Shown piece by piece: positions 1 to 51,669 of a DNA stretch of 51,669 bases. Numbering within the stretch: the first letter of the stretch is position 1; each line of letters opens with the position of its first letter. The position numbers and the translations under genes are program-made. This DNA comes from Gammaproteobacteria bacterium (GTDB lineage: Bacteria > Pseudomonadota > Gammaproteobacteria > Pseudomonadales > Pseudohongiellaceae). Where the stretch lies: NCBI GenBank assembly GCA_030832825.1, contig JAURIJ010000017.1, positions 1 to 51,669 of the forward strand, given 5' to 3'. The notes below the pieces were generated by a model that saw only the letters and a list, made by a program, of their open reading frames with translations, made no database searches and was not told the origin of the DNA.

Positions 1-312
1 AATGACTTTCTGGAGACGCGCCGCAGCACCGAGATTCGCGACGGCCGCTACCAGGTGCGTACCGGCGACACGCTGGACCAGCTGATCGAGCGCATGTTCG
101 GCGCCAGCCTTCTGCGCCGCGAGCTCTTGCAGCAGGCCATCATGCGCGCCAACCCGCACGCCTTCCGCAACGGCAATCCCAACTGGATGCTCGCAGGCGC
201 GCAGCTGCGTGTGCCCACCGCCGACGACGTGATGGGACTGATCTTCACTGACCTGGAAGGTGTGCGAACTCGCATCCGCGGCGGGCACCCCAACTGGGTG
301 CAGTACCCCTGA
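1..312 (+). CDS. LysM/FimV-like protein, C-terminal part (5' end outside window)
   Basis: The frame is open from the first base and stops at 310-312; the start lies upstream. The visible 103 residues contain YQVRTGDTLDQLIERMFG, the start of a LysM-type peptidoglycan-binding motif as in the FimV N-terminal region, followed by NPNWMLAGAQLRVPT, the usual LysM end. FimV-type proteins bind the cell wall and help organise the cell pole, which fits a polar flagellar locus. The protein ends only about 30 residues after the motif, so the LysM is C-terminal here, unlike full FimV. Function beyond cell-wall binding is not visible. Confidence 0.6.
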   Translation, partial: NDFLETRRSTEIRDGRYQVRTGDTLDQLIERMFGASLLRRELLQQAIMRANPHAFRNGNPNWMLAGAQLRVPTADDVMGLIFTDLEGVRTRIRGGHPNWVQYP

Positions 313-331
313 CGCAACCGGCGCTGCCAGC

Positions 332-1447
332 ATGATTCCGGATCTTCACGCCAGTCTTGTCCGCGCCCCGCTGGGCGCAGAGCCAGAGACACTCGGCGTG
401 CTGCGCCTGAGCACCGAACAGGGTCGTCAGCTGGGCCTGCGCAACGACCAGACGGTCCGCGGCGTGGTGGATGCCACGGGCACGCAGATCCAGCTTGATA
501 CCGACACGGTTGCTCCCCAGCTGGCACTGTCCGGCCATGCGCCCTCGTTCTCGGAATGGTTGTTTCGCGTGCGGCTGGGCCCGCTGGGCGTGCAGTTGCT
601 GCCGCAGCGCCAGCTTGGCAGTCCCGCCGGCAGCCCGCCCCCTTCTCCAGCCTCCGTCCGTGAGGCGCCTGCGCTGACAGGCCCCGTGCTGCCCGGCCGC
701 GTGGCCAGTCTCTTGTCCTTGCAGACGCCACTCAGTGCGCTGGCAGCGCTGGCCGATCCCCGCGTGCTGCGCCGCCTGCTGCAGGACGCGGTTCCCCACG
801 CACAGCGCGCCGTCGCGGATGCCGCGCTGTGGCATGCGCGCGATGCCATCACGCCCGACGCCGTTCGCGCCGCCCTGCTGGGCAGTGGCTTTGTCACGGC
901 TCGCGGTGGTGGCACACCCGTCTTCAGTATCAAGAAGCTGATGGAACAATTGCGGGACAGCGCGGATGCAGGCGACAGCGATCTGAGCGCCACGGAGTAC
1001 AGCGCGGTGCAGGAGGGGATCGACGCTCTGGAGGCCATGCAGCTGCAGGGTCTGGCCAGGCAAGAAGCGCAGGAGGCCTTGTACCGTTTTCCCATGCTGT
1101 TTCACGATGCCCCACCTGCCCAGCTGAGCCTGCAGCGTGACGCGCCGCCGCAGGACGTGGCGGCTGCCGCAGTGCCCTGGCGGGTGGACCTCGACTTGCC
1201 TCTGCCCGACGGTCGGGCTCTTGAGATCAGCGTGCAGTGGCAGGCTCGAGGCGAGCTCACCCTGGTGGTGTGGACGATGGACGACGCCCTGCACGTTGCC
1301 CTGCGACAGGAGCTCGCCAGTCTGGCGCAGCGGCTCGAGGACTGGGACATGATGCTGGGACACTGTCAGATCGTGCTGGGGGAGCGGCCCGCTCGTGCCC
1401 ATGCGCCACCCTCTGCCGCCGCTTCGCGCCTGGATTGCCTCACATGA
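332..1447 (+). CDS. FliK-like accessory hook-length control protein
   Basis: 371 residues from ATG 332; an earlier in-frame start at 260 would overlap the previous gene. The N-terminal two thirds are low-complexity and Ala/Pro/Leu-rich. The C-terminal ~90 residues (about 275-360) resemble the Flg_hook domain of FliK: LPDGRALEISVQWQ followed by an amphipathic stretch ending CQIVLG. The stop overlaps the start of the flhX-like gene by ATGA. A FliK-like gene paired with a small FlhB C-terminal homologue is a recurrent pair in polar-flagellated bacteria. A second, larger fliK lies at 12618. No Shine-Dalgarno is evident. The FliK family call is moderate, as only the C-terminal region supports it. 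Confidence 0.6.
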   Translation: MIPDLHASLVRAPLGAEPETLGVLRLSTEQGRQLGLRNDQTVRGVVDATGTQIQLDTDTVAPQLALSGHAPSFSEWLFRVRLGPLGVQLLPQRQLGSPAGSPPPSPASVREAPALTGPVLPGRVASLLSLQTPLSALAALADPRVLRRLLQDAVPHAQRAVADAALWHARDAITPDAVRAALLGSGFVTARGGGTPVFSIKKLMEQLRDSADAGDSDLSATEYSAVQEGIDALEAMQLQGLARQEAQEALYRFPMLFHDAPPAQLSLQRDAPPQDVAAAAVPWRVDLDLPLPDGRALEISVQWQARGELTLVVWTMDDALHVALRQELASLAQRLEDWDMMLGHCQIVLGERPARAHAPPSAAASRLDCLT

Positions 1448-1716
1448 AGACACCCCCCCCGCCCACTCGGGCCGTTGCTCTGGAATATGGCGATCACGCC
1501 GCGCCGCGAGTGCTGGTGCGTGCAGAGGGCGACCTGGCCCCCTTGCTGGCCCGTGCGGCGCAGGAGCTGGGCATCCCGCAATGGCGGGACGAGTCGCTGG
1601 CAGCGGTACTCAGCCAGCTGCCCCTTCAGGAAGAGATACCGGAAGACTTGTATGTGTCTGTGGCGGTGGTGATGGCCTGGGCGTACTGGGTCACCGGCAG
1701 GGTGCCCCAGGCCTAG
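1444..1716 (+). CDS. FlhB C-terminal domain homologue (FlhX-like)
   Basis: 90 residues, about the size of the cytoplasmic FlhB_C domain alone, with no membrane segments. Features typical of this export-switch family: AVALEYGDHAAPRVLVRAEG at the start, a GIPQWRDESLA segment and EEIPEDLYVSVAVVMAWAYW near the end. The autocleavage motif NPTH is absent, as usual in stand-alone FlhX proteins, which can partly replace the cleaved FlhB domain in substrate switching. ATG 1444 overlaps the stop of the FliK-like gene. Its TAG stop shares the palindrome CTAG (1713-1716) with the stop of fliS on the other strand, so the genes meet tail to tail with no terminator between them. Confidence 0.8.
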   Translation: MKTPPPPTRAVALEYGDHAAPRVLVRAEGDLAPLLARAAQELGIPQWRDESLAAVLSQLPLQEEIPEDLYVSVAVVMAWAYWVTGRVPQA

Positions 1717-2117
1717 CTCCGGGGTGCGCTGCGCAGCGCTGCCTGCTGCCAGGCCTGTTGCAGGGCGCTGAGGATATCGTGCACTTCACGCAGCGCCGTG
1801 GCGTCGTTGTGCGCGTGAGCATAGGACAGTCGTTGCAGCGAGTAGGCATACAGGTCGTCCAGATTGCGTGCCAGGTCTCCCCCGATTTCGAAATCCAGCG
1901 TGTCGCGCAGGGCCAGCAGAATTTTCTGCGCCTTTGACACGCAGTGTCCCTTCTCGAAAAAGGCCTTCTGCTGCAGATGACGCTGCGCGTCGATCAGCGC
2001 ATCCGTCAAGCCGCGGAACAGCAATTGCAGCAGATCAGCGCCAGAGGCGTACTCCGCTGCCGAATCGTAGGTCACCTGGCCGTAAGTCTGCAGGGCGCGG
2101 TGGTAATTTCCGTACAT
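1713..2117 (-). CDS. fliS: flagellin export chaperone FliS
   Basis: 134 residues from ATG 2117, preceded by GAGGATTG at a good distance; an upstream TTG at 2126 is less likely. The start MYGNYHRALQTY and the pattern LLQLLFRGLTDALIDAQRHL, with a mostly helical rest, match FliS, which binds the flagellin C-terminus in the cytoplasm and keeps it export-competent. It is transcribed away from fliC; a sigma-28-like promoter sits upstream (2186-2213). In most polar-flagellum loci fliS follows fliD downstream of fliC. Here it is upstream, inverted, and fliD is not in the window. Confidence 0.88.
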   Translation of the reverse strand: MYGNYHRALQTYGQVTYDSAAEYASGADLLQLLFRGLTDALIDAQRHLQQKAFFEKGHCVSKAQKILLALRDTLDFEIGGDLARNLDDLYAYSLQRLSYAHAHNDATALREVHDILSALQQAWQQAALRSAPRS

Positions 2118-2185
2118 GGGTGTCAATCCTCGTCATGCGGCAGGATGGTGGTGAGCTGCAGTGGTGCGCCCGCCCGTCATGAGAG

Positions 2186-2213
2186 AACTCGGCACATGGC
2201 TCGTGCCACTTTA
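2186..2213 (-). promoter_or_regulatory. sigma-28 (FliA)-like promoter of fliS
   Basis: On the minus strand: TAAAG, then GCCGAGTT, with 16 nt between TAAA and GCCG. The FliA consensus is TAAA-N15-GCCGATAA. The spacing equals that of the promoter facing fliC, which argues against chance. Transcription would start about 60 bases before the fliS ATG. Confidence 0.6.
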
Positions 2214-2317
2214 GAGTCGGCAGCGGAAAAAAGTTCTGCTGGCTGCTAAAGCCTGGCGCCGCTAGTGCCGACTTTCTTCCGCGACAGTCGCAGGAGGGGG
2301 TGCTGCCGCAGACCGAT

Positions 2318-2345
2318 TAAAGTCGCGCCACACAACTGCCGATTA
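2318..2345 (+). promoter_or_regulatory. sigma-28 (FliA)-like promoter of fliC
   Basis: TAAAGTCG (2318-2325) and GCCGATTA (2338-2345), with 16 nt between TAAA and GCCG; close to the FliA consensus TAAA-N15-GCCGATAA. It gives a leader of about 105 bases before fliC, whose ribosome site is AGGAGA at 2447-2452. Confidence 0.75.
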
Positions 2346-2459
2346 CAGGAACAGGGCCAGCAATTGCACCGCTCCAACCTGCAATCGCATTTCCTGGCCG
2401 ACCGCAGAAGAACGTCAGCAAGGCCCCAACTATTTTTCAGCTACTTCAGGAGATAAAGC

Positions 2460-3641
2460 ATGTCAGCAATCAACACCAACACATCCTCGATCCTGGCTCG
2501 CAATGCGCTGGTCAGCAACGAGAGAGCCATGAGCACATCCATGCAGCGTCTGTCTACGGGACTGCGCATCAATAGCGCCAAAGACGACGCCGCTGGCCTG
2601 GCCATCAGCTCCAAGATGACTTCCCAGACTCGCGGCCTGGACCAGGCCGTGCGCAATGCCAACGATGCCGTATCCTTGATTCAGACGGCTGAAGGTGCCA
2701 TGGTGGAAGTCACCAATATGCTGCAACGCATGCGTGAGCTGGCTGTGCAGTCAGCATCGGACACCAACGTCACTGCGGACAGAACGGCACTGAACCAGGA
2801 GTTCACCAAACTGCGTGAGGAAATCAACCGTGTGGCCCAGAACACGCAGTGGAACGGTCAGAATGTGCTCGACAAGAGCTTCGCCTCGGGGACTGGTGTC
2901 TACAAGTTTCAAGTAGGTGCCAACGCAGCACAGACGATCGACCTTACCATTGGCAACTACCAAACAACGAGTGCGATCCAGGGCACGACTGCGACCGTCG
3001 CAACGACCACCTCTGCCAGTGGACCTAACCACGCGACAGCTGCAGCACAGGTTTCGACGTTGACGATCGCAGGCACCCCCGCTTTGGGTGATGTGATTTC
3101 CGTCAGCGTGGGTGACAAATCCTACGTGCATACAGTCACAGCAGGTGCAGCAACCGTGCAGACAGCAACTGAAATTGCCGCTGCGATTCTCACAGGCCTG
3201 GGTGGCGCCAGTGGTGTCAGTGGCGTCACAGGTGCAGCCGCAGCCGGGGTCCTGACTTTCACGGCGTCAAGCACTGCCTACGGTTCCAACTCGTTCTCGA
3301 TCAGTTCCAGTCAGGCAGGTCTGTTGAGCGGCATTCGCGAAAGCTCAATTACCACTCAAGCGAACTCCAACTCAGCCATCGCTGCTGTTGATACAGCCAT
3401 TGCAACAGTGAACACGGGCCGCGCCGAGATGGGTGCTACTATCAATCGTCTGCAGTACGCCGCCGACAACCTCGCCAGCGTCTCCGCGAATGCTACCGAA
3501 TCCCGCGGTCGTATTCTGGATGCCGACTATGCCAAGGAAACCACGGAGCTGGCACGTACCCAGATCATCGCGCAAGCAGGCACAGCGATGCTGGCACAAG
3601 CCAATCAGGTGAAGCAGACAGTGCTTTCCCTGCTCAAGTAA
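2460..3641 (+). CDS. fliC: flagellin
   Basis: 393 residues from ATG 2460, seven bases after AGGAGA. Both conserved ends are present: N-terminal SAINTNTSSILARNAL, QRLSTGLRINSAKDDAAGLA and NDAVSLIQTAEGA (D0/D1), and C-terminal AEMGATINRLQYA, RILDADYAKE and the final QTVLSLLK. The middle (about 170-300) is Thr/Ala/Ser/Gly-rich, the variable surface domain, and shorter than in many flagellins. It is exported through the type III apparatus encoded downstream with FliS as chaperone and polymerises into the filament. Single flagellin gene in this window; a hairpin separates it from flaG. Confidence 0.97.
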   Translation: MSAINTNTSSILARNALVSNERAMSTSMQRLSTGLRINSAKDDAAGLAISSKMTSQTRGLDQAVRNANDAVSLIQTAEGAMVEVTNMLQRMRELAVQSASDTNVTADRTALNQEFTKLREEINRVAQNTQWNGQNVLDKSFASGTGVYKFQVGANAAQTIDLTIGNYQTTSAIQGTTATVATTTSASGPNHATAAAQVSTLTIAGTPALGDVISVSVGDKSYVHTVTAGAATVQTATEIAAAILTGLGGASGVSGVTGAAAAGVLTFTASSTAYGSNSFSISSSQAGLLSGIRESSITTQANSNSAIAAVDTAIATVNTGRAEMGATINRLQYAADNLASVSANATESRGRILDADYAKETTELARTQIIAQAGTAMLAQANQVKQTVLSLLK

Positions 3642-3662
3642 GCGCAAAGAGCGTTTAGGTCA

Positions 3663-3689
3663 GCCCGCGCAGCCCTGGGTTGCGCGGGC
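3663..3689 (+). terminator. hairpin between fliC and flaG
   Basis: Arms GCCCGCGCA (3663-3671) and TGCGCGGGC (3681-3689), nine pairs and a 9-nt loop, 22 bases after the fliC stop. No T-run follows, so it may attenuate or stabilise the fliC message rather than fully terminate. Confidence 0.55.
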
Positions 3690-3717
3690 CCCTGCCGCCT
3701 CTTGATTACCCGAGGCA

Positions 3718-4137
3718 ATGATGATGACAACGATTGAAACCTTTGCGCCCGCCCAGATCCCGGCGGCGAAGCCGGTCGAGAATGTGGCGCCCAGGCCCGC
3801 CCCTGCGGTCGATGCGGTCATGAAGACAATTCGGGAAGTCTCCGCCCAGACACAGCAGGTCAATGCGCAGATCGCCGAACAGCGCAATGCCGCGGCCGAG
3901 CAGATGGAAAAAATGAAGTCGCGACTTGACGAGGCCATCCGGACTCTCAACGAATCCATCGACATGAATCCGAACAACCTGCAGTTTTCGGTGGATGCTG
4001 TGTCGAAGAAGATCATGGTGGTGGTGACCGATCAGGTGACCGGCGAGACGGTACGACAGGTACCCGCCGAGGCCCTCCTGCGTGTCGCACACAACATCGA
4101 AGCCATGAAAGGCATTCTGTTCGACAAGGTTCTCTGA
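3718..4137 (+). CDS. flaG: FlaG family protein
   Basis: 139 residues. Three ATGs in a row (3718, 3721, 3724); GAGG at 3712-3715 is too close to the first, so 3721 or 3724 is probably used. The N-terminal ~30 residues are Pro/Ala-rich, then comes a Gln/Glu-rich helical stretch (35-75). The FlaG core is NPNNLQFSVDAVSKKIMVVV, followed by TGETVRQVPAEALL near the C-terminus. FlaG proteins follow flagellin in polar-flagellum loci and influence filament length; the mechanism is not well defined. Downstream of fliC and closed by a strong hairpin. Confidence 0.9.
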   Translation: MMMTTIETFAPAQIPAAKPVENVAPRPAPAVDAVMKTIREVSAQTQQVNAQIAEQRNAAAEQMEKMKSRLDEAIRTLNESIDMNPNNLQFSVDAVSKKIMVVVTDQVTGETVRQVPAEALLRVAHNIEAMKGILFDKVL

Positions 4138-4158
4138 GCGCGCCGCAGAGAACCTTGT
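4124..4158 (+). terminator. terminator-like hairpin after flaG
   Basis: Perfect 13-bp arms ACAAGGTTCTCTG (4124-4136) and CAGAGAACCTTGT (4146-4158) with a 9-nt loop; the left arm runs into the flaG stop codon. No long T-run follows. It separates late flagellar genes from the regulator genes. Confidence 0.65.
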
Positions 4159-4275
4159 GGTTCTACGCCGTCCTCTACCCTCCTCCCAACGCCCCCGGGG
4201 CGTCCCGCTTCTGTTCTCCCGGCAAGTATGCTACGGTCGCGCCACCCGACCCGATAGGCCAATTATTGAGCAAAA

Positions 4276-5415
4276 ATGACCAAGGCGACTGTGTTTTTTG
4301 GCAACAGCGAGGCGATGCGTTCGCTGCAAAAACTGCTCGCAACATGTGCTGGAAGCGACGCCTCAGTCTTGCTCACGGGCGAAACCGGGTCTGGCAAGGA
4401 AGTGATGTCCCGCGCCCTGCACGAACAGTCGCCCCGCCGTGCTGCCCCGTTCGTCCCCATCAATTGTGCCGCCATCCCCGCGGCGCTGCTGGAAAGTGAA
4501 CTCTTCGGTTACACCAAGGGCGCCTTCACCGGGGCAATGAGTGATCGCAACGGCCGTATCGAAATGGCCAACGGCGGCACTCTCTTCCTGGACGAGATCG
4601 GCGACATGCCGCTGGAGTTGCAGGCAAAACTGCTGCGGGTGCTGGAAGAGCGTGTGGTCGAGCCTCTGGGCAGCGGCGTGCCGCGCGAGATCAATGTCCG
4701 GGTCGTTGCCGCCACTCACCGCGACTTGCATGCCCTGGTGCGCGACGGCGCCTTTCGCGAGGACCTCTACTTCCGTCTGAACGTGCTGCCCCTGCGCATT
4801 CCCCCGGTGCGCGAGCGCACGGGCGACATCCTCGCTCTGTGTCAATGGTTCGCTGGCAAGCACGCGCGCGCGCAGTCGCCGATCCACTTCACCCGCCGCT
4901 CGGCACAGTGGCTGGAGGCGTATTCCTGGCCCGGCAATGTCCGGGAAATTTCCAACCTGATGATGCGCTTCAGCGTGATTTACAGCGCCCAGATCATCGA
5001 TTTGAGTCGCGTGCCCGCGGAGCTGCTGCCGCCCGGCCTCTGGGAGGTGGTGCAACGCGACTGCCCGGACGGTGCCGACACGAACGACGTGTGCGAGGAG
5101 GTGCAGAGCTCGTGGAGCGAACAGCCCCGCGAAGGGCTGAGCCTGGCGGTTCAGACCGGTGCCGAGACGCTGGCCGACGCCATCAGCCCGCGTTCGATCG
5201 AACAGATCCTGCGGCTTTCCCATTCCGTCAGTTCCCTGCCCAGTGAGGGCGTGCCCGCCCGCAAACTGATGGCCGATATCGAGATTCAGCTGATCAAGGC
5301 GGCATTGACCCAGGCTGAAGGCAGCGTGAGCAAGGCGGCCCAGCTGCTGCATCTGCAACGCACCACCCTGATCCAGAAGATCTCTCGCTACAACCTCAAT
5401 ACCTCCTTCCTGTAG
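4276..5415 (+). CDS. sigma-54 enhancer-binding protein, FleQ/FlrA-like, lacking a receiver domain
   Basis: 379 residues from ATG 4276. AAA+ domain: Walker A GETGSGKE (35-42), sigma-54 contact loop GAFTGA (82-87), Walker B LFLDEIG (103-109) and an arginine-finger region [12 protein letters not shown]. The C-terminal helix-turn-helix (about 345-375) [20 protein letters not shown] closely resembles that of FleQ. FleQ itself is about 490 residues with an N-terminal FleQ domain; here the AAA+ domain starts within the first ten residues. It probably turns on class II flagellar genes from -24/-12 promoters such as 5517 and 12538. The missing sensory domain means activity must be set by expression or partner proteins (inference). 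Confidence 0.82.
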
Positions 5416-5516
5416 GCGCACGGGCGGCTCGCCAAATTTCTGACGTGGCCTCAAAAGCCTGTCAAAAAATGTACAACACTATTTTCTTTGTCATCTAAAA
5501 CAACGACTTGTAAAAC

Positions 5517-5532
5517 TGGCCCGCTTATTGCT
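5517..5532 (+). promoter_or_regulatory. sigma-54 (-24/-12) promoter
   Basis: TGGCCCG-CTTA-TTGCT, with GG (5518-5519) and GC (5530-5531) separated by exactly 10 nt, against the consensus TGGCACG-N4-TTGCW. Predicted transcription start near 5543. It excludes the in-frame TTG at 5528 as a start of the following gene. Confidence 0.85.
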
Positions 5533-5551
5533 TTTCGTCGTCTGCACCTCC

Positions 5552-6607
5552 ATGAACCACCCGATGAGTGTAACGATGATGACGCAGGCCACCACCCGAA
5601 CGCAGCCTTTTGTATTTGTTGACCCCCAGAGCGCGCAGATCTTTGCGCTGGCGTGCCGGGTGGCTGCATCGAGCATTCCCGTGTTGATCGCCGGGCCGAC
5701 CGGTTCTGGCAAGGAAATCCTCGCCCGCGTGGTGCATGAGGCCTCGCCGCAGGCAGATGGCCCTTTCATTGCTGTGAACTGCGCTGCAATCCCGGCAACG
5801 CTGGCCGAGAGTCTGTTCTTCGGCCACGAGAAAGGCTCTTTCACCGGCGCCAACAGCAGCGCTGCAGGCTATTTCGAGCAGGCGCAGAATGGCACGATCT
5901 TCCTCGACGAAATCGGCGAGATGCCGCTGGAGCTGCAACCCAAGATCCTGCGTGCCCTGCAGGAGCGAAGAATCACGCGGCTGGGCGGTACCCGCGAAAT
6001 TCCGGTGAACGTGCGCGTTCTGGCTGCGACCAACGTTGATCTGCTGGAGCACACCCGGCGACAGAAGTTCCGCGAAGACCTCTACTACCGCCTCAGCGCC
6101 TTCAAGTTCAACATGCCGGCGCTGGCAGCCCGCAAACTCGATATCCAGCCATTGGCCTATCTGATGCTGCAGAAATACAGCATGCCGGGAGGCCCAACAG
6201 ACATTTCCCCCTGTGCCCTCGAAAAGCTGCTGGCCCATGCCTGGCCCGGCAATATCCGCGAACTGGAAAACGTGATGGCCAGGGCCACGATTCTGACGCA
6301 GACGCCGACCATCGTGGCGGCCGACATTCTGTTTGACGAGACGGCGTCGCCAGCCGCGCTGGCGGACACTGCGCCGGCAAGCCAGTCTGCGGTGGCAGAT
6401 CCGGAGCTTGCTGCACACCCGGGCGAGGGCGATCTGCAAGCGACGATCCAGCATGCCGAACGTCGCAAAATTCTGGCGGCCCTGAACACGTCAGTCTCGC
6501 GCGCCGATGCGGCCAAGCGGCTGGGCATCAGCCAGCGCACGCTGCGCCATAAACTGCAGACCTTCCGCTCCGAGGGCCATCGTGTCCCGGATGCCTACGC
6601 GCGCTGA
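5552..6607 (+). CDS. sigma-54 enhancer-binding protein, FleR/FlrC-like, lacking a receiver domain
   Basis: 351 residues if ATG 5552 is used; ATG 5564, 5576 or 5579 are alternatives, as no clear ribosome site is visible and the sigma-54 start near 5543 leaves a short leader. Walker A GPTGSGKE (48-55), sigma-54 loop GSFTGA (95-100; Ala to Ser at position two of the usual GAFTGA), Walker B IFLDEIG and a Fis-type C-terminal helix-turn-helix SRADAAKRLGISQRTLRHKL. FleR/FlrC usually carry a receiver domain phosphorylated by FleS/FlrB; none is present and no kinase gene is seen. It lies eleven bases before fliE, so likely activates the basal-body operon and possibly its own. Confidence 0.8.
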   Translation: MNHPMSVTMMTQATTRTQPFVFVDPQSAQIFALACRVAASSIPVLIAGPTGSGKEILARVVHEASPQADGPFIAVNCAAIPATLAESLFFGHEKGSFTGANSSAAGYFEQAQNGTIFLDEIGEMPLELQPKILRALQERRITRLGGTREIPVNVRVLAATNVDLLEHTRRQKFREDLYYRLSAFKFNMPALAARKLDIQPLAYLMLQKYSMPGGPTDISPCALEKLLAHAWPGNIRELENVMARATILTQTPTIVAADILFDETASPAALADTAPASQSAVADPELAAHPGEGDLQATIQHAERRKILAALNTSVSRADAAKRLGISQRTLRHKLQTFRSEGHRVPDAYAR

Positions 6608-6618
6608 GGATTGCAGTC

Positions 6619-6978
6619 ATGGCGATCACTCCCACCCCCGACGCACAGTACCTGTTGTCGCAGATCCAGCGTTACCAGAGCGCGATACAACAGACTCGGC
6701 TGCAGGGCGGCGCGACAGTGCCGGCCACGCCCAGTCCGGTAGAGGGCCGCAATTTTGCCAGCACGATTTCTGACGCCGTGGCGCGCACCCTGCAGGAGGT
6801 CAATGCCACCCAGCAGGCCTCGCAGACGATGATGACCCGGTTCGAATCCGGCGAAAACGTGCCGCTGACGGATGTGGTGCTGGCCATGCAGAAATCCTCG
6901 CTGGCCTTTGAAGCCACCCTCCAGGTGCGCAACAAGGTGCTCAAAGCCTACGAAGACATCATGAACATGCCCGTTTGA
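6619..6978 (+). CDS. fliE: flagellar hook-basal body protein FliE
   Basis: 119 residues from ATG 6619, eight bases after GAGGA. The C-terminal half carries the FliE pattern: FASTISDAVARTLQEVN, then ENVPLTDVVLAMQKSSLAFEA and the end VRNKVLKAYEDIMNMPV. FliE joins the MS ring to the proximal rod and is an early type III export substrate. It is first of the fliE-F-G-H-I-J run. Confidence 0.95.
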   Translation: MAITPTPDAQYLLSQIQRYQSAIQQTRLQGGATVPATPSPVEGRNFASTISDAVARTLQEVNATQQASQTMMTRFESGENVPLTDVVLAMQKSSLAFEATLQVRNKVLKAYEDIMNMPV

Positions 6979-6995
6979 CAAAGGTTGACTGAACC

Positions 6996-8831
6996 ATGGC
7001 AATTGCAGAAGAAATCTCCTCTCCCCTGATGTCCGCGAGCGACGCGCGCGTGGACGCCAGCCGCCGCAACCTGCCCGCCGAGCGTGATGCGGGCGGTGGT
7101 GCGCGCCCGGCTGAGGACGCGCGGGCCTATCCAACGGTGGTCGAAGTGCTGAACCAGCCGCTGGTGCGCAAATCGCTGCCGGCTATCCTGCTGACCGTCC
7201 TGCTGTCGATCCTGGTGATCGTGTTCTTTGTCATCAATGGCGGCGACTACCGCGTGCTGCATCCGGGCATGAGCGAAGTCGATCGGGCTGAGGCGATGGA
7301 GGTGCTGGCAAGCAGTGCCATCCCGGTGCGCCTGGACGCCTCCACCGGGGCGCTCACCGTGCCCATCGAGAACTACCACGATGCCCGCATGGCACTCGCG
7401 GCTGCCGGCTTGCCACGCGATGTCAGCAGCGGCGCCATGGATTACCTTACCGAACAGTCCACCATGACCACCAGTCAGTTCATGGAAGAGGCGCTTTACA
7501 CCGCAGCCATCGAGAACGAGCTGTCCAGAAGCATTGCCAGAATCTCCACGGTACAGTCAGCGCGGGTGCACATCGCGGCGCCGCGGCAAAGCAATTTCAT
7601 ACGCAACAAGACGCCCACCAAGGCCTCGGTGGTGGTGACGCCTTATTCCGGGCGCTCGGTCAGCCAGCCGCAGGTGGAAGCCATCATCAATCTGGTGGCG
7701 TCGAGTGTGCCCTACCTGGCCACCACCGATGTGTCCGTCGTGGACGACCGTGGCAATCTGCTGACCAGTCCATCAGGCGCCTCCACGCTGCAACAGGCCT
7801 CGCAAGAGCTGACGTACCAGCAGTCCGTCGAGACCATGTACAAGGAGCGTATCGATGCCTTGCTGATGCCCCTGGTGGGAGAGGGTGCTGTCACCACCAA
7901 GGTGGATGTCGCGATCGACTTCACGGAGGTGGAGTCGACGTTCGAGGAGTATGACCAGAACGGCGCCGGTCCGCGCTCGCGCTCGGAGTCCATTCGCATG
8001 GACATGAGCACCGCCGATACGGCGCAGGGGATTCCTGGCGGTGTCAGCAACATCGTTCCGAACGATACCGTGGTGGCCCCGCTGGACGCGGCCGCCGACG
8101 CCACGATTGACGGTGCCGGTGCAGCCCCCAATGCGGTGCGCAGCAGCGAGACAATCCGCAATTACGAGCTTGACCGCAGCGTCCGCTACACCCGCAACCA
8201 GGTGGGGACGCTCAACCGGCTGTCGGTCGCCATCGCCGTCGACGAAGTGGCCTTGACACAGGCCCTCGACCTGCCTGATGGGGATGCGGAAGCGGCGGCG
8301 GTCGACGTCGACGCCCTGCTGGCCGAGGAAGTGGCCAAGCTGGATAGCCTGGTCCGCGCAGCGATCGGCTTCGATGCTGCACGCGGCGACGCCTTGACCA
8401 TCGTCACCTCGCGCTTTCGCAACGACGAGGCCATCAGCATCAGCCTGCCCTGGCATGAGCAGCCCACACTGATCGCCTTGATCAAGTACTCGATGATCGT
8501 GTTGTTGCTGGCCTTGTTCATGGTGATCGTGGTCCGTCCGGTCATGAAGATCTATATGCCGCAGCCCACGCTGGCCGATGCCCTGTCGCAGGAGGACACC
8601 TTGAACTCGAATGACCTCAGCCCGCAGGAACTGGCGATGCTGTCCTCCGGCGATGCAGCCGGCATCGATGAGATCAAGGCCAAGCTGCGGCCCAAGAAGT
8701 CATCCATCTCGGCTGACATGCTCGACACGGCCAACACTTACGACGACAAGGTGGCGCTTATCAGACTGCTGGTGGCCGAAGACTCTGCACGCGTCGCCAA
8801 CGTGCTGAAGAAACTGATCAAGCCGGCGTAA
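6996..8831 (+). CDS. fliF: flagellar MS-ring protein FliF
   Basis: 611 residues from ATG 6996, 17 bases after fliE. Membrane segment 1 is at about 62-82, a large periplasmic region with the ring-building motifs follows (GAMDYLTEQSTMTTSQFMEE, ARVHIAAPRQSNF), and membrane segment 2 is at about 490-512. The C-terminal ~30 residues (DKVALIRLLVAEDSARVANV) form the FliG-binding tail. Length is normal for the family. FliF is the membrane platform on which rotor and export apparatus assemble. Confidence 0.97.
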   Translation: MAIAEEISSPLMSASDARVDASRRNLPAERDAGGGARPAEDARAYPTVVEVLNQPLVRKSLPAILLTVLLSILVIVFFVINGGDYRVLHPGMSEVDRAEAMEVLASSAIPVRLDASTGALTVPIENYHDARMALAAAGLPRDVSSGAMDYLTEQSTMTTSQFMEEALYTAAIENELSRSIARISTVQSARVHIAAPRQSNFIRNKTPTKASVVVTPYSGRSVSQPQVEAIINLVASSVPYLATTDVSVVDDRGNLLTSPSGASTLQQASQELTYQQSVETMYKERIDALLMPLVGEGAVTTKVDVAIDFTEVESTFEEYDQNGAGPRSRSESIRMDMSTADTAQGIPGGVSNIVPNDTVVAPLDAAADATIDGAGAAPNAVRSSETIRNYELDRSVRYTRNQVGTLNRLSVAIAVDEVALTQALDLPDGDAEAAAVDVDALLAEEVAKLDSLVRAAIGFDAARGDALTIVTSRFRNDEAISISLPWHEQPTLIALIKYSMIVLLLALFMVIVVRPVMKIYMPQPTLADALSQEDTLNSNDLSPQELAMLSSGDAAGIDEIKAKLRPKKSSISADMLDTANTYDDKVALIRLLVAEDSARVANVLKKLIKPA

Positions 8832-8847
8832 CCGGACGGAGACAATC

Positions 8848-9918
8848 ATGGCTGAAGCCGAGAAGAAAGACGCACAGGTGGACGAGAGCGCAGCTCCCCT
8901 GCCCGACAGCGTGCGCGACGAGCTGGAGACGATGACCACGACGGATCGAGCGGCCGTGATCATGCTGCTGCTGGGAGAGCAACAGGCGGCAGACATCATT
9001 CGCTATCTCTCGCCGCGCGAGGTTCAGGCACTTGGCGCACGCATGGTGTCGGTGGCGGATCTGTCCCAGGAGTGCGTCAACATCGTGCTCGATGATTTCG
9101 TGGCGACCATCAAGAAGCAGACCAATCTTGGCCTGGGCACTGCGGATTATGTAGAGAACGTGTTCAAGCGCGCCCTGGGCGCCGACAAGGCCGCGACGAT
9201 TCTCGGCCGCATCATGCCCGGCTCCTCGAGCAAAGGACTGGAGATTCTGCGCTGGATGGACGCGCGTTCGATTGCCGAGATGATTCAAGGCGAGCACGCC
9301 CAGGTCATCGCCATCATCATGTCGGTGCTGGAGTACGACGTTGCCGCGGACGTGCTCAATTTCCTGCGGCCCGAGCAGCGCCCCGAAGTGATTCAGCGCG
9401 TCGCCATGCTCGACACCGTGCAGCCCAGTGCCATGGAGGAGCTTGAACAGATCATGAAGCAGCAGTTCTCCAGCAGCTCCAGCGCCAAGTCGTCCAATCT
9501 TGGTGGCGTGAAGACTGCGGCCAAGATCATGAACTTCACCAAGGTCGAGCTGGAAGGCAAGATCATGGAAGGGGTGTCCAACATCGACGAAGAACTGGCG
9601 CTGAAGATTCAGGACAACATGTTCACCTTCGACAATCTCAGTGGCCTGGACAACCGCAGCATCCAGACCCTGATGCGCAACATCGACCAGGAAATGCTGA
9701 TGATTGCCTTCAAGGGCGCCGATGAGCTGGTCAAGGACAAGTTCATGGCCAATATGTCGCAGCGCGCGCGGGCCATGTTCCTCGACGAAATGGAGGCGAA
9801 AGGACCGCTGCGTATCACCGACGTCGAAGCCGCACAGAAGAAGATCATGCGCATCGCGCGCAAACTTTCGGACAAGGGCGAAATCCTGCTTGCTGGTCGA
9901 GGAGATGATTTTGTCTGA
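8848..9918 (+). CDS. fliG: flagellar motor switch protein FliG
   Basis: 356 residues from ATG 8848 behind GGAGAC. Contains the N-terminal FliF-binding part (DRAAVIMLLLGEQQAADIIR), an EHAQ motif at about 150-153 in place of the common EHPQ of the middle domain, and the C-terminal torque helix with alternating charges (FKGADELVKDKF, MSQRARAMFLDEMEAKG). FliG connects FliF with FliM and interacts with the stator. It overlaps the fliH start. Confidence 0.97.
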   Translation: MAEAEKKDAQVDESAAPLPDSVRDELETMTTTDRAAVIMLLLGEQQAADIIRYLSPREVQALGARMVSVADLSQECVNIVLDDFVATIKKQTNLGLGTADYVENVFKRALGADKAATILGRIMPGSSSKGLEILRWMDARSIAEMIQGEHAQVIAIIMSVLEYDVAADVLNFLRPEQRPEVIQRVAMLDTVQPSAMEELEQIMKQQFSSSSSAKSSNLGGVKTAAKIMNFTKVELEGKIMEGVSNIDEELALKIQDNMFTFDNLSGLDNRSIQTLMRNIDQEMLMIAFKGADELVKDKFMANMSQRARAMFLDEMEAKGPLRITDVEAAQKKIMRIARKLSDKGEILLAGRGDDFV

Positions 9919-10747
9919 CACCCTGTTCAACGCCGACGAGTGGGTCACGGACGCCTTGCTGCAGCGCGGCCACGCGTCGCGCTATCAGGGCAGTGTGACG
10001 CTCGAACCAGGAGCGACGCCCTCGCGCTTCGTCCCGTGGGTCGCGCCCCGTGTTCACGAATCAGTCCAGCCCGATGCCGACGTCGTGCCCGCCGCAGCCA
10101 TTGCCGATGCGACCGCCACTGAGACGACACCAGTTCCAGCAGCCGCGCAAGGCGAGGATGATCCTGCCCCCGCTGCGGCTGAACCGGGGCGGGAACTGAG
10201 CGAGCAAGCGCTGGAGGAGATTCGTCAGCAGGCCTTCGAACTGGGCAAACAGTGGTCGGCGGGGGCTGCCCAAGAGCGCCAGCGCGCGCTGGAAGAGCGG
10301 CTAGGCACGATGCTCGACACGCTGGCCGCCGCCCGTGTCGATTTCCTGGACTTTCAACACGCGCTGATCGAGCTCGCCCGTTTCATGGCCCTGCAGATCG
10401 TGCGCGCCGAGTTGCATACCGATGCGGACTGGCTGCAGCGACTGGTGCATACCTGTATCACGGAAGTGCGCAGTCACGGCGATGGCCTGGTACAGGTGCG
10501 CCTCAGCCCGGCTGACTTCAGTTTGCTGCAGCCACGCTTCGCCTCGCTGGAGGGCATCCGACTGGAGCGCGACGACGCCCTGGAGCGCGGCGACATCGAC
10601 ATCAGCATGGGCGCCACGCGGATCACCCAGCAGGTGGAAGCGCAGTTGCGCCGAGTGTGCGCCACGCTGTGCGACGAACTGACGCGCACACATTCTTCGG
10701 CGCAGGCCTTGCTCGGTACTCGCGACGACGAGGTACAAGACTCATGA
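9905..10747 (+). CDS. fliH: flagellar assembly protein FliH
   Basis: 280 residues from ATG 9905, or 278 from TTG 9911. The ribosome site GAGGAG ends at 9904, which suits TTG 9911 better. Both starts overlap the fliG stop. Ala/Pro-rich acidic linker to about residue 95, then a helical region and a FliH/HrpE-type C-terminal domain (LIELARFMALQIVRAEL, VQVRLSPADFSLLQP, RGDIDISMGATRI). FliH dimers bind FliI and anchor it at the export gate. The stop overlaps fliI by ATGA. Confidence 0.9.
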   Translation: MILSDTLFNADEWVTDALLQRGHASRYQGSVTLEPGATPSRFVPWVAPRVHESVQPDADVVPAAAIADATATETTPVPAAAQGEDDPAPAAAEPGRELSEQALEEIRQQAFELGKQWSAGAAQERQRALEERLGTMLDTLAAARVDFLDFQHALIELARFMALQIVRAELHTDADWLQRLVHTCITEVRSHGDGLVQVRLSPADFSLLQPRFASLEGIRLERDDALERGDIDISMGATRITQQVEAQLRRVCATLCDELTRTHSSAQALLGTRDDEVQDS

Positions 10748-12111
10748 CGGCCGTGCGCATGGACCAACTGGGGGAGCTGCGGCCGCAACTGACCGCCAGC
10801 CTGATTGCCGCGCAAAGAGCCGTGCGGCCTTTGCCGCTGGATGTCTGCGGCCAGGTCAGTCGGGTGTCCGGCACCACCATCGAAGCCGAGGGGCTGATCG
10901 CGCCCATTGGCGCGCAATGTGCCATCGCCGCGCTGGCCTCGCAGAGTTGCATCGAGGCCGACGTCATAGGGTTCTCTGACCAGAAACTCATCCTCATGCC
11001 CTATGGCGGTACCGCTGGCCTTGGTCCGGGAGACCGTGTCCATGTCACGGCCAGACAATCTCTGGGCCGGCTAAGCAACGCGCTGGTCGGACGGGTGATC
11101 GACGGCTTCGGCAACCCGCTGGATCGCGCTGAGCCCGTGCCCTATGAGCGCCAGGCGCACCTGGACGGTATCCCGATCAACCCGATGGAACGCCCGCCGA
11201 TCAACAGTGTGCTGGATACCGGCATCAAGGCCATCAACACCGCCTTGACGATCGGTCGTGGTCAGCGCATTGGCCTGATGGCTGGCTCCGGCGTGGGCAA
11301 GAGCATGCTGTTGGGGATGTTGACCCGGCACACGGCCGCCGATGTGGTGGTCATTGGCATGATTGGGGAGCGCGGCCGCGAAGTGCAGGATTTCATTCAG
11401 AACATTCTCGGCGCCGAAGGCATGGCGCGTGCCGTCGTCATTGCTGCGCCGGCCAATTCCTCGCCGGTTGCCCGACTCAAGGCGGCCAAGCTCGCGCACC
11501 TGGTCAGCGAGGACTTTCGTGATCAGGGCCGCCATGTGCTGCTGCTGCTGGACAGTTTGACGAGGGTGGCCCACGCCCAGCGCGAAATCGGACTGGCCAT
11601 GGGCGAGCCGCCGACCTCCAAAGGCTACCCGCCATCTGTATTCAGCCTGTTTCCCCAGCTGATCGAACGTCCGGGGGTGGGCCGCGGTGGTCACGGTTCA
11701 ATCACCAGTTTCTACACGGTGCTGGCCGAGGGCGATGACCGCAATGACCCGATTGTCGACATCTGCCGCGCATCGCTCGATGGCCAGATCATGCTGAGCC
11801 GCCAGCTGGCCGATGCCGCCCATTACCCGGCGATCGACCTCAGCGGCTCCATCTCGCGCGTGGCCAACAGCCTGCTTGAACCGCGCCGTGTGCTGCAGGC
11901 GCAGCGACTGCGTCGACTGTGGTCCTTGTACCGCGAGAAAGAAGACTTCATCCAGGTCGGCGCCTACGACGCCAACACCAATGCCGAACTGGATCAGGCG
12001 ATCAAACTGCACCCTAAAATTGTCAAATTCCTGCAACAGAATGACGAGGAGGGCTTCACCTTGCGTGACTCGTGGCGCCTGCTGCAGGAGCTGTTGGGAG
12101 AAAGCGCATGA
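10744..12111 (+). CDS. fliI: flagellum-specific ATPase FliI
   Basis: 455 residues from ATG 10744, overlapping the fliH stop; upstream in-frame starts lie inside fliH. F1-ATPase-like fold: Walker A AGSGVGKS (about 180-187), GMIGERGREVQDF, Walker B VLLLLDSLTR, and the type III ATPase motif AEGDDRNDPIVD. FliI drives unloading of export substrates in the cytoplasm. Length is normal. Confidence 0.97.
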   Translation: MTAVRMDQLGELRPQLTASLIAAQRAVRPLPLDVCGQVSRVSGTTIEAEGLIAPIGAQCAIAALASQSCIEADVIGFSDQKLILMPYGGTAGLGPGDRVHVTARQSLGRLSNALVGRVIDGFGNPLDRAEPVPYERQAHLDGIPINPMERPPINSVLDTGIKAINTALTIGRGQRIGLMAGSGVGKSMLLGMLTRHTAADVVVIGMIGERGREVQDFIQNILGAEGMARAVVIAAPANSSPVARLKAAKLAHLVSEDFRDQGRHVLLLLDSLTRVAHAQREIGLAMGEPPTSKGYPPSVFSLFPQLIERPGVGRGGHGSITSFYTVLAEGDDRNDPIVDICRASLDGQIMLSRQLADAAHYPAIDLSGSISRVANSLLEPRRVLQAQRLRRLWSLYREKEDFIQVGAYDANTNAELDQAIKLHPKIVKFLQQNDEEGFTLRDSWRLLQELLGESA

Positions 12112-12530
12112 GTGACCAGGTCTGGGACGTACTGATCAGACGCGAAACCGCACGCTCGTCGGCAGTGCTGCAGCGACTCGAAATGATGACGCGGCAACAA
12201 GCCCACTTGAGCGAAAGGATTCAGTACGTGGAGTCGTTGCTCCAGGAGTATGAAGCCGAGCGCGAGCGTTCGCCGCTGCAGGCCCGTGCCTACCAGCTGC
12301 AATTGCATCGAATGCGGGAAAAGTTGTTTCAGGATGCCGGCACTCTGCAGCGTACGCTGGACGCCACTCGTCACAGCCTGCGCGAGCATGCCGCCGAAAT
12401 TCAGAAGTACAGCAAGCTGCGCGTGCGGGCGCAGTCGCGCGCTGCTACCGAGGCGCAGCGCCACGAGGAGCGTCAGCTCGACGAACTGTGCCTCGGCCAT
12501 TTCAATTTCACGCGCCGCGCGGGGGACTGA
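12108..12530 (+). CDS. fliJ: flagellar export protein FliJ
   Basis: 140 residues from ATG 12108 (ATGA overlap with fliI). Almost entirely charged alpha-helical coiled coil, as in FliJ: LQRLEMMTRQQAHLSERI, RMREKLFQDAGTLQRTLDA, ending in a Gln/Glu/Arg-rich helix. FliJ acts like the stalk of the FliI ring and escorts chaperones. The identification rests mainly on position and composition. Confidence 0.85.
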   Translation: MSDQVWDVLIRRETARSSAVLQRLEMMTRQQAHLSERIQYVESLLQEYEAERERSPLQARAYQLQLHRMREKLFQDAGTLQRTLDATRHSLREHAAEIQKYSKLRVRAQSRAATEAQRHEERQLDELCLGHFNFTRRAGD

Positions 12531-12537
12531 GCAGAGC

Positions 12538-12553
12538 TGGCCTGCATTTTGCT
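12538..12553 (+). promoter_or_regulatory. sigma-54 (-24/-12) promoter before fliK
   Basis: TGGCCTG-CATT-TTGCT with GG (12539-12540) and GC (12551-12552) 10 nt apart. It begins 8 bases after the fliJ stop; predicted start near 12564. It would let fliK-L-M-N-O-P-Q-R-flhB be transcribed separately from fliE-J. Confidence 0.75.
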
Positions 12554-12617
12554 AATACCTTGGTGAACGAACCTGAACTCGAGGTTCGACCTGACCTTGG
12601 ACATCACGCGACTCACT

Positions 12618-15134
12618 ATGAAAATTCAGCCTGAATTCAATATTGCCTCCATCATCAGTCGGATCAGCGCCCCAGACGCCACGGGGCCTGCACCTGCTGG
12701 CGTGCTTGCTGGTGTGCCTGTTGGTGTGCCAACGGGGCTGCTGAGATTTCCCGCGCTGTTTGAAGCGGCGCTGCAGGAAATAGACGATCCACAGCTTGCC
12801 GCTACGCTTGCCACTTACAGCGAAAGCGGCATGTTGGCGCCGGATTCGACATTGCTGCCTGCGGAGTCGGAGCTGACGACCGATGCAGCGGTCGCGGCGA
12901 GCAGCAGCGGGCAGGAGGCGGCCTTCTTCGAGACCGTGCGGCTGCTCAACGGGCGCACCATTCTGACGACTCGTGTCAACACGGCGCCGCGGCGCGATCT
13001 GGCGCAGCCAGCCCCGAGCGAGGCACTGCTGGAGCCGGCTGCCGCCTCCGTGACAGAGCGTGGAGAATCAGTGATCGTCGTCAAGGATGCCGTTCTGGAG
13101 ACACCCTCACCTGTGATGCAGCGTCCGAGTGCCAATCTCGCCGAAGCGGTGGTGCAACCCGTGGCGACTCAGCATGCGTCCAATGTGCCGCCCGCCTTCG
13201 ATCTGCCGCCCGCGTTCCAGGTGCCGCGGCAGGTCGTCTCTGCCAGTCACGTGACGGCCCCGGTGGGCACGGCGGTGACAACCCGCACCCCCGAACCCGG
13301 CGCCGACATGGCCTTGCGACAGCGAGCAGAGGACGCCCCGCTGTTGCGACCGGTCGAGACATCAGTCGCCATGCGTACCGCACAGACGCTCAGCGTCGCT
13401 CCTGACCAGGGGCCCAGCGCGCCCGGGACAGTTGCCGTCCATGCTGCCTACGCGCGGCCGTTGACCACTGAAATGGTGCCGCGGCAGGTCGTCTCTGCCA
13501 GTCACGTGACGGCACCGTCGGTCATGGTGGCGACAACCCGGACCCCCGAACCCAGTGTCGACATGGCCCTGCGACAGCGCACAGACGTCGCCTCGCTGTT
13601 GCGACCGGTCGAGACAACAGTCGCCATGCGTACCCCACACACGCTCAGCGCCGCTCCTGACCAGGGGCCCAGCGCGCCCGGGGCAGTTGGCGTGCATCCT
13701 GCTTACGCGCGGCCGTTGATCACTGAAATTGAGCGCACAGACTTGCCTGCCGCTGAGCCCTCCTTCCATTCGGCCATCGTCCGCCCGGCATTTCTGCGAC
13801 CAATGCCGCGTGAAGTGGCCCCTGAGGCAATTTCCGCGACAACGGGCGGCCAGCAGACCCTGACCACGACACGGCGTGTTGACATCGCTGCGCTCACGAC
13901 CTCGTCAGCGTCGCCGCTTTCGCTTAGCTTGCCGGTTGCCGTGCAGACGCCCCCGGTGCCAGCTCCAGGGATGCCCGTGGCAACGCGTGAACCAGGCTTC
14001 ATCGCCACGGCTGCGGCCGCAGGCCCTGCGCAGGCAGCAGAGCCAGTGGCAGCACAGACCTCGGCCCCTGCTTTGGCACCATCGGCAGAGCAGTCGACAC
14101 AGCAGGCCCCTGCTGCAAAAGCAATACCCATGAGCTTGGCACAGCCCGCACCTGCTGGAGGAGCGGCCAACAGGCTCCCCACGGGCATTGCGACGGCTGA
14201 CCTGCAGGCGGCCAGCAACGTGAGCAGCCCCGAGCCAGTGCCAGAAGAAGCCACGCCGGGCTCAGGGGTGCAGATTATGACGCCGGCTGGCGTGCCCCGC
14301 CCGCAAGGAGCCCCTTTGCCCCTGCAGCCTCCTGTCGTAGGCACACGCCTTGGACGTAGCGACGCAACGACGCAAGCAGACGCTCCTCGCCCTGTGGCTC
14401 GAACTGGCACTCGCATGTCGCCGAACCCACTCGACCAGCGCCTGGATCCGGTCTCTGACACTGCCAGCGGCGGGCCCGCCCGAGAAGGCGCGGTGCGGGA
14501 CGAGCGTGCGGCACGCGAGACCCCCCCTTCGACGGCGCCGATGAGCGCCCTGCGGCCCTCCATCGAGACAAGTCTTGTCACTGACAGCAATGTCTCCCAA
14601 GGGTCTGGTTTCACGCTTCCACCTGCGGCAATCTCCGAGTCAGCAGGCGCCGCCGAGGCACACGGCCGGACGCCGGTACGCGAAGCACCCAGTCGCGAGA
14701 GCTGGATGCGGTTTGAGGACCTGAACAGCCAGTTCGGCGGCGAGATCCGCAAGGCATCCCTGGAAACCGATGGCACTGGCCGTGCGGCGCTACGTATAAT
14801 GCTGGCTCCCGAAAACATGGGGACCATCGAGGCAGAAGTCATCGAAAACAACAACACAGTCACGATCAATATCGTCGCGCAGACGGAGGAGGTCGTGCGC
14901 GTGTTGCGGGAAAACAGTCATGCGCTGCGTGAGGCCTTCTCAGGACACAGCGCCACGGAAATCAATATTTTCCGGGATACCGGGGGCAGCGGTGCGCAGC
15001 ACGCAGGTGGCCGCCAGTCTGACGGCATGTCCACCCGGTCAGAGCACGCGAATGACAGCGGCGCTGCCGGTGCCCGGCCTGCCGATGCCGGGTCTGCCGG
15101 CGCGACGCCTGCGCAACTTGATACCTATGTCTGA
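12618..15134 (+). CDS. fliK: flagellar hook-length control protein FliK
   Basis: 838 residues from ATG 12618; TTG 12597 is an alternative start behind GAGG at 12581. Very long for FliK. Residues 1-690 are Ala/Pro/Thr/Val-rich and disordered-looking, with a tandem pair of 85-residue repeats (13221-13730). The C-terminal Flg_hook domain (about 700-795) is clear: LNSQFGGEIRKASLE, MLAPENMGTIEAEVIENN and VVRVLRENSHALREAF. FliK measures the hook and switches export from hook to filament proteins through FlhB. In the family the N-terminal region acts as a ruler, so repeats there could set hook length (inference). A smaller FliK-like gene lies at 332. Confidence 0.9.
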   Translation: MKIQPEFNIASIISRISAPDATGPAPAGVLAGVPVGVPTGLLRFPALFEAALQEIDDPQLAATLATYSESGMLAPDSTLLPAESELTTDAAVAASSSGQEAAFFETVRLLNGRTILTTRVNTAPRRDLAQPAPSEALLEPAAASVTERGESVIVVKDAVLETPSPVMQRPSANLAEAVVQPVATQHASNVPPAFDLPPAFQVPRQVVSASHVTAPVGTAVTTRTPEPGADMALRQRAEDAPLLRPVETSVAMRTAQTLSVAPDQGPSAPGTVAVHAAYARPLTTEMVPRQVVSASHVTAPSVMVATTRTPEPSVDMALRQRTDVASLLRPVETTVAMRTPHTLSAAPDQGPSAPGAVGVHPAYARPLITEIERTDLPAAEPSFHSAIVRPAFLRPMPREVAPEAISATTGGQQTLTTTRRVDIAALTTSSASPLSLSLPVAVQTPPVPAPGMPVATREPGFIATAAAAGPAQAAEPVAAQTSAPALAPSAEQSTQQAPAAKAIPMSLAQPAPAGGAANRLPTGIATADLQAASNVSSPEPVPEEATPGSGVQIMTPAGVPRPQGAPLPLQPPVVGTRLGRSDATTQADAPRPVARTGTRMSPNPLDQRLDPVSDTASGGPAREGAVRDERAARETPPSTAPMSALRPSIETSLVTDSNVSQGSGFTLPPAAISESAGAAEAHGRTPVREAPSRESWMRFEDLNSQFGGEIRKASLETDGTGRAALRIMLAPENMGTIEAEVIENNNTVTINIVAQTEEVVRVLRENSHALREAFSGHSATEINIFRDTGGSGAQHAGGRQSDGMSTRSEHANDSGAAGARPADAGSAGATPAQLDTYV
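13221..13730 (+). repeat. tandem 255-bp repeat inside fliK
   Basis: Two in-frame copies, 13221-13475 and 13476-13730, each 85 codons. Both begin PRQVVSASHVTAP and contain TRTPEP, DMALRQR, LLRPVET, APDQGPSAPG and YARPL. The copies differ at scattered positions, so the duplication is not very recent. Confidence 0.9.
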
Positions 15135-15154
15135 ACACACTGCGGAGATTTGCC

Positions 15155-15745
15155 ATGGCTGACGAAAAAGTAGCGAGTAGCACGGAAGGCAAGAAAAGCT
15201 TTCCCTTGATTCCCGTCATCGTGGGGGTGCTGGTGGTGGTGGTGGTGGCGGTGGGGGCAGTGTTTGCAACCCTGATGCTCACCGGCGCCATGAATGATCA
15301 AGAACTCGAGGAGGCTCTTGCCGAGATCGAGACCCCCGCTGCGGCTGTTGAGGCGGCCGCCCCGGCCGAGGGAGACCCGGCGGTGCCGACCCAGCCACAA
15401 TTGCTGGTGACGCCCAATCCGGAGCGGCTGGGTACGCTTTACTACGAAATGCCACGGCCGCTGACAGCCAACATCAATGGCTCGCGCAAGGTCATGCAAG
15501 TGACCGTCGCCGTGATGACCCACTACGATCAGATGGTCATCGACAGCATCGTGCGTCACGAACTGGCAATCCGTTCGGCCATCCTGGCCGACATGAGTCG
15601 GACGCCTGAAGACAACCTGCTGCTGCCGGACTTTCGCGAACAGCTTGGTGAGCAGTTGCGCATCACCATCAACGCTGTTCTCGAGGATTTCGGCGAGTTC
15701 GCCGGCGTCGAGTCGGTCTATTTCACGGAATTCCTGGTTCAGTAA
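15155..15745 (+). CDS. fliL: flagellar basal-body associated protein FliL
   Basis: 196 residues from ATG 15155 after GGAG. One N-terminal membrane segment (about 18-43), a Glu/Ala/Pro linker, then the FliL domain with YYEMPRPLTANIN, VMTHYDQMVIDSIVRHELAIRSAIL and the final VESVYFTEFLVQ. FliL rings the stator units and supports torque. Confidence 0.93.
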   Translation: MADEKVASSTEGKKSFPLIPVIVGVLVVVVVAVGAVFATLMLTGAMNDQELEEALAEIETPAAAVEAAAPAEGDPAVPTQPQLLVTPNPERLGTLYYEMPRPLTANINGSRKVMQVTVAVMTHYDQMVIDSIVRHELAIRSAILADMSRTPEDNLLLPDFREQLGEQLRITINAVLEDFGEFAGVESVYFTEFLVQ

Positions 15746-15776
15746 GCCCCCACTCTATCGAAGGCGTCCCAAGGCA

Positions 15777-16769
15777 ATGAGCAATCCCAGCGGAAAACTG
15801 ACTCCGGAAGAACTGCAGGCTTTGCAGCAGGAGTCCATGGCAAACGGAATCGCCGCAGGCCGCGAGGCCTATCAGGTGGTCAAGCACGACCTGGCGAGCG
15901 AAGACACATCGTTGGGTTTCAACGAATCCGCCATCGACATGATCAACGAGCGTTTTACCCGTCAGTTGCGCGTCGGCCTGATGGATGTGCTGCGCACAAC
16001 TCCCAAGATTCAGGTTGATCGTGTCAAGATCGAAAAATATGGGGCGTTTCTGTCCAAGCTGCAGGCACCGTTGTCGGTCAATACTGTCAAGTTCGAGCCT
16101 CTGCGGGGCTACTCTCTGGTGGTGATCGACCCCTCTATCATCTTCTCCTCACTGGACAATTTTTTCGGCGGGCTAGGCAAAGGCAGCAACCCGGTACACC
16201 CGGGCCGGATGTTCACGCCTACCGAAAACTCGATTATCCGCATCATGCTCAACATCATCTTCGCATCCCTCAAGGAAGCGTGGTCGCCGATCCTGCAGCT
16301 TGACTTCACAGAGACAGCAGCGGAGATCAACCCGCAGTTCGCTCAGATCGCGGATGAGAACGATCTGGTGATCGTGAGCCGTTTCGTGCTGTCGATGGAT
16401 TCGAATGCGAGCGAGGGCACTATCAGCATCGTGACCCCGTTCATCTCGCTCAAGCCGATCAGGGATCTGCTGCGAAGCCGCATTCAGTCATCGGAAGAAA
16501 ACGATGCCAAGGACACGCAATGGCGCGAAGAGCTGGCCGACGCCAGTGGCCATGCGAAGCTCAGACTTCTGGTGAACCTCGGGCATATTTACTCGTCCCT
16601 TGGCGAATTGCAGACCCTGGAAGCAGGCGACATTCTGTTCTTCAAGAAACCTGAATTTGCCACCGGCGAGATCGAAGGCGCCAAGATCTTCACAGCAGAG
16701 GTTGGCAACATCGGCAATAATGTGGCCATCAAGATCCACGATTTTGTGCAGATTCCCCCCATCAATTAG
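15777..16769 (+). CDS. fliM: flagellar motor switch protein FliM
   Basis: 330 residues from ATG 15777 (AAGG just upstream). Middle-domain motifs RFTRQLRVGLMDVLR, LDNFFGGLGKG and PTENSIIRIML, and a C-terminal SpoA domain (about 255-325) matching FliN. The CheY-P binding peptide, usually LSQDEIDALL, is here the divergent KLTPEELQALQQ. FliM forms the C-ring with FliG and FliN. Confidence 0.95.
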   Translation: MSNPSGKLTPEELQALQQESMANGIAAGREAYQVVKHDLASEDTSLGFNESAIDMINERFTRQLRVGLMDVLRTTPKIQVDRVKIEKYGAFLSKLQAPLSVNTVKFEPLRGYSLVVIDPSIIFSSLDNFFGGLGKGSNPVHPGRMFTPTENSIIRIMLNIIFASLKEAWSPILQLDFTETAAEINPQFAQIADENDLVIVSRFVLSMDSNASEGTISIVTPFISLKPIRDLLRSRIQSSEENDAKDTQWREELADASGHAKLRLLVNLGHIYSSLGELQTLEAGDILFFKKPEFATGEIEGAKIFTAEVGNIGNNVAIKIHDFVQIPPIN

Positions 16770-16778
16770 AGACGCATC

Positions 16779-17126
16779 ATGGCAGACGAAAAACGAAACG
16801 ACGACCTCCTGCTTGGCGGCAAGCTGGAGAGTCTGCTGGGCAGTGACAGCGCCGGCATCAACAAACCGAGCATCAATCCGGACGTGCTGGGTAACATTCC
16901 CATTGTCATCTCGGTGGAAGTCGGGCGTACCTCGCTGAAGATCAAGGATCTCATGCGTTTGAGTCAGGGCTCGGTAGTTGAGTTGGATCGACTTGCCGGT
17001 GAGCCGCTGGACCTGTATGTCAACAATACCCTGGTCGCACAGGGCGAGGTGGTGCTGGTGAATGAACGCTACGGCGTGCGCCTGACACAAGTTATCCCCG
17101 CGGCCGAACGCATCAAGAACGTTTGA
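16779..17126 (+). CDS. fliN: flagellar motor switch protein FliN
   Basis: 115 residues from ATG 16779, nine bases after fliM. C-terminal SpoA domain with IPIVISVEVGRTSLKIKDLM, GSVVELDRLAGEPLDLYVN and GEVVLVNERYGVRLTQV. Length and sequence are typical. FliN builds the lower C-ring and docks FliH. Confidence 0.97.
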   Translation: MADEKRNDDLLLGGKLESLLGSDSAGINKPSINPDVLGNIPIVISVEVGRTSLKIKDLMRLSQGSVVELDRLAGEPLDLYVNNTLVAQGEVVLVNERYGVRLTQVIPAAERIKNV

Positions 17127-17155
17127 CGCCACGCAGGCGTGCAGAAGAGAATGCG

Positions 17156-17404
17156 ATGAGTCTGATCAGTATGCAATCCGCCCTTGGACTGATAGTCGTG
17201 GTGTTGTCCATGCTCGGGTTCTTCTATGTTCTGAACAGGTACAAGGGCAGATTTCTGAGCTCGCAAACGGGCAATCTTTCCATCGAATCACAAATCCCTC
17301 TGGGCCTGCGGCAACGACTGGTCCTGGTCAAGGCGCGGGAAAAGACGTTCCTGCTGGTAATTTCCAATGACAATGCCACGGTTGTACACAGCTGGGATGA
17401 GTAG
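17156..17404 (+). CDS. fliO: flagellar biosynthetic protein FliO
   Basis: 82 residues from ATG 17156 after AGAGA. One N-terminal membrane helix (about 8-26), then a short cytoplasmic domain with IESQIPLGLRQRLVLVKARE and LLVISNDNATVVHS, the FliO pattern. It is at the short end for the family, which varies in length. FliO assists assembly of the FliP ring. Confidence 0.85.
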   Translation: MSLISMQSALGLIVVVLSMLGFFYVLNRYKGRFLSSQTGNLSIESQIPLGLRQRLVLVKAREKTFLLVISNDNATVVHSWDE

Positions 17405-18161
17405 CAGGGTGGCGTGTGGCGGCTGTCGACTCTGGCTCGGGACTGGCTTGGCCCTGCTGGCCTCGTCTGCCTGGGCGCAGCCTGGGCTGCCTGTCGTCAG
17501 TGTCACCCAGGGCGTAGACGGCGCCACGGAATACGGACTCACCCTGCAGATTCTCCTGCTGATGTCCGTGCTGACCCTGCTGCCCTCCCTGTTGATCATG
17601 ATGACCTCGTTTGTGCGAGTGATCATCGTGCTCTCGCTGTTGCGACAAGCCATCGGCACCGCGCAGACTCCCCCCAATCAAGTGCTGGTCGGCATTGCTC
17701 TGTTCCTCACCATATTCATCATGTCGCCAGTGTTCCTGCAAGTCTACGATGACGCAGTGGTGCCCTACATGAACGAGGAAATCGCGGCGGAGGCCGCCTT
17801 CGATGCCGCCGTGCAACCACTGCGGGGCTTCATGCTGACGCAGACACGCGAAGAGGACATGAGTGTTTTCATGGACATTGCCAACGTGGATCCGGCGACG
17901 CCTTACGCGGATGTGCCTCTGCCAGTGCTGATTCCCGCGTTCATGACTTCTGAATTGAAAACAGCGTTCACGATAGGCTTTTTGTTGTATATCCCCTTCG
18001 TCATCATCGACCTTGTCGTTGCCAGTGTGCTCATGTCGATGGGTATGATGATGCTCTCACCCATGATGATCTCCATGCCATTCAAGCTGATGCTGTTCGT
18101 CCTGTCAGACGGCTGGCTGCTCGTCATGCAATCCTTGACCGCTAGCTTTCTGGGGGCGTGA
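17397..18161 (+). CDS. fliP: flagellar biosynthetic protein FliP
   Basis: 254 residues from ATG 17397, overlapping the fliO stop; ATG 17367 is an alternative start. Signal peptide (LALLASSAWAQP), then four membrane segments with the FliP hallmarks MMTSFVRVIIVLSLLRQAIGTAQTPP cited here only in part: MTSFVRVIIVLSLLR and PPNQVLVGIALFLT, plus VLMSMGMMMLSPMMISMPFK. FliP is the core of the export gate with FliQ and FliR. Confidence 0.96.
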   Translation: MSSRVACGGCRLWLGTGLALLASSAWAQPGLPVVSVTQGVDGATEYGLTLQILLLMSVLTLLPSLLIMMTSFVRVIIVLSLLRQAIGTAQTPPNQVLVGIALFLTIFIMSPVFLQVYDDAVVPYMNEEIAAEAAFDAAVQPLRGFMLTQTREEDMSVFMDIANVDPATPYADVPLPVLIPAFMTSELKTAFTIGFLLYIPFVIIDLVVASVLMSMGMMMLSPMMISMPFKLMLFVLSDGWLLVMQSLTASFLGA

Positions 18162-18431
18162 ATGACTGTCAGTGATGTGATTGTCATCGGGCGCGAAGCA
18201 CTGATGGTGGCCGCCCTTCTTGCGGGTCCTCTACTGCTGGGCATTCTTCTGGCGGGGGTGTTGATCGGAGTCATTCAGGCCGCCACCTCCATACAGGAAA
18301 TGACACTGAGCTTCGTTCCCAAACTGATCTTCATCGTCATCGCCCTGGTGCTGATAGGCAACTGGCAGATTGGCGTGCTGACGGATTATTTTGAGCGCTT
18401 GTTTCTGTTGATCCCGGTCATGCTGCAATGA
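18162..18431 (+). CDS. fliQ: flagellar biosynthetic protein FliQ
   Basis: 89 residues, two membrane helices. Motifs GREALMVAALLAGPLLLGIL and IGVIQAATSIQEMTLSFVPK are diagnostic. It starts directly after the fliP stop and overlaps fliR by ATGA. Confidence 0.96.
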   Translation: MTVSDVIVIGREALMVAALLAGPLLLGILLAGVLIGVIQAATSIQEMTLSFVPKLIFIVIALVLIGNWQIGVLTDYFERLFLLIPVMLQ

Positions 18432-19201
18432 TGAACGGCGGCAGCCTCGATGAAATCATGGCCCTGATCGCTGCCTTCATGTGGCCTCTGACCCGGATTT
18501 CCGCCTTTATTCTTGCCGCGCCTCTGTTTTCTCTCGACGTGATCAATCTGCGTATCCGAATTGTCGTCGCGCTGGTGTTGACGCTGTTCGTCTTCGAGGC
18601 TGTGTCCGTTCCCGAGATCGATCCGTTCACCGCCGCCGGCCTTGGCCAGCTCATGGTGCAGGCACTTATCGGCATTGCCATGGGCTTTGCCCTGCAGATT
18701 GTCACGGCTGCCGTTGTGGTGGGCGGGGAGGCTATCTCGAATGCCATCGGGTTGGGCTTTGCCAGCATGGTGGATCCCAATCTGGGCAACGTGCCCTTGG
18801 TGGCACAGTTTCTGATGATTCTTTCGACGCTGATATTCCTGACAATGGGCGGACATCTGTTCGTCATTCAACTGCTGTTCGAAAGTTTTCAGAGTATTCC
18901 AATCGGCACCACCCCGCCGCTGGACGAATGGTTTGACATCTTTTTGCGCTGGATTCCCTTCATCTTCACAGGCGCAATCAATCTGGCGTTGTCGATGATG
19001 GTGGCGCTGCTGGTGGTGAATATCGGACTGGGCGTGATCACCCGCTCTGCTCCCTCGCTGAATATCATTGCCGTAGGTTTCCCGGCAATCCTGCTCGTGG
19101 GGCTCCTGGCGCTGAATCTGAACATCACCGCCATGGTCTACACTATTGAGCGTTTTTGGCAGAGTGGCCTCGATGTTCTCCAATCGCTGCCGGGGGCATG
19201 A
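18428..19201 (+). CDS. fliR: flagellar biosynthetic protein FliR
   Basis: 257 residues, several membrane helices. Characteristic RISAFILAAPLFS, IGIAMGFALQIV and the NIGLGVITRSAPSLNI region. It overlaps fliQ. FliR completes the FliPQR export gate. Confidence 0.96.
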   Translation: MMNGGSLDEIMALIAAFMWPLTRISAFILAAPLFSLDVINLRIRIVVALVLTLFVFEAVSVPEIDPFTAAGLGQLMVQALIGIAMGFALQIVTAAVVVGGEAISNAIGLGFASMVDPNLGNVPLVAQFLMILSTLIFLTMGGHLFVIQLLFESFQSIPIGTTPPLDEWFDIFLRWIPFIFTGAINLALSMMVALLVVNIGLGVITRSAPSLNIIAVGFPAILLVGLLALNLNITAMVYTIERFWQSGLDVLQSLPGA

Positions 19202-19204
19202 GCG

Positions 19205-20365
19205 ATGGCAGAGAGCGACGACAGCCAGAGCAAAACAGAAGAACCCACCCAAAAACGCATCGACAAGTCGCGCGAGGAAGGACAGATCCTGCGGTCGCAG
19301 GACTTTGCCATCGCCGTCAGCCTGTTTGGTCTGGGGGCCCTGATCGTGCTGATTTCGAGCACGCTGATTGAGCGTGTCACCACCCTGTTCACCTACAATT
19401 TCACGCTGGATGCGCGCGTCACCCGCGAGCCGGGGCTGATGCTGGAAAAAATTGTGGGCTCGGCGGAAATCATGTTGCCACTGGTGGGGCTGGTCTGTCT
19501 GCTGTCCGTGCTTGGAGTCATTCTTGCCAACGGGGCTTTCGGCGGCATCAGCTTCAGCTTGAAAGCGGCGGCGCCAAAATTCTCCAAGCTCAACCCGCTC
19601 TCGGGACTCAAGCGCATGTTTGGCGGGAATGCGTTGTTTGAACTGTTCAAGAATATTTTCAAGACGTTGTTCCTGGGCGCCATCGTTGCGTTTGTCATTT
19701 ACTTCTATATGGACGCACTGGGAATGCTTGGTGTCTTGCCAGCACCGCTGGCCCTGGGCGAGGCTGGCCGCATTCTGGCCAGTGCCTTGCTGTTCATCAC
19801 GCTGTCCCTGTTCCTGATCGCGCTGGTGGACATGCCTTGGCAGCACTTTCAGCACATGAAAAAAATGCGCATGAGCCTGCAGGAAATCAAAGACGAAATG
19901 AAGGAAAGTGACGGGCGGCCAGAGGTCAAGGCACAACAGCGCAAACGCCAGCACGACATTGCATTCAATCGAATGATGAGTGCGCTGGAGACGGCCGATG
20001 TAGTGATTACCAACCCGACGCATTTTGCCGTGGCGCTCTCCTACACGCCCGGTACCAGCGACGCCCCGCGTGTCGTGGCAAAGGGAGCCGACTTGCTGGC
20101 GCAACGCATTCGTGAAAGGGCTCTCGAACATCAGGTGCCATTATTCGAGGCGCCGGAACTCGCACGTGCGCTGTATTTCTCCACTCGTCTGGATGACATG
20201 ATCCCGGAGGCTTTGTACCATACCGTCGCGGAAGTGATCGCCTACATCTTCAATGTGGGAACGGCCATGAAAATGGGACAGCGCTTGAAGCGGCCTGTCC
20301 CGGTTGTGCCGGACACCATGCGCTTCGATGAAAACGGAGACATCAAGGCTGATGCCAAGCAGTAG
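19205..20365 (+). CDS. flhB: flagellar export switch protein FlhB
   Basis: 386 residues from ATG 19205. N-terminal EEPTQKRIDKSREEGQILRS, four membrane segments (about 30-215), then the cytoplasmic domain with the autocleavage site NPTH at 270-273, followed by FAVALSY and the end part EVIAYIFNVG. Cleavage between Asn and Pro lets FlhB switch export specificity under FliK control. The usual next gene, flhA, is not here; an unrecognised gene follows. Confidence 0.96.
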   Translation: MAESDDSQSKTEEPTQKRIDKSREEGQILRSQDFAIAVSLFGLGALIVLISSTLIERVTTLFTYNFTLDARVTREPGLMLEKIVGSAEIMLPLVGLVCLLSVLGVILANGAFGGISFSLKAAAPKFSKLNPLSGLKRMFGGNALFELFKNIFKTLFLGAIVAFVIYFYMDALGMLGVLPAPLALGEAGRILASALLFITLSLFLIALVDMPWQHFQHMKKMRMSLQEIKDEMKESDGRPEVKAQQRKRQHDIAFNRMMSALETADVVITNPTHFAVALSYTPGTSDAPRVVAKGADLLAQRIRERALEHQVPLFEAPELARALYFSTRLDDMIPEALYHTVAEVIAYIFNVGTAMKMGQRLKRPVPVVPDTMRFDENGDIKADAKQ

Positions 20366-21110
20366 CGTGAAAAAGCCCAGGCCGACACCTGCCCAGCTGG
20401 CCTGGGCGCAAGAGCAGCTGAATGCCGGTGCCTCCATGCGCGGACTGGCGGAAGCCCTTGGCTTCAGTCAACAGATGTTGCGTGCGGCGCTGGTTTCCTT
20501 GCAGAAGACAACTGGCACCCAGACGGGCTTTGCGCTACTTCAGGCACAACCCTATGCGGACGAATATCGTCGCCTGATGAACACGTTGCTGAGCGGCCCT
20601 GGCTTCGCCAGCATCGTGTTTGCCAGTGACGCTTTGCGAGACTATCTGCTTCGCTCCCTTGTCGACTTTGCCAGTGCGGCCGGACGCCCCGTGCTGGAGC
20701 TCAAAGCTGATTCCGACCTGTTGGCCATGCTCAATCCACTGGTGGCCGATGTCCCCTTGAGCAGGGCCATTCGCAAGGAGATCCAACTGAGCGAACCACG
20801 ACTGCTCCTGGTGCGGGATGCTGTGGCGATTGACTCTTCCACTTGGGCATTATTTTTCGCGTTGATGCGGGATTTGCCAGTGCTGAATCTGGCCTGCATT
20901 GTGTGCTGGCCTTGGGGTCAGCGCGATCGTTCGGCCGCGTTTGTGGAAGAATGCCGCCTTGGCGCAGTGGGCTTGGAATTCGGGCCGCTGTCCACAGCAT
21001 TGCAGCAAACTCTGCTGAAGTCCTTGAAGAAAGAAGCGCTCGGCGCGCTTTCCTACGCTGACCTTGAAAAACTGCTGCTGGGGTTGGTGTTCGACAACTC
21101 GGTTGAATGA
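20352..21110 (+). CDS. unrecognised HTH-containing protein at the end of the flagellar operon
   Basis: 252 residues from ATG 20352, overlapping the flhB stop by 14 bases; GTG 20367 is an alternative start. I do not recognise the family. Residues about 20-50 (GASMRGLAEALGFSQQMLRAAL) look like a helix-turn-helix. The rest has alternating strands and helices with a Walker B-like LLLVRDA but no P-loop, so a degenerate ATPase-like fold is possible. The C-terminus has YADLEKLLLGLV. Same strand and translational coupling suggest expression with the export genes. A regulatory or assembly role is conjecture. Confidence 0.6.
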   Translation: MPSSSVKKPRPTPAQLAWAQEQLNAGASMRGLAEALGFSQQMLRAALVSLQKTTGTQTGFALLQAQPYADEYRRLMNTLLSGPGFASIVFASDALRDYLLRSLVDFASAAGRPVLELKADSDLLAMLNPLVADVPLSRAIRKEIQLSEPRLLLVRDAVAIDSSTWALFFALMRDLPVLNLACIVCWPWGQRDRSAAFVEECRLGAVGLEFGPLSTALQQTLLKSLKKEALGALSYADLEKLLLGLVFDNSVE

Positions 21111-21171
21111 GTCGCTACGCTGTGGCTGTGAAGCTGCATCAAGAGACGAGTCAGTGTCAGGACTGGGCACT

Positions 21172-22368
21172 TCAGTCGCGCGCAACACTCCAGTGCACGC
21201 GCATCACCACCGAGCCGACGCCCTTGTTGGACTTGATCCTGATGAGGTTGCTCAGCTTGGTCTCGTACCACAGCAGGCCGCTCGCATCCGCTACGCCGCC
21301 CAGTACATGGAACTCGCCCACCCGCATCGATACCGCATTCAAGCGTGAACGCACGGTCAGGATCTCGCCCTTCATGAACGGGCCCTTGGGCACATCGTCC
21401 AGGTCCGTCGTCAGATAGGCCGACATGATCTCGCTCAGATTGCGCATGATCGCGAAGCCGAAATTGCACACCAGATTGTCGGCCAGAATCTCGATCTTCG
21501 TTTCCATGATCACATCGGTGAGCGGCTCGATCTCCTGGATCTCCTCGCCGTCCAGGCTGCGCACCATGGTGTGGATCACGCGGCAGTCCTTGATCTTGCG
21601 ATCCTCCACCGCGTTGATGTCCAGCGGCTCGTGGTGCTCCACCGAGCGGCTGTTGCAGAAGGCCTCGTAATTGCCCACCACATGATGGCTCTCGCCGATC
21701 TCGCGGATGCGGCCCTTCTCCAGCCAGATGGCCGTGTCGCACAGCTCCTGCACGTGGTACATGGAGTGGCTGCAGAAGATCATGGTCTTGTTCTGCTTGC
21801 GGAACTCGTTCATGCGCTCCACGCACTTCTTCTGGAACGCGATGTCGCCCACCGAGAGCGCCTCGTCGATCACCAGCACATCGGGGCGCACCATGGTGGC
21901 GATGGAGAACGCCAGGCGCACATACATGCCCGAGGAATAGGTCTTCACCGGCCGGTCGATGAAATCGCCCAGCTCCGAGAACTCGATGATCTCGCGCTCC
22001 ATCTCGGCGATGTTGGCATCGGGCACGCCCAGCAGGGCGGCGTTCAGGTAGATGTTGCGGCGCCCGGTGAACTCCGGATGAAAGCCCGCTCCCAGCTCCA
22101 GCAGCGCCGCGACCTGGCCCTTGATGCGAATGCTGCCGCTGGTGGGCTGCAGTGTGCCCACGAGCAGTTTCATCAGCGTGGACTTGCCGGCGCCATTGTC
22201 GCCAATGATGCCCAGGCTGCGGCCTTCCATCACCGAGAAGGAAATGTCCTGCAGCACATGGAACAGCTTGTGACGCGGCTGGCGCAGCAGCAGCTCCAGC
22301 AGGCGGTCCTGCGGGCGGTTGTAGATGCGGAAATCCTTGTGCAGGTTCTCGACCGAGATGCTGTACAT
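21172..22368 (-). CDS. polysaccharide ABC transporter ATPase, Wzt-like, with C-terminal binding domain
   Basis: 398 residues. ABC domain 1-230: Walker A GDNGAGKST (56-64), signature YSSGMYVRLAFS, Walker B VLVIDEALSVGD. The pattern GAGFHPEFTGRRNIYLN is typical of the O-antigen/teichoic acid exporter subfamily. Residues about 240-398 form an extra domain like the Wzt C-terminal carbohydrate-binding domain, which recognises the terminal modification of the glycan before export. It follows the permease by 12 bases. Last gene of the minus-strand run. Confidence 0.9.
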   Translation of the reverse strand: MYSISVENLHKDFRIYNRPQDRLLELLLRQPRHKLFHVLQDISFSVMEGRSLGIIGDNGAGKSTLMKLLVGTLQPTSGSIRIKGQVAALLELGAGFHPEFTGRRNIYLNAALLGVPDANIAEMEREIIEFSELGDFIDRPVKTYSSGMYVRLAFSIATMVRPDVLVIDEALSVGDIAFQKKCVERMNEFRKQNKTMIFCSHSMYHVQELCDTAIWLEKGRIREIGESHHVVGNYEAFCNSRSVEHHEPLDINAVEDRKIKDCRVIHTMVRSLDGEEIQEIEPLTDVIMETKIEILADNLVCNFGFAIMRNLSEIMSAYLTTDLDDVPKGPFMKGEILTVRSRLNAVSMRVGEFHVLGGVADASGLLWYETKLSNLIRIKSNKGVGSVVMRVHWSVARD

Positions 22369-22380
22369 GGCGCGGCCTCC

Positions 22381-23184
22381 TTACAACACGTCGCCGAAGG
22401 CGTGACGGATGCGCATAAACAGCCAGCCTCCGAACAGATAGGTGATCAGGGACACCGGCACGATGACCAGCAGGCTGCTGAACGAGAAGCTGTCCAGCAG
22501 GATCAGCTCGCGGTACATCTGCACGAAGCTGTGCATGGGGTTCAGGATCAGCAGCGGCTGCCAGGCTTCCGGCATCAGGGACACCGGGTAGACGATCGGC
22601 GTCAGGAAAAACCAGGTGGTCAGCACCAGCGCCACGATCTGCTGCACGTCGCGCAGGAACACGCACAGCGCCGACAGCATGGCCACCAGGCCCATGGTGA
22701 ACAGGAACTGCAGCAGGAAGACCACGGGCAGCCAGAGCCAGAGCACGGACAGATAGCCCTGCAGGGCCAGATAGAGCAGGAAGAGGCCGAGGGCGATGCC
22801 GTGCACCATGTAGGGCACCAGCGTGCCGACGGCCGGGATGATCTGCACGGGGAACATCACCTTGGTGATCAGCGGCGCGCGCTCCAGCAGCAGGGTGCTG
22901 GCCCGGCCTACGGCGTCGGCGAAGGCGAACCAGGGCAGATAGCCCATCATCATGAACACCACGAAGGGCGTGCCCTCATACTCGGCCGGCATGGGGGTGC
23001 GGAACACCACGCTGAACACGAAGGAGTAGATCAGGATGTTGACCACTGGCGTGACGAACAGCCACAGCTTGCCGCCCAGCGAGCCGGCGAACTGGCCGGT
23101 GAAATCCTGGCGCACGAAGTTGTGAAACAGACGGTAGTGGGTGAACGGGGCACGCACCCACGCCGAAAGCAGAGAAAAGAGCAT
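22381..23184 (-). CDS. polysaccharide ABC transporter permease, Wzm-like (ABC-2)
   Basis: 267 residues with six predicted membrane helices. Motifs YRLFHNFVRQDFTGQF at the N-terminus, GYLPWFAFADAVGRAS and the NPMHSFVQMYRELIL segment are typical of ABC-2 glycan exporters. It moves lipid-linked polysaccharide across the inner membrane with the ATPase next door. It starts 24 bases after the TolC-like gene, so the glycan exporter and the type I secretion system are probably one transcript. Confidence 0.9.
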   Translation of the reverse strand: MLFSLLSAWVRAPFTHYRLFHNFVRQDFTGQFAGSLGGKLWLFVTPVVNILIYSFVFSVVFRTPMPAEYEGTPFVVFMMMGYLPWFAFADAVGRASTLLLERAPLITKVMFPVQIIPAVGTLVPYMVHGIALGLFLLYLALQGYLSVLWLWLPVVFLLQFLFTMGLVAMLSALCVFLRDVQQIVALVLTTWFFLTPIVYPVSLMPEAWQPLLILNPMHSFVQMYRELILLDSFSFSSLLVIVPVSLITYLFGGWLFMRIRHAFGDVL

Positions 23185-23208
23185 TCTGTGGAGTCAGTTC
23201 CTTTGTGG

Positions 23209-24576
23209 TCAGTCCTGCGGTTCCACCAGCCAGGTGCCGACGTCCAGCAGGTCCTCGGCACTCAGCGTGCCGGCGTCGCGCCGCAGCATCAGCGAATAAC
23301 GGATCAGATCGTAGCGGGCGCGCTGCAGATCGCGCTCGGCGCTGAAGCGATCGCGCAGGGCGTTGAGCACATCCACGCTGGTGACGGTGCCCAGTTCGAA
23401 GCCACGCTGGCGCGCCGTGTAGGACAGCGCGGTGGATTCCGCCAGGCGTTGGGCGGCCTGCACCCGCAGCTCCGCCGACTTCACCTGCAGATAAGCCATG
23501 CGCGTGCTTTCGACGATCTCCAGCGTTGTCTGGCGCAGTTCGTTTTCAGCGATACTGTGAAGGCTGCGGGCCTCGGCGACTTGTGCACGGTTGCTGCCTC
23601 CAGCAAACAGCGGAATCTGCACGTCGACGCCGATGTAGTCGGTTTCGGTGCGAGGGTTGCGGAAATTGTCATAGCCAAGATCGGAAATCTGCTTCTGTGC
23701 AATCAGCGTGACGCGCGGCATGTAAGCCCCTTGTCGCTGCGCGATGGCTTTGTCAGCGGCATCCACTGCAAATTCCCGTGCCCTGACCTGCGGATTGGAC
23801 TGGCTCGCCAGGGCAAGCCACGACTCCATGCTGCCTTGCGGTGCAGCAAGCTCCTGAGCAGGATCAAGCTGGAATAGCTCACCCACACCTACGCCCGTAA
23901 GGGCGCGGAGTTCTTCGCGCACCAAGGTCAGCTGGCTTTGCATATCCAATTGCTGGGACTGCGCGAAAGCGAGCCTTGCCTGAGAGTCGTAGAGGTCCGT
24001 GATCTGTACCTGCTGCAATTCATACAGCCGCTCGACCATGGCCGCCTGTCTGGCCACCGCCTCCACTTCAGCCGCCGCTGAGCGCAATGCGTCATGCGCC
24101 TGCAGGACGTTGAAGTACTTCTCGGCCACATCGGTCAGCAGCCCTGCCAGCGTCCCGTAGTACTCCGCTTCCGCCACGTCCTCGAGAATTGCCGCCTGTT
24201 TGCGCGCATTGAAGGCCTGCCAGTTGAACAGAATCTGGGTCAACTGCAGAGACGAGCGTTCACCGGGGTAGTTGGCGACATTGCCGAGGGACTCCTGCGT
24301 GTTGTCTGACCTGCTGGTATTGGCATTGAGCTGGGGCAGCAACTGCCCGGTCGCGGCTTTGCGCCGCTGGGTGCCTACCTGCCAGCGCGCTTTGGCGATA
24401 CGCAGCGACGGGCTGTAGTCGAGCGCGGCAGTGAAGAAGTCCTCGAGCGTGCTGCCCTGGATGATGACGGTGCTCATGCCGTTGCGTGACGATTCAGCAG
24501 CGTTCACGCTCTCCGTAGCAATGCTGATACCACAGATGAGCCCCAGGCCCAGAGTGCCGATCCAATTGAGTTTCAT
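23209..24576 (-). CDS. TolC-family outer membrane channel of the type I secretion system
   Basis: 455 residues from ATG 24576. N-terminal signal peptide (GLGLICGISIATESVNA), then two OEP repeats with long helices: RWQVGTQRRKAATGQLLPQL, and in the second half GAYMPRVTLIAQKQ and RQRGFELGTVTSVDVLNAL. Forms the trimeric outer membrane channel through which the substrate leaves. It lies five bases after the adaptor gene. Confidence 0.92.
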   Translation of the reverse strand: MKLNWIGTLGLGLICGISIATESVNAAESSRNGMSTVIIQGSTLEDFFTAALDYSPSLRIAKARWQVGTQRRKAATGQLLPQLNANTSRSDNTQESLGNVANYPGERSSLQLTQILFNWQAFNARKQAAILEDVAEAEYYGTLAGLLTDVAEKYFNVLQAHDALRSAAAEVEAVARQAAMVERLYELQQVQITDLYDSQARLAFAQSQQLDMQSQLTLVREELRALTGVGVGELFQLDPAQELAAPQGSMESWLALASQSNPQVRAREFAVDAADKAIAQRQGAYMPRVTLIAQKQISDLGYDNFRNPRTETDYIGVDVQIPLFAGGSNRAQVAEARSLHSIAENELRQTTLEIVESTRMAYLQVKSAELRVQAAQRLAESTALSYTARQRGFELGTVTSVDVLNALRDRFSAERDLQRARYDLIRYSLMLRRDAGTLSAEDLLDVGTWLVEPQD

Positions 24577-24581
24577 AGGCG

Positions 24582-26003
24582 TCAGTCTTCGCGCAGGGCG
24601 CGTGCGAGGGCGTTGGAGAAAGGCTTCATGACATACTGCAGGAAAGTCCGTGAGCCCGACGCAATGAAAACTTCAGCTGGCATACCGGGTACCAGCGCCA
24701 GCTCGCCAAGTTGCTGCAACCCTTCCTCGGTCACTGCAACCCGGGCCAGGTAGAAGGGCATACCGGTGGTTTGATCTGCCATGGCATCGGCTGATACGCC
24801 CAGCACGGTGCCGAATATCGTCGGTACGCTGCTGCTGAAACTGGAGAACCGAATGGTCGCATGCTGGCCTGCCGCCACGCGATCGATGTCGGCGACGGAA
24901 ACACGGGCTTCAATGATCAATTCGTCGCTTTGCGGAACCACCTCCGCGATCGGGGCTCCAGGTCCAATCACTGCGCCTTCAGTGTGGTACTGCATGCCAG
25001 CCACGACGCCGCTGACCGGGGCGCGGATGACGGTGCGAGACAGAATGTCATCCAGTGCGATCATGCGCTCGCGAGCGTCCTTGAGTCGAGTCTGCGTCTC
25101 GCTGAGCATGGACGCCACCTCGGAATGCCACTCGTTCTGGATTTGAAGAATTTGCAACTGCGTCTCTCCGATCTGCATCTGCGTGGTGGAAATGGTGGCG
25201 ACAAGCTCCGCAGCCTCCCCCTGGTAGACGGCCAGATTGCGCTCCAGTTCGCGCAGACGCAGTTTGTCGGCGAAGCCTTCCTCCAGCAGCACGCGGACAT
25301 CGGCCAGTTCGGCGCCAAAGGACACCGACAATGCCTCTTTGCTTTGACGCATGGCCTCCAAGCCCACTAAGCGTGAACGCAGCTGCTCTATACGCTGCTC
25401 CAGCACCGCGCGACTGCCGTCCATGGTCGCTCTGCGTGTGGTGAAGACGTTGCGCTGCGCCTCGATCTCGGCCTGTGCGCTTACCCCCGAAGTTGACAGA
25501 CTCGCGGGAAATTGAATCTCTGCGGCGCCGTCGCGCTCCGCAAGCAGACGTGCTTCCAGTGCCGTCAGAGCGATCAGCTGGGCATTGTTGATTTCACGCT
25601 GGGCCTGGGCCTGCGTATCGTCAAGCACGAGCATCACCTCGTCAGCAGCCACGTGATCGCCATTCTGGACGCGAATTTCACGCACTATGCCCCCTTCCAG
25701 GTGTTGAATCAGTTTCTTGTAGGAGCGCACTGTGACGGCCCCGGGTGCATGGGCGGCCCCTTCGATCGGCGCGAGCGTCGACCATAGTCCGAACCCGCCA
25801 AACACGATCAGCAGCATCAAGGTGCCGATGCGTCGGGGGTGGTCGAGACTGGTTTCCAGCGCGCTGTCATACACGGGGCCGACCGCTTGCGCGGCTGTCT
25901 GCAGGGCGGGGAGATTCTCAGGATTGCGGGTGTTCTCTGTCACGTTCTCGGTCTCGCGTCCAATGTAGGAAAAGGGGTCAGGCCTGGGCAGCTTTGCGAG
26001 CAT
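24582..26003 (-). CDS. HlyD/PrtE-family type I secretion adaptor
   Basis: 473 residues from ATG 26003, overlapping the exporter gene by 26 bases; GTG 25943 would avoid the overlap. One membrane segment (about 58-78), then YKKLIQHLEGGIVREIRVQNGD quoted in part: LIQHLEGGIVREI, the lipoyl-type hairpin, a long coiled coil (150-330), and the beta-barrel part with TVIRAPVSGVVAGM and VPGMPAEVFIASGSRT. This is the PrtE/AprE subgroup pattern. It bridges the ABC exporter and TolC across the periplasm. Confidence 0.92.
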   Translation of the reverse strand: MLAKLPRPDPFSYIGRETENVTENTRNPENLPALQTAAQAVGPVYDSALETSLDHPRRIGTLMLLIVFGGFGLWSTLAPIEGAAHAPGAVTVRSYKKLIQHLEGGIVREIRVQNGDHVAADEVMLVLDDTQAQAQREINNAQLIALTALEARLLAERDGAAEIQFPASLSTSGVSAQAEIEAQRNVFTTRRATMDGSRAVLEQRIEQLRSRLVGLEAMRQSKEALSVSFGAELADVRVLLEEGFADKLRLRELERNLAVYQGEAAELVATISTTQMQIGETQLQILQIQNEWHSEVASMLSETQTRLKDARERMIALDDILSRTVIRAPVSGVVAGMQYHTEGAVIGPGAPIAEVVPQSDELIIEARVSVADIDRVAAGQHATIRFSSFSSSVPTIFGTVLGVSADAMADQTTGMPFYLARVAVTEEGLQQLGELALVPGMPAEVFIASGSRTFLQYVMKPFSNALARALRED

Positions 26004-27696
26004 CGGCCTGTGGCATCAAGGCAGCCAGTACCTGTTCTCGAGTGCCGATATTGACGGGAACCCCGTCCTTGAGCACCAGAATCTTGTCGACGACCATCAG
26101 CACCATCGTGCGGTGCGTGATGACGATGACCGTGCAGCCCTGCGCCTTGGCACGCTGGAGTGCGGCGACCAGTTCGCGTTCGCCCTGATCATCCAGGTTC
26201 GAATTCGGTTCATCCAGAATCAGCAGGCGAGGCTGACCGTAGAGCGCGCGCGCGAGTCCGATACGCTGGCGCTGTCCCCCGGACAGGATACCCCCGCTGC
26301 CGCCAATGGGGGTGTCATAGCCCTGTGGAAGGCGCAACACCAGTTCATGAACTCCGGCCATTTGCGCGGCAGACACAATTTTATCGGCATCGCGTTCGCC
26401 GAAGCGGCAGATGTTTTCAGCGATGGTCCCGTCGAACAGCTCGATGTCCTGGGGCAGATAACCGATGTGCGGGCCGAGCTTGAGCCGATCCCACGCGAAG
26501 ATGTCGGCCCCATCAAGGCGCACTTTCCCGCCACCTGTAGGCCAGAGTCCCAGCAGGGCACGTGCGAGGGTAGATTTGCCGGATGCGCTGGGCCCAATGA
26601 TGCCCAGCGATTCGCCCGCCTTGAGCTCGAAGGTCACGCCCTTGACCACTGGCGCTTTCGCGCCGGGCGGAGTGACAAAGATCTGCTCCACATACAGGTT
26701 GCCGTGCGGCGCCGGCAGCGACATGGTCTCTGCATCAAGCGGAACGCGCTCCAGCAACTGGCCGAGTCGATCGTACTGGGCACGTGCCAGCGAGAACCCT
26801 TTCCAGGTTCCAACCAGCATGTCAATCGGCGCCAGTGCTCGGCCGAGCAGCAGCGACCCCGCGATCATCATCCCTGGGGAGATGTCCTGACGCAGCGCCA
26901 ACAATGCTCCGAGGCCTAGAATCAAAGACTGCGTAATCACGCGGAAGGACTTGGACAGCGTGCTGAGAATTCCGGCCAGGCGACTGGCACTGGTTTGCAG
27001 CTGCAACACCTTGTCTGCACGAACCTGCTGCCGGCGGCGGATGTTCTCGAGCATTCCCATGGCCGAAATGACCTCGACATTGCGCATGCTGCCGTTGATC
27101 TGCCCGAGCACCCAGTTCGCTTCCGTGTTGGCATCCTTCAACTTGCTGGTGGTGACTTTTTCGGTAGTCCATGCCAGGCCGACCATGACGATGCCGGCGA
27201 CAATCGCGGTGATGCCAAACAGAGGATGAAAGAGGAACATCACGAGGACATAAATCGGGAACCATGGTGCATCGAAGAACGCAAAGAGGCCATTGCCTGT
27301 CATGAACTGGCGCAACTGTGACAAGTCGTTGCTTGGCTGCGAACCATTCGCTGCGCCTCCTGTGTAGAGCGACTGTTTGAACGAAGCATCGAAAACCCGG
27401 TCTCGCAGGTTCTGTTCAATCTTGTTGCCGGCACTGACCAGAATCATCGAGCGTACCCATTCGAAGCCACCGGAGGCGGACATCAGGAACACCATGATCA
27501 GCGTGAGCATCGCCAGCGTCGACTGACTGCCACTGGTGACCACGCGGTCATACACCAGCATCATGTACATGATTGGCACCAGCATCAGGATATTGATAGC
27601 GGCGCTGTAGATGCCTGCGAGGATGAAATATTGCCTGACGGCCTTGAAGCCCTCGCGCAATTCCGGGTAGGGGCTATTGTTCTTGGTCTGATTCAT
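25978..27696 (-). CDS. type I secretion ABC exporter, PrtD/AprD-like
   Basis: 572 residues. Membrane domain 20-300 with FFDAPWFPIYVLVMFLFHP, then ATPase: Walker A GPSASGKST (368-376), signature LSGGQ (471-475), Walker B LLILDEP (491-497) and a final switch ITHR. There is no N-terminal peptidase-like domain, which matches the PrtD/RsaD type that exports C-terminal-signal RTX and S-layer proteins. Likely substrates are the RTX proteins at 33813 and 43784. In Caulobacter, RsaD/E/F export the S-layer protein RsaA in the same way. Confidence 0.93.
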   Translation of the reverse strand: MNQTKNNSPYPELREGFKAVRQYFILAGIYSAAINILMLVPIMYMMLVYDRVVTSGSQSTLAMLTLIMVFLMSASGGFEWVRSMILVSAGNKIEQNLRDRVFDASFKQSLYTGGAANGSQPSNDLSQLRQFMTGNGLFAFFDAPWFPIYVLVMFLFHPLFGITAIVAGIVMVGLAWTTEKVTTSKLKDANTEANWVLGQINGSMRNVEVISAMGMLENIRRRQQVRADKVLQLQTSASRLAGILSTLSKSFRVITQSLILGLGALLALRQDISPGMMIAGSLLLGRALAPIDMLVGTWKGFSLARAQYDRLGQLLERVPLDAETMSLPAPHGNLYVEQIFVTPPGAKAPVVKGVTFELKAGESLGIIGPSASGKSTLARALLGLWPTGGGKVRLDGADIFAWDRLKLGPHIGYLPQDIELFDGTIAENICRFGERDADKIVSAAQMAGVHELVLRLPQGYDTPIGGSGGILSGGQRQRIGLARALYGQPRLLILDEPNSNLDDQGERELVAALQRAKAQGCTVIVITHRTMVLMVVDKILVLKDGVPVNIGTREQVLAALMPQADARKAAQA

Positions 27697-27773
27697 GGTG
27701 TTTCGGCTGCTTGTTGTTCAAGTTGAATGTGATTGGGTAAACGTCGATGCATTTCAAGTCTGCCTTTACTCTT

Positions 27774-27809
27774 CGCCTGCGCAGCGCCTCGGCAGTCGCT
27801 GCGCAGGCG
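27774..27809. terminator. strong hairpin between crp-like gene and the exporter
   Basis: Perfect 13-bp arms CGCCTGCGCAGCG (27774-27786) and CGCTGCGCAGGCG (27797-27809), 10-nt loop, 8 bases past the stop of the crp-like gene. No T-run on either strand, so it could be a partial terminator or processing site that sets the ratio between regulator and exporter messages. Confidence 0.6.
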
Positions 27810-27817
27810 GATCGGTG

Positions 27818-28507
27818 TCACAGGGATTGGCCGCCCTGAGCCAACTCGCGCAAAGCGCGCGGGTCGCTGATCTGCAGTGTGCCTGCGCCATCGCGTCTGA
27901 CGATCTGACGAGTCTGCAAGGCCTGGAAAACCCGCGTCACTGTCTCGCGGCTCAGGTTCAGCATGATCGCGATTTCCATGTGTGTCGGTGGGTTCTGAAT
28001 GACCACGGGCTCCGCTTGTGCATCCCTGACCAGCATCCACAATTGGCAACATACACGCTGGCCGATGTCGGGCAATCCCAGCAGCGAGCGCTGTCGTGTC
28101 AACTGCCGCAGCCGGAATGCCAGCCGCTCTGTCATGACTCGAAACAGATGCGGATGAGTCAGCATGATTGCGCGCAGACTCGCCATCGGTACCATCACAG
28201 TCACCACGGCGGTGAGAGCGATTACGAATTCAGGTTGGGGGCCATTGTCAAACATTCCCACCTCTCCGCAGAAATCGCCCGGCTCCACGAAGTACAGACC
28301 CACTTCACGACCGTCAATGGTGAAATCGACGCCCTGCAGTCTTCCCTCGAAAAGGAAACACACGCAGTCCTCGTGCACCCCTGCGTTCATGACAACTCCG
28401 CGACGCGCGAACTTGCGCATGCTGGTGAGCGCGGCCAACTGAGTAAGAATCTCGTAAGGCAAAGGCTTGAGGACAGGAAAAGTGCTTAACAGCTCTGGGG
28501 TTACCAC
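27818..28507 (-). CDS. Crp/Fnr-family transcription regulator
   Basis: 229 residues from GTG 28507; no clear ribosome site. Cyclic-nucleotide-binding fold 10-125, long dimer helix 130-145, winged helix with recognition helix LSRETVTRVFQAL (S186-R192). SRETVxR is identical to E. coli CRP at the DNA-contacting residues, so it should bind TGTGA-N6-TCACA. The phosphate cassette GEVGMF (81-86) keeps the Gly-Glu, but the CRP Arg-Ser pair that holds the cAMP phosphate is replaced by PEFV (92-95). No FNR-type cysteine cluster. It sits between two operons that both carry such sites or follow it. Confidence 0.9.
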   Translation of the reverse strand: MVTPELLSTFPVLKPLPYEILTQLAALTSMRKFARRGVVMNAGVHEDCVCFLFEGRLQGVDFTIDGREVGLYFVEPGDFCGEVGMFDNGPQPEFVIALTAVVTVMVPMASLRAIMLTHPHLFRVMTERLAFRLRQLTRQRSLLGLPDIGQRVCCQLWMLVRDAQAEPVVIQNPPTHMEIAIMLNLSRETVTRVFQALQTRQIVRRDGAGTLQISDPRALRELAQGGQSL

Positions 28508-28700
28508 GGTTGTTGTAAAGTCCCTGATGGCTGGTTTCAGCGGTGCCGGGGCATTATAGGAGCTTGACCCTCAATAGCAAACGCCGGGAAATATCATCGG
28601 TGTGACTCGGGTCACATGACTTGCAATTGGCATGGATTATCTTGCAACGCAGTCAAAGAGTGCCAGTAATCCGATCTCGGAATCTGGCTGGGAAACCGCC
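28508..28700. promoter_or_regulatory. crp-like / fecR divergent intergenic region
   Basis: 193 bases between divergent genes. It holds the CRP-type site at 28601-28616 and a -10-like hexamer at 28638-28643 facing fecR. The mirrored position towards the regulator gene has only a poor hexamer. Confidence 0.7.
28601..28616 (+). promoter_or_regulatory. CRP-type operator before the fecR operon (class II geometry)
   Basis: TGTGACTCGGGTCACA, a full match to TGTGA-N6-TCACA with a sixth symmetric base on each side. TATCTT at 28638-28643 would be the -10 element, giving a start at 28650 and placing the site centre at -41.5, the class II CRP position. This favours GTG 28701 over ATG 28632 as the fecR start. 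Confidence 0.82.
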
Positions 28701-30077
28701 GTGAAGACCTTCCTTCAATCGCTCGTCATTGCGACATCGCTCTGCCTCTCAGGCACCGCTGCTCTTGCGCAGGAAGCCGCACCAGCGGGCATCGTGAGCC
28801 TGGTGCTCGGCAAGGCCTGGCTGCATTCTGCTGGCAGCGCGCGGCAGCCCCTTCACGCAGGTGCCGTGGTGCGTGTTAGTGACCGCATTTCTACAGAATC
28901 TAACGGTCATGTGCATATTCGGTTTATCGACGATGCGTTGCTCAGCGTGCGGCCCGACAGCGAGCTCGAGGTTCAGCGCTACGATTTTGACCGCGATGAT
29001 CCGGCCAGCGTGTCCATTAAACTCAACTTGGTGGAAGGTGTGACACGCAGTATTTCCGGCGAGGGCGCCCACGTGGCACGGGAACGTTTCCGTCTGAACA
29101 CGCCCATCGCAGCCATCGGCGTGCGGGGTACGGATTTCGCAGTCAGTGCCACTGAGGGGTCGGTGCGTGCGCTGGTGAACGAGGGAGCTATCGTCGTGGC
29201 CCCGTTCTCCCGCGACTGTCTTGTTGATACCTTCGGGCCTTGCTCCGCCAATGCCGTGGAGCTGTCGCAGAGCAATGTGCAGATGGTGGCAATCGATCGC
29301 TCGCAGCCCTTGCCGCGCCTGCTCCCGGCTACGGACGAGCGCGGTGCGTTGAACGGGGACCTGGTGGCTGCCGGCAACGAACGTGTCGATGCCGGGGACA
29401 AGGCCACGGGAACAGAAGTCTACCTGGAAACGGTCACCTCCCGCCGGGTCACGGATGTGGCGAATAACGTGGTTGCTTCGCCGGTGCTGCGTCCGCAGAC
29501 GCCGATGACTCCTCCTGCGATAAAGCCTGTCGATTTCACGCCCGCAGCCTCGCTGGCAACGACGGAGGTGCTCGCGCGCAATCTGGTCTGGGGGCGCTGG
29601 GATGGCCGTGACGACATGGGTGCCCAGGAGCGGCTTACGCAGACCTATGCCCAGGCGAGTACAGGGCGGGACATCACCGTGGGTAATGACAATTACGGGC
29701 TATTCCGCGACGGTAAGGGCAGCACGCAGATCAAGCCAGAGCATGCCGTCGTCAGTTTCGCCCTGCAGAGTGCGCAGGCTTTCTATCACTCAAGCTCTGG
29801 CGTGCTGGCGCTGCAGGTCAATGGTGGCAGCCTGCGCATTGACTTCAATGAGCGTCGCTTCGCCACCGAGCTCGGCCTCAGCCATGCCAGCACCGGCGTC
29901 ATCCTGTTTACTGCTGCTGGCCGCATTTTCGACGCCGGCAATTTCTACGACAATTCTGACACCCAAGCGATGGCTGGTGCCGTCAGTCTGACGGGCTCGG
30001 AGGCCGGCTATTTCTTCGAAAAGCAATTGGATGCCGGTGCAAGCTTGAAGGGCCTGACCCTCTGGGATGCGCAGTAA
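28701..30077 (+). CDS. secreted FecR-domain protein
   Basis: 458 residues from GTG 28701, which gives a proper signal peptide (MKTFLQSLVIATSLCLSG, cleavage near ALAQ). ATG 28632 lies upstream of the predicted transcription start. FecR domain about 30-170: GKAWLHSAGSARQPLHAGAVV, DALLSVRPDSELEVQRYDFD, FRLNTPIAAIGVRGTDFAV. The rest (250-458) is of unknown fold. Unlike FecR anti-sigma regulators there is no internal membrane helix and no sigma-factor gene nearby. It is coupled by TAATG to the cyclase, suggesting a periplasmic partner or sensor for it (inference). Confidence 0.85.
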   Translation: MKTFLQSLVIATSLCLSGTAALAQEAAPAGIVSLVLGKAWLHSAGSARQPLHAGAVVRVSDRISTESNGHVHIRFIDDALLSVRPDSELEVQRYDFDRDDPASVSIKLNLVEGVTRSISGEGAHVARERFRLNTPIAAIGVRGTDFAVSATEGSVRALVNEGAIVVAPFSRDCLVDTFGPCSANAVELSQSNVQMVAIDRSQPLPRLLPATDERGALNGDLVAAGNERVDAGDKATGTEVYLETVTSRRVTDVANNVVASPVLRPQTPMTPPAIKPVDFTPAASLATTEVLARNLVWGRWDGRDDMGAQERLTQTYAQASTGRDITVGNDNYGLFRDGKGSTQIKPEHAVVSFALQSAQAFYHSSSGVLALQVNGGSLRIDFNERRFATELGLSHASTGVILFTAAGRIFDAGNFYDNSDTQAMAGAVSLTGSEAGYFFEKQLDAGASLKGLTLWDAQ

Positions 30078-32080
30078 TGTCGGCAACGCGCCCCGCAGTC
30101 CTCCATCAGAATCGTGCCATCAGGTACCTGCTCGGCTTGCCGCCTGCCAAAGCGCGACTCTTGCTCCTGGCGATGGCGGGGCTTGTGACGAATGCCCTGC
30201 TCACGCTGTTTTCCCCCGCATTGACGACGCTGGAAGAGAATCTGGGGGCGCTGGGCTGGACGCTTCGCCCTGACCTCAACGCCGAGCAGCGCATCACCAT
30301 CGTTGCTATCGACGAGAAGAGCATTGCACAGGAAGGCCCATGGCCTTGGCGCAGGGAGACCATGGCGCGGCTGGTCACGGCGCTGACCTCCGCCGGCGTG
30401 CAGCTGCAGCTTCACGATATTGTGTATCCCGAGCCTCAGGCAGGTGATGAGCAGTTCCTGTCTGCCCTGCAATCCGCTCCCGGCGTCGTGCTTGCCCAGG
30501 TGCCCGTGCTGCAGCCTGGCCAGGACGTGCGAACGGGCGTCATGACACACCCTCTAACGGGGATCGCCTGCGATGAAGGACTGCCTGTGGCGTCTGGGTA
30601 CGTCGCTAATGCAAGCACATTCGCATCGATTGCTACAGGGCATATCGCGCCGATCGTCGCTGCCGATGGTGCCATTCGAGAGGTCGCGGCCGCTGTATGT
30701 CTTGACGGTGTAGCGTATCCTGCACTGCCTGTCAGTGCCTTCCTGCAGGCCATCAAGTCACCCACCTGGGGTGCATCCGTAGAGCAGGTCACTGGCTGGT
30801 TCGGCCCCGCCCGGCAGATGACGCTGAACGCCTATCCTGGCCTGCGTATTCCTCTGGATCGCAATGGCAGCTTGCGAATCTCTTATCGCAGCGCGCCGGA
30901 AGCCTATCAAGCGGTATCGGCTGCCGATGTGCTCAATGGCAGTGTTGATCTGTCGATGTTGGCAAACACTTGGGTTTTGGTGGGTGCAACTGCCTTCGGC
31001 ATCGGGGATATCGTTCCCACTCCCTACAGTGGCGCCACGCCTGGCGTGGAATTGCAGGCGCGCATGATGAGCAGTCTTCTTGACGCCGATGTGCCATACA
31101 CGCCGCGAGTGGCGCCATGGTTGCTGGCCGGTGTCTGCCTGGTATTCGCCGGCGTGCTATTTCTTCTGGCCAGCTACCGCGAACGTTTCGCAGGCGCTGG
31201 GCTCCCCCTCGCTGGGCTCATCCTGCCAGTGCTGGCGCTGGCGTTGCATATTCAATGGCTCGCCTCCGGCAACGTGTGGCTGGGGTGGGTAGCCCCAGCG
31301 CTCTACGGTCTTGCAGGCGCAAGTCTGCTTATGCTGCTGGAGCAGGCGCGCGTGCGGCATGAGCGCAGCAGGGTGTTCAGCCACCTGAACAGCTACCTGC
31401 CGGCGGATGTGGCCCATGAAATCGCCTTTAGTCTTCCCAGCTCAAATGTGAATGCACGACGTAGTGATGTCACTCTGCTAAGTGCAGATCTACGCAATTT
31501 TTCAGCTTTCAGTGAGGCGCGGCCGCCGGAAGAGTCTGCAGCACTACTTCATTTTTTCTTTGTTCGTGCCGCTGAAATTGTCGAGGCCCATGGTGGGCGC
31601 ATACATGAATTCAAAGGGGATGCGCTGCTCGCCGTCTGGGATGGCCACGGCGAGGCTCCGGGCTTGAAGGCGTTGCGCGCGGCGCAGCAGATGCAGGCGC
31701 TGATCGAGGGCGAGATGCTGCCCCAACATCCGCCGGCTGGTCTCGAACCCCTCGCTATTGGCATCGGCATCGAGCAAGGGCCGGTGCTGATCGGCTCCAT
31801 CGGGCCTGCGCATCGACGAACGCACACCATGTTGGGTGACACAGTCACCATTACTTTGAGGATCCAGGAGATGACCGCCGAGTTGGCGCAGCCAATCCTG
31901 CTGGGCGAGTGTGTTGCGAGGCAACTGACTGGCGAGAAGTTGGATTCCCAGGGTAGCTACCTCCTGTCAGGACTGCGCAATCCCCACGTGTTGTTCGCTC
32001 CTTTTCTCATTCCGGTTACCGGGCGTCGTCAGCGTACGGATGCCGTCCCGCTGTCGGTCATCACCGGCGGTCGTCGCTGA
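30077..32080 (+). CDS. CHASE2-domain class III adenylate/guanylate cyclase
   Basis: 667 residues from ATG 30077. N-terminal membrane helix (28-48), periplasmic CHASE2 domain (about 55-335: TIVAIDEKSIAQEGPWPWRR; WVLVGATAFGIGDIVPTP), three membrane helices (about 343-425), then a cytoplasmic cyclase domain. The metal-binding Asp residues are D471 (LSADLRNF) and D515 (FKGDALLAVW); the Lys of FKGD and Asp of LGDTV suit ATP. The usual transition-state Asn is Thr (T591 in GDTVTITLR), while Arg 595 is kept, so activity may be low or altered. Likely makes cAMP on an envelope signal; a Crp-family gene is next door. Confidence 0.92.
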   Translation: MSATRPAVLHQNRAIRYLLGLPPAKARLLLLAMAGLVTNALLTLFSPALTTLEENLGALGWTLRPDLNAEQRITIVAIDEKSIAQEGPWPWRRETMARLVTALTSAGVQLQLHDIVYPEPQAGDEQFLSALQSAPGVVLAQVPVLQPGQDVRTGVMTHPLTGIACDEGLPVASGYVANASTFASIATGHIAPIVAADGAIREVAAAVCLDGVAYPALPVSAFLQAIKSPTWGASVEQVTGWFGPARQMTLNAYPGLRIPLDRNGSLRISYRSAPEAYQAVSAADVLNGSVDLSMLANTWVLVGATAFGIGDIVPTPYSGATPGVELQARMMSSLLDADVPYTPRVAPWLLAGVCLVFAGVLFLLASYRERFAGAGLPLAGLILPVLALALHIQWLASGNVWLGWVAPALYGLAGASLLMLLEQARVRHERSRVFSHLNSYLPADVAHEIAFSLPSSNVNARRSDVTLLSADLRNFSAFSEARPPEESAALLHFFFVRAAEIVEAHGGRIHEFKGDALLAVWDGHGEAPGLKALRAAQQMQALIEGEMLPQHPPAGLEPLAIGIGIEQGPVLIGSIGPAHRRTHTMLGDTVTITLRIQEMTAELAQPILLGECVARQLTGEKLDSQGSYLLSGLRNPHVLFAPFLIPVTGRRQRTDAVPLSVITGGRR

Positions 32081-32199
32081 GCGTCGTGCCCCGATTCCGC
32101 TGGTTGCCAGCCTTCCTCAGCTTCACGATAATCCGCGACATTTCCACACGCCGACATCGGCTCAGTCTGGTCTGTTACGATCTCCGATATCGAGGCTCT

Positions 32200-33507
32200 A
32201 TGCGCAAGACAGTCTCTGCGCTCATATTCCTGTTGTCCTCCTCGGCGCAAGCCTGTCCGAATCTGAGTGCCTTTTATCTGGCTGAGCAAAGCCCGGCGTC
32301 CCAGTCAGCGCTGGCAGCGCAGCTGGCTCCCCTCATGTCGCAATGTCTGCAGAGCGCAGAGTTCTTTGCCCTTATTGGCGCGGCGCAGATGGAGTCAGGC
32401 GACCTGACGACAGCGCTGGAGTCGCTCGAGCGCGCCTTGTTGCTGGACCCAGGCAACGGCGCTGCGCAGATTGACTATGCCCAGGCCTTGTATCTGCAAG
32501 GACAATTGTTCTCGGCCCTGGATCTGAATCGACAGATTCTGGCCCGAACCGACCTGCCCCCGGAGATTGAAGCACTAGTGCGTCAGCGTGATCAGCTCTG
32601 GCAGGCAAGCACTCGACAAACGGGGTTCCAGCTGGATGCACTGGTGGGCTATGACGACAACCTCAACGGAGCGCCGGACCCTTCTCAGATAACACTCACG
32701 CTCTCCGGCGAGCCGATCATCCTCGCGCTCAATCCTGAATTTCAGGCAATCGGCGGGCGTTACCTAAATCTGCGTGGCGGTGCGACCCACCAACAGCTTG
32801 GCGCCGGGCATCGGCACAATGCCAGCGTGGACGTAAGAGGCCGTCTAAGCCAGGACAGTGGCTCCGATCTATTGCAATTGCAAAGCCGTTACGAATTTCT
32901 TCGGCCTCGACGCAACAGCAGCTGGCTGGCCAGTATTGCTGCCGGCCAATTGTTTTTTGGAGGCAATGCTCTTTACGCCGCGTCCGAGGCACTGTTTCGC
33001 TATAGTCAGCCTTTCGGCCAGGCCTGCGGGCGTCGCTTCGACCTCACCTTGCAACATCAGCATTTCCACGGACAGCGCAATCTGAATTCCCTGGAGGCAA
33101 GACTGGCGGCAGGTCTCGAATGTCAGGTGGAGCTCGCAGGAATACCCTCTGTGCTCGATCTGGAGTTCGGTCTATTGTCGAATACCGCGCTGAGCAGTGG
33201 TCGACCGGGCGGGCATCGTCGTGGATGGCAGGTGAACGCCGACTGGCAATGGCCTGTGTCACGGGGCCTTGTTCGCAGTCAGATGAACTACACGCGGCTG
33301 CAGGATCAGACTGGGTACAGTCCTTTGCTTGCCAATGGAGTCGACCGCTGGCTGGAGCGCAGCTACCTTTTGATGCAGTACCAGCGGCCAGTGCAACCGG
33401 GCATGACCTTCTTGGCCAGCTTCTATCATCAGTATCAGCGCAGCAATATTGCGCTGTTCGACACCCTCGACAGTTCCCTCGAATTCGGGCTTAGCTTCGC
33501 CTTTTGA
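32200..33507 (+). CDS. TPR and beta-barrel outer membrane protein (SlipAM-like)
   Basis: 435 residues from ATG 32200 behind GAGG; this start gives a signal peptide (MRKTVSALIFLLSSSAQA). Residues 50-125 are TPR-like (SGDLTTALESLERALLLDPG, LYLQGQLFSALDLNRQIL). From about 145 alternating strands form a barrel that ends in LEFGLSFAF, the C-terminal Phe needed for barrel insertion. This resembles the surface lipoprotein assembly modifier family. It may help surface placement or anchoring of the secreted layer protein (inference). Confidence 0.75.
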   Translation: MRKTVSALIFLLSSSAQACPNLSAFYLAEQSPASQSALAAQLAPLMSQCLQSAEFFALIGAAQMESGDLTTALESLERALLLDPGNGAAQIDYAQALYLQGQLFSALDLNRQILARTDLPPEIEALVRQRDQLWQASTRQTGFQLDALVGYDDNLNGAPDPSQITLTLSGEPIILALNPEFQAIGGRYLNLRGGATHQQLGAGHRHNASVDVRGRLSQDSGSDLLQLQSRYEFLRPRRNSSWLASIAAGQLFFGGNALYAASEALFRYSQPFGQACGRRFDLTLQHQHFHGQRNLNSLEARLAAGLECQVELAGIPSVLDLEFGLLSNTALSSGRPGGHRRGWQVNADWQWPVSRGLVRSQMNYTRLQDQTGYSPLLANGVDRWLERSYLLMQYQRPVQPGMTFLASFYHQYQRSNIALFDTLDSSLEFGLSFAF

Positions 33508-33812
33508 AAAAGCCACATAATTCTTAGAAAATAAACGCTTACAAATAAGACTTAAATCAAGAAAGAGGTTGTCTTGGCTGCTGCCTCCAAGTAATATCGG
33601 CGAGCGTGTCCGCTTGTGGCCGGTTTTTGCGCTGGCGACCAAGTGGGTTTATCTCGGGTAAGCACGTTCATTTCAGTCTTTGTGATTGTCGTCACACCGG
33701 CCTGGAGTCGAGTTGCGTATCCTTGGAACAACCGAATGGGGTCATCCGTCAGTTTGCTCTGGCGAGTCACAATCGGAAAAAACAATTTGGATCCAATCAA
33801 GGAGCTTTACAA
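33508..33812 (+). promoter_or_regulatory. upstream region of the S-layer-like gene
   Basis: 305 bases without a gene. AT-rich at 33508-33560, then a CRP-type site at 33681-33696, a -10-like hexamer TATCCT at 33718-33723, a leader of about 83 bases and the ribosome site AAGGAG at 33799-33804. Confidence 0.7.
33681..33696 (+). promoter_or_regulatory. CRP-type operator before the S-layer-like gene (class II geometry)
   Basis: TGTGATTGTCGTCACA, a full match to TGTGA-N6-TCACA. TATCCT at 33718-33723 puts the start at 33730 and the site centre at -41.5. Distance from centre to -10 (29.5 bp) is identical to that of the site before fecR. Confidence 0.82.
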
Positions 33813-36800
33813 ATGGCGATTACCGTCGAACAACGTACCGCGATTATTGAACTGGTAGTGGGCATGTTTGGTGCCGCACCAGGTGCCAGTGTCCTGTCAG
33901 ATCTGGTGGCTGCATATGAAGCAGGCAGTTCCCTCAAGCAGATCGCAGCGAACCTGGCAAAGAGTGATCAATTCAAGAGCATCTTCCCGACATTCATGAC
34001 CAGTGGCGAGTTCGCCACCAAGGTGGTTGATCAGCTCGTCGGCTCCTCAGTCGTCGCTGCTGAAAAAACCGCTGCTGTCGCTTTGCTGACCGCCCAGCTG
34101 AACTCCGGCAAGTCACGTTCTGACGTGTTCGTCGATGCCATTTCCGCGTTGAATGCGGTGGCCTCTACCAATGCTGCATGGGGCAATGCCGCCGTTGCGT
34201 TCGACAACAAAGTGGCCGCAGCCGTGTACTACTCTGTCGACAAGCAGCTGAGTGGTTCCTCACTGGCCGCCCTGCAGGCAGTGGTTTCCAGCGTTACCAA
34301 CAGCACAGCAAGCCTGGATGCCGCTAAAGCGGCCGCTGATGCTGCTGCAGCGCCGGCACCAGCGCCGTCGCAGACTTTCACGCTGACTGCAAATCTGGAT
34401 GACGTCAAGGGTGGCGCGGCAAATGATAAGTTCACTGGTCTTCTGAGCGCTACTCCCGCGAATATCACTTTGAATGCTCTGGACGTCATCGATGGTGGTG
34501 ATGGAAACGATACTCTCACCATTCTGGATGAAAGCGGTAACATAGCAGTCCCTGGAGTCCTCACTATGTCAGGGGTCGAAACAGTAAATGTCCGCTCCGC
34601 TGGCACTGCGAACATTGATCTGACTGGTGCGGGCATCTCGGGTGTAACCACACTCAACTCTACCCAGTCCGTTGCTGCAACCTTGACTGCCGCTGCTACC
34701 ACCAATGTAAATGTTTCTGGCGCGACTGGTGCCATTACGATTAATGGTGGTGCTGATATTACCGTCTCAGCAGCAACCGCAGCACAGGCGGTGACCATTG
34801 GCGCTAATACCGTTGGTGCTGGAGCGGTGAATATCACTCACACCAATCAAACCACCGGTGCTATTGCAGTTGACGGTGGCGCCAAGGTGACTGTAGTTGC
34901 CGGTGGTGCGACTACCGGTACGGTAACTGTGGGCCAGGGCGGCGCACCCGCTGACCTGCCGACCGGTGCTGTATCCGTAACTTCGACCGGTGGTGCCTAC
35001 GCGGCAGCGACTGCTGTCACCTTGGGTGGTATCACCATCTCCGGCGGCAGCACTGTTACCGTCGCCCAGACCGCAGCTTCTGCATCAACAGAAGCAGCAG
35101 CCGATGGCGCAGCCGCCAACCGTACTCAGAGCGCCGTGTCCGTTACTGGCACATCCGCTACCACTGAAGTTTCTGTGAGCCAGTCTGCTCCAGTAACGGC
35201 CGTCAACGCCGTAGCTGCCGCAACCGGCGTTCGCGAAGCACAGAGCGTGACCTTCACAGCACTGGCTGCAACCGAGACCGCCGAGGTCAACGGCCTGACC
35301 TTCACGGCAGTCAAAGCACTGACCGCCAATGAAGTGGCCGCTGCATTCGCCAACCTGACGGCTGGCGCTACCCACGGTTCGTCGCCTGCTACCAATGGAA
35401 TCTACAGCGGTACCTTCAACAATGCGCTGGCCAACGGTGCACTTATGACCTCTGGTGCAGCAAATGGCGCCACGGTTACCTTCACCGAAGGCACTGCCAG
35501 CACTGTAGCCTTCACGCTGCCGACTGATAACGATGGTGCTGGCGCAGGTGCTCCTGTTGCCGTGACCACCGGTGTTACCGCCGTTACCGCCGTGACCGGC
35601 GTCATGGGCGTGGTTGGCGGCGCGATTACCGTCAATGGCGCAATCGCTGGTACCGACGTTCTGAAGACCGTCTCACTGACCGGCTTTGGTGCTGGCTCCA
35701 CGGTTTCCTCCGACGCGCTGACTGCCCTTACGCTGGCATCCAGCAGAGAAGATGTGACAGTGACCAACGCTGCTGCCAGCACGCTGGATCTGACGCTGAA
35801 CGCTGCCGGGATCTCCACCAACACCGCAGCTGCAAACCTTGGCGGTACCTACAAGACCTTGAACATCAAGACCACCGGTACCGCTTCGGACATCGACATC
35901 ACTGCCGGTGGCGTTGAAACTCTGACCGTGTCGGGTACCGTAGTTGCCGACCTGAATACGCCGACGATGGGCGCCCTGAAAACAATCACCGTCAGCGGCT
36001 CTGCCGGCCTGTCGGGCAACGTTTCCGGTATTGCTTCCGTTACCTCCGTTGACGCTTCGGCGACTTCTGGTGCTGTTACTGTGACGATCGATACTGCCAC
36101 TGCTGCATACAAAGGCGGCACCGGTGTAGATACCGTTACGCTGAACACCGTGACAATCACCAAAGACGTTTCCCTGGGTGCAGGCGACGATACGCTGACG
36201 CTGGCCACTGGTACCGGTGTACCAACTGGTGCGCTGGCTGGCGGCGACGGCACTGACACATTGTCGATGGTAGCAGCTGATGCAGAAACTCTTTCGGCAG
36301 GCGCTGCATTTGAAGCCAAGTTCTCCGGCTTCGAGAAGATTCGTGTAGGTGCAGTTGCAGCTACGCAAAACGACACGATTGACCTGTCCAACTTGAATGA
36401 CATCAGCTATGTCATTTCGGCTGGTATTGCTACCAATGCGTCCAATAACCAGTTGATCGTCAACAAGATGGCAAATGGCGGTACGCTTGAAATCGTTGGC
36501 GCAGCCGATGCTAGCGATATCTTTGACATCAATCTGACCGATGCAACCGGCACTGCTGACAGCCTGAACGTTGTCACCAAGGTTTCCACGGCCAGCTTGA
36601 ACTTCGGTACGCTGGATCTGGCCGGCATTGAGTCGGTAGCAATCACTGCAACGGACACCAACACCAGCACCATCACTGGTGGCGGCGTCAACACGGCGAC
36701 CTTCGTCGTGAAAGATGCTGCGCTGAAGACCGCAACGGTGACTGGTAGCTCGCACCTGACGCTGACGCTGGATGCAGCCACCACTGCTCTGACGTCGCTG

Positions 36801-37355
36801 AATGCCTCGACGCTGACCGGTAACCTGACCACCACGACCAACGGCACGGTTGCACAGACCGTAACCGGCGGCTCGGGTGCAGACGTACTGACGGCCAAAG
36901 GTGTAAACGACGTACTGATCGGCGGTGCCGGTAACGATACACTGGCACTGACTGGTACTACGGCCAACCTGGTAACGCTGACTGGCGGCGCCGGTGCCGA
37001 TATCTTCCAGATTGGTGTTGCAACCGTTAACGTCAACAGCTATGCGACGATCACGGATCTGGCCGCTGGTGACAGAATCCAGTTCTCCGCTGGTGCTGCC
37101 ACCTTCGCCAGCGCCAAGGTATCGCTGGGTGACACCGCAGTGTTCCAGGACTACGCCAACGCTGCAATCGCCGCAACCGATACTGGTGCGGTAACGTGGT
37201 TCCAAATCGGTGGCAACAGCTACGTCGTGGAAAACGTCAGCAACAACGCCTCGACCTTCGTGAATGGTACTGACATCATCGTCAGGATCATGGGCGCAGT
37301 AGACCTGAGCACCGCATCGTTCAGCGCATCGTCTGACACGTTGCTCATTGCCTAA
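33813..37355 (+). CDS. RTX/S-layer-like surface protein, type I secretion substrate
   Basis: 1180 residues from ATG 33813, eight bases after AAGGAG. Residues 1-170 are helical and resemble the N-terminal domain of RTX-type S-layer proteins (DUF4214-like: TAIIELVVGMFG, SVLSDLVAAYEAGSSLKQIA). An Ala/Pro linker follows (about 175-187), then some 800 residues rich in Thr/Ala/Gly/Val with no Cys. Calcium-binding nonapeptides are GGDGNDTL (about 230) and, near the end, GGSGADVL, GGAGNDTL and GGAGADIF (about 1020-1065). There is no signal peptide; the C-terminal tail should carry the secretion signal. A CRP-type promoter and a strong terminator frame the gene. Confidence 0.85.
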   Translation: MAITVEQRTAIIELVVGMFGAAPGASVLSDLVAAYEAGSSLKQIAANLAKSDQFKSIFPTFMTSGEFATKVVDQLVGSSVVAAEKTAAVALLTAQLNSGKSRSDVFVDAISALNAVASTNAAWGNAAVAFDNKVAAAVYYSVDKQLSGSSLAALQAVVSSVTNSTASLDAAKAAADAAAAPAPAPSQTFTLTANLDDVKGGAANDKFTGLLSATPANITLNALDVIDGGDGNDTLTILDESGNIAVPGVLTMSGVETVNVRSAGTANIDLTGAGISGVTTLNSTQSVAATLTAAATTNVNVSGATGAITINGGADITVSAATAAQAVTIGANTVGAGAVNITHTNQTTGAIAVDGGAKVTVVAGGATTGTVTVGQGGAPADLPTGAVSVTSTGGAYAAATAVTLGGITISGGSTVTVAQTAASASTEAAADGAAANRTQSAVSVTGTSATTEVSVSQSAPVTAVNAVAAATGVREAQSVTFTALAATETAEVNGLTFTAVKALTANEVAAAFANLTAGATHGSSPATNGIYSGTFNNALANGALMTSGAANGATVTFTEGTASTVAFTLPTDNDGAGAGAPVAVTTGVTAVTAVTGVMGVVGGAITVNGAIAGTDVLKTVSLTGFGAGSTVSSDALTALTLASSREDVTVTNAAASTLDLTLNAAGISTNTAAANLGGTYKTLNIKTTGTASDIDITAGGVETLTVSGTVVADLNTPTMGALKTITVSGSAGLSGNVSGIASVTSVDASATSGAVTVTIDTATAAYKGGTGVDTVTLNTVTITKDVSLGAGDDTLTLATGTGVPTGALAGGDGTDTLSMVAADAETLSAGAAFEAKFSGFEKIRVGAVAATQNDTIDLSNLNDISYVISAGIATNASNNQLIVNKMANGGTLEIVGAADASDIFDINLTDATGTADSLNVVTKVSTASLNFGTLDLAGIESVAITATDTNTSTITGGGVNTATFVVKDAALKTATVTGSSHLTLTLDAATTALTSLNASTLTGNLTTTTNGTVAQTVTGGSGADVLTAKGVNDVLIGGAGNDTLALTGTTANLVTLTGGAGADIFQIGVATVNVNSYATITDLAAGDRIQFSAGAATFASAKVSLGDTAVFQDYANAAIAATDTGAVTWFQIGGNSYVVENVSNNASTFVNGTDIIVRIMGAVDLSTASFSASSDTLLIA

Positions 37356-37403
37356 TCATCGTCAGTCTCCCTTGCTTTTCAGGGAGCAGTGATTGGACAG
37401 CAA

Positions 37404-37433
37404 ACCCCCGGTGGCAACGCCGGGGGTTTTTTT
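37404..37433 (+). terminator. rho-independent terminator of the S-layer-like gene
   Basis: Arms ACCCCCGG (37404-37411) and CCGGGGGT (37420-37427), 8-nt loop, followed by a run of seven T. Textbook intrinsic terminator, 49 bases after the stop. Confidence 0.93.
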
Positions 37434-37490
37434 AAACTTATTACTTGATGACAGCTAACCAGTAAATGGCAATGCGCATTTGAACCTTGT

Positions 37491-37796
37491 CCTATCAAAA
37501 AACTAATGCGCCCAGTTTCGCTGTAATTCTTCCAAAGCAGTTAGTGCCGCCCAGCTTTCGCGTCGGGAGTAAGCTAACACACCACCAATTCTGTGTGTCA
37601 CGGTAACGGGAGAATTGACGACGTCCCCCCGTAATTGAGTAGCACCTAGACTTAGAGTCCAATTCCCGTCCTCTCAAAAAACTAATGCGCCAAATTTCGC
37701 TGTAATCCTTCCGATGTAGTTGAGGGCACCTGGCTTTGGCGGTGGTAGTAAGCCAGCAGTCCACCAACTCTGTGTGTCACGGTAACCGGAGAATTG
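37491..37796. repeat. two 127-bp direct repeats, period 179 bp
   Basis: Copies at 37491-37617 and 37670-37796. Both start with CAAAAAACTAATGCGCC and end with GTGTGTCACGGTAAC then GGAGAATTG-like sequence. On the minus strand both read NSPVTVTHR, then GG, LAY, LQRN, AH and a TAG stop in the same place, so each looks like a gene 3' end. Confidence 0.8.
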
Positions 37797-37970
37797 GGGT
37801 CGACCGGGCGGATATCGCCGACTAAGAGCTTCTCATTCTTGCCCTGCCGTTTACAAAAGCGGTGGGGTTTTTTATTGGCCGGGATTTTGTGGTGATGTTG
37901 CGGTGTTGGTATGGTTGCGGCCCGGTCGACTAGATGTAGTTGGTGCTTGGTAGAGTGTGGGGGTGTTCTT

Positions 37971-38072
37971 ACCACAGGATGCGCAGGATGGGGGGGTGTT
38001 TTCACCTTTTCCCTAGTACCTATTCCTAGAATACTTTATGAAAAACCCCCAACATCCTGCGCATCCTGTGGT
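37971..38072. repeat. perfect 20-bp inverted repeat downstream of the primase gene
   Basis: ACCACAGGATGCGCAGGATG at 37971-37990 and its exact complement at 38053-38072, with a G-rich/C-rich imperfect extension inwards. Each arm contains the direct repeat CAGGATG twice. It begins 8 bases past the primase stop. Candidate replication origin, protein-binding site or terminator. Confidence 0.85.
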
Positions 38073-38079
38073 GACCTCG

Positions 38080-40401
38080 TTATCCAGCTTTACTGAATAT
38101 TGATGAATCTGTAGTCGCGGCCCGTCCTATTCCGTTGTACTGCCGCAGGCTGCCCTTCCATCCCTGTACGATACCCCTGCTGAGCAATCTCCGAGTGAAC
38201 GACTTCTTGCTCCCCTCGCGGATACCGTTGTTGTTACACCAGCTGCGCCAGTTGTCCCAGAGTAGCTGCTGCGGGATCTGTGCTTGAGGGTCTAAGGTGT
38301 ATTCTTCCAAAAATTCCCCCAGCAAATCACACTCACTTCTGTAACCTGCGCTGGCGGCCTCAATTTTTGCCGTTGGTTTTAGACCCTCGGCTTGCCAGCG
38401 TAAACAACCATCTACAGCCCATCGCAATATCCCCTCAGCCTCCTGCACAAGCGCAGCCTCAAGTCCTGCATCTGCGTCTTTTGCTTCCAGTTGCAGTTCG
38501 AAAGGAATAAGCCTGATTCGTCGCCAGGCGCCCTCAGTCTCATCCGTGATCAGGGGTTTGTGATTCCCTCTGATAAGAATTTTGTGGGTCGGCCAAAAAT
38601 CAAAAAATTCCTTGTAGAGAAAACGTGCGCTTATCCGCTCGGTGGACACCAAGGTTTTGAGCATCAGGTCGTCAAACGCCTGACCATTGCGGGTTTCATT
38701 CGCCATCAGCAGACGCACACCGACCAAGCGCGCAACCTCGTTACCAACACCCTGACGGTCTTTGCGCATCAGCAGTTCGGGCTGTGCGGTGAGAGCATAC
38801 TCCCCCCAAATCCGGGTGAGCACATTTGCGAAAACCGACTTGCCATTTCGGCCGACACCGTACAAAAAGTGCAGAACCTCCTCCGACACGATGCCCGTCA
38901 GTAGATAGCCGCACATAAGCTGCAGATAGTCGGCAAGGTGCGGATCATGAAGGGTTATCTGATCGATGAACTGCTCCCATCGCGGACACACTGCACCCGG
39001 GTCGAACCTTAATGTGACACTTTTTGTGATCAACTGCTCTGGCGCGGCGGTCACCAGCTTGCCAGTTCTCAAGTCCAAAACACCATTGAGGCAGCCGAGC
39101 AGCATAGGGTCCGCATCCAGAGCACTTAGTTCACCGATGTGCATCCCGGGCTCTGAGGCAGCACAGGTAATCATCGCTTGGAGCTTCTTTAGATTAAACG
39201 CATCTTGCGCCTGCGCCACCGCTCGCTTAGCGTCTTGGCTGGTAGGTTCCGATTTAAACGCCGTGTTCGCATCATCGAGCAACTTTTCTGCTGTTACCTT
39301 CGCTGCCTGTAGCGCAACTGACTCATCACACCAACGCCACCTTGTCGTTTGCCATTCCAGCCAACGACCTGCCGCATAGACAAACATTAACTTGCCGCGG
39401 AAAAGCTCTGCAAATTTGCGCCCATTCCTGGTGTCTCCAAAAACGTGCTTGCTCTCTACTGATGAGAATTGGCGCGCGATGTAGTACAGCGTTCGGGCAC
39501 TGATTTCTTGCACCTCACAGCGCCAAACGGCATCAAACGCAGACTCCTCGTACCCGAACGGATTGTTTTGCTTGTCATAGTGCCCCGCAGACTGTGACCA
39601 ATCTCGCGCTTTCTTCTCACCGCACGAAAACCCGTGGGCTTTGATGGAAAGCAGCACTTTGACCCATGTTGCTCGCTCGATTGCGGGTGGGATCATCGCA
39701 AGGGCTTCGTCGAGTGCGCTAATGGATGCTGTATCTTCTGGCGGAGTTGATTTTCCGTCGCCGAAATAATTCGCACCGAAGTTTGAGGCTGGTTTTTGCT
39801 TACCATGCGGAGCCCCGAACATTTGTAGATTCAGTGCGTTCATTTCCACGTCGCTGAATTCCCGGATCTCGCCCTGCCCCTCGCCAGTCACGGTCAGGAA
39901 TCGGCCACTGCTGTAGATTTCGTGGGGGGATTGATTTTTTCCTGCGATCTTTTCTTTGTAGTAGAAGAAAATGCGTACACCGGTCCCAGATGGGCTTATC
40001 TCCCAGTACGAGTTGCACAGCTGAACAACTGCCTGGGCATCTGGGTTAAGAATAGGAGCAGAGTGAGGTGAGTAATGCTCCACGCACTCGTCAATATCGA
40101 CACCGATAAGAAAAAGCGGATGCGAGTAACCTGGCGGAACGAAAGACTTGCCGGTGAGGTCAATGGCAATTCCGGAGTGGAACCGAGGATTAAATGTCCT
40201 TACTACATCCTCGTAGCTAAGCCAATTACGTGAATCGTGTGCGTTTACCGGGAAGCCGGCAACGTTCACCGGCACTTTATTGAAACGTCCGCCTGGTTTG
40301 TGTTGATTCGCTACCCAGTGAACACAAGATGTCGACATCTTGATGAACTCAGGCATTTTCGCATCGTTGAATTGAACAGGTGCTGCGATAACTGTTTCCA
40401 T
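38080..40401 (-). CDS. primase-polymerase/helicase of a phage satellite or plasmid-like element
   Basis: 773 residues from ATG 40401, which has AGGAG at the right distance; the frame extends to 40542 but without a ribosome site. N-terminal AEP-type primase: GVDIDEC with D102 and D104, and SGTGVR (138-143). Residues about 240-310 resemble a primase C-terminal helical domain (IPPAIERATWVKVLLSI). The last part is a D5/DUF5906-type SF3 helicase with Walker A GVGRNGKS (about 513-520) and LLMANETR. Such fused primase-helicases start replication of integrative elements and satellites. Confidence 0.88.
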   Translation of the reverse strand: METVIAAPVQFNDAKMPEFIKMSTSCVHWVANQHKPGGRFNKVPVNVAGFPVNAHDSRNWLSYEDVVRTFNPRFHSGIAIDLTGKSFVPPGYSHPLFLIGVDIDECVEHYSPHSAPILNPDAQAVVQLCNSYWEISPSGTGVRIFFYYKEKIAGKNQSPHEIYSSGRFLTVTGEGQGEIREFSDVEMNALNLQMFGAPHGKQKPASNFGANYFGDGKSTPPEDTASISALDEALAMIPPAIERATWVKVLLSIKAHGFSCGEKKARDWSQSAGHYDKQNNPFGYEESAFDAVWRCEVQEISARTLYYIARQFSSVESKHVFGDTRNGRKFAELFRGKLMFVYAAGRWLEWQTTRWRWCDESVALQAAKVTAEKLLDDANTAFKSEPTSQDAKRAVAQAQDAFNLKKLQAMITCAASEPGMHIGELSALDADPMLLGCLNGVLDLRTGKLVTAAPEQLITKSVTLRFDPGAVCPRWEQFIDQITLHDPHLADYLQLMCGYLLTGIVSEEVLHFLYGVGRNGKSVFANVLTRIWGEYALTAQPELLMRKDRQGVGNEVARLVGVRLLMANETRNGQAFDDLMLKTLVSTERISARFLYKEFFDFWPTHKILIRGNHKPLITDETEGAWRRIRLIPFELQLEAKDADAGLEAALVQEAEGILRWAVDGCLRWQAEGLKPTAKIEAASAGYRSECDLLGEFLEEYTLDPQAQIPQQLLWDNWRSWCNNNGIREGSKKSFTRRLLSRGIVQGWKGSLRQYNGIGRAATTDSSIFSKAG

Positions 40402-40745
40402 TGAAAATCTCCTTTGGCACGCGGAGTGTTCTCGACGCGTGACCGAATTGATGTTTTTGCCCACAGCAATCGCCGAGGGCACGGAATTTTTTGCAGTTGA
40501 TATGCGCACCTTGCCGAAGCAAAGGATATGGTCGAGATGCACCGGATCTATCCGGGGAGGGGCATTGCAGTATGGCTATCGCCAACGATTTGGAGCAGCA
40601 CGGGGCGCCAATCCCGGGTTTTGAGCGCAAGCTCAGGCGAAGCAGTGAGTCAAGCTCACGGACAAATTTATCCTACTCGGCCGAAGGGGTTTTGGGAATA
40701 TCTCAGACTGGCCTGCGTCCTTGACCACCAACATCGTATAAATCC
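40402..40745. other. 344-bp gap between primase and HGG-motif gene
   Basis: It contains the primase ribosome site and presumably its promoter. Short frames on both strands have no recognisable product; no AlpA-like excisionase was found. Confidence 0.5.
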
Positions 40746-41156
40746 TCACTCCCTGCCCAGGACAACGTCCTGCACTAACCAGTGCGTTGCCTCTTCTTTG
40801 GTGCGAAGTGGTCGGTAACTAGCCGGTTTGCGCCCGGGTGTGCAGGTGCCGCCGATAACTCCCAGTGCTCGGCCTGCTTCTTCAAGCGTTCGCAGATACC
40901 CCAGATCGGCGCTTCGCTGCGCCCGGATGGCCCGCGTCTCACGGCCGTGTATTGTTTTTGATTCCGCTATGCGCTGCCTGCCCGCCGCTGTTTTCGGCCC
41001 CGTTGATTTACCCCCGTGAAAGTCACAGACACGCTTGCCCTTGAGCGCAGGTTTTTTGCACTGCAACTGGCTGCGCCGACTGAGTGCCTGGCATCGACGG
41101 CACCGAATCCTGCCGCCGGCTAGGCTTATAGTGGCTTCTCGCTCTGCAGTGCTCAT
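40746..41156 (-). CDS. phage-type HGG-motif protein with a putative zinc site
   Basis: 136 residues. It carries CRRCQALSRRSQLQCKKPA, then GKRVCDFHGGKSTGPKT and AGRQRIAES. The four Cys and a His suggest a zinc-binding site, and HGGxSTGPKT is a recurrent motif in small prophage and integrative-element proteins of unknown function. The C-terminal half is helical without known features. Confidence 0.75.
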   Translation of the reverse strand: MSTAEREATISLAGGRIRCRRCQALSRRSQLQCKKPALKGKRVCDFHGGKSTGPKTAAGRQRIAESKTIHGRETRAIRAQRSADLGYLRTLEEAGRALGVIGGTCTPGRKPASYRPLRTKEEATHWLVQDVVLGRE

Positions 41157-41328
41157 CGTTTGTCCGCTTTACTATGTAATACAGGCAGGGACGTTAACTG
41201 TACAAAGGGGGGGGTACCCCCCGGGTGGGGTGCGTGGAGTCGTAATTTGAAACGTCTAGCCCCACCCCCCCTCCGCTTCGGCCAATAACGTGTTGTTGGT
41301 GATGTAGCTTATATGCTACTGTTCCCGC
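41157..41328. promoter_or_regulatory. toxin-antitoxin promoter region with palindromes
   Basis: Divergent from the HGG gene. GTAGC-TTATAT-GCTAC (41304-41319), ten bases before the toxin ATG, is a probable operator for autorepression. A 14-bp palindrome GGGGGGTACCCCCC lies at 41209-41222. Confidence 0.5.
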
Positions 41329-41655
41329 ATGTATGAAATACTGCACTTCCAAACCTCTGGTGGTCACGATTTGTTCGGGCGCTGGCTCGATCAATTGAAT
41401 GATAAACAGGCTCAGGCGCGCATTGCAGCGCGGTTACTGCGCCTGCACAACGGCAACTTTGGTGACTGCAAACCGATTGGCGAGGGGGTATGGGAGCTTC
41501 GGGTTGATTGGGGCCCCGGTTACCGCGTCTATTACGCGATAGCTGGCCGGCACTTGATACTGTTATGCGAAGGGGGCGACAAGCGCACCCAATCGGCTGA
41601 TATTCAACGGGCAACTGAGCGCTGGCTCGAATGGCAGCGCAGGAGCAAACAATGA
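41329..41655 (+). CDS. HigB/RelE-ParE family toxin (Gp49-like)
   Basis: 108 residues. Motifs MYEILHFQTSGGHDLFGRWL, ARIAARLLRLHNGNFGDCKP, VWELRVDWGPGYRVYYA and LCEGGDKRTQSADIQRA fit the Gp49/HigB-like toxin family, which cleaves mRNA at the ribosome. The toxin gene comes first and overlaps the antitoxin by ATGA, the HigBA order. Confidence 0.9.
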   Translation: MYEILHFQTSGGHDLFGRWLDQLNDKQAQARIAARLLRLHNGNFGDCKPIGEGVWELRVDWGPGYRVYYAIAGRHLILLCEGGDKRTQSADIQRATERWLEWQRRSKQ

Positions 41656-41942
41656 AGACACAAGCTAAGCACGACGACTGGCTGCGCGAGAAACTACAGG
41701 ACGCCGAATTCGCTGCGGAATTCCTCAATGCTGCCGGCGAAGACGATGACACCAAAACCTACCTGACTGCGTTGAGGAAAGTCGTCGATGCACGTGGTGG
41801 CATTGCCTCTGTGGCAGAGAAGACCGATCTATCCCGTGAGACCCTGTATCGGACGCTATCCAGCAGCGGAAATCCTACCATCAAGACATTGAGTGCGGTG
41901 TTGAAGGCGACAGGCCTCAAGTTTGGGGTCTCTGCTCCCTGA
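41652..41942 (+). CDS. HigA-like antitoxin with XRE-type DNA-binding domain
   Basis: 96 residues from ATG 41652. The C-terminal half is a helix-turn-helix typical of addiction-module antidotes: GGIASVAEKTDLSRETLYRTL and GNPTIKTLSAVLKATGLKFG. It neutralises the toxin and represses the operon, probably through the palindrome at 41304. Confidence 0.9.
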   Translation: MKTQAKHDDWLREKLQDAEFAAEFLNAAGEDDDTKTYLTALRKVVDARGGIASVAEKTDLSRETLYRTLSSSGNPTIKTLSAVLKATGLKFGVSAP

Positions 41943-41955
41943 GTCAGGCCTTTCA

Positions 41956-43158
41956 TCACCCCACTGCCACTAGTGGCACATCCACCACCCGATTGGGCAG
42001 CACCCCCATCACCGACCCCACCGCAAGCGTGGCCACGTTGGACGCATCCAGCAAGGTCTGCGGGGCCAGGTGAGCATAACGCTGTGTGGTTTTAACCTGC
42101 GTGTGCCCAAGAATCTTCTGTACCTCGTACAGGCTACGGCCGTTGTTGATCAGCAAGCTTGCAAAACTGTGGCGCAGATCATGCACACGCACCTCCGGCA
42201 ACCGGGCCTGCTTCCGCGCCGTGTTCCACGAGCAGAATATCGAGACGTAAGGCTTGCCTGTCTTGGGGTTGGCGAATACATGCTCAGTAGACCGGGGGAC
42301 GGAACCCAGCAGGCTCAGCACCCCATCGGAGATCGGCACATGCCGGGGCTTGCCCAGCTTGGTAGTTGGGATGCGCCAGAGCCGGCGCTCCAGATCAAAG
42401 TCATCCCAGCGAGCATCGAGTACTTCCCGCTTACGAGCACCTGTGAGTATCAGCATCGGCACAATGAACTGCAGCATGGGGTTGTCGCTTTGACACACCG
42501 CTGCATAGAGCTGGCGGGCTTCGTCCTGGCTCAGGTAGCGTTCCTTCTTGTTGTTTTCCGGCATCAGCGGGATATTCTTTGTGGGGTTGTCCTTGACCCC
42601 CGGCACCTCCCAGCGCAGGGCTAGGTTGAATATGAAGCGCAGCATGATGAGTAGGCGGTTGGCAGAGCCTGCTGCAGCACCAGAGGCTTTGCGGTCGAGG
42701 TGTAGCTTGACGATGTCCTGCCGGGTGATGTCGTCCATGTACCGCTTACCCAGGCGAGGCAGCAGGTGATTCTTCAGAATGCTGACATCAGTGCCCCAGC
42801 TACGCTTATAGGTCTTGATGTGCGGAAGGTATTGCTCGTCGATGAACTGAGAGAAGGTGGGGACTTGCTTGGCTGCCGCTTTCTGCTCCAGGGGGTCTTG
42901 CCCCATGATTACCTGCTTGCCTATCTGATCAGCCAGCTTCCTAGCATCCGACAAGGAAATATCGCTGACGCTGCCCAATTTAATTTGGCGAATTCTACCT
43001 CTCGAATCGCGATATCGGCGATAATAAGTCTTTCCACCCGAACAGCGTATTTCGAGCGAGAGGTATTTGGATGCCGTGTCGAAATACTCGATTTTTTTCT
43101 TGTCTTGCGGGCACTTTAAGCTTTGTACAAATTCTGTAGTCAGACGTAATTTCGCCAT
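41956..43158 (-). CDS. tyrosine recombinase/integrase with DUF4102 arm-binding domain
   Basis: 400 residues. N-terminal DUF4102 domain (1-90; YLSLEIRCSGGKTYYRRYRD), SAM-like core-binding domain (100-185), catalytic domain with Arg 242 (TGARKREVL), HDLRH (His 326, Arg 329), His 352 (LGHTQVKTT) and the nucleophile Tyr 361. All catalytic residues are present, so it should be active. It catalyses integration and excision. It diverges from the XRE gene. Confidence 0.95.
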   Translation of the reverse strand: MAKLRLTTEFVQSLKCPQDKKKIEYFDTASKYLSLEIRCSGGKTYYRRYRDSRGRIRQIKLGSVSDISLSDARKLADQIGKQVIMGQDPLEQKAAAKQVPTFSQFIDEQYLPHIKTYKRSWGTDVSILKNHLLPRLGKRYMDDITRQDIVKLHLDRKASGAAAGSANRLLIMLRFIFNLALRWEVPGVKDNPTKNIPLMPENNKKERYLSQDEARQLYAAVCQSDNPMLQFIVPMLILTGARKREVLDARWDDFDLERRLWRIPTTKLGKPRHVPISDGVLSLLGSVPRSTEHVFANPKTGKPYVSIFCSWNTARKQARLPEVRVHDLRHSFASLLINNGRSLYEVQKILGHTQVKTTQRYAHLAPQTLLDASNVATLAVGSVMGVLPNRVVDVPLVAVG

Positions 43159-43230
43159 TTCCTGTCCTCAGGTAATACCTTCACCACCGATAGATTGGAC
43201 TAATAATAGCGTAATAGGATATATACGTCC

Positions 43231-43578
43231 ATGGAAAATACCTTCGATAATGGAAAAATAGCGGTCGGCCTCCGTACGGCCAGAGCGGCAGCTGGCTGGA
43301 ATCAGCAAGAATTTGCAGAACGGATGGGTGTGGCCAAATCCACCGTAGCTCGTATTGAAACGCTTGAGATGGCAGCTCGCGGGGATTTCATTATCAAGGC
43401 GATAAGACTTTTCAGGGACGCTGGTGTCGACATGGACCTTTCTGAGCCTGATGAGATACCAATAAAAATAAGTAAATCAGGTCTTTATACTGCCATAGCC
43501 GCGCTGGGTGACCAAACCAAGCGGCGCAGCGATCGCAAGGCCGGCATAGCTAGCCTGCTGCCTGATGACTCAGAGTGA
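43231..43578 (+). CDS. XRE-family regulator
   Basis: 115 residues from ATG 43231. Helix-turn-helix in 11-55: LRTARAAAGWNQQEFAERMG, AKSTVARIETLE. The C-terminal half is unassigned. Its position, divergent from the integrase, suggests it controls excision or element gene expression. Confidence 0.85.
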   Translation: MENTFDNGKIAVGLRTARAAAGWNQQEFAERMGVAKSTVARIETLEMAARGDFIIKAIRLFRDAGVDMDLSEPDEIPIKISKSGLYTAIAALGDQTKRRSDRKAGIASLLPDDSE

Positions 43579-43741
43579 GATCGGGTAGGCCATTGGGTTG
43601 GTGTTGGGTGATTTACTTAGTTGGACCAGCATCCATGCAGGCCCTGGCCTTTGATAGTCCTTAGGCCCTGCCCGCTCTTTGGGTATTTGTTGGGTTTGAT
43701 GCAAAAATACGGACTATTAGTATCGTATTCGCATAAACAAC

Positions 43742-43747
43742 AAGGAG
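43742..43747 (+). promoter_or_regulatory. orphan ribosome site AAGGAG before the truncated RTX gene
   Basis: AAGGAG followed by TTACA, as in the first S-layer-like gene (AAGGAG, CT, TTACA, A, ATG). Here no start codon follows at normal distance; the next in-frame ATG is 36 bases on. Confidence 0.5.
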
Positions 43748-43783
43748 TTACAGGGCGCGCTAATCAAACCGCTGACTGCAAGT

Positions 43784-46700
43784 ATGAACGCCTTTGCGGG
43801 CGGTGATGCGAACGATATGTTCGACGCTTCCTTGAGCAGCACCGGCGCACAGACACTTGCCTCCGTAGATAATTTGAGCGGTGGAGCCGGCTCAGACGCC
43901 CTGTATGCTGAGATCAGTGGCACGGGCACTTACGCGCCGACCCTTGCCAGCATTGAAACAATACAAGTCTCATCTTCAAACACTGGCACTCTGTCTCTCC
44001 TGAATGCTTCAGGTGTGACCAGCATTGAGGCAACTGGATCATCCAATGCGACGACCTTCAGCAATATCGGCTCCGCTTCCGGTCTGACCTTGAAAGTAAG
44101 CAACACTGCACAGAACGCCACGTTTGGGTTTACCACGGCTGCTGTCGCCGGAACCGCCGACGCCGTGGCGCTCGAGCTGTCTAACGTTACTGCCGGCACT
44201 GTCACCGTCGCTGGCGTTGAGACTATCAACATCACTTCCAAAGACAGCGCGAACACCATTACTGGATCAGGATTAGCCGCTGCAACTTTGAATGCCTCGG
44301 GTGCTGTAGCGCTCACTCTCGGGACTCTTAGCACAAGCACTCGCACTCTTAACGGTTCGAACATGACTGCCGCGCTGAGTGCTACGGGTGGCAATACAAC
44401 CTCAGTAACCATCACAGGTGGTACTGGAAACGACGCCCTTTCTGGCGCTGCCGGTAACGACGTCATCTCTGGTGGCGACGGCTCCGATGCAATTACAGCG
44501 GGAGCCGGCAACGACAGTCTCGCGGGCGGTGCAGGCGCTGATACCTTTACGCTGGCTGGAAACCTGACCTCTGCCGATACGATTAATGGTGGTGATGGCA
44601 CGGACGTGCTGTCAGTAACAGCTGCGGTAGCCGCCGGGGACGCTGCGAATGTTTCCTCGATCGAAACGCTGAGCACCTCACTTACAGCGGCGAGCCAAGA
44701 CCTTTCAGTCTTCACAGGAACGACTCTGACAAGAGTCACATTGTCGGGCACTGGTGCCGATGCTGGAGCAACAAATGCATCTGCAAGTGTCGCAACACTT
44801 GCTGTTTCTGGCGCTGCGCCTGCGAACGTCTCATTCTCCAGGGCCGTAGACACCTCGGCAGACTCTCTCGCGGTAATCTTGGGGACAACCTCCGCCGCGA
44901 CTGCTATTACTGCATTGACGGCTAACAACGAAGAGAGCCTTTCGTTCTCTGCGCTAACTGATGCGTCATCAATAGCAACGCTCAATGCTGCAGACGCAAC
45001 CTCAATCACTGTAACGGGTTCAAAAAGCTTCACCATTACTAACCCTGTTTTCGGCACAACAGGAATTACTTCAGTGAACGCCAGTGCCGCGACCGGCAAC
45101 GTTGACATCGACATCACTGGGAATACCGTTGCAGCGACAGTGCAGGGCGGTTCCGGCAACGACACCTTAACAGGTGGAGCTGGAAACGACGACATCACCG
45201 GGGGTTCCGGAAATGACAGCCTTGTAGGCGATGGTGGTAATGATACGATCAGTGGCGGCACAGGTAACGACGCAATCACTGGTGGCTCAGGCAATGACGT
45301 GCTTACCGGTGGTGATGGCAATGACAGCATTACGTCAGGTGCAGGTGTTGACAACATCGACGGTGGCGCTGGTAACGACACCTTCACATTCGCTTCGGGT
45401 GATATAGCGTCCACAGATGTTATCACTGGTGGCGAAGGCACCGACACTGCAAACATCACTACAGGAGCAGCTGTTTCAGGCACGCTTACAAGCATCGAGA
45501 ACATCGATATTGAGTTCACTGCCTCTGTTACAGCAACTGCTACTGGGTGGGGCGCCGTTGAGACCCTGACTTTGGGGTCTAATGGCGCATTCACTGCTAC
45601 TGTCAGCAGCTTGAGATCCGGTGTCTCGGTTGTCATTGATGACGCTGATAACGATACCAACGTCATTGATACTGTTGCTTCCGCCAGCCTCACGATCAAC
45701 GCGCAAGCAACCTTGGCCGGTAGCACTACTATTACAGATGCAACCTCTGTAACCATCACTAACACTAGCGCAGTAGCAGCTGACCTTAACTCGCTGGTTC
45801 TTGACAGTGCCGATACTACGTCGTTGACAGTGACTGGTGGCACTGGCGCCGCTGCTCTTGATGTCGGTGATGTGACAGGCTCTGACGCACTCAGCTCTAT
45901 CGTGATTTCAACTTCCACTGCTGGCAGCACAGCAGTAGTTGGTACTGTCGTTACCGCTGCTGCCTTGTCAAGTCTCACCATAAATGCTTCTTACGCTGAC
46001 GCCTCTATTGACGCGATTGGAGCAACGTCTCGTGCGGACGACCTGGCAACAATCACTGTCACAGCATCCAATGGCGCAACAGCCGACCTTAATGACATCA
46101 CCGCTGATACGCTGGATAACACGACAGATCTTGATCAGACCATTTCGCTTACTGCGAATACCGCCTCCACTGTTACCTTTGATGACATCGTCAATACCTA
46201 CGGCAACCAGGTAGTAACCCTGAATGGCGCAGGCGCCATTACACAAGGTAACGCAGGATCAGGCGGCCTCGTTGGTGTCGATGTGACTGTCAACAACAAT
46301 GGAAGCGGTGCTCAAACCATTCTAGGCGTAACAGCATCCGATGACGTTGCAATCAATGCTGCAAACGGCGGGGCTGTAGCATATACAACAGTGACTACAG
46401 GTACAGCCGCTGGCAATGACCTCACCGTCACCGCATCAGGTTCATCAACACTTACGTTAACAACCTTGGCAGCCTCGGCTGGAACAACCGTTGTCAATGG
46501 TGCATCGGCGAGCGGCGCGATTAGTATTGGAACAAACAATCGTACAGGCGCGATGACCCTTGTTGGCGGCTCGGGAAACGATTCGCTGGATGGTGGCACA
46601 GGGAATGACTCGCTGGTTGGCAACGCAGGGAACGATTCACTCGTTGGCGCTGGCGGCAACGATACAATCCTGGGTGGCGACGGCAACGATAGTATTGATG

Positions 46701-48493
46701 TTTCGGGCGCAGCAGGAGCGGTAAGCATAGATGGTGGCGCCGGAAATGACACCCTGACTTTGGGCGCGTTCCTTGGATCAACAGACTCGATCGACGGTGG
46801 CGCCGGAACAGATACAGCAACGTTCACGATCGCAACGACAACGTCCGCAGCACTGACTAACGTTGAAGCTGCGACGATTACATTCAACGCCGGGGGCGCT
46901 TTTAACGCTGGAAGCTCTGCATCCTTGGCAACTATAAACTTAGTTGGAGTAACAACAAATCCTGCCATTGTAACGAACATCGCTAGTGGGACGACCGTGA
47001 CAAACACTGCCGATGAAGCGGAAACGATTACCCTCGACACGGCGGCCGGGGCCAGCCTCACTGTTAACCTGCGGGAGACGGCGGCTAATGCTCTGACCAT
47101 AACTGACGCGGCAACGGTGAACATCAATGCCACTAGTACAGCCGTCACCGCCGGAGTTGGCAACGTAGTCCTGGACGCATCTGATACAACTGCCCTGAAC
47201 ATTACAGGTGCAGCTGGAGCCCTTGCACTATCAGTTGGCGCGGTAACAGGCACTACAGCTTTGTCTGCGGTAACTGTTACCACATCAACTGCATCGGGAA
47301 CGGCTGCAGCAACGACGATCGCGGATGCAACGGCGCTGACGTCACTGACAATCAACGCGGTCAATGCAAACGCTGGGGTAACTGACGTCGGTGGTGGAGT
47401 TGGAACAGCGGGTAATGTTTTGTCATCAGTATCTCTGTCTGCTACTGGCACGACTGCTTCGACAGCGTCAGTAGGTACAATCACGGCAGATACGACAGAC
47501 TCAACCACCGACAACGTCATGACGTTAACGGCAACTGTTAACTCAGTAGGCCTCATAACGGCCACGTCTATTGTCAACACCTACGGTGTGATTAATGGAA
47601 CGATCTCCTCTGACAACACCACAGCCAATGCAATAAATATCGGCAATCTTGGTGCTGAAGATATCACCTTGACTGTTTCGGGCGCCGGCGACGTTACAAT
47701 TGGAGCGCTGGACGCTAAAACCGGTACTGGAGATGACATTGTGATTACCGCCTCAGGCACTGGCGACCACAGTTACCTGAATATTGATGCATCCGATGAC
47801 GTAACAATCAATGCTTCTGGTGTTAGTGGTTCAGGCACGATCACAATTGTCCTTGACGATGTGGCGGGCCAGGCGACTATTACTACCGGAAGTGGTGCAG
47901 CAACGATCACAACGGCAGATGCAACTGATTTAGATGGTGCCACCACTATTACCCTTGGTGCAGCGAACGGAGTAACTGATACGATCAATCTCAATGCTAC
48001 AGCTTCTGCAGCCGTAACGTTGAGTAATTTTGAATATGGTACTTCCGGAACCGACATCATCAATATCTCAAATGTTGGCGCTGGTAAAACTATTGTCGAG
48101 GCGGGTGATCAGGCCACAGCCACAGGAAACGAAGCCTCGTTAACGCTTAGTGCTGCTGTGACAGGAACACTCGACCTGGGCACACTCGCTGCTGGCGTTG
48201 AAGCACTGTTAATAGGCGGTGATTGGGCGCTGCCGAGCATGCTGGCAACAGCATTGGCAACTGGTGGGACGCATGAGCTTACCGTCAATGGTGCGTTGGC
48301 TACCACTGAAGCTTTGTTAGTTATCTGGGACGATGGTACAAATTCGTACCTCGGAAAACTCACAAGCGCCAACACCGTTGCAAATGATGCCAAGATCTTG
48401 GCAGCAGACGTCTCACTCACGACACTTGTAACGCTTGTTGGGGTCGCTGATTCGTCTACTCTTAGTGGTGCTGACTTTGCTCTGGTAGCGTAA
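43784..48493 (+). CDS. second large RTX/S-layer-like protein, apparently 5'-truncated
   Basis: 1569 residues from ATG 43784; the frame is open back to 43721. The start region LTASMNAFAGGDANDMFDASLS aligns with the part of the first RTX protein just after its Ala/Pro linker (LTANLDDVKGGAANDKFTGLLS), so the ~185-residue N-terminal domain is missing. Three blocks of calcium-binding nonapeptides lie at about residues 210-275, 452-535 and 926-1010, separated by Thr/Ala/Val-rich beta regions. The C-terminal tail resembles that of the first protein and may still direct secretion. Whether it is translated is uncertain, as no ribosome site lies close to ATG 43784. Confidence 0.75.
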   Translation: MNAFAGGDANDMFDASLSSTGAQTLASVDNLSGGAGSDALYAEISGTGTYAPTLASIETIQVSSSNTGTLSLLNASGVTSIEATGSSNATTFSNIGSASGLTLKVSNTAQNATFGFTTAAVAGTADAVALELSNVTAGTVTVAGVETINITSKDSANTITGSGLAAATLNASGAVALTLGTLSTSTRTLNGSNMTAALSATGGNTTSVTITGGTGNDALSGAAGNDVISGGDGSDAITAGAGNDSLAGGAGADTFTLAGNLTSADTINGGDGTDVLSVTAAVAAGDAANVSSIETLSTSLTAASQDLSVFTGTTLTRVTLSGTGADAGATNASASVATLAVSGAAPANVSFSRAVDTSADSLAVILGTTSAATAITALTANNEESLSFSALTDASSIATLNAADATSITVTGSKSFTITNPVFGTTGITSVNASAATGNVDIDITGNTVAATVQGGSGNDTLTGGAGNDDITGGSGNDSLVGDGGNDTISGGTGNDAITGGSGNDVLTGGDGNDSITSGAGVDNIDGGAGNDTFTFASGDIASTDVITGGEGTDTANITTGAAVSGTLTSIENIDIEFTASVTATATGWGAVETLTLGSNGAFTATVSSLRSGVSVVIDDADNDTNVIDTVASASLTINAQATLAGSTTITDATSVTITNTSAVAADLNSLVLDSADTTSLTVTGGTGAAALDVGDVTGSDALSSIVISTSTAGSTAVVGTVVTAAALSSLTINASYADASIDAIGATSRADDLATITVTASNGATADLNDITADTLDNTTDLDQTISLTANTASTVTFDDIVNTYGNQVVTLNGAGAITQGNAGSGGLVGVDVTVNNNGSGAQTILGVTASDDVAINAANGGAVAYTTVTTGTAAGNDLTVTASGSSTLTLTTLAASAGTTVVNGASASGAISIGTNNRTGAMTLVGGSGNDSLDGGTGNDSLVGNAGNDSLVGAGGNDTILGGDGNDSIDVSGAAGAVSIDGGAGNDTLTLGAFLGSTDSIDGGAGTDTATFTIATTTSAALTNVEAATITFNAGGAFNAGSSASLATINLVGVTTNPAIVTNIASGTTVTNTADEAETITLDTAAGASLTVNLRETAANALTITDAATVNINATSTAVTAGVGNVVLDASDTTALNITGAAGALALSVGAVTGTTALSAVTVTTSTASGTAAATTIADATALTSLTINAVNANAGVTDVGGGVGTAGNVLSSVSLSATGTTASTASVGTITADTTDSTTDNVMTLTATVNSVGLITATSIVNTYGVINGTISSDNTTANAINIGNLGAEDITLTVSGAGDVTIGALDAKTGTGDDIVITASGTGDHSYLNIDASDDVTINASGVSGSGTITIVLDDVAGQATITTGSGAATITTADATDLDGATTITLGAANGVTDTINLNATASAAVTLSNFEYGTSGTDIINISNVGAGKTIVEAGDQATATGNEASLTLSAAVTGTLDLGTLAAGVEALLIGGDWALPSMLATALATGGTHELTVNGALATTEALLVIWDDGTNSYLGKLTSANTVANDAKILAADVSLTTLVTLVGVADSSTLSGADFALVA

Positions 48494-48540
48494 TGCAAAT
48501 GACTGTGCGACCCCATCTTGCGGGTCGCCCTACTTTGAGA

Positions 48541-48571
48541 ACCCACCCCCCAAAAAGGGGGTGGGTTTTTT
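48541..48571 (+). terminator. rho-independent terminator of the second RTX gene
   Basis: Arms ACCCACCCCC (48541-48550) and GGGGGTGGGT (48557-48566), 6-nt loop, then a T-run. 47 bases after the stop codon. Confidence 0.92.
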
Positions 48572-48608
48572 AATTCTACGAAACCATTCTCTTTCCTTAT
48601 CATTTCCT

Positions 48609-49415
48609 ATGAATTTGCATTCCAGCATCCGCCAACAGCTCTCGAGACAACTGGCACTTGATGCCGATGATCGGGCGAGTCTCAACAGCGCCCTTCGTCT
48701 TCTTGCCAAGTGGCGTTCGGTGCTGATTCAGAATACCCTGCTGCAACAACAAGGCACCCGCGTCCTGCAAGGGCCCCTGGCCGGTATGGACTTCCTGCAG
48801 CAGTCAGCCGAGGGCTGCCACATTGCCAAATTGCTTGGCACTTACGAGATGCCCCTTCAGCCACATATAGAGCGGGCGATCGGAATACCATACTCAACAC
48901 TGCTCAACATCGGTTGTGCCGAGGGCTTCTACGCCGTGGGCATGGCCCGGCGAATGCCGACCACGCAGGTGCTCGCCTTCGATGTGGATCCGAATGCCCG
49001 TCAGGTGTGCAGTGATCTGGCCCGCAAGAACCAGGTGGCGCAGCGGGTGACCGTGGGCGGCCTGTTCGCTCACGAGCACTTCGCCGCCTTCGCCAATCAG
49101 TGTGTGCTGCTGATGTGCGACATCGAAGGCGCCGAGCGTGAACTGCTCGATCCCGCACTGGCCCCGGCGCTGCAGAGCATGGACATCATCGTGGAGAGCC
49201 ACGAGTGTCTGGTGCCGGGCATCACAGCGCTGCTGATAGAGCGCTTCAAGCCTACGCACAACATCACCCTGGTGCAGGATGACGGGCAGCGCCAACTCGC
49301 GTCTGCGCCGCCCTGGTTCCTGAACCTCGCCCATCTGGACCAGCTGCTGGCCACGTGGGAGTGGCGCTCCGGGCCCACCCCCTGGCTGGTGATGCAATCA
49401 AAGAGGCGCAGCTGA
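48609..49415 (+). CDS. SAM-dependent methyltransferase
   Basis: 268 residues from ATG 48609; a start at 48561 would lie inside the terminator. The Rossmann-type SAM-binding motif NIGCAEGFYAVG (100-111) is followed by the acidic loop FDVDPNA (124-130) and MCDIEGAERELLD, which resembles FkbM-type methyltransferases. It precedes a glycosyltransferase by one base, so a role in modifying a surface glycan is likely. Confidence 0.8.
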   Translation: MNLHSSIRQQLSRQLALDADDRASLNSALRLLAKWRSVLIQNTLLQQQGTRVLQGPLAGMDFLQQSAEGCHIAKLLGTYEMPLQPHIERAIGIPYSTLLNIGCAEGFYAVGMARRMPTTQVLAFDVDPNARQVCSDLARKNQVAQRVTVGGLFAHEHFAAFANQCVLLMCDIEGAERELLDPALAPALQSMDIIVESHECLVPGITALLIERFKPTHNITLVQDDGQRQLASAPPWFLNLAHLDQLLATWEWRSGPTPWLVMQSKRRS

Positions 49416-49416
49416 C

Positions 49417-51069
49417 ATGAGCGCCTGCCTCTACTACCACCCCGAGGCCTATACCACCAGCGGACCCAAGCTGATGGGCCGCAACGCCGCTGGCGAATCC
49501 TTCTTGCGTGGTTTTCTCACGCACAGCAAGGCGCATGAATTCTGGGTACAGGTGCAGCATGCTGATCACGGCCAGCATTTTGCCAAGACGGCGGAGGCGT
49601 TTGGTCGCGCCCTGTCGGTGAAGGTTGTGGACAAGCGCTCACTCGGAGCGCTGTCGGGGGTGGGTGTGGCCTACCAACCCGGGCCCGGCATCGGCGAACA
49701 CGCCTTTCAGCGAGCCAGCTTCGGTCATGGTGCTTGGAGCCTTTGCGGTATTACCCACACCACCTCCTCGGCGGCCGCCATGGATGCATTGGCTAATCTG
49801 CTGGTGGCACCCGTGCAGCCCTGGGACGCTGTCATCTGCACCTCCAGCGCCGTCAAGGACAATGTGCTACGTGTGCTGCAAGCGCAGGTGGATTATCTGC
49901 AGGCGCGGCTTGGTATCACGCGTACCGTACTGCCGCAGCTGCCAGTGATACCGCTTGGCATCCACACGGCCGACTTTGTCTATACACCTGCACAAAAGGC
50001 CGCTGCGCGCACGGCACTGGGAGCAGGGCCGGACACGCTGGTGGTGCTGTTCATGGGCCGGCTATCGTTCCATGCCAAGGCGCATCCATTGGCGATGTAT
50101 CAGGCACTGGAGGCGGCCGCGCAAACTACCGGCAAGCAAGTGCTGTTGGTGGAGTGCGGCTGGCATGCCAATACACACATAAGCCAGGCGTATGCCACGG
50201 CCGCAGGTCTGGCTTGCCCCAGCGTGCGTGTACTTACCTTGGACGGCCGCGAGGCCCAACAGCGGCTGCATGCATGGGCCGGGGCGGATGTGTTTTGCTC
50301 GTTGTCGGACAATATCCAGGAGACCTTTGGCATTGTGCCCATCGAAGCCATGGCGGCGGGCTTGCCGGTGGTGGTGTCAGACTGGGACGGCTACAAGGAC
50401 ACTGTGCGCCATGGTATCGACGGTTTCCGCATTCCCACCCTCATGCCGGGCGCAGGCCTTGGTAGCGATCTGGCACTTCGTCACGCCCTTGAAGTCGATA
50501 CCTACGATATGTACTGCGGCCATGCCTGCTCACTGGTAGCGGTGGATACAGAAGCGGCAACAACCGCCTTCACCCGGCTCTTGGAATCTCCGCAGCTTAG
50601 ACAGCAGATGGGCGAGGCGGGCCGGCAGCGGGCAACACAGGTTTACGACTGGGCGGTGATCATCCCACAGTACGAAGCTCTATGGGCGCAGCTTACCGAA
50701 ATTCGCAAGGCGCAGTCGCCGAGCCTGAAACCACTACCGCATCCCTGGCCGGCGCGCATGGATCCATTTTATTCGTTTGCCAGTTATCCGACCCGCGTTC
50801 TGTACCAGGACATGGTATTGAGCTTGGTCGATGCCGACCTTGGTAATGCTACCCGCCGCTTGGCGCAGTATCGCCAACTGGCCATGGTGAATTTTGCCAA
50901 GGTGGTACTTCCGAATGAAGACGAGTGTCAGGCGATACTGACGAACCTGGCTCAATCATCGCAGACTGCGGGCAATCTTGTGCAGGGCTTGCCAGCCTAT
51001 AGGCAGGCTTTCGTGTTTCGGTCGCTGGTGTGGTTGGTGAAGATAGGCATGCTCAAGGCAGGCAAATGA
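49417..51069 (+). CDS. glycosyltransferase family 4/GT-B type
   Basis: 550 residues from ATG 49417. GT-B fold: donor-site motif VLFMGRLSFHAKAHP (about 210-224), then ETFGIVPIEAMAAGLPVVVS (about 302-321) with the paired Glu residues of retaining glycosyltransferases. About 90 extra C-terminal residues of unknown role. It overlaps the following broken glycosyltransferase by ATGA. It probably builds the surface polysaccharide exported by the Wzm/Wzt system. Confidence 0.85.
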   Translation: MSACLYYHPEAYTTSGPKLMGRNAAGESFLRGFLTHSKAHEFWVQVQHADHGQHFAKTAEAFGRALSVKVVDKRSLGALSGVGVAYQPGPGIGEHAFQRASFGHGAWSLCGITHTTSSAAAMDALANLLVAPVQPWDAVICTSSAVKDNVLRVLQAQVDYLQARLGITRTVLPQLPVIPLGIHTADFVYTPAQKAAARTALGAGPDTLVVLFMGRLSFHAKAHPLAMYQALEAAAQTTGKQVLLVECGWHANTHISQAYATAAGLACPSVRVLTLDGREAQQRLHAWAGADVFCSLSDNIQETFGIVPIEAMAAGLPVVVSDWDGYKDTVRHGIDGFRIPTLMPGAGLGSDLALRHALEVDTYDMYCGHACSLVAVDTEAATTAFTRLLESPQLRQQMGEAGRQRATQVYDWAVIIPQYEALWAQLTEIRKAQSPSLKPLPHPWPARMDPFYSFASYPTRVLYQDMVLSLVDADLGNATRRLAQYRQLAMVNFAKVVLPNEDECQAILTNLAQSSQTAGNLVQGLPAYRQAFVFRSLVWLVKIGMLKAGK

Positions 51070-51161
51070 GCCTCCTCTTTATCCAGCAGAACTTCTCCGG
51101 GCAGCTCAAGTTCCTGGCCCCTGCGCTGGTGTGTAATAACCCAGCACTTTCTGCATAGGTC
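51066..51161 (+). pseudogene. glycosyltransferase start, truncated by insertion-sequence remnant
   Basis: ATG 51066 overlaps the previous stop. The first residues MSLLFIQQNFSGQLKFLAPAL match the start of many GT4 glycosyltransferases (LFIHQNFPGQFKHLAPAL type). After about 22 residues homology stops and the frame ends at a TAG at 51159. The rest of the gene is absent. Confidence 0.75.
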
Positions 51162-51250
51162 AGGCCGTTAATGCACATGCATGTGACGTGCCCTGCTATT
51201 TCCGGAGCAGTTAAAACTTCAGAGTATGGCTCCCTGAATCGAGGTGAGTC

Positions 51251-51423
51251 ATGAAAAAGAGTCGATTTACGGAAGAGCAGATCGTCAAGATGCTGCGCGA
51301 GGCTGACCGCACATCAGTGGCTGCGGTGTCCAAGGCCAACGGGGGTCAGCGAGTAAAGCATCTAGGCTTGGCGCAAGCAGTTTCGAGGTATGGCCGTTGA
51401 TGAGGCTCGCAGACTGCGGCTAT
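51251..51423 (+). pseudogene. IS3-family OrfA remnant
   Basis: MKKSRFTEEQIVKMLREAD is the typical start of an IS3-family OrfA. The frame then shifts at a G-run near 51342-51346; in the next frame VSE*SI*AWRKQF, GMAVDEARRLR continues the OrfA pattern with two stop codons. No OrfB follows, so the element is dead and truncated. Confidence 0.8.
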
Positions 51424-51589
51424 TTACGCCGTGGAACTCCCATTACGAAAGCCACTATTTTATGGGAGGCTTACAAGGTTTATGTAAACAGCTTAAGTTT
51501 CCGTAAGCCAATTTCGCCGGCCTGTCTGTCCGCAGCAACTGAGCATGCTTTTCCCGCTGGCACTGCAGGTAGTCAAGTTGTTTGCTCAG

Positions 51590-51620
51590 CCTTGCCGAGC
51601 CCGCGCGGGGCTCGGCAAGG
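51590..51620. terminator. 13-bp hairpin near the right end
   Basis: Perfect arms CCTTGCCGAGCCC (51590-51602) and GGGCTCGGCAAGG (51608-51620), 5-nt loop. It lies 15 bases past the stop of the minus-strand gene at the end, so likely its terminator, although no T-run follows. Confidence 0.6.
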
Positions 51621-51635
51621 TGCCGCGAGTCCCGT

Positions 51636-51669
51636 TTAGAAACGAGCGTCCAGGCGTACTGCGTAGGTG
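51636..51669 (-). CDS. C-terminal end of a probable outer membrane beta-barrel protein (start outside window)
   Basis: Only ten codons are visible: TYAVRLDARF and a TAA stop. A final Phe after alternating hydrophobic residues is the usual insertion signal of porins and TonB-dependent receptors, and a hairpin follows. Tentative because so little is visible. Confidence 0.35.
   Translation of the reverse strand, partial: TYAVRLDARF

Follow-up and report, generated by a model that had tools for sequence, protein, structure and literature searches.

Genes of the locus

Within the window, by which we mean the whole 51,669-nucleotide stretch of DNA that was analysed, the minus strand carries a gene (27818–28507) for a Crp-like regulator of 229 amino acids with a GTG start, a CNB fold, and a Crp-type HTH. 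Both Pfam models exceed their cut-offs (PF00027, 49.6 bits against 27.5; PF13545, 52.3 bits against 27), placing the protein in the Crp-Fnr superfamily, and its AlphaFold2 model (pLDDT 92.5) matches CRP and Clr structures, with a TMq of 0.80 to Clr 7pzb. On the plus strand lies an operon whose first gene (28701–30077) encodes a FecR-domain protein (PF04773, E 1e-12) with a GTG start and a signal-like N-terminus; an upstream ATG (28632) overlaps the -10 element. The second gene (30077–32080, plus strand) encodes a CHASE2 sensor (PF05226, E 7.9e-45) with a class III cyclase (PF00211, E 1.3e-9), the best match of which among solved structures is 2w01 (E 4.2e-23). Its two metal-binding aspartates (D471, D515) and base-specifying glutamate (E511), the residues expected of a class III guanylyl cyclase, are retained in 43 of 43 members and in 64 of 64 of a second, overlapping set. 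Because this glutamate occupies a position that is lysine in adenylate cyclases, cGMP is the likelier product, and the enzyme probably makes it. The arginine of the transition-state pair is present in 41 of 42 members and the asparagine is mostly replaced by threonine (36 of 42); the Ma1120 cyclase is active with alanine at the asparagine position (PMC4215837, part of the text covered).

The third gene (32200–33507, plus strand) encodes a protein that combines TPRs with a beta-barrel and probably sits in the outer membrane, as judged from TPR_19 and an AlphaFold2 model (mean pLDDT 92.8) in which helical repeats are followed by long strands. Foldseek matched the barrel to BcsC and porins at low TM-scores, and we take it just as "TPR plus barrel". 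A Slam-type translocator was rejected: five of the 41 members matched TPR_Slam, at best with E 0.015, none of the Slam barrel models was among the 18 families listed for members of the barrel protein, and the likeness is one of TPR-plus-barrel layout only. Protein alignments comprised 33, 52, and 41 chosen members.

Beyond the operon is the gene for an RsaA-type S-layer protein of 1180 amino acids (33813–37355, plus strand), so classed by its homology to RsaA together with adjacent type I secretion genes. It matches the PDB S-layer chains 6p5t (E 8.7e-41, residues 599–1174) and 5n97 (rsaA; E 1.3e-40), and its N-terminal 180 amino acids contain no Pfam family over cut-off. The secretion genes, all on the minus strand, encode a PrtD-type ABC transporter (25978–27696; TIGR01842, 726.6 bits, cut-off 510.15), an HlyD-type adaptor (24582–26003; TIGR01843, 359.6 bits, cut-off 208.65), and a TolC-type outer-membrane channel (23209–24576; TIGR01844, 237.2 bits, cut-off 225.15). 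The 5' leader of the S-layer mRNA, from predicted start to start codon (33730–33812, plus strand), is conserved in 23 aligned leaders, from which RNAalifold retained four pairs; a candidate stem was found in 29 of 48 leaders (shuffled mean 21.25 over 200 rounds, maximum 30), and its arms covary (CCGAT/ATCGG, ACGAT/ATCGT, TCGAT/ATCGA). The leader in the window itself folds no better than its shuffles (z -0.64, 53 of 200 at least as good), and a search of Rfam over 28400–34000, with E up to 1, returned no matches.

Paired candidate operators and their conservation

Two exact TGTGA-N6-TCACA palindromes can be read in the sequence: TGTGACTCGGGTCACA at 28601–28616, upstream of the fecR operon and of the regulator gene too, and TGTGATTGTCGTCACA at 33681–33696, upstream of the S-layer gene. 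Each is a candidate Crp-type operator, without strand, and each has a plus-strand -10-like hexamer, TATCTT (28638–28643) or TATCCT (33718–33723), starting 29.5 bp from its own centre, with predicted transcription starts at about 28650 and 33730. At class II promoters of E. coli CRP, and for Pseudomonas Vfr, TGTGA-N6-TCACA is centred at -41.5. The window was expected to hold 0.04 exact palindromes rather than the two observed, and none of 100 shuffled windows reached two. With up to two mismatches allowed there is no excess (13 against 23.4 expected), so that it is the exact form alone that stands out. The source genome (2.70 Mb, 90.9% complete) contains four exact palindromes, including both of those in the window, and none in a reversed-pattern control. 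The composite TGTGAY-N4-RTCAC-N22-TANNNT has zero mismatches at the fecR-side and S-layer sites alike.

The strongest argument against chance is the conservation of the sites and of the -10 distance in related loci. The fecR-side site was found, with at most two mismatches, in all 85 of these, 53 in a first set and 32 in a further set; the latter came from a scan of named genomes in which, among the best 80 of 97 relatives, 48 carry a regulator gene that had already been counted, leaving 32 new loci, three of them (L206, L208, L215) near copies judged by their sites. At the S-layer gene the site was exact in all 32 first-set loci where the S-layer N-terminus could be detected and in 18 of the 20 further ones; L171 has one mismatch, L205 has no site near its S-layer gene, and relocated S-layer genes carry the site along (L200, L230, L231). 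Among non-redundant promoters, TANNNT stands at centre +29.5 in 76 of 82 fecR and 41 of 47 S-layer promoters and elsewhere in the other six of each, the next best -10 offset of the fecR promoters reaching only 13 of 82. Since the 47 S-layer promoters were chosen by exact palindromes, exactness in that set is by construction, and the fair figures are the 32 of 32 and 18 of 20. A chance origin of the paired sites is rejected on the shuffles and on the fixed -10 distance across relatives. The earlier note had described the two sites, each with its hexamer at 29.5 bp, as class II promoters of identical geometry and had proposed a search for the same sites in related genomes; the pairing is confirmed, exact at both promoters, and the class II geometry and the wider occurrence are supported by the counts above.

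Across 74 family genomes there were 95 composite matches, as compared to six with the reversed pattern, and 85 of the 95 lay at a fecR or S-layer promoter when relocated S-layer genes were counted. This near confinement supports the proposal of a single regulon uniting the FecR/cyclase/barrel operon with the secreted layer protein. Of 18 family genomes in which the local Crp-like protein was not found, one (G035) had a composite match. The palindrome alone is less specific: G054, where the local protein was likewise not found, has eight exact TGTGAY-N4-RTCACA copies in 6.6 Mb against one in its reversed control, and several genomes bearing the module have additional copies outside these promoters. 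An operator before the secretion genes was considered and rejected: the best stretch in the window has three mismatches, although six loci (L053, L055–L059) carry an exact one at the 3' end of the regulator gene. Regulator, fecR, and cyclase genes are adjacent, in that order, in the loci long enough to show them. The hosts are Pseudohongiella-like genomes, the regulator locus being found also in Terasakiispira, Oceanospirillum, and Marinomonas. The bearers of the regulon are mostly aquatic bacteria. Plasmid carriage was considered and rejected, with a single record covering ∼1% of the query.

The regulator and its putative signal

A recognition helix for TGTGA has the form Arg-Glu-x-x-x-Arg, which in CRP is R180/E181/R185. 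The local regulator has such a helix, with R187, E188, and R192 shared by all 53 sequences compared. The sites are retained in nine genomes without detectable canonical CRP: G024, G039, G051, G066, and G069, and, among named genomes, the OX638341 and OX638323 chromosomes, Terasakiispira papahanaumokuakeensis PH27A, and a Marinomonas MAG. When a canonical CRP served as the query (E 0.001), the local protein was the sole match in G115, G116, G051, G066, and G069. Because the sites persist in the absence of any detected canonical CRP and the recognition residues do not vary, the binder is probably the local protein, in agreement with the earlier assignment of this role to the adjacent Crp-family protein. 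Its own promoter, on the minus strand, reads as -10 TATAAT (28553–28558) and -35 TTGCTA (28575–28580) with a 16 bp spacer. Among 82 non-redundant loci, the palindrome is centred at -62.5 from the predicted regulator start in 36 and between -59.5 and -63.5 in 51, the spacing differing among lineages; because it lies near -62 in many of them, the regulator probably controls its own gene through the fecR-side palindrome.

The phosphate-binding cassette of E. coli CRP is R82/S83, and the Arg-Ser pair was present in the canonical CRPs of the 20 loci inspected. The local regulator lacks it. The counterparts of Clr R95 and S96, which hold the cyclic phosphate (PMC10127613, in the portion covered), are P92 (51 of 53) and E93 (53 of 53), and a conserved E93 would be expected to repel phosphate. 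Other pocket residues are retained (G81, 53 of 53; E82, 51 of 53; R132, 49 of 53; T137, 50 of 53), and the protein scores 73.2 bits on NF008732, the CRP equivalog for cAMP receptors, for which the cut-off is 266. Judged by its residues, the usual cAMP-sensing pocket seems to have been lost, and cAMP probably does not switch the regulator by that route. We propose that the protein works without a ligand or that a rebuilt pocket responds to some other signal.

Our main reading, to which we assign a probability of roughly 0.7, is that the locus encodes a conserved class II-type Crp regulon of its own. The local protein would bind the TGTGAY-N4-RTCAC(A) sites and, from -41.5, activate the fecR-cyclase-barrel operon and, by the same placement, the RsaA-type S-layer gene; we infer activation rather than repression, binding by the local protein, and the start sites. 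More tentatively, and with somewhat greater doubt than belief, we suggest that an activator with the CRP DNA code, class II geometry, and a rebuilt pocket may serve as a dedicated S-layer switch, the operon making cGMP through a CHASE2/FecR/outer-membrane sensor and the cue being either cGMP sensed anew or a non-nucleotide. If so, coat synthesis would be tied to envelope status.

The earlier note had instead made the cyclase product the inducer, with cAMP or cGMP binding the local protein and raising both promoters in positive feedback. The conserved gene order and the retained G81, E82, R132, and T137 are in keeping with such a loop, as is the Sinorhizobium meliloti precedent, where the locus tags of clr, the CHASE2 gene cyaD1, and a gene for a FecR-domain protein run consecutively, and where Clr depends on cAMP (PMC5498481), binds both cAMP and cGMP, and recognizes a box, GTNNCNNNNGNNAC, that shares its frame with the present motif (PMC10127613; both texts covered in part). 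However, the residues that would grip the phosphate are P92 and E93, and together with the equivalog score and the guanylyl-type glutamate of the cyclase this leaves feedback by the cyclase product unsupported and in our estimate unlikely; what stands of the earlier circuit is the class II geometry, the shared regulon, and the local binder. Less probable still is that the local protein represses both promoters from a site covering the -35 region. A site overlapping -35 is compatible with either sign, and because the regulator's promoter looks strong the protein could be constantly present, a point for repression; however, a repressor would need no fixed distance to the -10 element, whereas the distance is kept exactly in most promoters of both kinds, and the consensus has no conserved -35 hexamer apart from the site, both counting against repression. 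Activation of both promoters by global CRP-cAMP, the local protein having some other role, is very improbable, and canonical CRP is rejected as the main binder: although the half-sites are identical, canonical CRP exceeds its cut-off in 62 of the 72 genomes in one set and 18 of the 25 in another, and its helix (SREM(A/V)GR, 20 loci) resembles the local one so that cross-binding is possible where the two coexist, the sites persist in genomes where none was found, the CRP gene of the source genome reads as broken (possibly an assembly error), and composite sites are nearly absent from family genomes without the local protein.

To our knowledge, the control of S-layer synthesis in Gram-negative bacteria is poorly understood. 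A locally encoded two-promoter regulon of fixed architecture would supply a defined regulator, operators, and targets for its study, and because canonical CRP was not found in the Terasakiispira isolate, the regulator could be studied there without interference. It would also be a naturally occurring case in which to ask what a Crp protein responds to after losing the phosphate-binding Arg and Ser.

Comparison with known systems

RsaA is the S-layer protein of Caulobacter and is exported by type I secretion; the protein here resembles it over residues 599–1174 and in its adjacent PrtD-type secretion genes, and the literature searched, covered in part, offered nothing on control of rsaA by a Crp-type regulator. 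With E. coli CRP and Pseudomonas Vfr the system shares the TGTGA-N6-TCACA site at -41.5 and the equivalents of R180/E181/R185; unlike theirs, the regulator here is local, has few targets, and has lost the phosphate-binding Arg/Ser. Synechocystis Cya2, a guanylyl cyclase, likewise has a CHASE2 sensor and glutamate at the base-specifying position, whereas the second substrate position is glycine in Cya2 and mostly threonine in the predicted cyclase here, where threonine also mostly replaces the transition-state asparagine (PMC5995499, PMC4215837, as far as covered). A Campylobacterota cluster similarly brings together a CHASE2 cyclase, a FecR-domain protein, and a TPR protein but has a phosphodiesterase, where this locus has a Crp-like regulator, a TPR-fused barrel, and an S-layer gene (PMC9239204, in the part covered).

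A close layout is that of S. meliloti Clr/CyaD1/SMc02177 (FecR)/SMc02178, in which, as here, a Crp-family regulator stands beside genes for a CHASE2 cyclase and a FecR protein (PMC5498481, part covered). Clr activates the nearby smc02178, and neither paper, in the text covered, mentions genes for an S-layer or for type I secretion in that circuit (PMC5498481, PMC10127613). The Clr consensus is compatible in frame with the GTGAY-N4-RTCAC found here, but Clr holds cAMP or cGMP via R95/S96, both of which the present regulator lacks (PMC10127613, same portion), and, in a further departure from the S. meliloti circuit, the cyclase beside it looks guanylyl-type.

Paired promoters of the regulator locus

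Two copies of the palindrome TGTGAN6TCACA, at 28601-28616 before the fecR operon and at 33681-33696 before the S-layer gene, were re-read from the sequence and lie where the earlier note had placed them, as do the -10-like hexamers at 28638 and 33718. Against an expectation of 0.04 in the window these 2 exact copies are a clear excess (0 of 100 shuffles had 2), and the whole genome (2.70 Mb) holds only four, this pair included. With two mismatches permitted, the window showed 13 occurrences versus 23.4 expected, i.e., no excess; exactness thus matters, because only exact palindromes stand out.

The minus-strand genes of the window encode TolC, HlyD, a PrtD-type ABC transporter, and the Crp-like regulator (27818-28507); divergent from the regulator run the genes of a FecR-domain protein, a CHASE2 cyclase, a TPR-barrel protein, and an 1180-aa protein, in that order. 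The last matches S-layer chain 6p5t over residues 599-1174 (E = 8.7e-41) and is matched by the RsaA chain 5n97 (E = 1.3e-40), so the label of surface-layer gene given to it previously was right, and by homology it is an RsaA-type S-layer protein. The leader of its mRNA (33730-33812) is conserved in sequence, and the arms of a candidate closing stem vary in step, which is suggestive but does not rise above shuffles. Past the S-layer gene, 38080-43158 encodes a D5-like-domain protein and a phage-type integrase and is likely an integrated element, and a likely second type I secretion substrate, of 1569 aa and with nine RTX stretches, is encoded at 43784-48493.

Among non-redundant promoters, a TANNNT hexamer starts 29.5 bp from the palindrome centre in 76 of 82 at fecR and 41 of 47 at the S-layer gene (next best offset for fecR promoters, 13 of 82). 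If the -10 element starts at -12, the palindrome is centred at -41.5, the class II position, and the class II geometry proposed for both promoters holds by predicted -10 elements. In 36 of 82 loci the same palindrome, read toward the regulator gene, is centred at -62.5 from a TATAAT promoter, and in 51 of 82 at -59.5 to -63.5, near the class I position. This distance differs in other lineages, so that control of its own gene by the regulator is likely rather than certain. As last base, the fecR-side site has A in just 2 of 82 non-redundant loci (C, G or T in the other 80), and the S-layer site has A in 32 of 32; one reading is that the sensor operon has a slightly weaker site.

Conservation and specificity of the composite site

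Of 115 genomes searched, 53 (the window's own genome counted) yielded an orthologue of the regulator. In this first set (the window plus 52 further fetched loci), regulator, fecR, cyclase, and barrel genes keep the same order in every locus long enough to show them, and an S-layer N-terminus lies downstream of the barrel in 32 of 53; among the remainder, some contigs stop too early and others (e.g., L083, L087, and L088) show no S-layer N-terminus there. All 53 contain the fecR-side site, which is exact in 2 (the window and its nearest relative), one mismatch off at the last base in 50, and two mismatches off in 1, and an exact palindrome precedes the S-layer N-terminus in all 32 loci having one. 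The best 80 of 97 relatives from a scan of named genomes, among them records of Pseudohongiella, Terasakiispira, Oceanospirillum sediminis, and Marinomonas, contributed 32 loci new by regulator sequence; each of the 32 has a fecR-side site one mismatch off the palindrome, and of the 20 with an S-layer match, 18 have an exact site near it (L171 has one mismatch, L205 no site). Judged by these relatives, the window probably belongs to the Pseudohongiellaceae, the family in the lineage of Pseudohongiella. The same sites thus recur in related genomes, where the earlier note had proposed to look for them. Two public MAG records titled Klebsiella pneumoniae (L138) and Rhodoferax sp. (L155) carry this Pseudohongiella-like locus, so their titles are probably wrong.

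Across 74 genomes of the family, the composite site TGTGAY-N4-RTCAC-N22-TANNNT gave 95 matches, as against 6 with the pattern reversed. Judged by position, 85 of these belong to a fecR or S-layer promoter, most of them on the regulator's contig at sites already located. Five on other contigs were inspected; four show the target gene, and one (L234) stops after the barrel gene. Two of the 85 belong to relocated S-layer genes (L230 and L231), and wherever this gene had relocated (these two and L200) the exact site and its -10 had travelled along. Six of the ten matches elsewhere, including C41:4456 of the own genome, precede a family of ∼240-aa exported proteins beside a rimK-like gene; this third class II-type site (L221-L223, L225-L227) occurs in 6 of 14 genomes of the genus, unlinked to the window, and the one family member scanned had no Pfam match. 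A seventh (L228, G048:C1:13713) lies upstream of a second FecR-like protein of 1234 aa (FecR-like stretch, 31% over 166 positions), and no common theme was found among the last three (G035, G027:C3, and G006:C1).

Without the -10 the palindrome is less specific: G054 holds 8 copies (reversed control, 1) although no local Crp was detected in it, and additional copies occur in several genomes with the module. In one subclade (L053, L055-L059) an exact palindrome lies at the regulator gene's 3′ end, upstream of the ABC transporter for secretion, which suggests recruitment of the secretion genes into the regulon there. In L122 and L133-L136, cbrB-like (response regulator) and pcnB-like genes flank an exact CRP-type palindrome, at the position that the small RNA CrcZ occupies in Pseudomonas.

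Local regulator or canonical CRP

Residues R187, E188, and R192 of the regulator, aligned to CRP R180, E181, and R185, are invariant in 53 of 53. Canonical CRPs of related genomes (20 loci) have the recognition helix SREM(A/V)GR and could bind similar DNA. Model NF008732 at E 1e-25 found no canonical CRP in G024, G039, G051, G055, G066, and G069 (99, 100, 97, 73, 97, and 96% complete, respectively) and nothing above 78 bits in OX638341 (G115), OX638323 (G116), Terasakiispira PH27A (G119), and a Marinomonas MAG (G121). Searched with a relative's canonical CRP, nine of these ten genomes (all but G055) gave no score above 72 bits, as compared to 452 and 363 bits for two positive controls, and in G115, G116, G051, G066, and G069 the local protein was the sole match at E 0.001. 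Composite sites are nonetheless kept in 9 of 9, and every match there is, by position, at the regulator locus or at an S-layer gene. Several of the nine are drafts or metagenome genomes in which any one absence could be a gap, but gaps are unlikely to lie behind all nine together. The own genome's canonical CRP-like gene (L002, G000:C48:76995-77519) is frameshifted, with an in-frame TGA in the recognition helix, and that of the nearest relative (G005) has no stops; the assembly being a draft, the breakage may be an assembly error. On this comparative evidence, we regard the two promoters as a real, conserved, local Crp regulon of class II type.

Ligand, cyclase, and known systems

The further proposal, that the cyclase product induces both promoters through the regulator in positive feedback, finds no support here, and for cAMP the regulator's residues partly contradict it. 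In Clr, according to PMC10127613, G85, E86, R95, and S96 hold phosphate and sugar; the aligned regulator residues are G81, E82 (51/53), P92 (51/53), and E93 (53/53). An AlphaFold2 model (pLDDT 92.5) has the normal Crp fold. With P92 and E93 at the positions of R95 and S96, and 73.2 bits against a CRP model with a cut-off of 266, the regulator is unlikely to bind cAMP in the usual way; since P92-E93 is conserved, the protein may respond to another ligand or have an active state built in.

The best solved match of the cyclase is 2w01, named adenylate cyclase by its depositors and described in PMC5995499 as Cya2, a CHASE2 guanylyl cyclase that produces cAMP in its E488K form. All members carry Glu at the base-specifying position (43 of 43 and 64 of 64, overlapping sets); at the second position Thr predominates (35 of 42 and 40 of 64), with Val or Ala making up most of the rest, and Thr and Ala occur in guanylyl cyclases (PMC4215837). 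The transition-state Asn is mostly replaced by Thr, and an active cyclase with Ala at this position is known (same source). The likelier predicted product is cGMP.

The open-access papers searched include none on a Crp-type regulator for an S-layer system of such build. According to PMC5498481, clr, cyaD1 (CHASE2), and a FecR gene have consecutive locus tags in S. meliloti, where Clr under cAMP activates a neighbouring gene; the Clr box shares its frame with the motif here. A cluster of CHASE2 cyclase, phosphodiesterase, FecR, and TPR genes is described for Campylobacterota in PMC9239204.
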